NCBI GenBank assembly: GCA_948470475.1
Contig: OX419335.1
Location: 32,818,280-32,882,279 of the forward strand
Origin: Galaxea fascicularis
Taxonomy: Eukaryota > Cnidaria > Anthozoa > Scleractinia > Euphylliidae
Direction: 5' to 3'
Length of the DNA: 64,000 nt
In this document: piece after piece, positions 1 through 64,000 of the stretch
Numbering within the stretch: the stretch's first letter is position 1
Layout: every line of letters starts with the position of its first letter
The notes under the pieces: generated by a model
Seen by the model: the letters and a program-made list of their open reading frames with translations, nothing else
Database searches by the model: none
Told to the model about the DNA's origin: nothing
Program-made: the position numbers and the translations under genes

Positions 1-137
1 AAACTAAACTGCAAACTGTAATAGCAATTACTTATTAGTTTGTGGTTACATGTCACTTCTGATTGGTTGCTGCACAAGAGGAAATGTCAAAATTGAATCA
101 ATGTGTTAACAGTTTTTGGATTTGCACAGTAAGCTTA
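1..137 (+). repeat. Interspersed repeat, copy 1 (cut by window edge)
   Basis: This stretch closely matches about 24780-24915 on the same strand and, reversed, 56863-57038. All three share the blocks 'actaaactgcaaac', 'tctgattggttgc' and 'gtttttggatttgcac'. The complete copies carry short inverted ends (AAAACCGTGAAC-like), so this is the right part of a small MITE-like element. It lies in an intron of SLC27-like gene A. Confidence 0.6.
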
Positions 138-159
138 TTGGTGTACTGTCTCACGGTAC

Positions 160-3100
160 CTTTTATTGGTAATAACCACAGGTTTAGGAAGTCCAGTTGT
201 ACCTGATGTATAAATGTACATCAACACATCTACAAAGAAATTCACAAAATACAAGTTAATGTAGCAGTATTTTGATTTGACACATGTTGGCTGATATTAA
301 CTGTTTAATCTTTAATCATTATTTATACACGGTAAATATCATCAGGCACAACAAATTCCAATAAGATGTCTAAGATCCTATAAACCTAAAATCCTAATCT
401 TAATATTACACTACCTTACAACAATATGCTAGATTACGCTTGTCCTGTTTTCCATCATAGTTTACCAATGTATCTACAAGTCGAGCTAGAAAGAGTGCAA
501 AGGAGGGCCCTATCATGCATTTTTCCTAGAGTGCACTACTCGGACGCCCTTCAGTTAGCAGGGCTTGAGTCCATCAGGGCCCACCAGGGAAAGTTAACAG
601 AACACCTATTTAAGTCTATTGTTAATGATCCACACAGTAAGATTACCAGCCTCCTACCCCCTGCAGTCTCTATCTCATATGAGCTGAGAAGGCAGAGGAG
701 GTTTGCCACGCCTCTTGTAAAGACGAATAGATTTGCAAATTCATTCATAGTTAAGAGTGCGAGGGAAGCATTTAAGTAATTTCTGAGAGTAGCGGCTTCG
801 TAATTTTATAATAGTAGTTGTTTTAAATCATTTGTTATATTCTTACTTGTAAAGAGGCGCAATTCAGTTTTTTTTAACTGCAATGTTTTCTTAATAAACA
901 CAGTCTATCTATCTACAGTCTATCTATCGAAATAAAGGTTGAGCAAGCCAGGTACAAGGAAAGGTTTCGTTTGTAGCACTGTTGCTTAAAAAAATCAAAC
1001 CATGAAAGAGACACAAAAGAAATTAATGTTTAATGAGTGTCTGTATATCCCACACAAACTTTGTTAATTTTTTAATCACATTTCTAGGACAAAATTCCCT
1101 GAAATCTAAATATTAGTTTAAGAATAAATAGATATATAGCAAAATTTTTAAGCTGTTTACACATTTCGCTATTTGCATTACAGTAAACCTGTGTATAAGA
1201 ACCTAGGATTTCCAATGTTAGCCTAAACAGTTTCTTACAAAAATTGCCTTTATGGGAAAATTAGGCTATTAGGTTAATTCTTAAACAGGTTCTTATCAAA
1301 TATAAAAGGTGATTGTTGTGGGTGGATGCAGTCTAGCACACAATTATGGCATTCTTAAGTGATCTTTAAGTACATGGTCTACATATCTAAATGAAATGAA
1401 AGTGAAGTTGTAAATAAAGCATACATTATTTCATTGCATTAATAAATTCCATAATTTCAAATATCACACATTTGAACCAGATTGAGCTATAAAATTGAAA
1501 ATTTCATACATATCATCCACAAAATTGAAATTCTTATCTATAATACATTAAATTATGGCATAGAAAAATTTACCATCATGCGACTTCGCATAATCAACAG
1601 CTGGTGGTTTTAATGAACATTTTTCTAGCTCCTTGATAAGGTTTGAAGCTGTCATGCTTGAACAAGGATCAGGTCCAAAGTAAAACAACTGAATGTCCTC
1701 CAGTATGGAACTCTGGATGTCCTTCACTGCACCTGTAGAATAAGGATAGCTTTTTCTTTCTGTCCCTCCCTCTTAGCCACTCTCTTCCCCTCATTTCAAC
1801 TCCCCATGGTTTTAAGATCCAAGATAACAGCCTTATACATATGAATGCCTAACTGCTAGTAAACCTTCATAAGTGTCTGCACTGTAGAAATTTTGAGACA
1901 TCTTTTGTGTGCAAATAAATTTTCAAAGCAACACCAAAAAAATCCACCAGAAAATGTTTAAACAATTAAATGGGCAGCAACTTGCCACTTTTTTCAGCCT
2001 CAAAAGGACCCGACACCTCACTGCCCCACGGTTCCTGAGATAGCCCTACCGACACACCTCTTCCCAAGAAAGCTGTGTTAACTTATATTGGAAACACCAA
2101 CATTTACACCAAAAAGTAGTAGAAAAAAGAAGGTTGAAAAAAAAAAAAGTAGATTTGAAGAGAGCCTAGTGACATCAGTAGGCTGAAGTTTTCCTAAATC
2201 TTTTAGATCTACCATTGTGTAAATACTATGACTCATTACTAAAGCACTTTTCAACTAGGTGTCTCAAGACCAAATCTAAAGCAATAGACCTTTTTACCGA
2301 TACGGCAGCCATCTTGAATTCTATTGTTTTGACTGAGAAATTATGGGCTGCCGAGGGGGCAATCACTGGAAAATTTATCGTATACACAGCTTTCAGGATC
2401 AATTTTTACTGCTTGTCTCTCATATTCCATAACAAATATTACAAGCGTTAAATCTTACTGTCACGGCATTTGGCAGTTGTTCCTATGGTGAGCGAAAAAT
2501 TATTGTTAAAAGTTATCACGCCACAGTATTCTTTATCATTATTTCTCATCTGCCCCCTGGGTTTCCCATAATTTCCTCGGAATTCAAGATGGCTGCCGTT
2601 TTGGCAAAAAGGTCTATTACTCAAACCAATAGTTAAATTTTAACGGTAGAGATAAGAGACATCTCTGCTGCTAAAATTTAAAATTTGTAACCCAAAACTC
2701 ACTTCTGGTGAGAGTTAATAGTTAACAGGAGAATTAAACAGAAGATGTTAATGTCGTCTCCAGTTTCCAACGTGCACGAAGCAATTGTGTATTGAAATCA
2801 AACAGAGAAACCTTCTTTGCTCTAATGCTGTTCCTATCCAAAATGACCAAAGAAAGAAACAGACACACAAGTAAATGTTGTCTTTCTTATTGTAATATAG
2901 ACCAAGGTAATATGACATTTTCATGGAAGCCACAGTCAAATTCCCCACCCCCAGGCACCTACTGAATGTCAATTTTCCACCCCTGGGGCATCTTTTTCTA
3001 TCAGAGTCAGGACTTAATTGAATTCCTGACCCTGGCGCAATGTGTAAATGTCAAAATCCCTACCCAGGGGAAGGCCCTCTCAGTCAATTTCCCGTGGATA

Positions 3101-4291
3101 GCCTGTCTCCCCACAGCCTGGGACTTAACACTGATAGGTGCATTATCATATTTAGCAAAAAGGTTACCTGACAAGTCACTTCCAAATATTATAGCTTTAG
3201 CATCTGCTACAGATGTGCAATGCCTCAGTGAGTTAAGTCTAAGATTGGTGTTGATGAGTGCAGTGATTACACCAAGTTTGGACAACCCAAGCCATATGCA
3301 GACAAATTCAGGGCAGGAATCCAGAAAGAGAGCTACAGTGTCACCCTTCTTGTAACCCTGGGACTTGAAGTAATTTGCAATTCTGTTGGAGTAATCTTCA
3401 ACATCTTGAAATGTCCATTTTTTCTTTTCAAAGATGAAAGCTGTCTTCTGGGGATGTTTGGCCAAGGTTTGCCGAAAAATTCCAGCCACTGTGACGCCAT
3501 TTTGTGCGTTCTTCCTCATCTGGGCTTGAATTGAAGTAATTAAGCAGATAAACCTGAAACGTTCGTAAAAACCCCCAGAAAAGATTGAATAGATCAGAAA
3601 AAAATGACCACACCAGGCTTACAAACAGTGTAGGAAACTCTTGAGGATCTGCAAAACTTTGTATCGGGAAATTCATCCTCGAAGAGTCGGATAGGCCAAC
3701 GAAGAATCTTTGGCGAGCGAGAGAGCTAACGAACAAGTGCGATCACGTGACCGAAATAAGGACGGTTGTAATAACGCAAGGTCATGCTCTGAAGATATAC
3801 ACTTAGGCTGGATGCGATCCAGATGGCACGAGTTGGCCGTGCGGCAGATGCTATAAAACCGATCACACTACATGACACTCAAATATTTACATTTTCGTGA
3901 ATCGTATGATTCATAAACCAGCATAAACAACAATGTTCATCTGTTGTGTAAGTTACGAATAAGTAATACACACGTAAAAATACACACTGTAGTTGGACAC
4001 CCAAACATAATATCTGCAACCTCCTCGTCGAGAAAGGGAGTATTTTCAAGGTTTGTGGCTCACGCATGGTCTCGGCCCATCGACCTGATGCAAGAACTCG
4101 TTCAAAGCCTCTTCTAGCTACGCCTACCTCAAATCACGAAGTACGGTCCGAAAAAATATACGCGGAAAAGACTTTCCTCTTGAAGCTAGAAAAACACCAA
4201 ACAAGAGAACAGGGAACAGAACCCAAGGCAGCTTGGTGTAGTGAGTAAGAAATGCGACTCCAGCCACCACGACTGCCCAAGTGTACGCCAT
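160..4291 (-). CDS. SLC27A4-like: SLC27/FATP-like acyl-CoA synthetase, gene A (5' four exons, 3' part outside window)
   Basis: Fatty-acid transport protein family: a membrane-bound very-long-chain acyl-CoA synthetase that traps fatty acids as CoA thioesters using ATP. Coding exons on the minus strand are 4128-4291, 3168-3553, 1574-1732 and 160-229, with phases 2, 1, 1 and 2 that join in frame. Exon 1 starts MAYTWAVVVAGVAF and encodes the N-terminal membrane helix followed by FFRTVLRDLR. Exon 2 carries the start of the AMP-binding fold ([25 protein letters not shown]). Exon 4 holds the ATP-binding signature YTSGTTGLPK. About 259 residues are visible and the remaining exons must lie left of the window. 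It is the most 3' member of a three-gene tandem array. Exon 2 is much closer to gene B than exon 3 is, which suggests gene conversion. The A1/A4 subgroup is favoured by similarity but not proven. Confidence 0.88.
426..945 (+). mobile_element. LINE (non-LTR retrotransposon) 3' fragment
   Basis: An open frame of 117 codons (426-779) reads LDYACPVFHHSLP, then VQRRALSCIFP and ALQLAGLESI. This is the typical C-terminal part of a LINE reverse transcriptase as found in many invertebrates. A short 3' UTR follows with AATAAA and a (TCTA)n-like tail at about 903-930. It is 5' truncated, sits in the last visible intron of gene A, and is opposite to the gene. It is a dead copy with no host function suggested. 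Confidence 0.8.
2283..2618. mobile_element. MITE with ~40-bp terminal inverted repeats
   Basis: The left end AATAGACCTTTTTACC and the right end GGCAAAAAGGTCTATT are inverted copies of each other. The match extends through 'acggcagccatcttgaattc' and its complement 'gaattcaagatggctgccgt'. No coding capacity is seen. It is a non-autonomous DNA transposon in an intron of gene A, between exons 2 and 3. Confidence 0.75.
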
Positions 4292-4649
4292 TGCTCCGCT
4301 GCAACAATATTACTTTACACGCAACGAAGTGTTGATCGTCTTGCCCTGCCCTGTCTCTGGGGTGCAACTTTAGAACACAGGGCCTTTTTATTCCACCTCG
4401 TTTGCATGTGTCGGTGGCATTTGTAGATCTTTATAGCGTACAACAATGGACGTCAATGTCTACATGGCTTCTGTTATTCAACGGTATGTAAATAAGCGTC
4501 CTGTATTTTTTCATAGTTCAGCCAGGCCACTTGTAACTATCTTATCTGTATGCAAATTAATACGTGACGACAACCATGCCAACGATTCCGGTACGACTAC
4601 CACGAAGGTTGCTTGACATGCAACTGTTGTGGCATAATAAATTAACAAT

Positions 4650-4939
4650 GGCCCGATTTATACTAGAGACGGATCATCCGTCTGGGACGAACTTGGGTAA
4701 AGAACGATAGTTCGTCTGATAATTCGTCTGCGTATAAATACGAGCAAACAGACGGATTATCCGTCCAGACGAACTATCTGGATAATTCGTGTTCATCGAC
4801 GAATTATCCAGATAGTTCGTCTGGACGGATGATCCGTCTGTTTGCCCGTATTTATACGCAGACGAATTATCAGACGAACTATCGTTCTTTGCCCAAGTTC
4901 GTCCCAGACGGATGATCCGTCTCTAGTATAAATCGGGCC
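4650..4939. mobile_element. Foldback MITE, almost entirely inverted repeat
   Basis: The 290-bp unit starts GGCCCGATTTATACTAGAG and ends with its complement CTCTAGTATAAATCGGGCC. The arms pair over nearly the full length around a short loop near 4785-4803. The motif ACGGATGATCCGT and its variants recur inside both arms. The flanks read AAT on the left and AAT on the right, compatible with a 3-bp target duplication. It lies about 360 bp upstream of the gene A start codon and has no coding content. Confidence 0.85.
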
Positions 4940-5153
4940 AATTATTCGCTCAAATGGAAGTGGCCAGTGGTGGATATTCTTGGGTTGCACGTCACGCAAG
5001 TATCACGCAAATTAAAATTAAAATCGCTCACCATTAAATGAATTAAGTCAAGAAATTGAGGTCTTATAGAAGAGCAATAAATAAACAACGTGTTAAAGTT
5101 TTAGGGCTGTGCGATATTCCAAACTCGAGTTATTTGGCGAAGGATACCACTCA

Positions 5154-5240
5154 AAATTATAGTGTTTAGTATGGGGATTCCATGTTGGTGTCCCTCTGAG
5201 GGACACCAACATGGAATCCCCATACTAAACACTATAATTT
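5154..5240. repeat. Perfect 87-bp palindrome with one-base loop
   Basis: The left arm 5154-5196 and right arm 5198-5240 are perfect reverse complements over 43 bp, with a single T at 5197 as loop. The centre reads GTCCCTCTGAGGGAC. The sequence is not repeated elsewhere in the window. It could be a snap-back template-switch product, a young foldback insertion, or a read or assembly artefact. Confidence 0.9.
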
Positions 5241-6448
5241 GGCCGCCGGAAGCGAGTGAAAACATCTGGAGTCTACTTTGGGTCTCTCAAAACATTTCTT
5301 CTGCCTGCTAAACTTGAAATCATTCGCATAGACACTTCTCGTAACAGGTTGGTTATTCAGAACTCGAAAACACAAGGCAAAACGACATTTTCGTGTACGT
5401 GACATGTCTCTCAGAAGGAATACTGATGTCACGCATTGTAAAAAAAACTGACGTTCAAACTGCTGTATTTTCAAAACAAAGCATGCTACCGAGCTGAAAA
5501 ACAGGCCAGCAGATATGTCTTTAAAGTGTCTTTCATCCGATGAAGATAAAAACTCAAACTTTTTAATTTTAGTTTTTTATGACGTCACGTGCAACCCAAG
5601 AATTGCGGCGAGGTAAATACCGCGACAATGGAGGGCGCAAGCCTCACGCCTGATTGGTCTAGAGGAGTTTGCGTTTGAAGCGCAGACCCATTAATGAGGT
5701 CACGAGTCAAAGAACCACGGACTGACAAATGGAATCTACTTGTTTTATAAATTCTTTCCGCAAATTTTGAATTGCCCCTCACAAAATGAGCGGACAAAAT
5801 TTGTCTTGACAATTTTTGTCTGCGTACTTTGTAACCGCACTGAAACTTCAACTGCTCTACCAATCTGTCAACACTTAAAATCGCGGTGATTTTGGTGATT
5901 TCAAAACAGCCGCGCCAAAACATTTCATTTTGGAGGTAAAATGGAGTTTGCTCAAATCCTTCAACTTTTTGCATGCCTGTTACTTTTACATTTTACACAA
6001 ATCGGGACAGGAATGTTGCCCATGATGTGCTGTGTATTAAATTATTAAATCAAGTTACATCACGCGGGATTGAACACTGTAGAAGACGGAGGCACCGGGC
6101 TCGCAGAAACAATCCCGCCATACTCCTGGAACCTACTTCTCTCTCGAAGTCTTGGCTTTGCCTTTCCGCAACTAATTCGTTCCCCAAGTGTACTGGATCA
6201 GACTGTGAGTTATATTCGCCGTCTGACTGGACGCAATGCGGGAAATTATTGAAAAACCGAGAATATTGAATAAACCGATTACACTGCAAGGTGATTTTCA
6301 CGTTACGTCATCACCGCCATGCTGGTGATGATGTCTTTAATAAACCATAAGATAAAAAATACATATCCTTGGTTGCATAAACGAGAACTATGTACAAAAT
6401 TACAATAATGTGGCTAAAAATAAATTATGTAATTATAACAAGTTGTGT

Positions 6449-7090
6449 TCAAAAAATGAGTCTATTTACAAATGTGTTCTTGAAACGTTCGGTGTTAATC
6501 TTTGGGCGGAGGCAAACCGTGCGACATAAATTATATTGCTGGGGTATAGGCTTCGGCAGAATTTCATTTAACAGATGACAGGTTAGGGCCCTAGCTTTAC
6601 GAAATAATTTCTTGTCCTGCGTATGCATGATTTCCTTGACATTCAATAGAACTGAAAGGTAACGCCGCTTGTAACATCTGTTTAAAAAGAACTTTCTGTT
6701 CTGTGTTAAGATCACGTTCATACGCACCATACACTGAAAAGGCCATAAGTTAAATTAGGCAATACAATTGTCTTAAAAAGGAGGTCTATTTCGTTCTGGT
6801 CATATTGTTCCTTTCTCAAAGTTCTTAATATATAGAGGCCCTTGTTAGCCTTAGCTAGTTTGACCTTAACATGAGAACTAAACTTACAAGTAATCACTCT
6901 AAAGTGTGACTTCAAGTAAGTACAATTCACTATGTTGTGGGATGCAATTGACTGGATTATAAGTGTCCTTGTTCGACTTCTTTCTAATTACGAGCTCTTT
7001 GCATTTGCTTGGATTACATGACATACAGTAATACAGGTGGACGGTAAACAATAGATCTCTCATTAGCTCGTTTTGTTCGTCCACCAGCAT
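6449..7090 (-). mobile_element. LINE reverse-transcriptase remnant, frameshifted
   Basis: Three successive minus-strand frames give adjacent pieces of a LINE polymerase C-terminus: CNPSKCKELVIRKK (6899-7090), KLAKANKGLYILRTLRKEQY with IVLPNLTYGL (6718-6930), and the tail LFRKARALTCHLLNEILP (6449-6730). The block AKANKGLYILRTLR is typical of the RT thumb region of CR1/L2-like elements. Frame changes between pieces show decay. It lies between gene B and gene A, in the same orientation as both. Confidence 0.75.
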
Positions 7091-7622
7091 TTGCTCATTT
7101 CACCATTGTTGTCTGTGTCTCTGGAGATTGGCTGCAAACCACCTCGCTGCTAAAACCACACCGTTTGCTAATTACTATTTGTAGTCGAGGGTGGCTGAAT
7201 GACAAGATGTCATATATTTGTTCATTTGACAAATTTTTGACCTGCTTTTACCTGGGACAAAATTTGTCGGCCGCACCCGGCTTTAAAAATTTCCCCGCTT
7301 CCATTAAAATTGTCAAGTCGGGTCAAGGCATCCGCACTTGCGAAACGTAGTTTATGGCCAAAAACTTGCAAAATGAACAATTTTGTCGCAAGTGCGGAAA
7401 GGACCTAACTTTCTTTGACGCCGTTTATTCGCACGTCAATACTTAAATATCGACCAATCAGATGGCGAGGTTTTCACTGTCCATTGTATAAAGCTAACCA
7501 CTATATCTTACGTTACCATCAGTTATACAATGCGAGCTACATTATGGGAATTAAAATTAAAATAGCTGTAAGTTGCGTTAGTTCTAGTCCACAAAAGATC
7601 ACGAAAAGAAAAACGCATTTCA

Positions 7623-10600
7623 CTACATTCTCAGTTCGCCACGTGTGATTTTAGCATATTTGTCTTCATCTAACACGAGATATGCGACTTCTTTAGCATC
7701 AAAATAAAACAGTTTGTCACGTATATCTCCCTTATCAAATCCTTCTTCTTTTAACTTATTCTTTTGAAGCTTGAACGTTCCTGTAACAGTTACGCTATCA
7801 ACAATTCTCAGGAAAATAGGATGCGCATAACGAGGCAGTTGCTCTGTTAATCCTTGATGGAGTGCATTCAGATCAATGCCTTTGTTATCACAATCAACAA
7901 TGGCTGCCATGCCTGCTCTTCCCTCAGTGCCAGGAACTCTTACACCATAAACAACAACATCGCGTAGACCCAATATCTTACTCATTACTGCCTCAACTTC
8001 AGTTGTGGACACATTCTCCCCATGCCAGCGGAATGTGTCTCCAATGCGATCATGAAAATACACATAGCCATACTCATCCACGACAACGAGGTCACCAGTA
8101 AGGAAATAAGAATCTCCTTTTTTAAAGATATCATGGCCAATTTTCTTCGCCGTTTCCTTTGGGTTTAGATATCCAGTTAATCTGTGGGTCGCTGAGCTCT
8201 CTGAAACGAGAAGACAAGACAACTCTTCAACAAAAGTCTTGTGCACTCATTTTGCCCTGCCGTAACAGACATATAATAAACCGTTAACTTATTAGTATTC
8301 CAATTCAGTCGTATGTTTATTTCGCGGCGTCTATTTGCCCGCCACTTAAACTCTGAATTACTTATCACCATTGTCTTTGATTTTTCCTGAGTGTTTGTTT
8401 TTCATGGCTTTCCAGTTTGGTTGGTGCTAGAAAATTCACTCACGACAACTGAATTACCAGCAGGCAATATTTATGTTGCCGCTTGACGGCTTAATTATAT
8501 CAACCACGTACCACCCATCTCCACTTCAGCTAATAATTTTTAATTTACTGTTTATTAAGTCCTTACAAAAAATCCTTATCTTCATCTGTCCTTCATTGTA
8601 ATATGCCTCGTCGTTCAAAAACCTCCGACACATGTAAATGAGTGTGGGTGTTCTTACTAACCCAACCGGGATGGGGTCCAGATGACGCATTATTTATTTA
8701 TTTATTTATTTAACTTCGCCAGCTTGCCAAGCTGGCAGGGACACCGCAACAGCGAACGCCAATTACTGCGGGCCCGAGACACAGGTCATCACCAGGGGTG
8801 GTCACAGCCAGGGTTCGTTACGTCCCTAGTGGTTCTTTAACGTCCCACAGAATTAATTGTGGAGAGTTGTGAGACGGGACCTCCAGCTTATCGTCCTTAT
8901 CCGAGAAGACTAGAAAGTCTAACCATTTGCAGATGTCATTGCAAAGGAAGCACTTTCTCCTCAGTTATTTAAAGACCCTGAGTGTTGGTCCGGCCGGGGT
9001 TTGAACCCACGACCTCCCGCACGTTAGTCCGGTACTCTACCAACTGAGCCATACGACCACCCCGTTAATACGACCACCTCGTTATTACGACTACTTTTTG
9101 TGGCCCGAACTGCATAAGCCCACTAAATTTCTTAATTGAAAGCCCCGTTAATGCGACCACCCCGTTAATATGACCTAAGTTTCATGGCCGATGGTGGTCG
9201 TATTACCGGGGTTCCACTGCACAATCTTTCCAACTTACCCAACCAGGGTGGGGTTCAGATTACTTATTACCTTTCATAATCTTTCCAACCGCAAGCCCAG
9301 GTTCTCCAGGTTGTGCAGGGATGGCAAGACCGTTTTTACCTCTGAGCAAATCTCCGGTCACGGGATCCACTTTGATGAACTTTGTTGGAAATAACGCCGG
9401 TGCAATAACGGATACAAAACCAATAGCACCTGGAGTGTTGTCGATGTTCATAAATCCCACATTTCCTTCTGTTGAGCCATAATATTCTGCAATGCTGCTG
9501 AACCCAAAGCGAGACTGGAATTCCTCCCATATTTGGGGCCTCAGTCCATTGCCATATGCAACACGCACGGAATGCTGTTTCTCAGAAGGATGAGGAGGTT
9601 GTGCCAAAAGATAACGGCACATCTCACCAATGTATTGAATAACCTGAGATAGGAAGATCGGCGAAGTTCAAACAGTTTGAACAAACCAATGAAACCAATT
9701 TGCAGATCATGCAGAAATTGAGGCCCTGTTTACATACAGGCAAGGTGCCCTGGCTAGGAGGGTTAAAATAAAGGGTAACCCGGTGTCCCTAGCGGATTTG
9801 GAACCCCCGGATTTGGACTCCCCGGTCTGATTCTGCCAGCGGATCTGCACTCCTGGACTTGGACCCCTTACCTCAGGTTGACTGTCTCGATCATCTTAAA
9901 AATCTAAAAAATTTTTGTTTTGTTTGACTTCTTTCACTCGTGTTTTAAACGTTTTAGCGTTAAAACACGAACACTGAATTATGCGGGCAGCGCTTCAGAA
10001 AAGGAGGTGCTATTTTTCTAAATAAGAATGTTTTAGTTACCACGCAACGCATAAGTAAGCAGTGATTACCGTGGGCTTCGTTTAAATAATTGGCCTTAAG
10101 TATTTATCTTATTAATCCTGTCTATATAACATCGTTTCAAATACTACCGTTTGAGATTCGTTGTAAATTCGTTTCAATAGTATTTTCTATAGTAAATAGC
10201 ATTTTTATAAGTTTTGAAAGAACTTGCAAAGGTATTTACCACCTTAAATCATACAAAAAAAAACTGTTTTAAGGGGGTCCAATTCCGCTGGCGGCACTAA
10301 CCGTTTACATGGTAAAAAGATAGCCCTTCTAAAAGGGTGCCTCGGGTAAGTAGACAAGGTGCCCCGGGAAGGCGGGTTGCCCTGTCTACCAAGTAAATGC
10401 TTCAATGCGTTTTCTAAAGAAACATACAAATAGTTGGCTCTCCCAGTGTAGCTCCGTTAGTCTGGGCACCCTCCCTCCACGTAAAACCCTTACAAAATAA
10501 TGTGACAGGTATAAAAAAAATTCTTGTTCTGTCACATACAAACATCAACACGCTTGATCGACATTATGTATAACACACGTTCTTTGTATAAAATTTCTGT

Positions 10601-13600
10601 ATTTGGTTTGCTGTGGGACGAGCAATGCAGGGGGGCGGTGGTACAGAAGAATTTGGTTTTATCAACGTAGTTGAAAGTTAGTGTCGAAATTTGGCCACTG
10701 TACAGGGATTCTAAAAGCTGACGTTTCTAGCATTGGCCCTTCATCAGAGCGAATCCTTAAGAAGGAGAAGAAGGCTAGTGTCATTACATCAGTTCAGTAA
10801 GATACAGAACGGTTTATAGCTACAAAAAAAACTGGGCTCCTTCAAACGCATGCTGTTATACTAAAAGAAATAAGTTCCATGTACGTAAATGGCCATGCAT
10901 GTTCAAACAGTTAAAGCATTTAAACTTAACATGATCACTAATAATAGTTTGATTGCACTGAAGGATTAAGGGTTGACCAGAAGAAAGAATTTCAAGTACA
11001 TTACCGTTGCCTTTGTTTCAATGCAATCATCCCAAAATTTGCTAGCAGAGAATTTTTGTCTCAATGCTACTGTGTTACCGCGGACCAGGCATGAACCAAC
11101 ACTTATGCCGCCGCCGGCACTGTGATATAATGGCAATGAACAGTATATGATATCGTCAGGAGTGATAGAGAAAACAGAAGACACTGAACCAAATCCATAA
11201 AACCTGTGGATGCATGAATCCAAAAAAGAAAATTATTAAACCTTTACACTCTAAAATCAGCGTGTATATTCTCTGCACTGATTTTGATACATTTTCTATG
11301 ATAATAATGAGGAGAATTTGTTAAACAGTCAAGACCTTTGTTACATGTTGATCACATCCTTTTTTCTCCAAACCTTTGATTGAACAGTGTTACTATGAAG
11401 ACAAATTACACACTGGTCACTTTTAGAGGTTAAAGGGTTAAGGGAGAGGCAACAAGTTATAAATACATTCAAATAAAAACTGTGCAGTTCTGAAAAATAT
11501 TCATACCTCATTGGAAGGGCAATGGAAATTCTGAGAGGGAGGGGGGTGGAAAAAGCAAAGGTTTTAAAAGAAAATTATGGAGAAAAATTGGAATTTCCAA
11601 AAGGGGTGAGGGGGGGAGGGGTGTGGGGTGCAGCCTGAAAAACCTTCCATGGGGGGTCACAGATATTTTCTGGAACCACAAACTCTGCATTTTTCTTTTT
11701 ATATTCCACTGGACTATGGTACATACTCTTCATGATTGCAAATTAGATCATTACAGTGCTATTGATGATAGGGAATTGTTAACAGAAATCGTCCTACATT
11801 TTTGCATTTCCACTGCACTTTGCTTATTTTGATTAGAAATTCTTAACTATGAGGCAATTAGCAATCATTTAGAGGTTTTGTGACCCTGAAACTCATACCA
11901 CACAGTGATGTTCATGTAGTCACAAAAGGTTAGGTCCTGATTGCTTGATACAAATTAAGCATGCATGAAGGCACACAACCTGCAAATATCTTTTTGACAA
12001 AATAAACAATTGCACCATTTTGAAATGCACTGCAGCTTTCCCCCCCCTTTTTTTTTTTAACCAAATCCTGACTTTTTGTAGGCTTCAAAACTTACATAAA
12101 ACTAAGCATCATGGTGACATAGAGTGGCTCACACTGCACATAGCAAGCTAGACTGCATACAGCATGTGACTAATTCACCTCTAAACACCATTAAAAGACC
12201 AAAACAAAGTATGTTTCAGGATACATAAAAATGATGATAATGTCAGTTGGTAGACTACAAGTATTCGGGTAAAAAAGGTTTTTTGTTAGGTGACACTGCA
12301 TGACATTTGAACAACTCTAGTAGAAATCAAACAAAGTCACCAAAACAGCATTTTCTGGCCATGGGATACACTCTCCTAAGTAACTGTAACTTAACAAACT
12401 GCGAGACAACTTAAGTGTGATTCACCTGTTTCACATTGCAAAACAAATACCTTGGGCACCTTACCTTTCATGGGTAACAATAGCAGGCTTAGGAAGTCCA
12501 GTTGTCCCTGAGGTGAATACATACATCAATGTGTCTGCAGGAAAATATGGACAACTTGCCAATGGATCATAATAATGTTGGTTTGTTAGCCTTAACCTGT
12601 GGTAGCATCATTGGGGGGCAATGTGCAGGAGCCCAAGAGAACAGGGAGTAGCAGAGGTATGAGAGATAGGAGACAAGAGTATGGAGGAATGGGAAGCAGG
12701 AGATAAATAATGTATTGTGGTTGGGAGCACAGAGTATGGACCGCACAGGGGGAGGGTACTTCGGATTTCAAGTGACGGAGATGATCAAAGGATTTTTGTG
12801 GTTTTTAAATTGTTGATTCTGGGATTTTTTTGGGTAGGAAAATTTGCCAAATATTTTTTTGTGTGGCTTGATTTAAGTAGGGATTTTTTGGGGGTATTCA
12901 AAACAATCTGAAGATTTGTGGTAGTAACCTGAGGTTAGTGCCTGTGTATCCCAGCTGTGTAGTCCTGCAACTAAAGTGCAATCCTTTCTGGAAAATTTTA
13001 AGGCTCGGAGATTCGGCATGGCATTTTTTGGGATTAATTTTTGGTCCAGGAATTTTTTTGGGGGGGTTTGGTTTTTGCCCCCATTCAATTATCCATGTCA
13101 CTTGAAATCCAGAGCACCCGTCCCCCACCTGGGATAAGGACAATGGGAGATTTTGACCCCCTCCCCATCCTGTCCCCCTGCTGTAGTGGACAGGGCTGTG
13201 AAGTGTATTTATTGACTCAGTCAGTTAATTTTGGAATAGGATTTCACTCTTGAGCAATGCCTTTCAAAATACAATGGAACCCCACCATACGACCACCTCA
13301 TTATCATGACCACTTTTCTGTGGGCCGAACTGCATAAGTCCACTTATTTTCTTATTTTGAAAGCCCCGTTAATCCGACCACCCTGTTAATACCACCAAAT
13401 TTCATGGCCTGACGGTGGTCGTATTAACGGGGTTCCACTGTATCTATATGCAAGACTACTATCACAGTTCTTAACTCACATCTAATTCATATTGACCAGG
13501 TTTCCCATCAGTTCACTTAATCACTTACCATAGATTGACTTTGTGTAATCAACAACTGGTGGTTTTAAGGGACTCCTTTCAAGTTCCTTCATCAAGTTTA

Positions 13601-15596
13601 AAGCTGCAATGTTTGAGCAAGGTTCATTTGATCCATAACAGTACAGCTGGATATTGTCTGATATGTGACAACTAATGTCCCTGACTGCACCTGTAGATAG
13701 AACAGCAAAGGACAACAGGCACAACAAGTTAATTATCTATTTGTCACTACCCCAATTTGATCATCATGTCACTTGAAATCCAGAGTACCCCCCCCCCCCC
13801 TTGGGGCTTAGGATTGCATAACAGCATTCACTTGTAAGGTCTTTCAAAAACAAACCAAAATAAAACAAAAAATATGCGCTGGTTTGCTACAAAGTAACCA
13901 CTTACTAAGTGTCTATACCCCCTTTAAGTTGCCACTTCTATGAAAAGATAGGGCTACACCTCTTTGAAACCTCTATTAAATTTCATTCTATCTTTGTAGG
14001 GTGCAGCTCTATTGTTTTAGGGCTAGGTGCCATTGTTTTGATTGTTTGTCTATTGTTTTCTTCAACCAATCTTGTGAGGTCTTGCAAATGGTGTAGGGCT
14101 GTCCCTATGAAGTGGGCTTGGCCACTTTTTGGTGGGGTCACATCATGATGCACACTCTCCCATTGTTTTTGTCCCACTAAGTGCCTACTGGAAAAACTTA
14201 ACGTCAGTGTGTGGTTCTTGAACATTTCCATACCTCCCCACACAGAAAGTCAACAGAAATTCCAAAGGGGAGGGGGGGTGGCAAAAGGAAACGTTTTTAA
14301 AGAAAAGTATGGAGCTGCATTGGAATGTCAGGAGGAGTGTGGGAGGGGAGGGAATACAAACCAAAAACCCATGGGAGGGGGGGGGGGGAGGGGTTATGAA
14401 TTTTTTCTGGAACCACACAATTTCTAACAACCTCTGTTCAGTGGCCAACCCTTTTTAAGTGGTTACATGCATCTCTGAGGGTGCATGCTTAATGGGGATT
14501 AGACTGTCTCAAACTTACCTGATAGGTTGTCTCCAAATATTATAGCCCTCACGGCCACCACAGACATACAATGCCTCAGTGAGTCAAACCTAAGGTTAGT
14601 GTTGATAAGTGCAGTGACAACACCAAGTTTGGACAACCCAAGCCATATGCAAACATATTCAGGGCAGGAATCCAGAAAGAGAGCTACAGTGTCACCCTTC
14701 TTGTAACCCTGTGTCTTGAAGTAATTTGCAATTCTGTTGGAGTAATCTTCAACATCTTGGAATGTCCATCGTTTGTGTTCAAAGATGAAAGCTGTCTTCT
14801 GGGGATGTTTGGTGATGGTTTGCCGAAACATATCTGCCAATGTGTCATTATGCTTTACATGCTTTGCATGCATGCTCACCAAATTTGAGACTACGTAAAC
14901 AAACCTGTGGAAAGTTAAATGAAGAAAGCTAAAGTAACAAATGAAAGTCACTTTATTTGGATTAAGAAGGGACTAACTTATCTACAAAATTGTTGCTAAG
15001 GAAAGTTCCCAACCCTCATATCTTGGAAACCCTAACTTGTAAGCTGTCTGGCTATGTTATAGAACAGGTTTTCAAGATTTTTAAGTCACAACCAATTTCG
15101 AAAGTCACGTGACCAGAACATAAAAAAGCCTAAAACTCGAGCAGCATACAACTCTTAAAACTTGAGAAGTTATTTTGATGGTTAACCATCGCCAAGGTGG
15201 AGAAGTTTGCATAACTGTGAGAGTTAAGTCCTGTCATAAGCACACAAATTCATACAGTTTTGTCACTATCATTACAGTTATGTATGTTAATTAACATGTA
15301 TTTACAGTGTCTGTTCCTATGGCAATTCACTCTTATCCAGTCCACCCACTTGATTTCAATATCTTAGTGATTTCCAACTTAGAAAACTTTAAACGAGGAC
15401 ACCAACTTGAGCTAACATATTTGTATGTTTGCTGGATCATGCACATGAGGCACCATTAGCAAATATCAAAATGGAATGCCAAAGATGGCCAGAAAAGCCT
15501 TTAATTTTGGGGAGGCCTGGAACCCAGTATGTTGCCGTGGTAACAAAACTGTTAAGCTCGGAGCACATTCAGTAGAATCTTACTGCAAAGAATCAA

Positions 15597-15627
<31 letters not shown>

Positions 15628-16660
15628 GTTTTCATCATATTTTATCAAAATTGGGATGAGTGTATGACGTCATCACTTGTTTAATTTGCATATTTTGAAA
15701 TCTTGAATATCTCTGGAAAGAAAAGAGATATTTGAAAAGGATAAACAGCATTTTTCTTCTCATACAGACTACTTGTTTATGCTTTAAAATGGCTTAGATA
15801 GGAAAGATGTGATTTTCGTCATAGAACCACTTTAAGATCTTTGGAAAACAAAGGGCCTGAAGTTCCTATATTTTCATCCTGCGTTTTAAACTTATGACAG
15901 AAAAGGAAAGATTGCAATAAAGACAGAGAAAAAGAGAGTTGTAAAGTAATCTGACATTCACAACTGTATGCAACTTTGGCCTTGATAATTATCGCTATCA
16001 TACTCAACCTCATCCAATAATTGTTAAATATTAAAACAATGGCAACATGTAAGTTGTGCACTGTATAGCGGTTCCATTTCAAATGAGTGTCGAAAGTAAT
16101 TTCGCAATGCAATCGCATTGGTTTTACGACACTCAACTGAAAAGGAAGATCATTATATCAATAAACTGTCCATTAAGGGACAAAAAGTACATTCAAGTCA
16201 AATAACTATCTTAGAACAAACAAACGTAGAAACAAATTAAACAAGCAAACAAATGAAAAACAAGCGGCGTAAAGTAAGCGAGCGTAAGTTAATTTAAAAA
16301 CTTTGTATTATAAGCTCGAAAAATTAAAAACTTGTTGTAGGGCCAGGCTGATCGCAAACACGCAAAGTTCCTTACTCCTGAAAATGTGATCATGAAACTG
16401 CCTTAAAATCTGAGAACTAATGAATCTCTCTACGACGGTGTTTACTACAAAACATTCAGCAGGTGATGAAGCGTACGATCGATCGACTTCACCTACTTCA
16501 AATCCCGGAGTATTGTTCGAAAGAACACCCGTGGAAAAGATCTTCCTCCTGAAAACAGAAAAGCACCAAACAAGAGAACTGGGTATAAAATCCAGGGAAG
16601 TTGGATGTAGTATGCAAGAAATGAAAAGACGGCAAACACAACTGCCCACGTATACGCCAT
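7623..16660 (-). CDS. SLC27A4-like: SLC27/FATP-like acyl-CoA synthetase, gene B (complete)
   Basis: Seven coding exons on the minus strand: 16497-16660, 14519-14904, 13529-13690, 12465-12534, 11005-11203, 9271-9643 and 7623-8200. They join in frame to 643 residues, the usual FATP length. Visible features are an N-terminal membrane helix (MAYTWAVVFAVFSFLAYYIQ), the AMP-binding signature FTSGTTGLPK near residue 245, [48 protein letters not shown], and the FATP/VLACS signature [17 protein letters not shown] near 505-520. The C-terminus is KITRGELRM. Known family role: ATP-dependent activation of long and very long fatty acids at ER or plasma membrane. I chose the start at MAYTW because gene A starts identically; an in-frame ATG at 16711 would add 17 residues. 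A LINE tail lies within about 75 bp upstream of the start. Confidence 0.93.
8691..9060 (-). mobile_element. tRNA-derived SINE
   Basis: Read on the minus strand, the head GTGGTCGTATGGCTCAGTTG is tRNA-like, with an A box (TGGCTCAGTTGGTAG, 9038-9052) and a B box (GGTTCAAACCC, about 8998-9008). A unique body of about 300 bp follows, then a (AAATA/TAAA)n tail at 8691-8711. This is the classic Pol III SINE layout. It lies in intron 6 of gene B in sense orientation and abuts a pogo-like element at 9062. Confidence 0.85.
9062..9219. mobile_element. Pogo-like MITE, copy 1 (left end disrupted)
   Basis: The right end GGGGTTCCACTG and the repeated block 'cgttaatacgaccacc' match the copies at 13272-13440 and 25237-25426. 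The internal block 'gaactgcataagcccac' is shared by all three. The left terminus is missing where the SINE head abuts. It lies in an intron of gene B. Confidence 0.7.
10706..10756 (-). ncRNA. Hammerhead ribozyme motif (type I, Penelope-like element family)
   Basis: Read on the minus strand, the 51-nt sequence contains the core CTGATGA, a short stem II (GGC-CAAT-GCT), then GAAAC, GTC and the predicted cleavage site after GTC. Helix I pairs GGATTCGCT with AGC and GAATCC, leaving a TTTTA internal loop. Stem III is only the palindromic ACGT, as described for hammerheads of Penelope-like retroelements that work best as dimers (established knowledge). It lies in intron 5 of gene B and would be transcribed in sense orientation in the pre-mRNA. 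Activity is inferred, not shown. Confidence 0.75.
11510..11690 (+). repeat. G-rich interspersed repeat, copy 1
   Basis: Purine-rich sequence with runs of G, including 'aaaattatggag', 'ttggaatttccaaaaggggt' and the terminal 'ttttctggaaccacaaa'. The same order of blocks occurs at 14209-14425 and, reversed, at 23172-23340. The family is unnamed by me. The G runs could form quadruplexes. It lies in an intron of gene B. Confidence 0.6.
13272..13440. mobile_element. Pogo-like MITE, copy 2 (complete, TA flanks)
   Basis: This 169-bp element starts CAATGGAACCCC and ends GGGGTTCCACTG, an inverted pair with one mismatch. It is flanked by TA on both sides, as expected for the Tc1/mariner/pogo superfamily. 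'gaccacc' recurs near both ends. It has no coding capacity and lies between exons 3 and 4 of gene B. Confidence 0.8.
14209..14425 (+). repeat. G-rich interspersed repeat, copy 2
   Basis: Second copy of the family at 11510-11690, with the same sequence of blocks: 'tgtggttcttgaa', 'ggggagggggggtgg', 'agaaaagtatggag', long G runs and 'ttttttctggaaccacaca'. Inverted 'tgtggttc' and 'gaaccaca' at the two ends suggest short terminal inverted repeats. It lies in intron 2 of gene B. Confidence 0.6.
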
Positions 16661-16734
16661 TTTTAATTCACTCACGGGCGTCACAAATTCACCGCGCCCT
16701 GCACAGGTCACGCAACGTCAGTCCTGCATGCAGG

Positions 16735-17590
16735 ATGCTATATTTTTCACACTCGAGAAAGGCGAAGAACTGTTCAGTGTCCGAGCAACTATAGAAGGAA
16801 ACTTTGTACCTACAAACACTCTTATAAGGATTTATCGTTCGTTAATTGAGCCATACATTTCTTATGGTTTTACCGCCTGGGGCCAAGCTGCTAATTGTTA
16901 TCTGAACAAAGTATTTATTCTGCAAAAAAGACCGGGAAAAAAGAGCTCTCCGTTTAATATAATTCGCTGACTGCAGAGCTCATGCAATTCCTCTGTTTCT
17001 AAGCTCTTGCATATTACCTTTGAATTTGTTTTTCTTCAAGTATATGGCTATCCTCATGCATGAAGTTGCTAACCATTGCGCTCCTTCCAAAATTACTGAT
17101 CTTTTCATCAGTTCTGACTTTATACACTCTCACTATACCAGATTTTCAGCTGTTGGTAATTTTCACGTCCAAGGATCTAGAACTAATCAACAGTTATCAT
17201 CCTTTTCAAGAACTGGGGCGAGAATCTGGAAAAAAATTCCTTCTAAGCTACGCAAGTTGAGTAAAACACTTTTTAAGCAAAAATTGCGTAAATTACTCTT
17301 AAAGATTTTAGAGATTGAGGAGGTCTATGTTGACGTTGGGGCGATTACTTCTTCTCGTCTTTCTTCCTTACTTATCTAAGCTTACTTATTTGTTTATTTT
17401 TATTCTTTATTGTTGTTTTCACTATTACAAGTATATTGCCAAAAATTTTCAATTCTTCCAAGTCTTAGAAAATGAGTGTTAAATCAAAATTTATCATTGA
17501 TTGTTACCCACCTCGAATAGCTATGCTAACTGTGGGTAACAAATATTGTACAGTTGTTATTTGTCTATTAATAAATGAGATGAGATTTCC
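16735..17590 (+). mobile_element. LINE 3' fragment inserted at the gene B promoter
   Basis: Plus-strand frames read FVPTNTLIRIYRSLIEPYIS and YGFTAWGQAAN, the conserved end of a CR1-like reverse transcriptase. After a frame break comes the tail region FHVQGSRTNQQLSSFSRTGA with RIWKKIPSKLR. It ends near AATAAATGAGATGAGA, a typical short terminal repeat of such LINEs. It is 5' truncated, broken by at least one stop, and lies divergently within about 75 bp of the gene B start codon. Confidence 0.82.
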
Positions 17591-18396
17591 ACATAGCCGG
17601 CCATACATTACACTGACATTAGTTATACATACATCACTGTCATACTAACCCCGTTCCAAGAGTTTGAGTCACAAAATACATGCATAATTACTGTAACATA
17701 TGGGGCTGTGTGGAAATCACCAGGGCCACCTTAGTTCACCTTGTGTATTATGTCTAGATGTCTATACCTCGTAACCAGAGGTTTTCTCTTTGTTGCTGCC
17801 ATATAACTTCGATGAATTTGAAATCTCAGCATCCCGACATTTTTTTTGTCTTTTACGGGGAAAATGTACAAGCTCTTTTGTTATTAAATATTCTGGTCGT
17901 GAGTGATACTACAAAAAGATAAAAAAAAAAAAAAAAGAAAAAAGATCGTATTATGTGTACCTTGTAGTGTTAAGCCAATCCTTGCCCTCGTTAATCATGT
18001 TGCTATTACGTATTGCATGCTGAGACCATATGCTTGCACAGGTCGCCATCTCGAATAAAGATGTGTTGTCGATTACATGGAACGCGAATTGCACTCTAAA
18101 CAGGCCCATATAAATGACTTATCAAATATTTTAACAATGTTGGTTTCTAGATTGAAGCGGGCGGGGTGGTGTATTTGTCTCCTTTTTAGTTCCCATCGCG
18201 GTGCATTTGACCAACTTTTTTGTCCCCACCCCCAGGAGTTTACCGCCAATGCCTGAGGGTCGGCCCGCGAAGGAGGGGGGGGGGGGGATAGGGCGGCATG
18301 GGTGAGGCTGGGATTGACTGATGCATTAACAGTGGTACATTATTCAGTCCGTAAATTGTACACACCCCTACTCAAATTTGGCGCCCAATCTCTTCC

Positions 18397-18440
18397 CATG
18401 ACTAAGGGTTAACGCTCGAGGCGTTAGCTTTTAGAATCCT
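18397..18440 (+). ncRNA. Decayed hammerhead ribozyme repeat
   Basis: The segment contains 'aagggttaacgctcga' followed by 'gcgttagcttttagaatcc', which aligns with the intact copy at 10706-10756, including its distinctive AGCTTTTAGAATCC end. The catalytic CTGANGA is altered to ATGACTA and GAAA to GAGG, so it should be inactive. Confidence 0.55.
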
Positions 18441-20052
18441 TGTACGGTGGCCAATTTATATTGCCAACCCCGTCGATAAAACCAAACTCTCTTGCAACAC
18501 TATACTACTGACGCATCACTACAGTTTCTTTAGAAACTAACGCTTTTATTCGCTTCCACAAGTGACGGCCATTTTTGGCGCCGCTTTCATTTGGCCAACC
18601 TCAAACCTCATTCCCGAGATTAGAGGGTTAGCTACAAAATTCTCTCCAAAATGGCTTAAAATTCTTTCCAGAATTCCCCACAAGAAGATTTAAAGGTTTT
18701 GAAAATCTCTCGACCTAAAACGCTTTATACATTTTTTGTAATCTCCCCTGTTGAAAACAATGAAGAACACAACAATAGAAACAAGAAACATGCACAAAAA
18801 AACCATACAACAACACAGTTTGTTACAAAAGCCTCTGAACCGAGGCGGCATGCATTTCCAGTTCATCGGAAGCGTGATGGATTTCATTTTAATGCTTCTG
18901 ATTTCCCCCCCCTGTAAGCCCGTGATCGCGGTCACTTGCCAAGTATAATCTTGGACTATTTTGCGAGCTTCCTGTGGCTTCCAATCTTTTGTTCAGGTAT
19001 CTTAGATACTTAAACATAAGAGGGGGGTGGGGGAAGGGCAGGACGGCGCTCTCAAAACTGTTTCAGTTCTCGGCTTTGGTCCAAAACTAAACGCAATGCT
19101 AAACGGGGGGAGGGGGGAAAGCCCGACACCGGGCCCGACTGGCTGCAATGAATAAAAAAAAAGGCTGGCTTGGATATAGAAATTGAACTTATAATTCTCA
19201 TAATTACTATCATTATTGTTATTACTATAATACACAAGACTATTTTATTACTGTGAATTTAGGATATGATAAAATACGTTACAAGGAGGGAAATTCATCT
19301 AAGTGAAGGACGATCGCAGTGAAGATCAAGCTTAACTTCTCATCCAAGACATTCCGATACCAGTGTAGCGATAAAAACAAATTCGTTAGCAACTGAAAAC
19401 TTTATTTTAGAACTACGTCATGACGAAAAATCGCAAAGTAGAAAAATCGAAAAATTAAAGATACAAGGAAATTGGACAGCAGAATAACTTAACGAACAGT
19501 TTTTCTTTTACTGCAATCCAAAACATTTGAAAAAAAATGCTTTGCAAAAGCTTGAAAACCTTCCTTGCGATGGTCTTTCGTTTCGCGCTCATAATGAGAA
19601 GTACTTTTACCAGTTATTTGAACGTTTAACAGAACGGAAATTTTCCCAAGGATTAAGCCGCTTACGTCTGGGGACATTCCGAGAAGTTGTCTTAATTATA
19701 TGCCACAAAAAATTTAGTAATTTTATGAACAAGGTTTCGACAAATTCCCAATTTTACGGTTACAATTTGGTGTCGCGAAGTTGCCCAAGTCATTTGCTTA
19801 CAGAATCGTCTATTGACAATACATCCAAGTGACGATAACAAATCTCCGTTTTCAAAATTAAAACTTCATGCAGCGCGTTTTTGATGCTGAACCGGCGAAA
19901 TGTTCCATAAAATGCTCTTACTTGTCAGGCTGTCAGTAGTCTACTGTGGCAGTGAGATGAACCTCATTACAGAAAAAGTTCATGTCAAAATTTTTGCCGA
20001 TGGTAAGGAATTTGCTAACACTTTCTGCTAAAAGAGAAAGAAAACACAATCA

Positions 20053-20570
20053 CAGTCAACTCGCCCGCAAGTGACCACCCTTGGTGCACAACAAAGTGGT
20101 CGCTCAAAGGGAGGTAACATCAACAAAATTAACCCAAAACTGAACTGATTAACTAATTACATAAAGATATTACCGTTTTAGGTAAAATAAGGCTCAGGGA
20201 AAAGACTGAAAGCACTGGCATATTTCACATCGAATAACGCCTGGAAAATCTTCAGCTGAATCTTATACTACTGTTGAAACTTTGTTTTGAAGATTTTGAA
20301 GCAGATCGCTGTACCAATTCCAGTTTACCAAAAGATTTAATCATATCCATTTAATGGCACTCCGGGTCAGCGCTATTAAAACCCGAACTTTGCTGACATT
20401 TGAGTAATGAACTCTACCGATCATACGTGATCACGTTAGATGGTCGCTTACTGGAAACAGAAAACTAAAGAAAATGTCAAATTTCTGGCCTTAAGAGTGG
20501 TCGCGGTCGCTTGAGAAATTTGGTCGCTTACGGGAGGTGGTCTCTTACGAGAAGTGGTCGCTTAAATGTA
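20053..20570. mobile_element. Possible decayed pogo-like element
   Basis: The start CAGTCAACTCGCCCGCAAGTG resembles the end of the element at 31830-32481, and motifs of the type 'gtggtcgctta' recur up to about 20565. No clear right terminus or TA duplication is present. It lies downstream of gene C. Confidence 0.4.
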
Positions 20571-20837
20571 ATAAATGACTATACATATATATGAAAATTA
20601 TATATTTGAACTGCGAGGGAAAGATGTAAAGATATGAAGATGTAATGAATCGTCGCAATAAAGGCAACTTCAGTATTTGCGAAAAGAAAAAAGAAAAACA
20701 AAGAAAGCCTACAAAAAAGTCCAAAGCTCGCACAAGCCTGAAACTTTTTCAGTTTCAGTTTTGCAACTTCTGAAGTTGCGCAACTAATTGCACAGATCCA
20801 TTACACTTTTGTAGTGTCATCAAATTAAAGTTTGCTT

Positions 20838-23800
20838 CTACATTCTGATTTCTCCCCGAATGATTAGCTCGTATTTGGTCTCGTCCAGTGCCAGGTACAT
20901 CTTCTCCTTACTATCATAGTAGAACAACTGGTCCTCTATGACACCGATATCAAAACCCTCATTCCTCAGCTTGGTCTTCTGAAGTTTATACGTTCCCGTC
21001 AAGTTGACATTGTGCATGATTCTAAGAAACATCGGCCAAGCGTAGCTCGGCAACAGCTTCTTCAAACTGTGAACCAACTCTTCAAGATGAACTTTGATTT
21101 CCGGATCAGCAATGGCGGCCATTCCCGCGCGACCTTCAGTGCCTGGCACCAAGACACCGTAGACAACAACATCGCGCAGGCCCAATACTTTGCTCATGAC
21201 CGACTCGACTTCGGTCGTCGACACGTTCTCGCCGCGCCATCGGAAAGTGTCGCCTGTACGATCGTGAAAATAAATGTAACCGTACTCATCGCGTACTACC
21301 AGATCCCCTGAAAGGAAGGCTGTGTCTCCTTTGCAGAACACATCATGTGCCATTTTCTTGGAAGTCTCCATTGGGTTAAGGTAGCCGTCAAAACGATTAG
21401 CCGGATTATCTGTTATATACAAAAAAAGATCAACATACATTAGGGTCCCAAAGGGGTTTAGGGCTCCAGGATTAATTTTTCGGGGCCCTAGGGCTCCATA
21501 ATCATTGCTTTAGGGATCCAGGCAAAAATGGTCAGGGCTCCAGGCAGTGAAGTGATCGGGCTTCGGGCTCCATGGCAAAAAAATCAGGGCTCTGGGCCTC
21601 CTCCTCCCCTTTTGGGACCCTGATACATGAATCCCTTACAGAACTAATACTATTACATCCGGGGGGGAAACTTCGGTTGAGGTCTGGGTGAGGGAGGAGG
21701 TGGAGAGAGCTGAGGCGGACAAAACAGAGCCTGGAGGACCGAAGCATTTTTTGGCATCTCTTTACCACCCTGACCCACCTCCCCAACAAATTGGGGATTC
21801 ACCACAGTCACCATACCACATAAAACATCTGCTTGTTCCTGAGGAACTACAGAAAGACAAGTTAAAGTAAATACAAGTATATATTTTACACAATGATTCA
21901 CGCACACCGTGAATAAACGATTTAACAGAAAAACAGCTGTTTCAGCAACATAAAGCCTGAGAGAAATTTGATACTCCTGCCAATCTTTCCGCAACTGTTT
22001 TCACCAATGGGCATTAGTTGTCTTTTGGCCATTTTTCTATCACAAGAAACATAAACGCCTGTTGTCGGACCAATCAAAACAAAGTACCTTTGATGCTCTT
22101 TCCAACAATCTGACCAACTTCACCAGGTTTGGTCTTCACAGCTAATCCATCGGAACCACGCACGAGTTCCCCAGTGTCGGGATCAACTTTAAAAATCACT
22201 ACAGGATAAACGGCAGGTGCAATCTCTGACACGAAACCACAAGAACCAGGGGTGTTGTCTATATTAATTATGGAAGCAGTACCCTCTGTGGAGCCATAGA
22301 ACTCTCCTATCTGCTTGATGCCAAATCGTGACTGGAACTCTTCCCATATCTGAGGGCGAAGACCGTTGCCAAAAGCCAGGCGGACTGAGTGTTGTCTCTC
22401 TGAGGGACGATGAGGTTGCGCCAAAAGATAGCGACACAGCTCACCGATATACTGAACAACCTGGCATTAGAGACGAATTAAAGTGGCTATGAGCCACTGA
22501 ACTCCGAAATTGAATTACATATATCTTATTAATCAAGCGCGAGGGCCGCACTGGGAGAATATCGGCCCGAGGTTTTGACAGGACGGACCGAGCGCAGCGA
22601 GGTCCGTACAAAAAAAGACCGAGGTTAATAAGAGATTTATTACACGACTGAAGACAACGCGGGATCATTCGGGACACTACACGGTCCAATACTTAGAGAA
22701 TATCGGACTGGCAATAGAGCAATTTTATTGATCGATTTTAGTTATTGGCCCTCTGACTGACTTAAAATAAAAACCACAATTGATTTCTTTGTTAGGGTCC
22801 AAAGGAGGAGCGCGACATTTGCGTTAAATACAATTTTACGCATGATTAAGTCTGTTGTTTCCATCATAACAAATAGTCCTCTGATAACTATATTAACACT
22901 CACTGTAGCTTTTGATTCAACACAGTCATCCCAAAATTTGCTAGCTGAAAACTTTTGTCGCAGTGCCAGAGTGCAACCACGAATGAAACACTGACCAACT
23001 CCAAGAATTCCGGCAGCTGAATGATACAGTGGCATCACTGTGTAAACAATGTCATCAGGAGTAATGACCAAAGCGCATGTCACACCGAATGACATCCTAA
23101 AGAACCTGAAACATAAAAAAGACTGATGCAAACGATCAAAGATGTTAACAATAATTTTCTTTAGTAAATGCGTGATTCCGGAAAATATCCAGACCCCACT
23201 CCCCCAAATGAAAGGTTTTTTGTTTGCACCCCACCCCTCTGAAAATTCCAATTTAGCTCCATACTTTTCTTTAAAAACTTTTACTTTTTCCACCCCCCTC
23301 ACCCTTAGAAGTTCCACTGACCTTCTGTGGAAGAGGAGGAACAGCACAATGACCAAATTTGTCTTGATTCTCTCAGTATAAAGACAGGTTTAGACGATAC
23401 GAGTTTTGCTTACAACTGTTGGATGCAACTTCTGTAGTGCGCACTGCTCGCGCCATGCAAAAAAAATCGCATACGACTTGTCATTCAATATTACCTATGT
23501 CTACGACTGTCGCATGGCTTTTAAAAGCATGATTCGAAATCCTACGACGAATTTTAGGTCACGTGCGTCTGTGGTAGAGAAGTTGTAGGAGTATTCACAC
23601 GGCATAACTTTGTTCTACGTTGTGTGGCATATGTCAAGACGCGTAACAAATCGTACCGTCTAAATCGCCCTTAATACATCTTTAGTGGCTCAAGACTAAG
23701 GCCATTTTGTGGGACAATTTGGGAAGGGAGGAATGGAAAATGAAAATAAAAACAAAGCAAAAGTTAAAGTACTATTGTCTCCAGCGCAGCCGTTATCTAA

Positions 23801-26800
23801 CTAGTAAAACCACACTTCTTTAAGAAGAGTTGTGCACGTCGGTCCAAATTATGGCTATATTTATAGGAGACTAAAAGTAACACTCTTGCACTTACCGGGC
23901 ACTTGTTATAACTGCAGCTTTGGGCATTCCAGTTGTTCCTGATGTGTAAATGTATAGCAACACATCTGACACAAAAAAGGAAAAAAAGGTTTGGACCAAA
24001 AAGCAACTAGTGAACCACACCATGACAAAGAACACCTGCCTTACATTTCCCACTGGTGGCTGGACTAAGGTCAGGACACAAAAATTTTTTTCTATTGATT
24101 ACCCACCCAGAAAAAATTGACGTGCCTTTCCCTGCTTCATTCAAACGAAATTCACTTCCCCCCACCTACCCTTTTCACAGAGAAATCCTGTAGTGGTCTT
24201 TGAGTGTTTGAACTGTTGGTTTTAAGGTAATGATGACACAAACTCATTTTCTTTGGTTTTTACAAAAGTTTGTTGCAAAATGGGTGAAAGAGAAAATGCA
24301 GCTATGAAATGTTTCTTGGATTTTTTAAAAAGCTGAATTGAGAAATTAGCTTCTTTCCGGAGTAAGATCCTAAGTTGCTTTTATCCAGGAGATTTGGTGA
24401 CTCATATTGGAGACCAAAAGATACTTTGCATGTAGACTCCTGGATAATGACCAAGAGTTGCTGTAAGTACACTATGGGATGGGAGATGTATCGATAAATG
24501 GTTGCGTTTAATTTTGTCTTCTCCATCTACCAGCAAGTGATTTAGGATGACTTGTCATGGGCTTTCCTGGTGAACTGTCATCAATTCTCTTGTCCAAATT
24601 AACTGCTGACACCACAGTGGATGGACCACTTCCCAAAGAGTAAAGCTGGACTATATCTGGTATTCTGGTTTGGATTTCCTTTATAGCACCTGCCAAGAAA
24701 TAGTTACTGTGAAAATTCGAAAACCGTGAACACAAGAAACATTTATGGAATGTTATTGTGTTTCAAGCAAAAAGCCAATCATGTGCAAGAAAACTAAACT
24801 GCAAACAGTAACGGTAAAAATTAGTTTGTGGTTTCATGTTGCTTCTGATTGGTTGCTACACAATGGGAAATGTCAAAGTCAAATCAAAGCATTCACGGTT
24901 TTTGGATTTGCACAGAAAGGGATCAAAATTATAAAATGAACACTGAGTTGATAAAAATATTGACCATCACCATGTGAAGAAAACAAGGACTTATTAACTG
25001 TGCCATAACAGGAAAGTTAATAAATTCACCCAGTTTTTTCTCTCAGTGACCAACCCATGCCTTTGATGATTATGCAGCAAACACAGACTTACAGTCTGAA
25101 GTTCTGTTGTGACATATCTCTCTTTTGACATCTCACTTTAATGATAATATTATTTTATTAATCCATAACGTAATGTAAGAAAAAGTCCAGCAAGTGTATG
25201 TTACATAGTCACTGGGAGAATGTGTAATGCTGTTTACAGATGTAGAACCCACCATATTAGACCACATCATTAATAGGATCACCTTGTCATTACGACCACT
25301 TTTTTTGTAGCCTGAACTGCATAAGCCCACCTATTTTCTTATTTGAAAACCCTGTTAATCTGACCACCCCATTAATACAACCAAAGTTTCATGGCCCAAT
25401 GGTGGTCATATTAATGAGGTTCCACTGTATTTTATAATAATCAGAGAGATGAGTATCTTTAATGGGGGAGGTTGTAAAATTGTTTGTCTAAGAACCTCCA
25501 GAACAGATGTAGTTAACACACTCATAACTGGATGGAGTACTGTTATGGCTTAGAAGACACTGTTACTTCATTTGCTCTGACTGCAAAAATTAATATCATG
25601 CATTATTAATGTTGATTATGCATGCACATTACAATTTTTTGATGATGGGCTTAAGATAGTATATAAACTCACCCAATGCACTTAATGAGATTGACATTGA
25701 GGCTTAATGGTATATGGGTTAACATGGTGGTGTTGTTGGAAGGACTCAGCATAAGAAAAGATGTGGTTTCATGAACTCAATATTTTTGAACCACTTCATC
25801 CCAAATAAGGGTTGTGTACTTAGAAGTCACTACTGACAGTTCTTTTTTAGCAATTAAATGAAGTTTCCCCCCCCCCCCTCCAACCCCTGTGCTGTGGTCT
25901 AGCAAAGCCCATTGGCCCCTGGTGACTTATTTTTGCCTTTGGGTGACCAGGAAATATTGGGTTTTACACCAAACCTATATATTGGCACTCTGGATCTCAA
26001 GGGCTTTGAAGTAATATCATTACTTTTCTTTGAGCACAGCCTTGCCCATAATCTTGAAATACGCCAAAGATAGGGATGGTAAATGGTAAATCCAAGACTT
26101 TGCAAGACAGAGAGACTAATATATTTTCTGCGAGCCTGAGACTTTTTTAGCCTTGCAAAAGAAATTGAGATGCCAAGATGACATTACGAAAATTCAAGAC
26201 AGCAAGACAGCTGAAATTTGACAAAAATTCTGTGAGACTCGTATTTTTTGAAGAACCATTTGCTAGGCCTAAAGAAGTTTTTTGACTAGTAATAATATAA
26301 CTTGAAAATAACATTAAAGAGAATAACAAATAATAATATTATGGTACCTGAGAAATTTGTTCCAAAGATTACAGCTCTTACATTAGCTACTGATATGCAA
26401 TGCCACAGTGAGTCCAGTCTCAGGTTGGTGTTGATAAGTGCGGTTATAACACCAAGTTTGGATAATCCTAGCCACATACAAATGAATTCAGGAGAGTTTT
26501 CTAATAGCAGGGCTATCACTTCTCCTTTTTGGTATCCCTGTGACTTGAAATAGTTGGCAACCCTGTTGGAATATTCTTCTACTTCTTGAAATGTCCATGC
26601 CTTCCCTTCAAATGTTATTGCAACTTTGTTGGGGTATTTAGCTGCAGTCAGTTGGAAAACATCAGCAATTGTTCTGTTATTCCTTCTATGCTGATGAGTA
26701 TTCCAAAGCACTCCTGTATAACGACATATACCACTGAAAGGCAACCGGTATAAAATTTTATCATTTTGATTCTCTAATACAAATTTTTAGAGGAGTTGCC

Positions 26801-27131
26801 CTGTCTTCAAGGGGAACTTGCACTCAGTTAAAGGGCAAAACAGATAAATGACAAAACCAAGAAATCTAGGATCTTGCTGACTGGTAACCTGGGCGAAACT
26901 ACAGCTGTCAGCTGTGCCTCGTTGTCAACAGATCCCGTAAGCTCCTAAAATTTGTCCCTCCACTGGGGTGCAAGTGAAGTGCGTCTTCATCTTTGATTAA
27001 TGAATGAAAGTACAAGCAGTGAAGCAAACAACCAATCAGGACGTAACACATTGATAATTCTGATACTCAATCAAAATCGATAAACATAGATAATAACTAA
27101 TCAATTAGTATAGGTAATCACATGATTTCGA

Positions 27132-27167
<36 letters not shown>

Positions 27168-28978
27168 TCAAAGACCAACAAAATTGCACGAGCCCGTAGG
27201 GCGAGTGAAATTTGTGGTCTTTGAAAAAAATTTACAAGTGCTTATTTATTCCAAATTGCACTCGAAATCATGTGATTACCTATTAATAATACACTTGAAA
27301 AAATAGACTACTTATAAAGCCTCAGCCCATACATTGACTACTGAGGTACACAGAAGGCATTGCCCTCGATCTTCCGAAACTTGGAGAAGCTTCGAAAATA
27401 TCCGAAGATCACCGGAAGTGTTCGGGTAATCTTTGGAAATCTTCGGTGGTGTTCAGGTAATCTTCGGAAGTGTTCAGGTGATCGTCAGAAATCATTGGAA
27501 GCATTCGGTGATCTTCGGAAGTGTTCAGCGATTTTCGGAAATCTTCGTGTGGTCTTCGGAATTCTTCAGAAGGTTTGGCACGATATTTGGCGGTCTTCGA
27601 GTCTTCGTTTTAACTTTGGAAATCTTCGTTGTAATTTGCACTCGTGTTACACTTTTTTGCACTGGTGTTACACTTTCTGCACTTTGTTACACTTGAACTG
27701 CACTGCTCTCAGCCAATCATAATCGAGTAATTTTTTCAAGTGTATTATTAATATCAGAAATTAATCAAAATCAATGGCCAGGTTCTTTGTGATTATCACT
27801 TTTGATCGATTTCATTGATTGAGGTTTGATTAGTATTGATTTTGATCGATTATATCAGGGACTGAGGTACCTGTATGAAGAAAAACAATGAAATTTATGA
27901 CGTGGGTACTCCCTCTCCCCAGTATCCTCTCCTTCTCATGTGATGCCTTGCTCGCGCCCGATTTCATTTGAATGCAAACTGTTTTGGCTGCTCGACACCA
28001 TAGTATAGCAGTATAAGTAACCTCGGCTATGAAACTGGTAAAGGTGCACTAGCCTGGTGGATGAACAACTACATTTTCGTAACGTAATGAATGGATCCAT
28101 TTTTAACGAAAATTATATTTTTTCTGAGAATCATGGCTTACACCTGCTTACGAATGGTGTTTCCTAAGCTAGAGTTTTACGCTTGAGGTCACCGATGCAA
28201 GGTAACAAGCGACGGTTAACAAGCTAAACCTGTAATAATTCAGTGTCCCCTATTCGTGACTGGTATACAGTATTGCTGATGCCTTGATATCACTGACACT
28301 CGACACTATCATTTTGATCAAATTGGCTTCCTAAGTATATTCTTAGTGGGTGTTTAATCAGTCACGGTATCCTGACAGTTTCTCAAAATTGATAGAAATC
28401 GATACCCGATGCTTAAACTACTGTGATTATCGATTTTGATCGATTAATTTGCTTAATCGATTGATCATTATCGAGTAATATCGATTTATCGATTAGGTTT
28501 CCGATGGTCGATTTCGATCGATACGTTACGTCCTGAACCAATTAATAAGATAAGTTGATAAGCTGTAAGCTTAAACTACAACATTAAACATCCGTGATCT
28601 TAGGTCACAGAATACGCAGCAGTCCGTTTTTTACGAGAAGGAAGAGAACCAACTTACGTACATTACATCACGCAAAATTGTTCGAAAGAACACCTTTGGA
28701 AACTTCCGCCCTCCTGACGCTAAAAAGGCAAGGAACAGCAGAACTGGGAGAACAACAAGAGGAAGTTGGCAATACCACACGCCCATAGAAAGACCGGCGA
28801 CCACAGCACTCCAGATATAAAGCATCTTGCGTCCTCTAATGTGGCGAACAACTCGAGCTGGTAAAGATAGCTTCTTCAAGCAGTCCGGGTCAGGAAACAT
28901 GAATCTCTCCAATTTGATTTCCGTAAGAATACTTTCCTTTGTGTAAGCCGTGCTTTGTGTACCTCCCCCTTCCGACAA
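20838..28978 (-). CDS. SLC27A4-like: SLC27/FATP-like acyl-CoA synthetase, gene C (complete)
   Basis: Seven minus-strand coding exons: 28662-28978, 26348-26733, 24531-24689, 23896-23965, 22904-23105, 22088-22460 and 20838-21409. They join in frame to 692 residues. An extra N-terminal 51 residues ([14 protein letters not shown]...) precede [15 protein letters not shown], which aligns with the start of genes A and B; translation from 28825 would give 641 residues. Motifs: [14 protein letters not shown] near 290-303, [27 protein letters not shown], and [17 protein letters not shown] near 555-571. The C-terminus is LIIRGEIRM. The exon 1 donor that keeps the phase is GTACGT at 28661-28656; a stronger-looking GTAAGT four bases on would break the frame. 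Function as for gene B. It is the most divergent of the three and is first in the array. Confidence 0.92.
23172..23340 (-). repeat. G-rich interspersed repeat, copy 3
   Basis: Reversed copy of the family at 11510 and 14209. Its C runs, 'gctccatacttttctttaaaaac' (complement of the shared 'tttaaagaaaagtatggag' block) and 'ccggaaaatatccag' match. It lies just upstream of exon 5 of gene C. Confidence 0.55.
24717..24904. mobile_element. MITE-like repeat, copy 2
   Basis: Starts GAAAACCGTGAACAC and ends TTCACGGTTTTT, forming an 11-bp inverted end. The interior matches window positions 1-137 and, reversed, 56863-57038. Its open frame of about 64 codons is conserved in two copies but only as nucleotide homology. 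It lies immediately upstream of exon 3 of gene C. Confidence 0.65.
25237..25426. mobile_element. Pogo-like MITE, copy 3
   Basis: Contains 'tgtagaacccacc' at the left and 'tgaggttccactg' plus TA at the right. Internal blocks 'cctgaactgcataagcccacc' and 'caaagtttcatggccc' match the other two copies. It is more diverged than copy 2 and lies in intron 2 of gene C. Confidence 0.7.
27110..27283. repeat. Foldback unit inside the 1.5-kb element
   Basis: The left arm 'ataggtaatcacatgattt' to about 27190 is the inverted complement of the right arm ending 'aaatcatgtgattacctat'. The arms share 'gagtgcaatttggaataaat' and 'aattttttcaaagacca' in inverted form, with a loop near 27190-27215. No coding content. 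Confidence 0.8.
27281..27753. mobile_element. Small DNA element with inverted ends and internal tandem repeat
   Basis: The left end TATTAATAATACACTTGAAA and the right end TTTCAAGTGTATTATTAATA are inverted over more than 20 bp. The interior at 27370-27600 is an imperfect tandem array built on 'ggaaatcttcggtgatctt' and 'cggaagtgttc' variants. The right part contains a second small array of 'gttacactt' and 'tgcact'. Confidence 0.75.
27370..27600. repeat. Degenerate CTTCGG minisatellite
   Basis: Units of about 25-35 bp with the core 'tcttcggaagtgttc' or 'ggaaatcttcgg' repeat about eight times with variation. The repeated TTCGGAA core is itself nearly palindromic. Two frames stay open across it, but this reflects repetition rather than coding. 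Confidence 0.7.
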
Positions 28979-29350
28979 ATTATCGATTGGTATGTCTTCA
29001 AGCTCGACTGATTATCGACATTTCATGTCGTTAGGGGACAAGTAAACGGCGGGTAAATACTTCGCATTCACCTAGAGACGCTTTTGTGTGGGGCTGTGTG
29101 AGTGATATTTATAAAGATTAGTCAAAGCTTATCGTTTTCTTTGGCATGAAAACATCACCCTAGGTTCTTTCCATAAGGAGAAACCTGTATTCATCGTGAA
29201 AGAAATTGACGATTTAAAAGATCGAGTTAATGTGATAGCGGCACAAGTTCTTATTAGCCCTGCCAAATTCGATCTTTAATACCTGAGTTGCTGAATCCTG
29301 CTCCAACGGATTTGACATTAGAGGAGGCAAGATTTGGAGTCAAATTATAG
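28979..29350. promoter_or_regulatory. Head-to-head promoter region, gene C and PLAT-ankyrin gene
   Basis: Only 372 bp separate the upstream start codon of gene C (minus) from the start codon of the PLAT-ankyrin gene (plus). Both 5' UTRs and core promoters should therefore lie here or overlap exon 1 of gene C, which suggests a bidirectional promoter. I see no clear TATA box or CpG cluster. Confidence 0.55.
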
Positions 29351-32300
29351 ATGAGTTCTGCTTCCGTGGCAAAAGCTGTCGCAAAGAAATTGTAAGTATT
29401 CCACACAAGCTTAAATTTCATTGGAGTTAACTGACTAGCTACAGACGGTCTAGCGTTCTCAAGATTTATACTACTGTTAAAGCTACAATTAACCTTAAGT
29501 GCGTGTTATTTACAGTAATTGGCTCTCATCATACACACTCTGTTACGTTCCTCATTGCCAGGAATTAGAAGGTCAAATTAAAAGGAATAATTAGGGTTAG
29601 TTCAAAGGAGGTATTTAAGGAAATTGTCCTTAATTTCATTTTGACCTAAAACAAGAATGTCATGTGTGATTTGCCTTTGAAAAGATGAAGTGGATGTGAT
29701 GTATAAAGTAATCTTCCAGCTGGGTTCAGAAGTTAGAGTGATTTTTCTTGTTGTGCAATAATTTACTACTGACTTGTTGGTAGAGCACCTGACTACACCT
29801 CTGGCTAAACAAGGCAACCATTTGAACTCTACCATGTTTCCACAATGTTTCCTTGTTTATCTACCCTAGGAAACATTGTTGCGGCAACAAAAAATGTTTC
29901 TGAATTCCCTCAGTTTCTGCAGGTGGCTAAATGGACAAAAATTGGAGAAACACGCATGAGCTCAAGTTGTTGCCTTGTTTAGCCAGAATTTACCATGCAG
30001 GAGTCATGGGTCCAAGCCCTTGCTGGACCAATACTCAGCGTCATTTTACCCATAATTTTTAGATGCTCCGTTCATGAAGTGAAATTTATGCAAAATATGT
30101 TCAATTTGTAGCCTGTGCACATCCACACATCCCCACATTGAGGGGAAGAGATGGATGTACATAAGCTATTCAATTTGTCACTTTGCAGCCCAATGTGTAA
30201 ATCAGTCATTACAGGTAGTTTATTGAGAGATGAATATCTACAGACTAAAATCATTAATAATGTCATTTTTTAATCTGATTTCTGCTTGACTTTTAACCAT
30301 TCACTGAAATTGTCATTTTTGTTTCATTTATTTGTAATTTGATGATATTAATTTATTACACTGTAAATGTATTTTCTTTCATTCCATTTAATCCCAGTGG
30401 AATTAAGAAGAACAATTCCAGAGTTTCCATTATATTATTATCCCTGGGATGCTTATTTAAATAGCACCCATTGGATTGGATTTCCTGGTATATTTCCATC
30501 CTATTCATAGAAATTATTTTTAAGACCAAAGTTTGAAATATACATTGTTATCCAAATTTAGAGCTCCTCTGTAGAGACCTTTTTTTGAGAGAACTGTGAC
30601 TGGGTGAAATATTTTAAAGATCATTTTTTTTATTCAGGAAGATTTTTAGGTAGATTGTTTGTAAATGTATTAATAAATTCTATCTAAAAATTTGCTGACT
30701 TTATTTAGAAAAGAAATCACAGTTCATCTATTAAATGTTGTTTTGTAGTTATCATTCAACTCAAAAATAAAGTTGTTATCATACAGTAGTTGTTTTTCCT
30801 TGTGGGACCATTTCTATGAATAATTTATAATTTTCACTCAGAATAATCATTTTGTAATGATCATGTTCATATCCTCAAAGCAAAAATTATAGTATTCAAT
30901 TCAATGCACATTGTTTGGATGTTACAACCAATCAGATCATGTAAATTGATGGGCAACAAAATGAGATTTTTTCTTACTGAGAGCTAAACGGCCAGGCTAT
31001 CATTTTTTCAAAAACCCCAAACCACTTTTCTGTAGATCAAGAGCTACTGACAGATTTCTCAGACTATTAATAATTCATGTTGAAATAACATCCTGCTCTA
31101 CGTTTCCATGGTCTCAAAACTTTACCCTTCAACTTGGTATAAATCCTTTGCAAGCCTTCTAATACTCATTTTGGCAAGGAATTGAGTTGGCCACAGACTT
31201 ACTGTGTAACTCCAGTTGATGATTTTGTTTTCACAAACTGAAATTGAGCTCGATTATGATTATACTTCATTATCTTCTCTGGAATAATATATGAAGAGGA
31301 TTTCAAAGAGGTCTTCAAATCGACACCGTTGTCCTAAATCCTGCTTGTATTTTCTGGCAGAGGATTCTGACTGCAATAATGAGAGCCAAGAAATGTATGA
31401 CCTACAGTTCAACATGCTCTAAATTGTTTAATTTATTTGCAGATTAGTTTAAATTTCAAGATAAAGTTATGTTATGCCTTGTACGTGCTATCCAAATTTA
31501 ATTCAAATTTCATGTGGTTTTTCTAGTAGCATTTCTATTTTTTTACATTGCAAGGTTAATACTTAAGTCATTAAATGTGTTTGCTGGGGTTATTTGTAGG
31601 AAATACTATCTTGATGTTCAAAGAAGAGAGGATGGTTTTGATTTATCTGGGCCATGCCTACCAAAAGAGGACCCTGTTCCTTTGAGAGCAGTAAGTAAAT
31701 TTTCAGTGTGTTCATGAAACCCATTCCGGATATCAACTAAATTGTACATTAGGCAAAAAGATAAATGTTGCTGAGTATGTTAATTTGTGGCTAAGTTTTA
31801 TTGTATTGAAAATATTTTGTTGGCACATACAGTCAACTCTCTCGTAAGTGGACACCCTCAGGAATTGGAAAAAGTGTCTGTTAGTAGAGCTGTCCACTTA
31901 CAAGAATTACCGGTATTCCCACAAGCAGACACCCAAGAACAATATGGTGGATGTCCACTTAGCAGAGAGTTAATTAGCGGATGTTAATTACATGTTTTAT
32001 TGGGTAGCCAAAAATAGCAACTGTAACTCTTTATTGATGTCAAATGTTAAAACTCTGAAAAAAAAAATAGAGAGTGAACATTGTAAACAGTATGTTCAAC
32101 AAAAAGTTGAACGAGACTTATATTAATAAGTAATATAATTTTATTGCTGCTGTCCATACATGTAACTTTGGTGCTCCTTAAACAATTCCTGCAGGCAAAG
32201 GTATACCATATTTTTGTTGATTATTATTGCAAATTAAAGACAAATTTCATTGCCAAGTGTCAATTATTATACATGGGTCATCCACTTAGGAGAGAGCGTA

Positions 32301-35300
32301 AACAAAAGAAAAATCCAATTTTTCATTTTCAAAAATGTTTGCGTTCGCTTACGAGAGAGTGTCTGCTTACAGGAATGTGTAAATACAGAGTTTGACTGGG
32401 ATGTAAAAAGGGGAATTGAAAACAGTGTCCATAAGTAGAGCTGTCTGCTTACGAGAGTATGCGTTAAAGGAGAGTTGACTGTCTTAGTTCCATTCTACAG
32501 TGTAATTAACTCTAAAGTGGATTATGAGATTTGTTAGAAAAAACCCTGACAAATTAGTCCAGATTCTTTGTATTTAAATACGGAAACAGCTGTACATGGA
32601 GGTTGAATTAGTGATTGTTTTTTTGTATATTTCCATTGGGTTTCTTTTGGGAACTCACACTTAGTTTCATCTGTATTCTTTTTGCAATGCAGGGTCCTAC
32701 TTTAGACTATGATGGAATCCATGACAGAAGCTTAAAACACTACTTCCATAACACCGGTGTCAAAAGACAGTTACAGCAGATGCACACAGTGCGAGACCAA
32801 GATTCTCGGGAGAGTACTATGCGAGGATTTGTTGATCAGACAATGGCATCTGTAGACTATCGTCTCAAACCTGGACCTATTTCGCCATATGCTTTGCCAC
32901 AGACTGTTAGACCTTGTCCTCCTCCTCATCGACCACAAGCGATGCTGACCGTTGATCAGTACATGAAGACAAAGCGTGGTGCAAAACGGAGGTATGGGAT
33001 TGGGCAAGGAAAAAATACATCTGTGCTTTAGTTTCAGTTGTTGAATATTGTTTAGACCAGTACTGTTTTTGTGAGTGAAATTGTGCTGTTGTTGCTTAAA
33101 CCCAGGGTGATCAAAGTAGGAGTCATGAAATTATATACACAAGTTATATATATAAAACTTAATGGTATGGCATTGTATCCCTTGTTGTACAGGGTGTAAG
33201 AGTTAAGTTTCCTTTTTGGACAAGGTTCACTTTCCTTCTCTCTCCGTATACCAGTAGTGGTACTTATTTACTAGCAAATTGTTGATGAACTGTCTTGTAT
33301 CCCACTGTGGAGTGGAGGGGTGGGTTGAAAGGACTCCTGATACCAGTTGTCACTGTCATCCCTTCCACCTGCCTCTGAAAACTAGCATGTTCACCAATGG
33401 GATGATTGAGTTACCCAATCTGAGCTTCAAATATCAGTTGATTCAAACAAGTCCCTTTTTTGTGCATTCAGCCTTTCTACACCTCACATTAAACCCACCA
33501 ACCTGCATTGCATTTACAACAACAACAACAACAATAATTATTTATTTACAAATTCAAATGAATATTAGTTTGAGGGGCTTGTCCCGCAAATAGTCACCAA
33601 GCGAGTTGAGGCGGGACAAGACGAGCATTAGAACATGATGGAAAAGACAAATCACAATAAATTACAAACATGCTGCAAAATGGAAAAACTTATATAAGCA
33701 ACTTGTGATTGAATGGCCATGTAAGTGGGTACCACTGCACTGCTTGAAATGGGCAATCTATGTGGAGTCAAGGTGTCAGTGGATGACGATCATGCCTTAA
33801 GCTAGCTGAATGGGATAATATTGTATATTATCTGTAATTTAGGCGTAACAGTTTGTTTAATTTGCCTTTTTTTGTCTATTTAGAAAAATCCCTTCTAATG
33901 TTGTTGGAAGACCAAGGAGAATTCTGAGACGTTCTCCTCCACAGCATGTTAATCGAGATGAAAGGGAAAGATTAGTTAACATGGCAACCAAGCTTATTGT
34001 TGCCACGGTACGTAGGAGCCTCATCCAAATGTTTACAAGTTATAGTAAATTTTTTGTGACAACTTTTCTTTTAATTTCCCTTTACTGGCAACTGAAGAGA
34101 CTTAAGCCGGCAACGCACTGGGCAATTTTATATGTCAGTCGCGGCAATTTTGGTTGCCAGGGAAAATCGTGAGCAAATTTTCCCATTAATTGATTGATGT
34201 GGGCACACTTGGCGATTTTCTCTGCCGATTTGCCACTCCAATTTTGTTCCCTGGCTCCAAACATTGTTGCTGTTGGGCGAACAAAAATCGCAGGCGTGTG
34301 CATACTTGGCAAATGGCTGCGAATTTAATCACCAATATCTGACATGCCAGATACTCGCGATTTTATATGCTGATCGTGGTGATCGGCAAAAATCACAATC
34401 GCTGGACCGGGCACACTTGGTGATTTTTGCCGATCACAGTGATTGGCATATAAAATCGCCAAGTGTATTACCACCTTTAAGTGCATTCGTCAAGTTTAAA
34501 TAACTACTGCATCTTGAGATGACTTAATAATAATTGTGTCTTTAATTGTTTTTAGGAAACAGTTGCTTTACCTGCAACAAAGAAACAAAGCAAAGGCTTT
34601 CAAACATCTGAAAAGGTACATGTGTAATGCTCGCAAAGTTCACTGTAAACATATAATTTTGTGTAAACATCATGTGTTGAAAATTTTGCATAGCTACAAT
34701 TGCCCTCTTTGTCTCTTTCCTTTTCTGTCATGTATTATTATTATTATTATTATTTGTTTCTCTGGCAACCTTTATTTATAGTCCTTTGTTCAGTTTCCTG
34801 ATTCACCAATGCAAAATAATGGTTAATCAATTTATTGTTGATTGATTGTCTCAGGATATTCCCAGGCTTAGAAGGGAGAAGAAGCGACAAGTGGCTGCAG
34901 AATCATCAGGTACTGTGCAGTTTATCAAGCTTACAACCTTTTTTCCCCCTCTTCATGCAAAATAATCAAACCAAGTTGTGTTACCCTACAAGCAGTCTTT
35001 CTGCAGACAGAGTTATAAGTGTGAGATATCAGAGTGAATGATAATTTGAGTCTTAGTCTGTATTATTCTTGTGTCTTAATGTCATTTTGGCTCCTCCTAG
35101 ATTCAGAAGGTTCTCAAAGAATATCTAGAAGACCTCCTCCTCCAAAGGTTTGTTACAAATGTTTATCTTCCTTTTGGGGTGTCTTACGCTTTTGCCTGAG
35201 GTAGTCTGTGATCCATCATTTTTTAGTGGAAATGTCTTTACATCTACAAGCTGGTTTGGGTACTAGAGCAGCATTTTGCAAACAAATTTCTGTCACTTTC

Positions 35301-38300
35301 AAAAGGTTTAATGTACACAACAAATTCAGATTTTTGAACTTCCTTACTAGAGTCTATTCTGAAACTATTAATTTTGTAAAGTAGCTTGTTTTATTAAATA
35401 AAACAAGCTACTTTACAAAATTAATAGTTTTTTTGTATTATTGTTATTATTTTTTGGTAGGGCAAACCCAGATCTGGGTCAGCACCTCAGAGAAGACCTG
35501 AATCCACATTTTTCAAGTCTGCATCAGATAGAGAGGGTACAAAACGCAGTAAGAGTGGTGTTCATGTTGTTCTGCCAGGAGGATCACATAGCGACGATGA
35601 TAACCACCTTAGGTGAGGAAGCTCCAGGCTTGAAATTGTGACTCACTGGTCGCCAATGCAACCAAATATTAAGCACTGGTGACTAGTTTTTTGGAACTGG
35701 TCACCTGCTGGTGCACACGAACACATTAAGGTAAAATTAATAAGGTGAAAGGTGAAAGAAATCATGCAAGTGGGAACCATTACTAAACCATTACTACTTT
35801 CACTGGTGAAGATTACTTAAGAGAAAGACGAATAGATAAATTCAGTCTACTGGCATTGATCACTCTTAGAAGTTAAGGGTTGCAAAGGCACTTTCTATCA
35901 TCTATTTTAAATGTTATTATTTCATAACTTAATTGCTTTCCCCTTTTCATGATTTTGCAGAACCCTTGTAGGTCAGATGAATCTGGAGGGACGAGGTAGC
36001 AGTGTAGTGGCATCTCGTCATCACTCAAAGGACTCCAGGCCTAAAAGTGCTAATGTTCCATTGAAGTCACAAGCTGTCGGCACAGAAGAAGATAGTTATG
36101 ATGATGACGATTTTGAAAGTGTTGGATCTCCGTCGTTATCATCAACTCGTGCGACTCCAAGACTGTCATGGATGGAGAATGAGCATGATATGATTGATAT
36201 GTCCACACAGACGGTTGTCCATTCAGGTATCTCTAATTTCTACACCCATTTATCTCCTTTGCTTGCAAGCTGAAGGTGCCAGGGTGCATACAGCTACCGG
36301 TATTTTAATCAACATTGCCAGATTTTAAAGCATCAAGGTTATATAACGTGACCAAAAGGGGACATGAGCACTGAAGCTGTAAATATCTACCATTCAGCTC
36401 CATTTTCATGTTGTTAACACCTTTGGATGGCAGGGAAACACTCGTAAATGTTTGCTTATGTCATTTTAGATTTAATATCTGTAGGGATGAGTTGAGCTGA
36501 CTTTAGAACATTTTTCCAGTGTAAGATGAACTACCCAGATCACCATAATTATGTGCTTGTTGTGTAGGTCTTTTGACAGTGTTATTTGAATTAGCTGTAT
36601 ATGAGAGGAGCTTGCAGCAGTCTGAAGTGGTTTTTAGGAGAAACATGTAAAATGCAAGTTCTCCTGCTCACTTTCTTGCTCTTACATAAACGCCGTGTTG
36701 ATCAGTTATCCTTGCATAAAAGGTCTTCTAAAAAGTCATACATTGACACCAAAAATTAAGCTTGATTATAGACCAAAAAAGCACGGACTTTGGAATTATG
36801 ATACATACATGTTTTTGGTGGGTTTTCTGAAGTGGTATTTAAGCAGGAGTTCTGTGTTTCTTAGAACCCTCTAAATTTTGAGGTCTGCAGTCTTGTTAGA
36901 TGTATAAGGTAGAAAAAATCCACGTTCACAAAATCGTGTAATTGTGAGCAAAAAAGTCCACCTTGAAAAATCACATTCAATAGATACAGTGTACCATTGC
37001 TTTTTAATTTTTCTATTGCATTCTAGGTACACAAACTATAAAACCATACAATGAAGATCTTGAGGAAATTGACAGACAAATGAAGCTGCCTCCGAGACTC
37101 TTGCCAATCAAAAGACAAAGCTTAGAGGAAGTTAGTGAAGTGGTTGTCTCTACAGAGACGGCAACAGTAGGGGCCAGTACTGCAGACATACCAACTTCAA
37201 CACCTCTTTCAACAGAGACGCAGACTAGGAACAGAGATCTCGAACCTAAAGGTAAGGGTATTCGGAAGACATTGGTATTCCTGTGCAGCCAGGTAAAGAA
37301 ATAACACGCCCATGCAAAGCACAGGTCTGTTATTTTTTTTGGAGAATATTAGGTTTTTAAGTTCGCCCTAAAGTTGGATTTGTTTTGGCCTTTATTGTTG
37401 ATTGTGAACCGATCAAAAATCCTGATGAACAAAGGATTTGGGACTAAATAAGTTCATGGCGGATTCAACAGACAAAACCAACTGGTTACATCACGAGCCG
37501 CAGTCATTGACCCATCATATTGTAATTCTCGTAGCAATTTGTGTTTCCAATCTTACAGCGGTTTTTCCTTGTTTGTCAGGTTTGCCTTGGTTTTGCTTTA
37601 CTTAGCTCTGTGATTGGTTGAAAAACACTCACGCCGCTTTGTCAGCCAATTAGAAACGAAACCAAATCCAATCGCTGGTTGCCGACGCGCATTTTCCCGC
37701 GCTTGGCGCCGGTTGCATGTAATTTCTCCAGATTCTGATTGGTTAACTGAGATAACTTCGTCCGTTGTTATTGGCCGGAGTAATTGCTTTGGATTGGGTT
37801 TTTCGACACTGGACTTAAAACCACTCTAATTTAATTGTGCAATCCGTTGTCAGTCCTCACGTATGAAGTTTACGTTCTTACTGGCGACAAGTTGGGTGCT
37901 GGTACGAAGGCTGTTGTGAAGTTAACTGTATTTGGTGAATATGGAGACTCTGGTGAGAGGCAGCTTCTGCGTTCAAGAACACACAGAACCAAGTTTCAGA
38001 GAGGACAGGTTAGTCCGGTAACACTACGAGGTAACTCGTTTCACTGTTGCACCTTAAAAGGAGCTCTGCCATGCTATTTCAGTCCGCTGTAAAATGCTTT
38101 TAAGCATTTAAGATTATATAACATCTTCAAAAATATGTCTTTAAATCAGGGAAAACCCAAAAATAATGAAGCCGTTTATTTACTGAAGACTGTGTTACTG
38201 CATTAACAGAAGAACAGAACAGAAGAACAGAAGAAGACAGTACTTAGGTACTGTCTTCTTCTGTTACGGATGACAAGGATGGAAATTGATTGCATTTTTC

Positions 38301-41300
38301 AAATTAATATCTTTCTCCTACATTTCGAGGAATGTTTCTTCATGAGTAAAGATCATTAGGTAGCATTTCTGTGTAGTTTTCGCCGGAAAACAGCAAAACT
38401 CGACACAGCCCCTTTAGATGTCCACAAACAGGCATTTAGCACAACAGTAGTTGTTTAAGGCATCGTAAAAGGAGAGAAAATGACATAACAAATGGAACAT
38501 AGGTATTATTATTATTGTTCTGCATCGCATCGACAAAGGTTTTCTACGTGGTCATGCGTGAAATAAAGAAATTCTTTTAAGGATTCTATGATTCCAACAT
38601 AAAAATAATATACAGTTTTACCATAATTCTCTTCTGTTTTCAGGTGGACGTCTTCGTCATAGACTCGGTTTTTCTCGGAAAGTTGACAAGTATTAGGATT
38701 GGTCACAGTGAGACGAAGTTAGGTGAGTTTGTGTTCACAAAAGTTTACCAAGTTTGAGAGAGTACTAGTTAAACTTGTTTTTATGCCGCTTGGCTAAGTC
38801 TTCCTCGTTCTAAGCTGAGTTTTCTTGATTCTGTTGGTATTAGGTTACGGTTGGTATTTGGACAAGGTGTTCATCGAAGAGGGCTCAGAAGCAACGCGAG
38901 CATTCGAATTTCGCTGTAATAGGTAATTTTTTAGGACATAAATAATTTTCAGTTTAAATATAGGCAAATATTAGTTTGCATTTTGCTAAGCTTCCTCACT
39001 TAAGGCGACCATCACCATCACGTTTTGACCCTCCTGGCTGGACAACATGAACGCTACTCCTACTGTGTTTATGATTTCCCTTTGTGTCTGACGCAGACGA
39101 CTTGTGTGTATTCAGGTCTTCTGTGGGGTGCTGTATCCCGACCTAAGTTTACCCTAAACAAATAATAATGTAAGTCACTTAACATATACTAGAGAAAAGA
39201 CCAGTACTGCCGGAATGAAACCTGAATTTCATCTTTTTACTATTACGCGTATTATTCATTGACTCTTTCGTGAAAGGGAGAAAACTGTCTTGGCTTGCAC
39301 ACAAGATCTCCAGGGGGAAAAGAGGGGTGTGGCGAAGAAGGGGGGGGGGAACTCTCCTTCACCATTTCTTCCCCAACCCTCGCTCCTTGACAGAGCTTGC
39401 TGGCAGACTAAAGATGTCTTCAGGGGATTGCTTTGTCAGGATTTGCCTTCATTTTGGTATATTTATCATTGAAACTGCCTTGTGACCGTCCATCGTGGTG
39501 AAGCCACGTGCTTACTGCTTCATGTTCTCTGTTTCTTTCTTGTCTACCTTTCTCTTATTAGATGGCTATCGTCACGAGATGATGACGGGCAGATTATTAG
39601 AGATCTTCCATTGAGCGATGTCTTACCAGGTACTCAAGAATTGAGCTGTCGCGCGTGTGTGGAGGCGCTCGCGGAAAGATACGCGAGGAAATAGAGTTCT
39701 AAGGACCTGGTTAAACTGGGAAACATTGTTGCCGTCGCTCATACTTCCCAGTTTGGTTGCAGGGGAAACATTGTGGTGGACGCAAATTTTGCCTCACGGA
39801 CGCAAAAAATGTTTTTGAATCGGGTCAAGAACATATTTGCTTCCCGGACGGAAATTTAACTTCCGAAACAAATGTTTTCTAGTTTTGCCACCTGAGCAGA
39901 AATCCCAGGGGGAACAAATGGGAATTTAAAGTTTGGTCTTAGGGTTTAAAGGATTAAAGGACGACTGATTAATTTTCTTGTTGTTTGAAGAGATTAACTC
40001 CATTTTCTTTTTTTCCATTATCCAGCGTCGCATCTAGTGGCTGTTTTACCGAGAATTGACGAAAGACAGGACGACGACTTCTTCAGAAGCGACAGCGACA
40101 GCGACAGCTTCTCAAGTGGTGAAGAAGATGTGCCTCCTCCTGATTTACGAGAGGTTAAACCAAAATCGAGAGAAAAGCCTCCAATTCCTTCAAAACGTAA
40201 AGCAGCGCAAGTTGTTTCGAAGCCTACAGATCCAGCGCCGGTAGAAGAGGAAAGCAAGATTGACGAAGATGGCTTTGTAGCAGTTAAGGCTGAAAGCCTC
40301 TTTGATATCAGTGAAGGAGAGGAAAACGGAGGAGACGATGAAAAGTTTTTCGACCTCGAGGACAAAAATGAGGATTCGGAAAGTGAAGACGAGAAATCAG
40401 ACTCTAGAGATCAAACTAAGAGACGAAAAGATAACAAAGAAGGAAGCTCCAGTGAGAGCGAAAAAGAAGAGGAGGAAAAAGACAATGAGGGCGAGACGAG
40501 AGGAACGGTTGTTAAAAGAGGCTCTGGTCACCTTAAAGCTGTCTCCACGGCCTTGTCGTCCTTCCTGGAACAGAATGGGCCCGGGGAGAAGGGAAAGGAG
40601 AAGAAACCCAAAGGGGAAGGAAAAGATAAGAAGGAGAATGATGATGATGATGATGAAGAAGAAGATAAAGAAGAAGATGAAGAAGAAGAAGAAAAAGAGG
40701 AGGACAGTGATGAGGAGGATGAGGAACAGGAACAGAAACAGGAAGAAGAAGAAGGAAAGCCTAGACAAGGCGAGGAAGACGAGGAGGAGGACGAGGAGCC
40801 AAGGGTGGAGTTTACTGGTGGCACCAAACCAGAGGTAAATTTTGTCAGATTAGCGATGCAAGCGGAGAGAAAGAGAAACTTTCGCGGAAACAAAAATACA
40901 TACTTCATGGGCCATTTCAAACTGTTGTATAGTCTGTAGCAAGTCCGGCCGAGACGAGAAGAGTAGCACATTAGTTTAAAGTCTTTGGGTGACGGAGCAT
41001 AATAGTAGCTCAGAGAGCATACTGTCAGAGGATACTGAAACTGAAACTTTTTCTAACTTGTGATAGCTTGTGTAGCTGACATAACCAGGGAAAAAAGGAA
41101 ACAACAAAGTGGCAATAAAGATGGGGACTCCCCTATATTTCCTACCACTTTATCGTTTTCCCTTCCTCCCCCCTTCCTTTTTTACGTCTGTTTACAGCTA
41201 GCCAGGTCATTTACAAGGTTTATGTCTTCAAACGTCTTGAAAGTAGCAAGAATGCGTTTCATCTAATATCTGAAATTGAACTGAAACCTTTGAGACTAGG

Positions 41301-44300
41301 TTAAGGTTAAAGGAAAGGCGATAATGACTCGATGGCCTTCAATCTCGATAAGAGGCCTCACGCAACCAAGCTGAATAAATTCTGTTGGTGAGTGTTTTAA
41401 CTTAAAAGTTAAATGGATGAGATTGCTTGTCTACATTTTTATGATCTTGCTTTTTAACAGCAAGAGCGTGAGCGCCCTGTGTCTGCTCAAAGTGATGACT
41501 ATGTCGAGGGCTTCAGAGCTGGTATTCGCGCGAAACACGAGAAAGAAAGGGAGCGTCACAGAGAATCGGTTCATGAGAGTGAAACCGTCTTGACTAAAGG
41601 TTTGTGTTTTCAATAGCTTTTTCAAATCTTCACTTTTTCAGTAGTAGTAGAAATGTCAGTCATAGTCAAAGAAAATCCGTATACTTTTCAAATGACCTGA
41701 ATAGACATGTTGAATCTTGGTGAAGAAATTAATGTAAAGCTGCTGGCTTCAGATTAGTTTGCCTTTCACGTTTGGTTTCTTCAGCTGTGACCAACTCAGT
41801 ATGACGTACCAGGCCACTCTTGACCAGTAATATGCAAGCACCAACAAACCTTGCTTCTCCTTTCCCGCGCTTTTAGTGAGCTCTTTTTTACTTTGGTGCC
41901 TGATTGGCTCGTCACACTCTTCGGCTACCGTTAAGTAATTTACACTTTTCAGTGAAAAAAGAGACGAGCAGCGTTACGAAAGTGTTCCTTTGCAGGTGCT
42001 TCGATTCACGATGCTGCCAAGAATGGAGATCTTGATCGAATCAAAGAACTGATAAACGTGGTACCCGAGTTGAAGAGCAAGATGGATGAACGTGGGATGA
42101 ACCCGCTGCACATAGCAGCAGCCAACGGAAAACTGGACTGCGTCAAGTGGCTTGCGGTCAGCGGTGTGGACCTAGCAGAGGAGACACCAACTGGATATAC
42201 CGCCATGCATTTGGCTGCTATGAATGGTCACGTGAACTGTATGATGGTTAGTTGAAAACAGAACTGTGTGTAATGTGCATTAGTGCATTCTCCTCCGGAA
42301 AAGAAAGTCGTGTGTGATGTTAACATACTTCCGCAGAATAGTGTTATCCTTCTTCTTTTATTGTCCATTTTGTGTTTCCTGTTGTTTATATGTGTACCTT
42401 TGGAAAGATAAAGAAGGAACTTCAACTGAAAAACGAGGGACTCCTCGTGGTAGCGTTTTTAATTTGAAGTTCCTTGTTTATGTTTCCAAAGGTAGGCATA
42501 GAAACAACAGGAATGTTTCAGTTACCAATGCCAAGTGTATTTTTTAGATTCTTTCAGCCATGGGAAGTACGTTGAGTTGTAGAACAGTGGATGAACTCAC
42601 TCCTCTTCATCTTGCTTGCATGAGGTAAGCATACTGTGGATTCTTTAGATGAGGGGAGGAGGAGGGGCTCTTGCCTTTCATGATTGGTTAAATTTGACAG
42701 TAAAGACAGTTTGATTTGATTTGATTTAGAGTTGACATGATTTAGTCTCCCCAATTACTGTGGCATGCGTTTTACCTTAGCAAATAGGACACGTCTCCAA
42801 ATCTTTTGTTTTCCAAATTAAAAACAATTCCTTGAAAAATGAAGCTGAACTTCGCCACATTGTCTTTAAGATAAGCGTTATTTAATTGCTGTGATTTTGT
42901 CTTCTTGTAGCGGGTATACAGAGTGCGTCAAGTGGCTTATTGCTAACAGAGCTAAAGTGGAAGTACTTGATAACAACGGTCGCACTCCACTGGACATAGC
43001 AGAGGTACACTCATTTTTTTTTTATAAGAACGTCTAATTTTGGAGCTGAGACTCGACGTTCTTATTTTTTTCGCGATTTGAGCCAGAAAATGTTTTAAAT
43101 TACATGGTATAAACACGATGTCGCGCCAATCAACTGCTGGTAAATTTAGCTTTACAGAAAGCATTGAACATAGAGGTTCACAACGCGACATAAAGTCACC
43201 AGATTTTGCAGTGCCGGAAAACGCGGAAAAGTTCATGTGTACATAGTATACTAATTTATAAAAAGAAATGAACAGAATAAAGACGTTCTAAACTGACTCT
43301 CAACCTGGGTTATGTTCTAAGCATGTTCTTAAAATTTATCTCAGCTTCTAATCAACAATGATTTAGATAAACATATACAGACAAAAACTAACGATAGAAA
43401 AGTCCGACGTTTCGGCGACATATTAAATTTTAGTTTCCCTTGACAATGGCGCCAAGATGTCGCCAAAACGTCGGACGCTTCTATCGTTAGTTTTTGCCTG
43501 TATATGTTAATCTCAGCTTCAACGTTCTTATAAAAAAGGTTCTTATAAGAAAAAGAGCGCAAGTGTTGCTTTGCCTTTTCTTGTCTTGCTGCTTTTTCGT
43601 ATGCTGCGCTCTGTCGGCACTGATATCTTTACAATGAATAACTCACAATGCTGTCTGAACCGTTCCTCCATTCTGTCGTATTTAGTGATCGGTAGTCCCT
43701 CCACAGTTACCTAGCTTCTATGTCTATCGGTTTTAACCACTGTGTGGGCAAAGACACCAGTACGAGTTTAATGCGGCTAGTCATTTCTCAGCTTGAACAG
43801 ATGTTTCTGAGTGAATTACTAAACTAATGTGTGTGTGTTGTTTGTTTGTTTGTTTTTAACAGGAATACGGTCATGAAGAATTGGTGAAACTCTTGAAGAA
43901 ATTTAGTAAGTTTTGGAGATGTTTAGTGAGTTAGATTGTATTGCGGTTCTCTACAATGTTGCCACCCCGGGTTGCCACTAGCCGTGGTGTCCCTAAGCTC
44001 TCAGCCTTTTCGTTTAGTTTCTTTGTCACATTAAGCCACATCCTACAAGCTTTATCGCTTGTTATATTTATGTGGAAACCTCAACCCAGGTAGTAGCTAT
44101 GCCATGCTGATGAGGCCTAACAAGGCTGAAACAACTTTATTTTATTTTATTTTGTACAAGGCGAACAAAACTGAAATAAAATAGAGATAGACTAGGCAGC
44201 AGCTGTCCACAGCTGCTAATACTTGGGCTCACATTTTCATTTGGTAGATTTAATAGGCAATTCCCGCTACCAGGTGACCATAGTGCCTGATATGTTGCTT

Positions 44301-46598
44301 CAGCTTACCTTTTCACATTTCAATTTGTGCGGAATTCTTGTCACATTAAACCACATCCCACAAGCGTTACTTTTTCATTATTCGTTTACTTTGTTGTATT
44401 GACTGACAATTAACGCTACTTTTTGGTCATTTAGAAACAGAACTCACTCGACAGGACAGTACACTGGCTCAGTTGATGACCAGCGAAAGCAAGAGACGAA
44501 AAAGGTGAGGCTGGAAAATGCAAAGTTCGTATTTTTTTTCTCAAATTTCATTCCTGGTGGCATTTTCTATTGACAATCAAAATGGTAGATTTGTCTCAAT
44601 GCTGAATCAGTTTGACCAACCACTGCCACCCGCGCAAAATCGCGTGTGTTTGACTGATCAGTATCGAGGTCTCGTTATACCAGAGCTCGTTAGAATAAAA
44701 CAGCCACGAATAAGGAAATAATGCAATCACAATTGGACGCAAAAACGTGCGCTTGTCCCTAAGCACTTCATTCAGCTCCTGAAAGCGTACAACCTCAAGG
44801 ACTCGTGAAAACGTGCTCAACGCTCCAAACCGCCGGCTAACAAAACATGATTTGTTTTCGCTTTGGATTGTATACAAGAAGTTTCCCTGAAGGAGTTCTT
44901 TTCCTGAAGTCCTCAAGCACAGGACTCCTTTGCACTGAGAGTTAGCAGTTGCTATCGTTACACCATAAACTTTTACTTCAGCCCATTAGCCCCTTTAACC
45001 CTTAAGAGTGACCAATCGTTAATTTCTCCTTATAATAATACTGCTCAATCAAACATAAAGGTTGTGAGAAAAAAGGAAGTGATCAACAAGTAACAAAGGT
45101 CTTGATTGTTTAACAAATTTTCGTCATCATTACCATAGAAAATGTAATAGAAAAATCAAGAACAGTATGGAGAATATACATGCTAATATTAGGATTGAAA
45201 GGGTTAATGCGCATGACCGAAGCTGAAAGGAAATCTGTTTAAAATCTGAGCACTGCTTTACTTTGCTGTTGCAGTGTGGATTCGATGGGGAGTGATCAAG
45301 ATGGTGTTCCATCTAAAGTGTCGGACAGCGGAATTGGAGGTTTGGAAAGTGGAGAGGACAGCTGGATCAGTGATACGGAGGTCAGTTAGCTAAAGAGCTG
45401 AAAAGGGGGCATCATGTGCTTACTTGAAACTGTTTTTTTATATGGTTGGGGTTTGCAGCAAATATAACGCGCGCCCTGATTGGCTAAGTGCTAGGGCATT
45501 GTTCTCCTGTAATGCCGAAGAGTCGATTACAAATTATGTTAGAACTAAACAGAATAATTCTCAGCTGTTTCTTTTTTTAAAACCATATGATAAACAACTT
45601 GTTAACCTCGAACGTTCGGTCTTTACGAGAAAATATGGCTCGGTCAATAGGGCAAGGCCTCAGTTTGCGATTTTCCCATAAAGACAACATTCTCGGTTAA
45701 CACGTAGTTAGTACAAAGTACTATGACGACAAAGATCAAAAGAAAACAGCACGAATTCATCGCATTCAACATGGACTATGAGACTGAGACTGTGACAACA
45801 AATGAATAAATGAGTAGTTTCCAAAGAAACTTTAGTGCTGCGTCGGTGGGGAAGTGGTACACAAAAATTTGGTTTTATCAACGGAGTTTTCGAGCGTTAG
45901 CCCTTCGTCAGAGCGGAAAGGCTTAAGTAGTAGGCAGCGCTTTCAGTTGATCTAATCAGGACTCAAGAAGAGCTGGTGTTTCTTAAAAATGTGCTTTTTC
46001 CCTAGGAGGACGTGACAATGGAAAATATGAAGGACGCGCGGCTAAACTCCGGCTCAAGGCAGCGACCAGGCTCAGGAAGAGATCGACCTGAGTCAGCGTC
46101 TCGTGCCAGAACCGACTCCATAACCACAATAGAGGTGTGTTTATTGGTCAGTGGTCCAAGTTTGCTTTTCTGTTGCGCATGACCGGCTTAATGAATCACC
46201 TGTCATCCAAAACTCACAAACATAGCTAATCCATTCAACCAATCGAAAGTCTCCACGGAAGACTGTACACAATGTAAAGCGCGGAAATACGGACATGAAC
46301 TAATGCTTGGGAACTAGCATGTTTGCTTTGCCGTGATTGGCTAGACCACCACCGTTTTTTTTTAAGCAATAGTAGATCTTTTCCAGAAAAACTTAATCCT
46401 AATCTTTTTGTTCCTTTCCATGACTAGTGGAAGTTGACATGAAGGCACACTGTGGCAAAACAGCTTACTGATGTTATGGCTCGTTTTTTGCAGGACAAGA
46501 AGAAGATATTTGACAAGCAGCAAAAGGTAATGAAGAAACGAAATTCAAGCTTTTTGGACAGCATTAGGATGGAAGTGGAAAATGATGAAGACTTTTAG
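29351..46598 (+). CDS. PLAT/LH2 domain plus ankyrin-repeat protein, 1187 aa
   Basis: 24 coding exons: 29351-29391, 31600-31690, 32693-32991, 33884-34007, 34556-34615, 34855-34909, 35101-35147, 35461-35612, 35961-36226, 37027-37251, 37854-38008, 38644-38722, 38844-38922, 39562-39629, 40026-40834, 41461-41599, 41996-42246, 42548-42624, 42911-43004, 43863-43905, 44435-44504, 45275-45380, 46006-46134, 46494-46598. All junctions are GT-AG and keep the frame. Layout: basic, Ser-rich N-terminus (1-453), one PLAT domain (about 454-580, LTYEVYVLTGDKLGAGTK to GWYLDKVFIEE), a Glu/Asp/Lys-rich linker (581-850), and about four ankyrin repeats (897-1050, e.g. NPLHIAAANGKLDCVKWL). No signal peptide or membrane helix. 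PLAT domains bind membranes or partners and ankyrin repeats bind proteins, so a scaffold role is inferred. I do not recognise a human protein with this layout; the ankyrin part resembles ANKRD42. Confidence 0.9.
29848..29985. repeat. AAACATTGTTGC-type repeat, copy 1
   Basis: Contains 'ggaaacattgttgcggcaac' and 'aaaaaatgttt', matching blocks at 39716-39893 ('gggaaacattgttgccg', 'caaaaaatgttt'). Internal inverted copies of 'aatgtttcc' and 'ggaaacatt' suggest a small MITE. It lies in intron 1 of the PLAT-ankyrin gene. Confidence 0.45.
31830..32481. mobile_element. Pogo-like non-autonomous element, 650 bp
   Basis: Left end CAGTCAACTCTCTCGTAAG and right end AGGAGAGTTGACTG are inverted repeats, and the left flank is TA. 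Motifs 'gtccacttac', 'cttacgagag' and 'agtagagctgtc' recur near both ends. The CAGTCAACTC terminus is typical of pogo/Tigger relatives. No transposase frame. It lies in intron 2 of the PLAT-ankyrin gene. Confidence 0.75.
33515..33650 (-). mobile_element. Probable LINE 3' end
   Basis: On the minus strand the sequence runs 'cttgtcccgcctcaactcg' then 'cttgtcccgc' and ends in ATTAATT-like and (TTG)n repeats, a layout seen in short truncated LINE tails. No reverse-transcriptase frame is present, so the call is tentative. It lies in intron 3 of the PLAT-ankyrin gene. Confidence 0.35.
34106..34476. mobile_element. MITE flanked by TTAA
   Basis: A 371-bp unit whose ends are inverted and similar: left 'ggcaacgcactgggcaattt', and right reverse complement 'ggtaatacacttggcgattt', followed on both by 'tatatg'. 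TTAA flanks both sides (34102-34105 and 34477-34480), as used by piggyBac and Kolobok elements. The interior repeats 'gcgattttt' and 'gatcgg'. It lies in intron 4 of the PLAT-ankyrin gene. Confidence 0.75.
35362..35430. repeat. Perfect 69-bp palindrome with one-base loop
   Basis: Arms 35362-35395 and 35397-35430 are perfect reverse complements over 34 bp, with a single A at 35396. It ends 30 bp before the 3' splice site of the exon at 35461-35612, so the hairpin would form directly upstream of the polypyrimidine tract in the pre-mRNA. The sequence is unrelated to the 87-bp palindrome at 5154, but the geometry is the same. Confidence 0.9.
37854..39629 (+). other. Four exons encoding the PLAT/LH2 domain
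   Basis: Exons 37854-38008, 38644-38722, 38844-38922 and 39562-39629. Together they encode a single beta-sandwich domain of the LOXHD1/lipoxygenase type, with YEVYVLTGDKLGAGTKAVVK at the start, the central VDVFVIDSVFLGKLTSIRIG, and GYGWYLDKVFIEE near the end, closing with RWLSSRDDDGQIIRDLP. The hallmark GAGT and W-x-L-D-x-V motifs are intact. Family knowledge: PLAT domains mediate membrane or protein contacts, often with calcium. Confidence 0.9.
38226..38265. repeat. Perfect 18-bp hairpin
   Basis: Arms AACAGAAGAAGACAGTAC and GTACTGTCTTCTTCTGTT with a TTAG loop. It follows three tandem AGAAC/AGAAG units at 38209-38235. It is located in the intron between the first two PLAT exons. Confidence 0.85.
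39716..39893. repeat. AAACATTGTTGC-type repeat, copy 2
   Basis: Blocks 'gggaaacattgttgccg', 'gggaaacattgtgg', 'gacgcaaaaaatgttt' and 'aacaaatgttttct' are related to copy 1 at 29848-29985. It lies just upstream of the acidic exon, in an intron. Confidence 0.4.
40026..40834 (+). other. Large acidic low-complexity exon of the PLAT-ankyrin gene
   Basis: This 809-bp exon encodes about 270 residues, far longer than the neighbouring exons. It has many Ser-Asp/Glu clusters (FFRSDSDSDSFSSGEED) and ends in a long Glu/Asp/Lys tract at 40640-40800 built from GAA, GAT and GAG codons. It is likely an intrinsically disordered linker between the PLAT and ankyrin regions. The coding repeat is prone to length change. 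Confidence 0.88.
41996..43905 (+). other. Exons encoding the ankyrin repeats
   Basis: Exons 41996-42246, 42548-42624, 42911-43004 and 43863-43905. They encode successive ankyrin repeats: SIHDAAKNGDLDRIKELI, NPLHIAAANGKLDCVKWL, YTAMHLAAMNGHVNCMMI, TPLHLACMSGYTECVKWL and RTPLDIAEEYGHEELVKLL. The TPLH/AMHL turns and the G-H loops are well conserved. The set resembles the last repeats of ANKRD42. Confidence 0.9.
43372..43506. repeat. Inverted repeat with ~45-bp arms (GACGTTTYGGCG family)
   Basis: The left arm starts CATATACAGACAAAAACTAA and the right arm ends TTAGTTTTTGCCTGTATATG. The arms pair through 'ctaacgatag' and 'cgacgttt', with 'tgtcgcc' and 'ggcgaca' closing the stem. It resembles inverted-LTR remnants of Penelope-like elements, but no coding part remains. 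It lies in an intron of the PLAT-ankyrin gene. Confidence 0.7.
44101..44162 (+). ncRNA. Candidate hammerhead ribozyme (sense, intronic)
   Basis: Core CTGATGA (44107-44113), stem II GGCC-TAACAA-GGCT with a closing G-U pair, then GAAA (44128-44131). Stem III pairs ACAA with TTGT across a (TTTTA)n loop, and the predicted cleavage follows A at 44156 (GTA context). Helix I pairs GCCATG with CAAGGC with one mismatch. All invariant core positions are present, but helix I is short. It lies in an intron of the PLAT-ankyrin gene. Confidence 0.5.
45870..45925 (-). ncRNA. Decayed hammerhead ribozyme repeat
   Basis: On the minus strand it reads GCTCTGACGAAGGGCTAACG followed by CTCGAAAAC. The CTGACGA core and stem II match the family of 10706-10756, and the downstream 'gttgataaaaccaaat' block is shared too. 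The GAAACGTC and helix I partner are altered (GAAAACTCC), so cleavage is unlikely. It is antisense to the PLAT-ankyrin gene. Confidence 0.6.
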
Positions 46599-48536
46599 GC
46601 TTGTTTTCTGGATAACAGTATTGTTCAGCAAGTGTACTGCAGTCCATATACGTGTGAGGACAAAAAGGAAACACGAGGAAAGGCCTGAGACATGTACGAG
46701 TGCATTTGTGCTTGATTTCTATCCGCGGCAAACCTTTGTATATAAAGCCACATCTTGTCCCTCCATTGATCAGTACGAGCTGAGAGTGGATTTATCCGAA
46801 CTATCAACACGAGCATATCCTTATAGTTTGTCTGCTGGATAGCGTTGTTGTATCTTTTATCTCTAATAGACCCACACAAGGTCTTTGCGATGTCACGTGT
46901 GACCTACGGTTACCTTGATACACTGCACCACAAGAATATTTTCCTTGTAGCCCACTTTGTTAATATAGTGAATGACAAACATTAATCGTTGTAGAAATTA
47001 TATTCATTTATTAATAACCGATTAGCTGGGTAAGGATTTATCCACTGATATGACGTTGACCAGTCGTGTGGGTGTACCCACGGCGCATGACACTAGTTAC
47101 ATGTTTTCCCGCGCATATCTCATGTTCCACGTTTCTGCTGCGCAGGACCATTTATGGTCAACAGCCGAGCTCAGTACTGTTGACTTAGTTAACACCAGCA
47201 TCTTCTGATATTGGTCAATGAGACCTAGGTATTGTAGATAGAACATTTTATAGAGTATAGACTAGGCAAACCAACTTGAGGCGGTTTCCATGTCGTCCCT
47301 TGAAAGTTTACATTTGGGTTCATCGAGTGCTCACTGTTATTTTTCAGACGTAAATACGTTGGTTCTGGATAGAGCAGCTTTCCTTGAAAGTAATTTTCAT
47401 TTGCTTTGCTTTGTGATTGGTTTGTCAAACGCTTACCGGTTGTTTCCCTACTAAGTCGTTTCGCTGCACGGTAATGTTGCCAGAGTTTGTCAAAACGTTT
47501 AGCGTGTTGTTTATGTATATTTGTAGCGAAACGACTTTTTAGCGAAACATCCGGACACCTTGTCAAACTTGCATTACTTTCGCAACCAATCGTAACCTGG
47601 AGTGCGTCTCTGAAAACTCCGGAAACAGTTTCGAGCCCGAGAAGTATTTACCAACTTTTTCAACAACCTAGCCCACTGTATTTCTCAATTTTATTGCATG
47701 CTATCAATATTAGAAATCAATCGAATTTCTGGTAATAACCTTTACCTAATGCATGTAAAATAGTGTTTTTGACCGGAAACGTTTTCGGGAGTTTCGAGAA
47801 ATGCGCACCTGCACGTAATCATCTTTCGTGTAGGCCGCAGCCCGTAGTAAGGATTACCCTCTCGTGCATGAATCTTTTACACAAATTCTATTTATGAAAC
47901 GACAATTTAATATTGTTGCCTTGTTTGCAAGAAAATGAGAGAAAAGTATTTATCATTATGCATCAGAGGAGTTGGATTTGACTTGGCACGCTACGCAACG
48001 AAGAGCGAAGAGTGACAAATCGTCTTTGTCGCTCAACGCTTCGTTTTCATGCCACATACATTGAAGTTTTTGTTGTGAGACGAATAACAAAGACTGGTAT
48101 TTACGCCGTAGTGCATTGATCAGGTAGGAGAGCTCCTTTTAGAGAAAACATGGCGTTCTAGCTGTTGTACACTAACAAAAGATTTCCAAATAAAACATTC
48201 ATTGTCTTAATTAACTTGAGTGACAGTGAGTTACCCCTCCCCTGATGAACTCTTCATTATGTCCACCTTCTTCTGCAGTCCTCTGAGAAAAAAGTAGTTC
48301 TTTATTGCCTTTTCTGCTTTCCTTACTTTAATCTCCCTATTTCCAAGAAAGATTCTTTCGTGGATCAGTAAAGAATAGCATCAGCTGTCTTTTGAAAGAG
48401 TTGGAGAACTGGAAAAGTGAATGGAAAATTGGAAATTGACAGCTGTCAAATTCCCGATTGCCTCCCGCCTCGGCATGCTGTAATCTACAAGCAACCCTTC
48501 AAATTCGGGCAAGAAAGCAGTTTGCAGACAGCTGGA
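46599..48536. other. Intergenic region between PLAT-ankyrin and bHLH-HMG genes
   Basis: This holds the 3' UTR of the PLAT-ankyrin gene and the promoter of the bHLH-HMG gene. An inverted pair 'aagtcgtttcgct' (about 47454) and 'agcgaaacgactt' (about 47524) is present, and 'gttttcgggagtttcgagaaat' at 47780 resembles the end of the MITE at 53755. No open frame with recognisable motifs was seen. Confidence 0.6.
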
Positions 48537-51500
48537 ATGTCGGGCCTAACGGATAGCGAATTTCGCACTGTTCCAACAACGGACACCTCTCGGAATTTGG
48601 TATGTTTGTTCTTGAAGTTTTTTTCCGATGAGCTGCTCTAATTACATCTCTCGTAGCTCTCATAATACTTTGGTGCACTAAAGCTCCGAGTGTTTTGTAG
48701 AGGTTATGCGTGCGAGTAAAGACCAACCTCATTATGAAGGAATCTAAGACTTCGTGTTAAGCTGAAGGCGAAAAACCTTCAAATTCACAAACGATAAATG
48801 GGATTTTAAAACACCGCTAATTAAGTTTTAGTCGGCTGATAAGTTTAATGAGCTGCAGTCTTGGAAAACTGCCTCTGGCGGGGTATGAAGTAAAACATTC
48901 GTGGATGACATTATCCCAAAATTCTGCATTCGTCTCAACTCTTCGTAGATGTTTGTAATTTTTATAGAAACGAAAGATTGACTGTTTTTTTTCTTCCAAC
49001 CCCTCGATCTTCATCGCTGATCTCGCTTCAAGGGTGTTGGGTTGACACGCGGTTTGATGGGGTTCGCAAAAAGAAATCTTGCGCTTTCGAACGTCGAATG
49101 ACTGATCTTATCGCTGTTTCCAACCTGGGGGTCCGAAAAAATGTGCCTTAGTATATTTCAAAATACAGTTAAAACATGCTCATAGATACGGTTCAGTGTG
49201 GTACCAACATAGAAATCAGCCCCAATTTCAAATTTAATAGGCCTTGTGTCGTTGTGTAAAGCTTGGAATTTTTTAGTCAGTTCCAGATCATGATGACAGC
49301 TCTGTTTGGCCTGATTTTTATTATTCTTCCGATTTTGGTTTGGCTTTCAGTGTACTGTTATCCTGTCTAGACGGGTTTACCTCCTTTAAGATCGAAAAAC
49401 GCTGACTGTTTGACCTCTTAGTTCTATCTACGAGTTTTAGAGTTTTGTCCGCGACCCTAACAAAATTAATGCGTAAGAGGTAGTGAGCACTGTGACCACC
49501 AAGACGAAATTACACTGATAAACCTGACCTGGGTGGATCACACTCCCTTTGGTTGCTATTAAAATTCTCAGAGCTATCAACAGATTCAGTGACAGAGGAG
49601 ATTTTAAACATTGATGTCCTGCAGTCTGAGCATTGTTATCTTTCTTTTTTCTCTTTGTCGACAGCAGTATAACTTATTGACCTCACCTGTGCCGTTTGAG
49701 TGTCCAGAGACAATACTGTCTCTTTCCTCGTCATCATTAGCATCCCAAACAGTGGGTCTGGATCCTGACAGTAGGGTGTTTACGCCAATCCCATACCCTC
49801 CCAGGGTGTCAACTCCTTATCCAGTTATTGATTCTGCCTCGTCTGGAAAAGGTAACAATTTGTCAGACAGAGTTTGATGGTTGCTGTTTCGTTTCGTTAG
49901 CATTAATCCAGTGAATCATGTCAATTCAATTTATTTTCAGCAAGAGTGGTTCTTGTTTCAGAATCAGATTTAACATTACTTTGAGTTTGCTACAATTTTC
50001 CTTTATGCTGTTCTGTGACATTTGATAGAAAAATTTGTACCTCCAGCCTCTTTCTTCTTACCTAAGATAAAATGAAGCACCATTAAGTACAAAAATCAAT
50101 AAGTACAAAAAACTTCTTTAACAGTTGTCTTCTGTTAGGAAAAAACACTTACACCAGTCTCTTTGGCATGCAACTTTGGTAAAACTATCTAATAATTAAT
50201 TGGTTTTACCAATCTCATTTTACGATTTTTGAAAACAACACAACGTTTTTAGAAACATGTTTCAACAGAATCTTCTGTCATCTTTATTTTTAATTACAAA
50301 GCACAGAGTTGAATATATAGTGTGCGCAAAATGCCAATTAACTGAAGATGACAGAGGATTCTGTTGAAACGTGTTTTTAAAAAACGTTGTGTTGTTTTAA
50401 AAATTGTAACATGTCTGCTACTATCTAGACCTTTTAGCAATCTCATTTTTTTATTCCAGTAAAAAAATCAAATGAAAAGGAAATTTTAATCGATCTCATT
50501 TTTTTGTGTTTTCTTAATGTGGCTTATTTCCATATTTCTTTGAATAGACTGGCCAGGCCTATCACCAGAAAACAAACTTTTCCCATCACCTTGGGGATTT
50601 GAGTCCACCCTACATATTGGCCAGCAGTTTCAAGGTGGAGTGTTTCCAGTGGTAACAGGAAATTCACACACTGTTCATCCATGTGCTTTTCCCCAAAGTT
50701 GGCACCAAGCTGTTACTTCACCACAGAACTTCAGGTTAATGTTATGATATTATCATATTCTCATTGCATATCCCTCCCCCTCCTCCCCCTCCTAGTTTTG
50801 GTTTGAAACAGAATGCTGTCTTCAAGGGTATTAGGACCAGAATGCCTAACTCCATCCATTAATTTCCCTTAATTATAGTAAACTTTCATAAGCCATCTCT
50901 GTGGTTCATTTTAGAGATTGGCTTTTAGAAGCTTTGTAGGATTGTAGGCTGTTTTTTCTCACATTTATCAATTTTTTGGGCCATACACCTGTGATAAAAC
51001 TTCAAATTTATCTTTGTACTTTCCTTTAAAATAATTTACCCTGTTCTTTAAAACTGATCCCATGTGTTGATGACTCTTGCAAGACAGATATGAACAGTTT
51101 TTGGAACCACACACCCTGGTCAGAGTACAGCCCTGCATTCATTAAAGAGGGCACACAATATTTAGGCTTCTGACACAGAACTGTAGATTCCATGGTACCA
51201 CTTAAGTTGCTCTAAATTAAGTAGTTTCTTTGGCAAATAAAAGCTGAGACTAAGACAAAGGTATAGAAAATGACTTTGCTATAAAAAGCTACTGTATCTG
51301 AAGTTAGTAAAACTCTGTTTTTAACAGAACATATGTTGCCTGGAAAAAACTTAGCACCTGTAGATAAATTTTAAGACAAAAAGGTTTTCTTATCCTGATG
51401 AATTTAAACCTCGGGTTTTCACTAGTCTGTTAAAGTAACAATCCATCGATCTTCATTACTGGGAAATAGTGTAAATTATTTGTAGTTATACTTACAGTGA

Positions 51501-54500
51501 TTAGAGAGATGGACCAGAGCTGACACCAATTATTTAAACAGAGGGAGGTGTGCAAAAGTAGCTATTGGGATGGATAGTCTATAGACTGATTTGCCATCAA
51601 AATACTTGGGGATTTAACACAAAATTCTCATTGGAATTTGCTGGCTCTTGCCCCTTAAGGATAGCCTTCCAGGGCACTGGAGTAGCTAGTTCACTTCTAA
51701 ATAAGATAACAGAACAAAAAGTTTAAGTAAAAGTTTCCGTGTTCATTTTCTATTTGAATTGATTTTCTCAAATATGGAAATGGGTTCTGGAAAATTGTAG
51801 GGCTTGAAGCCTGTAGAATCCCAGTCAGAAAAAATAACCAGTTACAAATCTCATGACCTCGTGCCAGGTTTTGTTAGAATAATATTATTATAACACAATA
51901 ACAAGTCATTTTTCTTTTAGTTTTCACAGTAATGATTTCTGGTTTCCTGGTGATTCTACACTCGCAGAAGGGGTAAAGTTATATCTTGCATTTATAAGAA
52001 TACAAAGATATTATTGTCTATGAAAGTGTTAATTTTTGTTGAGTAAGAGCAAGTAATACTTTTTATTCTTTCAAGAATAGATATTCATTTGTTTTTTTTT
52101 GTTCACTACTAAACAATAGTTTGGAAGTGTTGGCGAAGGAAGTGATGTCATTGAACAGGATGCCAAAGTAACATCAAGCACAGAGTTAGGTAAAGAAGTA
52201 CTGTTCACTTCAGTTCTTTATTTTGCCAAAACAATGTCCATAATTAATACAATAATTGTAGGCTGGCAAGGGAGCCCAGAAGAAACCAAGAGGCTTAGGA
52301 AACCTCAGGGCTCCCTAGTCACCGAGAAAATAGCAAGAATAAAGGTTAAACTAAGTTAAGACTAAAATTAAATAAACAAAATGATGCGATTGTTTAGTGA
52401 AAAGAAATCAATAACAAGATAGAAGATATTTGTTAAGATTAAATTTGAACGAAATAACGAGGGAGCATTGCAAATATCAGAGTTCACCTTATCTTTACTT
52501 ATTTACAATAATGAATGCCTTTTAGTCATGTTTATTTATGTTTAAAAAAATGATGATACAAAATATTGTTTTGAGATTAATAATTATTTGTTCTAAGTGA
52601 ATTTTCCTTTCTCTGTTGAAATTGTACTGAGTTTGCACAAAAATGGAGAACCAAGTTCTTTATTATTTTCTTTTCTGTAATGTCCCTTGAAATATTTACT
52701 CTTTTCATGCTGAAGGTTGTTGATGAAACTTGACTACAACCAGCACCCAAATTCTCCTTTTCTTCTCAGTATAATTTCAATGATTGATTTTTTATTTTGT
52801 TGAGATGGTCTACCCTTTCCCCTTTGTAAGTGGTCCTAATATGCTGGAATAAATTTTGGATATTAATTCCATGTATGCAGATGTATATCAACAATAAATT
52901 GATGTGTGTGACAACCGTTGCACAGTATGGAGATGCTATGTATTCAGTTTGACCTGCAAACATTGCACATGTGTTTTCTTTACAATAGAGTGGTTTTCAG
53001 TTGTGTCTTAAAACCAAAACCAATATGATTCTGACCAATCACAACAGGCGTAAACAGTGCAATGAGCTAATGAGACTACAACGCAATTCCATGTGACTGG
53101 CACAATGCCCTGGAAAATGCATGTATGCAGGTCACAATTTGTTCTGGTCATAGAACAAAGTAATGCATAAGTCAATAAATTGACAACCACTCTATTTAAA
53201 TAAAATTTATATGGTATGTTATTTCTCATTAACATTACTTCAGTTTGCTTATCATTTACAGAGTCATCATGGAAGCAGGAGTTGGTCCTTCCCCCTGTTG
53301 CAGAACTGTTAAATTCATCAGTAAGACAATAATATTGATTGCTTTTTTACCCTGTAAATACAGTCAAACCTCCAGTAAGCAGACTGAAAACCTTGAAACT
53401 GAACACATGCAGTGTCCAACTCATACAGGGGGTCATATATGCAGGGTTTTAACAGAAATTCCCAGGAATGTGTTTGTTGGTGACACTGGGTATGGGAGTT
53501 TCCTCTGTAGATCAAAACTCCATGTTAGAGATAAAAAAGATTTTAAAAAGATAAATGAGAAAAATGTTGCATAATTAACTCTGGATTCAGAAACGGATTT
53601 AAAGACGAACATTTGCCCATCCTGAATTGGAGCACTGATGCTTCAGCCTGGCTAATTACTCAGAACAGAAGTGTCTGCCCTCCTAACATCAATCCCAAGT
53701 TGGTACAGCGGCCACTCTTGGGGACCTGGAAAGTGGCCGCTTAATAGGGGCTGGGGCCCGTTTCTCGAAACTCCCAAAACTTTTCAGGCCTATTTCAGGC
53801 ACTATAATTTCTTACGTATCTCAAAAGCAAAGATGCTTCCAAGGATGAAATTTTGGAACAAATTTACCCTTTCGTATCTAGAAATCATAGTAAAAGGCCA
53901 GTATTTTAGAATAAGCGGGTCACAGTTTTTGAAATGGCTTTTTGGGCCCTGAAAGTTTACGGGACTTTCGAGAAACAGGCCCATGGCCCCTTAACAGAGG
54001 TAAAAAACAATAGAAGAACTGTCATCAGGACTTAGACTACTGGCTGGGTAATAAGTGGTGGTTGTTTAATAGGGGTCTACTCAATAGAGGTTTGACTGTA
54101 ACTACATTAATAACATTTAGACAAGTCTGTACTTGACTGATGACTTCAATTATTGGCAGAGAAATTTGTTGAAGCATATACGTGTTGCTGGTTTCAGGCT
54201 GGACTGACATCTGCGTTGTTATGTTGTTTCCTGTGCTCTCCATATACTATGAAAGATAAATATGTGGTTCAGGAAAGTGTTATGACCTGTCCTATGAAAG
54301 TTGTAGAAATTCTGATTTAGCTTCATCTTATTTTGCATCAACATTCAAAGTGCTCAACTTTCACAGGAGAGGGGTGAGGGGAATGTTAATGCCTGAGCTG
54401 CTTGACATTATAGAAACTCCGTAATGTGGATATCAGTCATATAAACCAGTGAGAGCAACTTCGTTATTTTATATATTTTTTACATGAGTTTCATATTTGT

Positions 54501-57500
54501 TATTAGATGTATGAAAAGTAAAAAAGGATTATGTTAACTATTGTTTTCCAGAATGGCAGTATAAAGTGTGAAAGGGTTAGTCCAGTGGAAGTAAAGGTAG
54601 CAGATAAGAAACAGCAGAACATTCATGCAAAGGCAGTGGACATGAAACCGAAAGGAGCCATTTCATGTGGTAATACATTTTCACGTGCTGCTTTACAGAA
54701 AAATATTTACTGAAAAATAATTGTACCTGGTACATCAACCAAAAATGCTGTTACTGTACAGTTGATGGTATTGAAATTTATGTCTTTCTGTACATTTCTG
54801 TTTGGTAGTCGTCAAACATGATTAATTTTTAAAAGTCTCTTTGTTTCAACTCAGAAGCAAGAAGTCAGACACCATGGAAATTAAAGAACCCAAAATCAAC
54901 TCCAATGGCACCAAGTTTAATCAAAAGAAAAGGAAAGCCTAGAAAAATAGTCAATCCACATGTTTATTGTCACCAGAAAATAGTGTAAGTATCTCATTTT
55001 TAGAGCAGAGTGTGAAACCTTCACTCTCTGTGTCCACAGGCATTGCAGTTTTTTAGATCTTGATTGACATTCATTAGCACACAATTTGTATAAAATAAAT
55101 GTTTTTGTATGATTTTTCATTTTGCAATTAAGTGAGAGGGATACCGATTCATTCTACATTTTTAACGCTTTCATCATATTTATTATAAATATTTACTTGA
55201 ATGCTTTTCTGTGCTTGTAGGCAAAGAGAAAGAGAAAGAGCAATAAGGGACAAGATACAGTACCTGAGTACAATTCTGCCACAGACCGACTTAAGAAACA
55301 ACCGTCCTTCCAGGAAAGAAATCCTTGAAAGTGCCATAAAGCGCATAATGCAATTACAGGAAGACATTCGAGAGGCATACCTACAGAAAGGGTTAAAGAC
55401 AGAGGATTTAAAGGCCGCTTTACAAGGCAACATGGTGCTTAATTTGAGTACTCAGAGTTGTGTTACAGAAACTGAGCAAGAGTGTGATGCACCCTTATTT
55501 TCAGATGAATGTGGTAGCCTTCCTAGCACTCCAGATGGTACAGTAGATGGAGATCTGCCCATCACGTCGGCATCTTCTATCTCTGAATTGAGCAGCCAGG
55601 GGTCTGAGGAATCAGAGACTGCTTCGCATAGTTCAAAACATGTGAAGAGACCAATGAATGCATTCATTTTGTTCAGCAAAAACCACCGCACATTGTTCAA
55701 GCAGTTGTATCCTGGCAGAGATAATCGCAAGATCAGTACATTGCTGGCTGAAAAGTGGCGAAGTATGAAACCGGAAGAGAAAGAGCCATATAGAAGTGAA
55801 GCTAAAGAGTTGATGAGGCAGACAAAGGCATCTCATCCAGATTTCAAATACTGTGATGGGATCAAGAAAACTGGCCTCATGACTGCCAATGGTGAGAGCA
55901 GTAAGCACGCTGGTCTGGATGAAGGCTACAGGTAGGATTGTTTAAGCCTTAGATGCATGATGATGTTGATGATTTGTGCAAAGCATCAAGATTTCATGTA
56001 GCAAATGGCCGGGCAATAAAATTTGCAACAAAACTTTCATTCATAAAAGCTGTCTGATTCATTATTTATTAATTTTACATTTCCTTAATCTGTTGCCCCA
56101 GTTACACAGTACCAGTTAAAATCCAAAACCCTACAGAAAGTCAAAGGAAATTCCAAATGTGGTGGGTTGGTGTCTTTAGGAGAAGAGTTATGAAGGCACT
56201 TACAGTCATGTTAGTGATGCTTTGCTTTCAATAAGATTTGAAGTAGGTGGCTACCTCAGAACAGCACCCACCAAAGTAATATGAGAAACCCAGGAGAATT
56301 TCAACTGAATTTCCGACTTGAATGCGATAAAATACGCTCCGACTTTCAACAGAATACCCTCTGGAACTCCAGTGGGTGCCAGGTCCTATTGAAAACACTG
56401 GTGATGCACATATTGTGTACAATTATACAGACTTCTCTTTATGCAGGAGTCATGTGATGCTTTTGTTCACACAGCTGTCAACATGAAGTAAGGAATAGCC
56501 AAGATTATTTTACAATAAGATCACATCCAGCATATGCAGCTGTTACAACTGGTTTTAAAGAAGGGTTGCAGAAAATACCACCCTATACAAATATTTGACA
56601 GACCTTACAAAAGATCAAGCAAAAGCTTTTATTAAAGATGCAGCACCTCCCAAATTTGATAAGTTTTTGTAATTTTAATGTTTTTATCTTTATATTTTGT
56701 GCTACCATTTTGCAGGATTGGGACTCATAACCTCAGACAAAGGTAAGGTGAAAGTAAAATGAAGTTAATTTTTGTTTTTAGGCATCAGCTTGAGAAATGT
56801 GCAAAACAAAGTAGTTTTGTTTTCCAGTTGATTGATTGGTTCACATCTTTCAGCCCTTCCCGTAAAACCGTAAACACCAAAACAATTTCTGGAATGTTTT
56901 GCAACCAATCAGAAGCAACATGAAACCACAACCTAATTACCGTTACTGTTTGTGGTTTACTTTTCTCATGCGTGATTGGCTTTTTACTTGAAACACAATA
57001 ACATTCCATAGATATTTCTGGTGTTCATGGTTTTATTAGAAAGACTGTAACTTACTTGTATGCTGTGTTTCAGAGTTGCTTTATATACAAGTAAAAGGGA
57101 TTTGAAGCCGGCACCCAAGAGTAGCAAAAGGCAACAAGGTATAATAAATGTGGCAAACGATTTCTGACAGTTATCATTCAATGCTACTTGCAATACTGAC
57201 GCTCATGATCAACATGTTGAGATTGAACAGGTATTGGTAGTTTAATCATTTTTATTGATCTCTTTACAAGCCTCTCTGGTCAGTGAATATATTGAACCTT
57301 TGCAGAATTTTGACATTGCCTTTTAAAACACCTTTTATGGACAGTTGCTTTTCAATTCCTTTGTAATAGGACTCTCTATTAAACTTTTGGCTTTGAGCTC
57401 AATGTTATTATTCATTCAATGGTCTTAAAATACAGAAAAACATGTCACATCCCTGCTGAAAATTATATAACCAGGCGAGATCTTTGTGGCCATAAAATGC

Positions 57501-58667
57501 AATTTTCAGTGATCGCAGGGGTGAGTGTGTCAAGTCTGCTGTGGGACACCATAGTTACAGTACCATATATACGAGAAGGGCCATAAGGGGGTCTTCCTCA
57601 TGACTCATGTCTTTTAAATATGGCAAATAACAAATCATGATTGTATCACAAAATTATTTCTTTGTTTCACTTATCATGAGGGGCGTGTTGTTGACTGTTC
57701 GTGGCTTTTAACAACAGCCGCTCATGTTTCATGGGAAACCCTCTTACAGTGTATTCATTTTTTTCATGAGGTAAGTTGAGGGAGGTGGGGTCGTGCAAAA
57801 AAAATATGGCTTCAAAGGGGGAGGGGATCACCAAAAAATGGAGGAGAAAGGGCTAAATGTTTTGTTTCTTGGTTTAAAAACAGATAAGAAACCAAACATC
57901 CAGACAAACAGCTTGCCCAGGAAGTTGTATGAAATATTGCCAGCAACTACATTTGAAACCAAGTCAGTCCAGAAGGTTGCCACAGCCAATGACCCTCCAT
58001 GTCAATACAGCAACCACAGCCTTGTGAGGCAAATTTTACAGTCATGTGATAGTCACAACAGTGGGCCATCTTTTGAGGCTGGTATGGAGTGGTGTCACAA
58101 CAGTTGTGATCATTGGGTTCAGTGCGAACATTGTAAGCAGTGGTATATGTTACCAGATGAGATGAACCCAGCCTCTCTGCCTGACAAATGGTGAGAGCAA
58201 AATCAAGCAATGTCCCATGTTTGCAGTGACTATTGGGCAATGAGACCTTGTTCAGATGCTGTATTTAATGAATTTAAGAGTTGTAGATAGAGCAAAAGGC
58301 CCTGTCATCCATCTCAACATGTTCTAATTTGTGATGGTTTTCCTAGAGACATCACAATCAGCTTTCATGGATTTCATATTGAAGGCTTTTGTGCATGATG
58401 GCATATTAGTGAGGATTTGAATCAATTTGGGTTTAGAAGGGCCTGCAGTTTGCATTTTTTAGCCAGATTCTGTCATGAGTTCTTGTGATTTTCAGCACTT
58501 TTTTTTTAATTGGTAACTTACAATGTGTTGTTTTTCTTCAAAGATAAAAATTATATTTGATAAACACATTCACAGAGGCTTCATTTCTACCCAAACAATA
58601 GCAGAAAATCTGCTTCTTGTTTTGATGAGTTTTTGTTTTTCCCATCAGGTATTGCTGTAAATGCTAA
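48537..58667 (+). CDS. MEIOSIN: bHLH - HMG box - CW-like zinc finger protein, MEIOSIN/BHMG1-like, 664 aa
   Basis: 13 coding exons: 48537-48599, 49665-49851, 50548-50734, 51921-51972, 52120-52189, 53262-53320, 54552-54669, 54855-54984, 55221-55931, 56716-56742, 57074-57138, 57884-58190, 58649-58667. All are GT-AG and in frame. Layout: a long Ser/Pro-rich N-terminus, a basic patch (LIKRKGKPRKIV) near 270, bHLH 290-340, an acidic Ser-rich spacer, HMG box 430-499, then a CW-like segment 624-664. The bHLH plus HMG-box pair is known from vertebrate MEIOSIN/BHMG1, which works with STRA8 to switch on meiotic genes; orthology is inferred from this layout. The 3' end is the weakest part: the last exon adds only WYCCKC and a stop. 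An in-frame ATG at 48417 would add 40 residues. Confidence 0.85.
50225..50404. repeat. Inverted repeat, 'GATGACAGA..TGTTGAAAC' family
   Basis: Left 'atttttgaaaacaacacaac' and right 'gttgtgttgttttaaaaat' are inverted, and 'gaaacatgtttcaacagaat' pairs with 'attctgttgaaacgtgtttt'. Such inverted termini with 'gaagatgacaga' occur at the ends of Penelope-like retroelements; the coding part is absent. It lies in intron 2 of the bHLH-HMG gene. Confidence 0.65.
52256..52400 (-). mobile_element. Possible retroelement 3' end
   Basis: On the minus strand a unit with 'gagccctgaggtttcctaag' and 'tgggctcccttgccagcc' ends in an AT-rich tail. It resembles a short LINE 3' UTR. No coding frame or clear target duplication supports it. 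Confidence 0.3.
52985..53195. mobile_element. MITE with ATAGAGTGGTTKTC ends
   Basis: Left end ATAGAGTGGTTTTC and right end GACAACCACTCTAT are inverted with one mismatch. The 211-bp interior has no frame of note. It lies about 65 bp upstream of the exon at 53262-53320 of the bHLH-HMG gene. Confidence 0.75.
53361..54098. mobile_element. Pogo-like element with TA flanks, interrupted by a MITE
   Basis: Starts CAGTCAAACCTC and ends GAGGTTTGACTG, a perfect 12-bp inverted pair flanked by TA on both sides. Motifs 'gtggccgctta' and 'ttaatagggg' recur near the ends. The interior has no transposase and contains a second element at 53755-53982. It lies in intron 6 of the bHLH-HMG gene. Confidence 0.85.
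53755..53982. mobile_element. Nested MITE, GGGCCYGTTTCTCGAAA family
   Basis: Left GGGCCCGTTTCTCGAAACTC and right ACTTTCGAGAAACAGGCCC are inverted ends. It is inserted within the pogo-like element and is therefore younger. A related end occurs near 47780. Confidence 0.8.
55221..55931 (+). other. Single exon carrying both bHLH and HMG box
   Basis: The exon opens with the basic helix QRERERAIRDKIQYLSTIL. The E-R-x-x-R core is kept, but the usual upstream His/Asn is not. A loop follows (PQTDLRNNRPSRKE), then helix 2 (ILESAIKRIMQLQEDI). After an acidic Ser-rich spacer comes the HMG box starting VKRPMNAFILFSKNHR, with KISTLLAEKWRSMKPEEK and PYRSEAKELMRQTKASHPDF. The HMG box is of the HBP1/BBX-like sequence-specific type, with the PMNAF wedge intact. 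The exon is 711 bp, the longest of the gene. Confidence 0.9.
56863..57038 (-). mobile_element. MITE-like repeat, copy 3
   Basis: Ends TAAAACCGTAAACACC and GGTGTTCATGGTTTTA are inverted. Reversed, it matches 24717-24904 and 1-137 over most of its length. It ends 35 bp before the exon at 57074-57138, so it supplies the region around the branch point of that intron. Confidence 0.65.
57884..58667 (+). other. Exons encoding the CW-like zinc finger
   Basis: Exon 57884-58190 ends with MEWCHNSCDHWVQCEHCKQW, then YMLPDEMNPASLPDKW, and the next exon (58649-58667) adds YCCKC and a TAA stop. The pattern W-x-Q-C-x2-C-x2-W...LP...LP-x-x-W-x-C is that of CW domains, which read methylated H3K4. Canonical CW domains have their fourth Cys about ten residues after the third. 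Here the chain stops after CCKC, so the domain is either compact and unusual or the true last exon differs (a GTAAAT donor-like site lies right after WYC). Confidence 0.7.
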
Positions 58668-58929
58668 TCATTCTGCATGGGTGAGAGAAAAGAGCTGAAA
58701 CAGTTTGTCAAACATTAATATTTTGAATTGAGTATCCTACTTGAAGGATCAGCTGTGGCTCAGAAGGACATAACCAAACCTAATCTGAGGACAACTACAA
58801 GCCTAATTAAACTTAGGTCAAAATCATGTTAAAAGAAATTGGACTAAAAATGATAGCCACATGTCAACCTACTGACCTCCAGCAATGGTTTTTGCCAAAT
58901 CTCAGCAAGCAGTGGCTTAATTAAGCATA

Positions 58930-58955
58930 ATGTATGTATATATATATATATATAC
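58930..58955. repeat. TA microsatellite
   Basis: Short (TA)n run preceded by 'atgtatgta'. Nothing else is notable. Confidence 0.85.
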
Positions 58956-59263
58956 AATATTCTCCATTTGACATGAAGACAGGTGTGGATATTTGTCTGC
59001 AGACATTATCTGTTCCGAGAAGCGAACAGTGAACTGTGAGCTTAGAGGAACTGATAATGTCCAAGGAAAAATATTTTTTGTCTTAAAAGCCAAATGGAGA
59101 CTACTGTCTTAATTATCTTTCAAATATTTTTTGCAACATGCATTTGGGGAATGTCACTGGCTATTCCCTGGTCTTAGCTGGGGAATTTCCAGTCACATAA
59201 TGCATTTAGACCAATAATTATTATTGGGTGCAAACAATATTTGATGGATTATAAATACTGATA

Positions 59264-59677
59264 CAGGGCTGCAAATGATTTTTCTTTTTTGAAAGAACAT
59301 ATGTCCAACCAAGTCTCTATTAATTTTTAGTTGGATAAAACAGAAATGTGGTCAGATGTTTACATTTTTTTTTTTATAAATAATAATTTTATTAGTTGAC
59401 AAAACTTCAAACACGATTTACAAGATGATTACTAACCCTATAATAACATTACATTGAAATACTACCTAATCTAAAACTACAACAAATAACTAAACAAGAC
59501 ACTATATAAAAAACAACAAACCAAAAACAAAGAAAAAAAAAATGTTTACATTATTTACTTATTATTTGTGAAAAAAATTTGCTCGGACATAATATCCGAC
59601 CAAAGTTAAGATTTCATTGGACATGGGCTTATTTTAGTTGGACACAGTCCAAAGACCAACAGTTATTTGCCGCTCTG
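59264..59677. mobile_element. MITE with AGGGCTGCAAATGA ends
   Basis: Left CAGGGCTGCAAATGAT and right TTATTTGCCGCTCTG form imperfect inverted ends. The interior carries 'gtccaacc', 'ttggacaca' and 'gtccgac'-like inverted motifs. A retroelement fragment is inserted at 59367-59541. Confidence 0.6.
59367..59541 (-). mobile_element. Truncated retroelement tail with 11-bp target duplication
   Basis: The 175-bp insert starts with a T run (poly-A on the minus strand) and is flanked by the perfect direct repeat ATGTTTACATT at 59356-59366 and 59542-59552. This is the signature of target-primed reverse transcription. The insert is too short to carry coding sequence. Confidence 0.75.
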
Positions 59678-61738
59678 CCATAGCACCCACTTTGGTATAG
59701 ATAGGTTTGATTGACAAACCCCAGACCCTAGTAAGTGGCATCCTGGGGTTAAAAACCATGAAGTCAATGCCACACTTCCTGCAAAATGATTACAAGTGAA
59801 ATCTGTGCCCATCTCATGATCGAAACACACATGCATCAACCTGTGTGTTCCAGTTTAGTGAAAAATGTTGGATTTCATAGCCCCACTCCCCTTGTAATTT
59901 TCAGTGGGAGTATTTTAAAAGGTATGTCGATAAATGCACACTATGCAAATTTGCAGTGATATTTTCCCCAGGTTGAGTAGCAAGCTTTCCAAAGAGCTTG
60001 AAAGTACCACATGGCATGATGAAATTGCAGTCTCATAAATGTGTTGCCTGTGGAAACAGTCACCATACTATTTTTTAACTTTTATACATTATTTTGTTCC
60101 CCTGGAAAACTGTTTGGGGATTTACTGTTACAATTCAGCAGGTCTGTCTTTAGTTTCATTGGTTCAATAAGCATTTGCAGCTTTAGAGGTACTGGTATGC
60201 ATGGCAGAATGCAATAATGACATTCCAAAAAAATGAGTGCTTACAACATTTTGATGGAGAAGGTTCAATGTACATCACTGTATGCACCATATGAAAAGTG
60301 ACTATTCTGCCTTAATACAGTTGGAATCAGTCCAGATTGCTTCTACTTTGGCTTTGAAACTCAGTTACTATAATGTAACCAAGCCATTTATTTATATACT
60401 GGTACCCTGTTAAGTTTTGTAGGAAACTGAGGTGATATTTACTGGTTTCTTTTTTGTGTGAACTGAAAAAAAAAACCATGCAATAAGGTCCTTACTTGTT
60501 TTTATTAAGTACAGAAAAAAATTATTTATTGCAACATGAAAACAGTCTGAAAATTAAAGATTTTTCATTTAAAGTGCAAAATAGTCACTTTCAAAGGTGT
60601 TGAACAGGGTGCTTGAACTTAAGTTGACTGTGGGTCATTTTTGGCTAGAAAAGTTCTAATGGATGCTGGACATGATTTGAAATTTGTTTGTTGTACAGTT
60701 AGCTCTGTTGTGCATTCAATTTGATACTACAGCAAGTCGGTTTTTAGTGTATTAAACACTTGGTTGTGTTGCTGGTTAGGGTGGAAGATTTTTAGAGAAA
60801 CCATTTTAACATTGCAGATTTAGATATTTACATATTGAGTAGTTAGTTGATGAAGTGACACAATTCAGCTGTCATATCATTTAGTTCTTCAGATTGAATT
60901 TTATCATGTACATGTACTCTTTGTGAATAACAATTATTTCAAGAGATAGCAAATCTAGAAATAACAAGTTGTGTTTTTGAAATAAAGTACTAAAAACCAT
61001 CCTTTCACCGAGAAAACTGATTAATTTGGAGCAAAACAGGAATTTTGGGGTTGGATGATATAGATATAATTATAACAATCCGCAGTGTAGGACACAAGGG
61101 CATTAAGCAGCTGATTTCATGTCAGTTGTGAGCATGGAAAGCTCAAATGAATGTAAATACAGTGTAATACAGTTATTGGAAACAACACCAATAACAAATT
61201 TTTTTTTTCCTGCGTTCCCTAAAAGTTACCAAGTGAACAGTCCTGCAAGGCAAGTACTATACTAGTTAAGAGACTCACTGCCTGAAATCTCCTCTCCCAA
61301 AAAATGGGGGATATTCTATGTCAAACTTTGACACCTTACCCACTCCAGAAAATAAAATACAATTGTGGTTTTAGGAAAATGTGATCAAGATTTACACTAC
61401 TTTATAAACATCAAAATTAACATACACCCTTAACCTGCAGTTTCATTGTGATAGATAGTTGTGAACAGTCTTAAAAACATTTACATGTTAAAAGTGAGGG
61501 TATCAGTCAATGTTTTTGAAGAAGCTGTCTACAGTGAAGGATATCAAGACCGAGAAATTCTCTTGCCTTAGAGAAAGTCTCTTACACCGTTTGGCCACCC
61601 CTTAAAGTTGATTCTGTATGTGCTGCATCATCAGCTATCAGAAAATAAAGGTAAAGGGACACCTTATTTAACATCGGAGGTTTCTTTACTCTCTAGAGAG
61701 TATTCTCCCAGGAAGCTGACGGTGCGCTCATTTTACCC

Positions 61739-61908
61739 CCCCCCCCCCCCCTCTTTCCATTAGTACTCCGTTTTAAGGGTATTTAAAGCTACTTTGGCTA
61801 CATTGAAAAGAAAGAAGTCGAAACAAGGATGTGAGATCCGGGGATCGAACTTGGGACCTTATGCACCAAGGCCGCGCACTAACCGACTGTGCCAGCCTTG
61901 CTCCTAAA
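61739..61908 (-). mobile_element. tRNA-derived SINE, second family
   Basis: On the minus strand the head GCAAGGCTGGCACAGTCGG has an A box (TGGCACAGTCGGTTAGTG, 61878-61895) and a B box (GTTCGATCCCC, 61840-61850). A short body of about 90 bp ends near a G run (C15 on the plus strand at 61737-61752). It differs from the SINE at 8691-9060 in body and tail. Confidence 0.75.
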
Positions 61909-62576
61909 AAATAAATGTAGCTATTAAATGGCACTCTCAGGGTATTCTTAATTAACATGCTGCTGTTGTTTATTGCAAGTTTAAAAGAGGTTAAAACAAT
62001 AATTTGCTCATTATCATGTACATTCCAATAAATTCTACTAACCTAATGTGCAGAAATGTTGTAGTTAATAATCATTGGCAAACAAACCACAAGGTTCTCA
62101 CAAAAATGGACCTTGTTATACTTGTTTTGTTTTAAACAGCTACTTTTAAACTTTTCTTTAGCTTAATGTCATCTAAACTAGGGTTGCTGATGCACCTAAA
62201 GATTGTAAGTATACCGGTAATTAAAATTCTAATTACAATGACTCATGTAAGTGGAACGAATATTGTTTTGCTGTAACCAGTAATCACCAATACATTGATG
62301 AAAGCAGTCATTGCATGTCGATTAATTGCCTTCTTCTGTATCTAACACAAATCAACCAAAGTTTCACACGTTTTATCAAAGTTTTGCACTAGATAAATTA
62401 TTAAAAGTGCATAAAACGATTAAATTAAGCCATTTCGTAGCTATAGATTGCACCATCTCATTTTAGATGAACAACTTTGGGAGAAAAATGGATCAAATAA
62501 TTGACATAAATAATTTGCAAAGCCTTGAAAACAAACATGCACAAGATACCTTGGTGTCTGTTATAAAAATGTTGTA

Positions 62577-62746
62577 CAAGGCTGTGCTTTAAGAAAATTA
62601 AAGTGGTTGGGTGCCCAAAATAATCTCTAAGCCCTTGAAATCCAGGGCGCCCAGCAAACTTGTACAAGTTTGGTGCAAAAACCAATTATTTCCTGGTTGT
62701 CTAAATGCAAAAATGGTGACCAGGTGCCGCTAAAGCACAGCCCTGG
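62577..62746. mobile_element. MITE with AAGGCTGTGCTTTAAG ends
   Basis: Left AAGGCTGTGCTTTA and right TAAAGCACAGCCCT are inverted, and GTAC occurs just outside both ends. The 170-bp interior has 'gggcgcccagc' and 'gggtgccca' inverted motifs. It lies in the 3' flank of the R3H-like gene. Confidence 0.7.
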
Positions 62747-62861
62747 TTGTACATCTACAATAGTCAACATACATGTACATGTATGTGACTGTGTAAGGTT
62801 GCAATTAAGTCACCATAGTGTATAACAATAGTATTCATGTGGATTGTCTGCTCCTCAAAAC

Positions 62862-64000
62862 TTACACTTTGTTGGTTCTGGATTGCCTTGACAGTCTTTT
62901 CTTTGGAGGGCCATCTTGGTCAAGAACATCACCATCACCAGTTTGCTTGTTATCAACAACAGTGGCAGAGTATTTGCGCTTCACCTGATTCTTCGGGCTT
63001 TCTTTTGATGCAGCAATGCTCAACTCACTAAGCAACTGATCAACACTGCCAGGCTTTGGGATCTTTGTGTCAGCTTGTTTAGACAGACGTACCGTAGTCA
63101 GGTTATTCTCAGCTTTAGTCCCAATCCTTGCACGAACTTTATAAAGCTGAGCCACCTTGTACACATCATTTCTTTCCCTGGCAGTCATGGGCTTCAGCTC
63201 ACATTCAACTGTGGAGGTGTCTGATACAAAAAAGGAGATCTTAGAATTGACTTCAATGAGGAAGCTCATGTCACCAAGAGGTTCATCATCTTCCTTAATA
63301 ACTGTGGCTTTATCACTGGTACTTGGTGTCCCACCAACAGAGGTCTTCATGTTCAGCTTCAGTTCTTCAGTTGAATTATCTGGCTCAAATTGTTTGCAAT
63401 TATTTGTTGCCTCATTGTCATCAGAATCTGCCTTTGATGTTTTCTTACAAGACCGGTCCTTGTTTGTATTTTCCTCATCACCACTGTGAAGTGAATCTTT
63501 TTTCTTTCCTTTTGTGTTCATCCTTGTCGTATTGCGTGGACTTTCTTCTGGGGAAACTTCATCAGATTCTTCTTCAAACTCAATTGATTTGTTTTTCTTG
63601 TTGCCTTTCTTATTCTCTGGGTCTTTCTGCAGTTTGGCATCACCTGATGCTCCTTCACCTTGTAAATGTCTTTTACTTTTCTTGGGATTAATGTTCTCTT
63701 TGATGTCTGTTAAGTTTCCTTCAAGCCCCATATCAGATTCTTCCTGAAGACTGGCTTCTGACATCTCTGCTACTGAAGTCTCCTCAGTGTCACATCTGTT
63801 TTCTTTTACCTGTCTTCTTCTTGAAGAATTCCTTTTCAGGCTTTTGGGTTTTGAAGATGCTTTAGTAAGCTCCCCATTCTCTTTGTGAGAGCTGGTTTTG
63901 TCTTTTCTTTTCTGTTGCTGTTTCTTAGAATTTGCTAACAAGATGCTTGGTAATCCACAAGCCTCAAGGTCAATGGGTGGTTCTTGTTCAGCTGCAGCAG
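62862..64000 (-). CDS. Lys/Glu/Ser-rich nuclear protein with R3H-like segment, C-terminal part
   Basis: An uninterrupted minus-strand frame runs from the right window edge to a TAA at 62862-62864, about 379 codons, so the gene starts outside. From the edge it reads EPPIDLEACGLPSILLANSK, then long basic and acidic low-complexity stretches with Ser-Asp/Glu motifs (EFEEESDEVSPEESP). Near 63072-63266 lies an ordered segment, MSFLIEVNSKISFFV, ECELKPMTARERNDVYKVAQ, LYKVRARIG, that resembles an R3H nucleic-acid-binding domain with Tyr in place of the usual His. The C-terminus has a nuclear-localisation-like PKKRLSRQSR. I do not recognise the protein. It may bind RNA or single-stranded DNA in the nucleus (inference). 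Confidence 0.8.
   Translation of the reverse strand, partial: AAAEQEPPIDLEACGLPSILLANSKKQQQKRKDKTSSHKENGELTKASSKPKSLKRNSSRRRQVKENRCDTEETSVAEMSEASLQEESDMGLEGNLTDIKENINPKKSKRHLQGEGASGDAKLQKDPENKKGNKKNKSIEFEEESDEVSPEESPRNTTRMNTKGKKKDSLHSGDEENTNKDRSCKKTSKADSDDNEATNNCKQFEPDNSTEELKLNMKTSVGGTPSTSDKATVIKEDDEPLGDMSFLIEVNSKISFFVSDTSTVECELKPMTARERNDVYKVAQLYKVRARIGTKAENNLTTVRLSKQADTKIPKPGSVDQLLSELSIAASKESPKNQVKRKYSATVVDNKQTGDGDVLDQDGPPKKRLSRQSRTNKV

Follow-up and report, generated by a model that had tools for sequence, protein, structure and literature searches.

A predicted stony-coral protein with a helix-loop-helix segment, an HMG box of HBP1 type and a truncated CW finger

A gene of the stony coral Galaxea fascicularis is predicted to encode a 664-amino-acid protein that carries a helix-loop-helix (HLH) segment, an HMG box and, at its C-terminus, a CW zinc finger that stops short. 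The gene structure, the three domains, their order and their conservation are all evident in predicted sequences, and the protein, which is unnamed, is conserved in both suborders of stony corals. We consider it probable that this is a nuclear HLH-HMG-CW transcription regulator of stony corals, with the CW finger as a possible reader of H3K4 methylation.

A thirteen-exon gene and its relatives in other corals

The window, a stretch of 64,000 nucleotides, holds the predicted gene on its plus strand between 48537 and 58667, with the stop codon at 58665-58667 (Table 1). The original prediction had all parts linked by in-phase GT-AG introns and placed the bHLH and the HMG box within a single exon. 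Both statements hold: 12 of the 12 introns are GT-AG, phases agree over the 13 exons, and exon 9 contains both domains. The predicted gene is single-copy within this genome, where a search for a second full match to exon 9 or exon 12 returned none.

Table 1. Exons of the predicted gene, in window positions
Feature	Position	Strand	Content and evidence
Exon 1	48537..48599	+	Start codon, MSGLTDSEF..; Oculina (MAGQTDSEF) and Montipora (MFGQSESDF) begin alike
Exon 2	49665..49851	+	N-terminal region; of 63 residues, 28 aligned in Montipora and 62 in Oculina
Exon 3	50548..50734	+	N-terminal region; aligned in relatives
Exon 4	51921..51972	+	Gene model and relatives' alignment
Exon 5	52120..52189	+	Gene model and relatives' alignment
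Exon 6	53262..53320	+	Gene model and relatives' alignment
Exon 7	54552..54669	+	Gene model and relatives' alignment
Exon 8	54855..54984	+	Conserved QTPW motif; basic stretch upstream of HLH
Exon 9	55221..55931	+	HLH, residues 291-335; HMG box, residues 430-498; Pfam, AlphaFold model, trees
Exon 10	56716..56742	+	Nearly absent from Montipora P0001 (1/9 residues aligned); IGSHILRQR in Oculina
Exon 11	57074..57138	+	Gene model and relatives' alignment
Exon 12	57884..58190	+	Linker and first 26 CW residues (WVQC..LPDKW; codon of the last W split by the intron)
Exon 13	58649..58667	+	Truncated CW end, (W)YCCKC-stop

That a single cnidarian protein carries all three domains is borne out by the same protein, end to end, in Montipora foliosa (P0001) and Oculina patagonica (P0002), with partial matches in Stylophora (P0022, HMG box and CW) and Desmophyllum pertusum (P0005, HLH). 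The Oculina alignment covers all 13 exons, and 372 of its 657 aligned residues agree; for Montipora foliosa 379 of 610 agree, with exon 10 nearly missing and exon 2 missing in part. In one Montipora copy, P0004, the basic region is disturbed and the CW finger is broken. Neither P0001 nor P0002 has an NCBIfam match. One copy of the coral protein carries the annotation "Sox-13-like".

These relatives also bear on whether the bHLH and HMG part and the CW finger are two adjoining genes wrongly fused, which we regard as extremely improbable. In favor of it, Stylophora is annotated with two proteins on contigs of equal length, P0041 for the N-terminal part and P0022 for the HMG box and CW, yet the break between them lies upstream of the HMG box. 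Against it, Montipora foliosa, Oculina and Stylophora each have the HMG box and CW within a single predicted protein, and the predictions from the first two run from a common N-terminus to the CW. A chance reading frame or a fusion of genes was rejected because these predicted relatives match end to end.

The HLH segment, the HMG box and the comparison with MEIOSIN

When the three proposed domains were checked against Pfam, the HMG box was found clearly (Pfam HMG_box, E 9.3e-18), but the HLH and zf-CW matches of the window fell just below their cut-offs, which some relatives pass. For the HLH the window reaches E 0.0049 and 17.1 bits (19.7 in a second scan) against a cut-off of 20.7. Two of the five relatives scanned exceed this value (P0002, 24.1 bits; P0005, 25.9 bits), and P0001 (13.3 bits) and P0003 (14.8 bits) do not. 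The segment is incomplete in some of the 26 aligned members, of which 17 match the HLH profile at E<=0.1. With a profile built from eight coral HLH rows, 40 of the 42 PDB sequences recovered (E<=10) were bHLH or HLH proteins, MITF being the best match (E 0.0045). An AlphaFold model of exon 9 places helices at 2-25 and 38-62; structure comparison with VIA-align gave matches that covered the HMG part only.

The coral protein has the HLH helices and loop in common with the bHLH proteins MITF and USF, but differs from them in its basic region. In the register taken from the MITF alignment, Glu9 is replaced by Gln and Arg13 by Glu in all 15 alignment rows that hold the region. The pair Glu9 and Arg13, which we take to be the E-box residues, is thus missing from the coral protein. 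Because these two residues are lost from the basic region, the HLH probably dimerises.

The HMG box, as judged from trees and scores, is HBP1-type. In searches of the PDB with phmmer, the Oculina box scored, per box, 61.8 bits against HBP1, 59.8 against CIC and 55.8 against SOX9; an SRY-HMGB1 double-box chain heads the list solely through its two boxes summed. Simple pairwise scores of the window's box favour HBP1 and CIC, but with P0013 the HBP1 score is exceeded by those of CIC and of several SOX boxes. The coral boxes group with HBP1 at 99/90 in a 53-row tree with one HBP1 row and at 92/94 in a 42-row tree with two, on 74 columns, with HBP1 on a long branch, a bootstrap that had not settled and no MEIOSIN row. 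The coral rows form one clade in the 53-row tree (74/85). In the 42-row tree HBP1 falls among them on a long branch, such that the coral rows alone are not a clade (2 changes; recovered as one in 45% of 200 bootstrap replicates). Membership in the SOX family was rejected, since 25 SOX-side rows separate at 96/84 in the 53-row tree and the coral boxes also lie apart from SOX in the 42-row tree.

The genomic rows of these trees come from 28 loci (L001-L028), which represent 31 of 37 genomic HMG places, one of the remaining six being the window itself, and in which 31 boxes were detected. The 53-row tree was built without the short boxes (<=55 aa) of L018 and L024 and without one long or partial box each of L019, L022 and L027. 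The 42-row tree omits P0003 and loci L002, L005 and L011; of L017-L028 it keeps, among the boxes that are not SOX, only that of L021. It adds BBX and the genome's own HBP1.

HBP1 is therefore the nearest single box both by phmmer (Oculina row) and by tree. It possesses an AXH domain, however, and none was found when the coral proteins, which instead have the HLH and CW added, were scanned with Pfam at a threshold of E 1. The three AXH matches of the genome lie on C5 and C12. A separate HBP1-like gene is located on C12, and an intron interrupts its HMG box, whereas that of the HLH-HMG-CW gene lies in one exon.

The original prediction had called the protein MEIOSIN-like. What agrees is the domain content alone: like vertebrate MEIOSIN/BHMG1, the coral protein has a bHLH-type segment and an HMG box in one chain (the HLH being below cut-off in the window and above it in P0002). 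MEIOSIN/BHMG1 is not known to have a CW, and the coral protein adds one; its HMG box groups with HBP1 in the trees described above. A cnidarian MEIOSIN ortholog with an extra CW, turning germ cells to meiosis with a STRA8-like partner, is in our judgment unlikely. Besides the two common domains, it would accord with the non-E-box motif CNCCTCAG that mammalian MEIOSIN and STRA8 have in common (PMC9604137), as the coral HLH has lost E-box residues. None of three protein searches recovered MEIOSIN, however, although two of them did return vertebrate SOX proteins; because these searches score only word-sharing candidates (8000 and 7996 in the two made with profiles), the absence argues weakly against orthology. 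The passages found in the literature on MEIOSIN and cnidarians, for their part, concern mammals or are reference-list entries.

A CW finger that ends after its third cysteine

A CW-like finger is present at the C-terminus, as had been proposed, but it is incomplete. The window's zf-CW match (E 5.5e-6; 26.7 bits, cut-off 27.5) spans profile positions 1-31 of 47, and the cut-off is exceeded in P0001 (34.5 bits) and P0002 (33.3 bits). CW fingers of MORC3/MORC4 and ZCWPW1 share with the coral finger the pattern W-V-Q-C-x2-C-x2-W ... LP-x-KW-[YF]-C, but the coral finger lacks their C-terminal half. In the window, P0001, P0002 and P0022, three of the four canonical cysteines are found and the usual fourth is absent, with the protein ending 3-12 residues past the third in all four species. 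Zinc binding is consequently not assured, although a residue shortly past the third cysteine, either Cys at +1 or Cys or His at +3, might substitute as fourth ligand.

A frameshifted second half of the finger just past the stop was considered and rejected. Three other species likewise end there, with unlike tails, and among AG acceptors in 58190-62800 only that at 58649 yields the W-[YF]-C continuation.

Could the finger be a remnant? On this view the protein is an HBP1-derived DNA-binding regulator, and its truncated CW either survives as a remnant that no longer binds or serves as a structural tail alone; this seems to us unlikely. The grouping of the HMG box with HBP1, the loss of the fourth zinc cysteine in four of four species and the broken finger of P0004, in which the second pocket tryptophan is lost, are consistent with it. 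Against it, the lack of an AXH domain sets the protein apart from HBP1, and the CW is conserved above its flank: 20-24 of 30 residues are identical, versus 21-41 of 85-91 in the preceding linker (hypergeometric p 4e-3 to 4e-6 over five non-independent comparisons). Furthermore, the two tryptophans (W-V-Q-C and C-x2-W), which presumably form the methyl-lysine pocket, align with those of MORC3, and both are kept in the four intact copies. Against the PDB the finger matches MORC3 at E 3e-7 and ZCWPW1 at E 5e-4, making MORC3 the nearest solved relative. A single-sequence structure model of P0022 gives the CW at low confidence (pLDDT 34-47 per block). The proposed role as chromatin reader thus remains plausible, because both tryptophans are kept and MORC3 is nearest, but it is tempered by the truncation. 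Most likely, the CW was gained from a MORC-type finger and shortened before the two coral suborders split.

Proposed function and significance

In the transcription regulator that we favor, the HLH would pair the protein with itself or with another HLH protein, the canonical E-box probably going unread, and the HBP1-type HMG box would bind and bend DNA. The shortened MORC-type CW would contact the histone H3 tail, most likely at methylated H3K4, a contact that might tie the protein to active promoters. In this scheme we infer the DNA target, the partner, the histone binding, the nuclear site and the tissue. Quite improbable, in our estimate, is the fuller proposal that corals retain a pre-bilaterian MEIOSIN-type initiator that combines DNA binding by the HMG box, partner choice by the HLH and a shortened CW, with a shifted fourth zinc ligand, reading promoter H3K4 methylation.

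The gene may already have been counted in the HLH survey of Acropora digitifera (Gyoja 2012), whose families pearl, amber and peridot were first named in coral; the summary of these families in PMC4083563 (section 10) names neither an HMG box nor a CW finger. An earlier published description of the bHLH, HMG box and CW architecture may also exist.

It is unusual for a transcription factor to have a possible histone reader of its own beside a dimerisation domain and a DNA-binding box. If expressed in somatic tissue, the protein would still present an unusual architecture and a natural case of a shortened CW finger. If it is expressed in germ cells, corals, the spawning biology of which is important to reefs, would allow a test of how the meiosis switch of vertebrates arose.

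Gene model and genomic setting

The original prediction of a cnidarian protein combining three domains is borne out by a one-frame gene model, by Pfam matches and by coral relatives. Assembled from the sequence, the model retains a single frame through 12 GT-AG introns, opening with the ATG at 48537 and closing with a TAA whose last base is 58667, confirming the proposed in-phase introns, and its predicted product has 664 residues. A Pfam scan of this product detects an HMG box clearly (residues 430–498, E 9.3e-18), but the other two domains remain below their cut-offs: HLH at residues 291–335 (E 0.0049; 17.1 bits vs 20.7) and zf-CW at residues 633–663 (E 5.5e-6; 26.7 bits vs 27.5; profile positions 1–31 of 47). 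As foreseen, the HLH and the HMG box are both encoded by exon 9.

The window corresponds to C1:32818280–32882279 in a genome of 416.6 Mb and 170 contigs. In this genome, searching with exon 9 gives 25 matches (E≤1), its own and 24 that lie in and around the HMG box; for exon 12, the sole additional match is a MORC-type CW at E 0.5. Because the matches elsewhere are to HMG boxes or to a MORC-type CW, the gene is single copy in its own genome.

Intron 2 harbors a nested inverted repeat (arms of 44 nt at 89% and 29 nt at 90%) that resembles a small foldback transposon. An ankyrin-repeat exon (E 7e-17) lies upstream of the gene, and the large open frame on its downstream side matches the R3H domain weakly (E 7e-5; 23.2 bits vs 26.8). 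Exons resembling AMP-binding enzymes, by inspection of a putative fatty-acid transport/acyl-CoA synthetase type, apparently form a tandem array. For three of them, Pfam returns AMP-binding (1.6e-24), AMP-binding_C (1.8e-7) and AMP-binding_C (7.8e-4), the last below its cut-off.

Positions of features in the window and, where a contig is named, elsewhere in the genome
Feature	Position	Strand	Remark
HLH-HMG-CW gene	48537-58667	plus	13 exons
Exon 9	55221-55931	plus	
Inverted repeat	50227-50403		intron 2
Ankyrin-repeat exon	41956-42252	plus	
Large open frame	62868-63998	minus	
AMP-binding look-alike exon	3010-3618	minus	by inspection
AMP-binding look-alike exon	7626-8246	minus	by inspection
AMP-binding look-alike exon	9263-9667	minus	by inspection
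AMP-binding look-alike exon	14502-14972	minus	by inspection
AMP-binding look-alike exon	20841-21509	minus	by inspection
AMP-binding look-alike exon	22077-22466	minus	by inspection
AMP-binding look-alike exon	26289-26786	minus	by inspection
AXH match, HBP1-like gene	C12:4957460-4957642		
CW match L031	C11:17722705-17722812		

Relatives among stony corals

A protein search with residues 260–664 (3164 candidates scored) yields seven matches at E≤0.001: Montipora foliosa P0001 and P0004, M. capricornis P0003, Oculina patagonica P0002, Desmophyllum pertusum P0005 and two fish SOX-10 entries. With the six-row coral alignment A1 as query (8000 scored), 37 matches are obtained at E≤1, 19 of which belong to the family of the window gene (P0001–P0003, P0005, P0008–P0022); the 18 outside it are also HMG-box proteins, and eight of these carry a SOX name. 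A trimmed HLH+HMG alignment (7996 scored) retrieves 47 matches at E≤10, and 46 appear to be family members; of the 47, 19 and some others were inspected as sequence and the remainder were assigned by score. Eight are single-exon pieces (P0062–P0066, P0068–P0070); the sole outsider, P0067 (E 0.14), is a different HMG protein. In Stylophora pistillata the gene appears to be annotated as two separate ones, each on a contig of 652934 bases: P0041, its N-terminal half, and P0022 (312 aa, HMG+CW, annotated Sox-13-like), which is among the A1 matches.

Named family members come from Montipora, Oculina, Desmophyllum and Stylophora, relatives that mark the window as stony-coral DNA. Desmophyllum is a scleractinian, and by taxonomy look-up so are the other three: Montipora foliosa belongs to the suborder Refertina, whereas Vacatina holds both Oculina patagonica and Stylophora. 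The window protein shares 372 of 657 aligned residues with Oculina, where all 13 exons align, and 379 of 610 with Montipora foliosa, where exon 10 is almost absent and exon 2 partial. Judged by sequence and kinship, the three-domain protein is real and is old within stony corals. Montipora also carries additional, partly broken copies: P0003 has a foreign N-terminus, gag-like by inspection, and in P0004 the basic region is disturbed and the CW is broken. These copies suggest duplication and decay in Montipora.

Character of the three domains

The predicted CW-like finger is indeed C-terminal and keeps two tryptophans that align with those of MORC3 in all four intact copies, but it ends short. 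The third cysteine is present and the canonical fourth absent in the window protein (ending WYCCKC), Montipora (WYCCET), Stylophora (WYCCPHVDYPA) and Oculina (WFCPLHVKVSAPVFD). The complete MORC-type finger elsewhere in this genome (WYCKDNPYPHMRSC) has its fourth cysteine 11 residues after the third. Each of the four coral ends has Cys at +1 or Cys/His at +3 after the third cysteine, a candidate ligand that might bind zinc. The finger is more conserved than the linker preceding it, with 20–24 of 30 residues identical vs 21–41 of 85–91 (p 4e-3 to 4e-6 in five pairwise comparisons that share sequences). Its closest PDB matches are MORC3 (E 3e-7) and MORC4, followed by ZCWPW1 (E 5e-4). Besides the window gene, the genome has four CW matches, complete on C4 and C9 (by inspection MORC-type and ZCWPW-like) and partial on C11 and C3 (the latter KDM1B-like by inspection). 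The C11 match, L031, is by inspection without the usual WVQC start.

The Pfam cut-off for HLH is passed in Oculina and Desmophyllum and missed in P0001 and P0003. With an eight-row coral HLH profile as query, the PDB matches at E≤10 number 42: two CRISPR-associated chains and 40 bHLH/HLH proteins, headed by MITF (E 0.0045). For exon 9 with 26 rows, AlphaFold predicts helices at 2–25 and 38–62 separated by a loop, with pLDDT of 91 and 92 in the helices' best ten-residue blocks and 68–69 around the loop. In bHLH proteins, Glu9 and Arg13 contact the E-box. Where MITF has E-R-R-R-R, the aligned basic region of the coral proteins is Q-[KR]-E-R-E, such that Glu9 is replaced by Gln and Arg13 by Glu. 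Both replacements occur in all 15 rows of the coral alignment A2 that contain the basic region; the disturbed copy P0004 deviates. Because both E-box-contacting positions are changed, the HLH probably serves pairing.

Scored per box against the PDB, the Oculina HMG box is closest to HBP1 (61.8 bits), followed by CIC (59.8) and SOX9 (55.8); an SRY-HMGB1 double-box chain reaches 71.6 bits summed, but only 43.5 and 30.4 per box. Simple pairwise scores for the window box are 192 for HBP1, 191 for CIC and 173 for a SOX-type box of its own genome, and the box of the relative P0013 scores higher with CIC (170) and several SOX boxes than with HBP1 (146). In two trees with few columns and bootstrap still unsettled, the coral boxes join HBP1: the 53-row tree (74 columns) groups 15 of them with HBP1 at 99/90, adds CIC at 97/80 and separates SOX at 96/84, and the 42-row tree, with BBX and the own-genome HBP1 added, gives 92/94, placing HBP1, with its long branch, among the coral rows and uniting CIC, BBX and the genome's CIC-like box at 98/97. 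The genome's HBP1-like gene has an AXH match and, ∼1.7 kb further, an intron-split HMG box. VIA-align confirms only the HMG fold. The window box is best described as HBP1-type.

Relation to MEIOSIN

The gene had been proposed to encode a MEIOSIN-like meiosis initiator carrying a possible chromatin reader. To the MEIOSIN reading we assign a low probability. Excerpts of one article describe MEIOSIN as having bHLH and HMG domains and acting with STRA8, and report a CNCCTCAG motif, not an E-box, common to both (PMC9604137); an excerpt of another reports a zebrafish ortholog (PMC12289312). In the literature searched on MEIOSIN/STRA8 with cnidarians, corals and germ cells, as far as the text was available, no cnidarian MEIOSIN was found, the co-mentions concerning mammals or reference lists. 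MEIOSIN together with HBP1 gave no match in the literature searched, and none of the literature matches listed combines MEIOSIN with zf-CW or a CW domain. No MEIOSIN protein is among the matches of the three protein searches, a weak negative because these searches score word-sharing candidates only.

As summarized in PMC4083563, a survey of Acropora digitifera counted 70 bHLH genes and introduced three HLH families, named pearl, amber and peridot; the window gene may already be listed in that survey. The description that fits the protein best is that of an HLH-HMG-CW transcription factor whose box is HBP1-type and whose CW is truncated.
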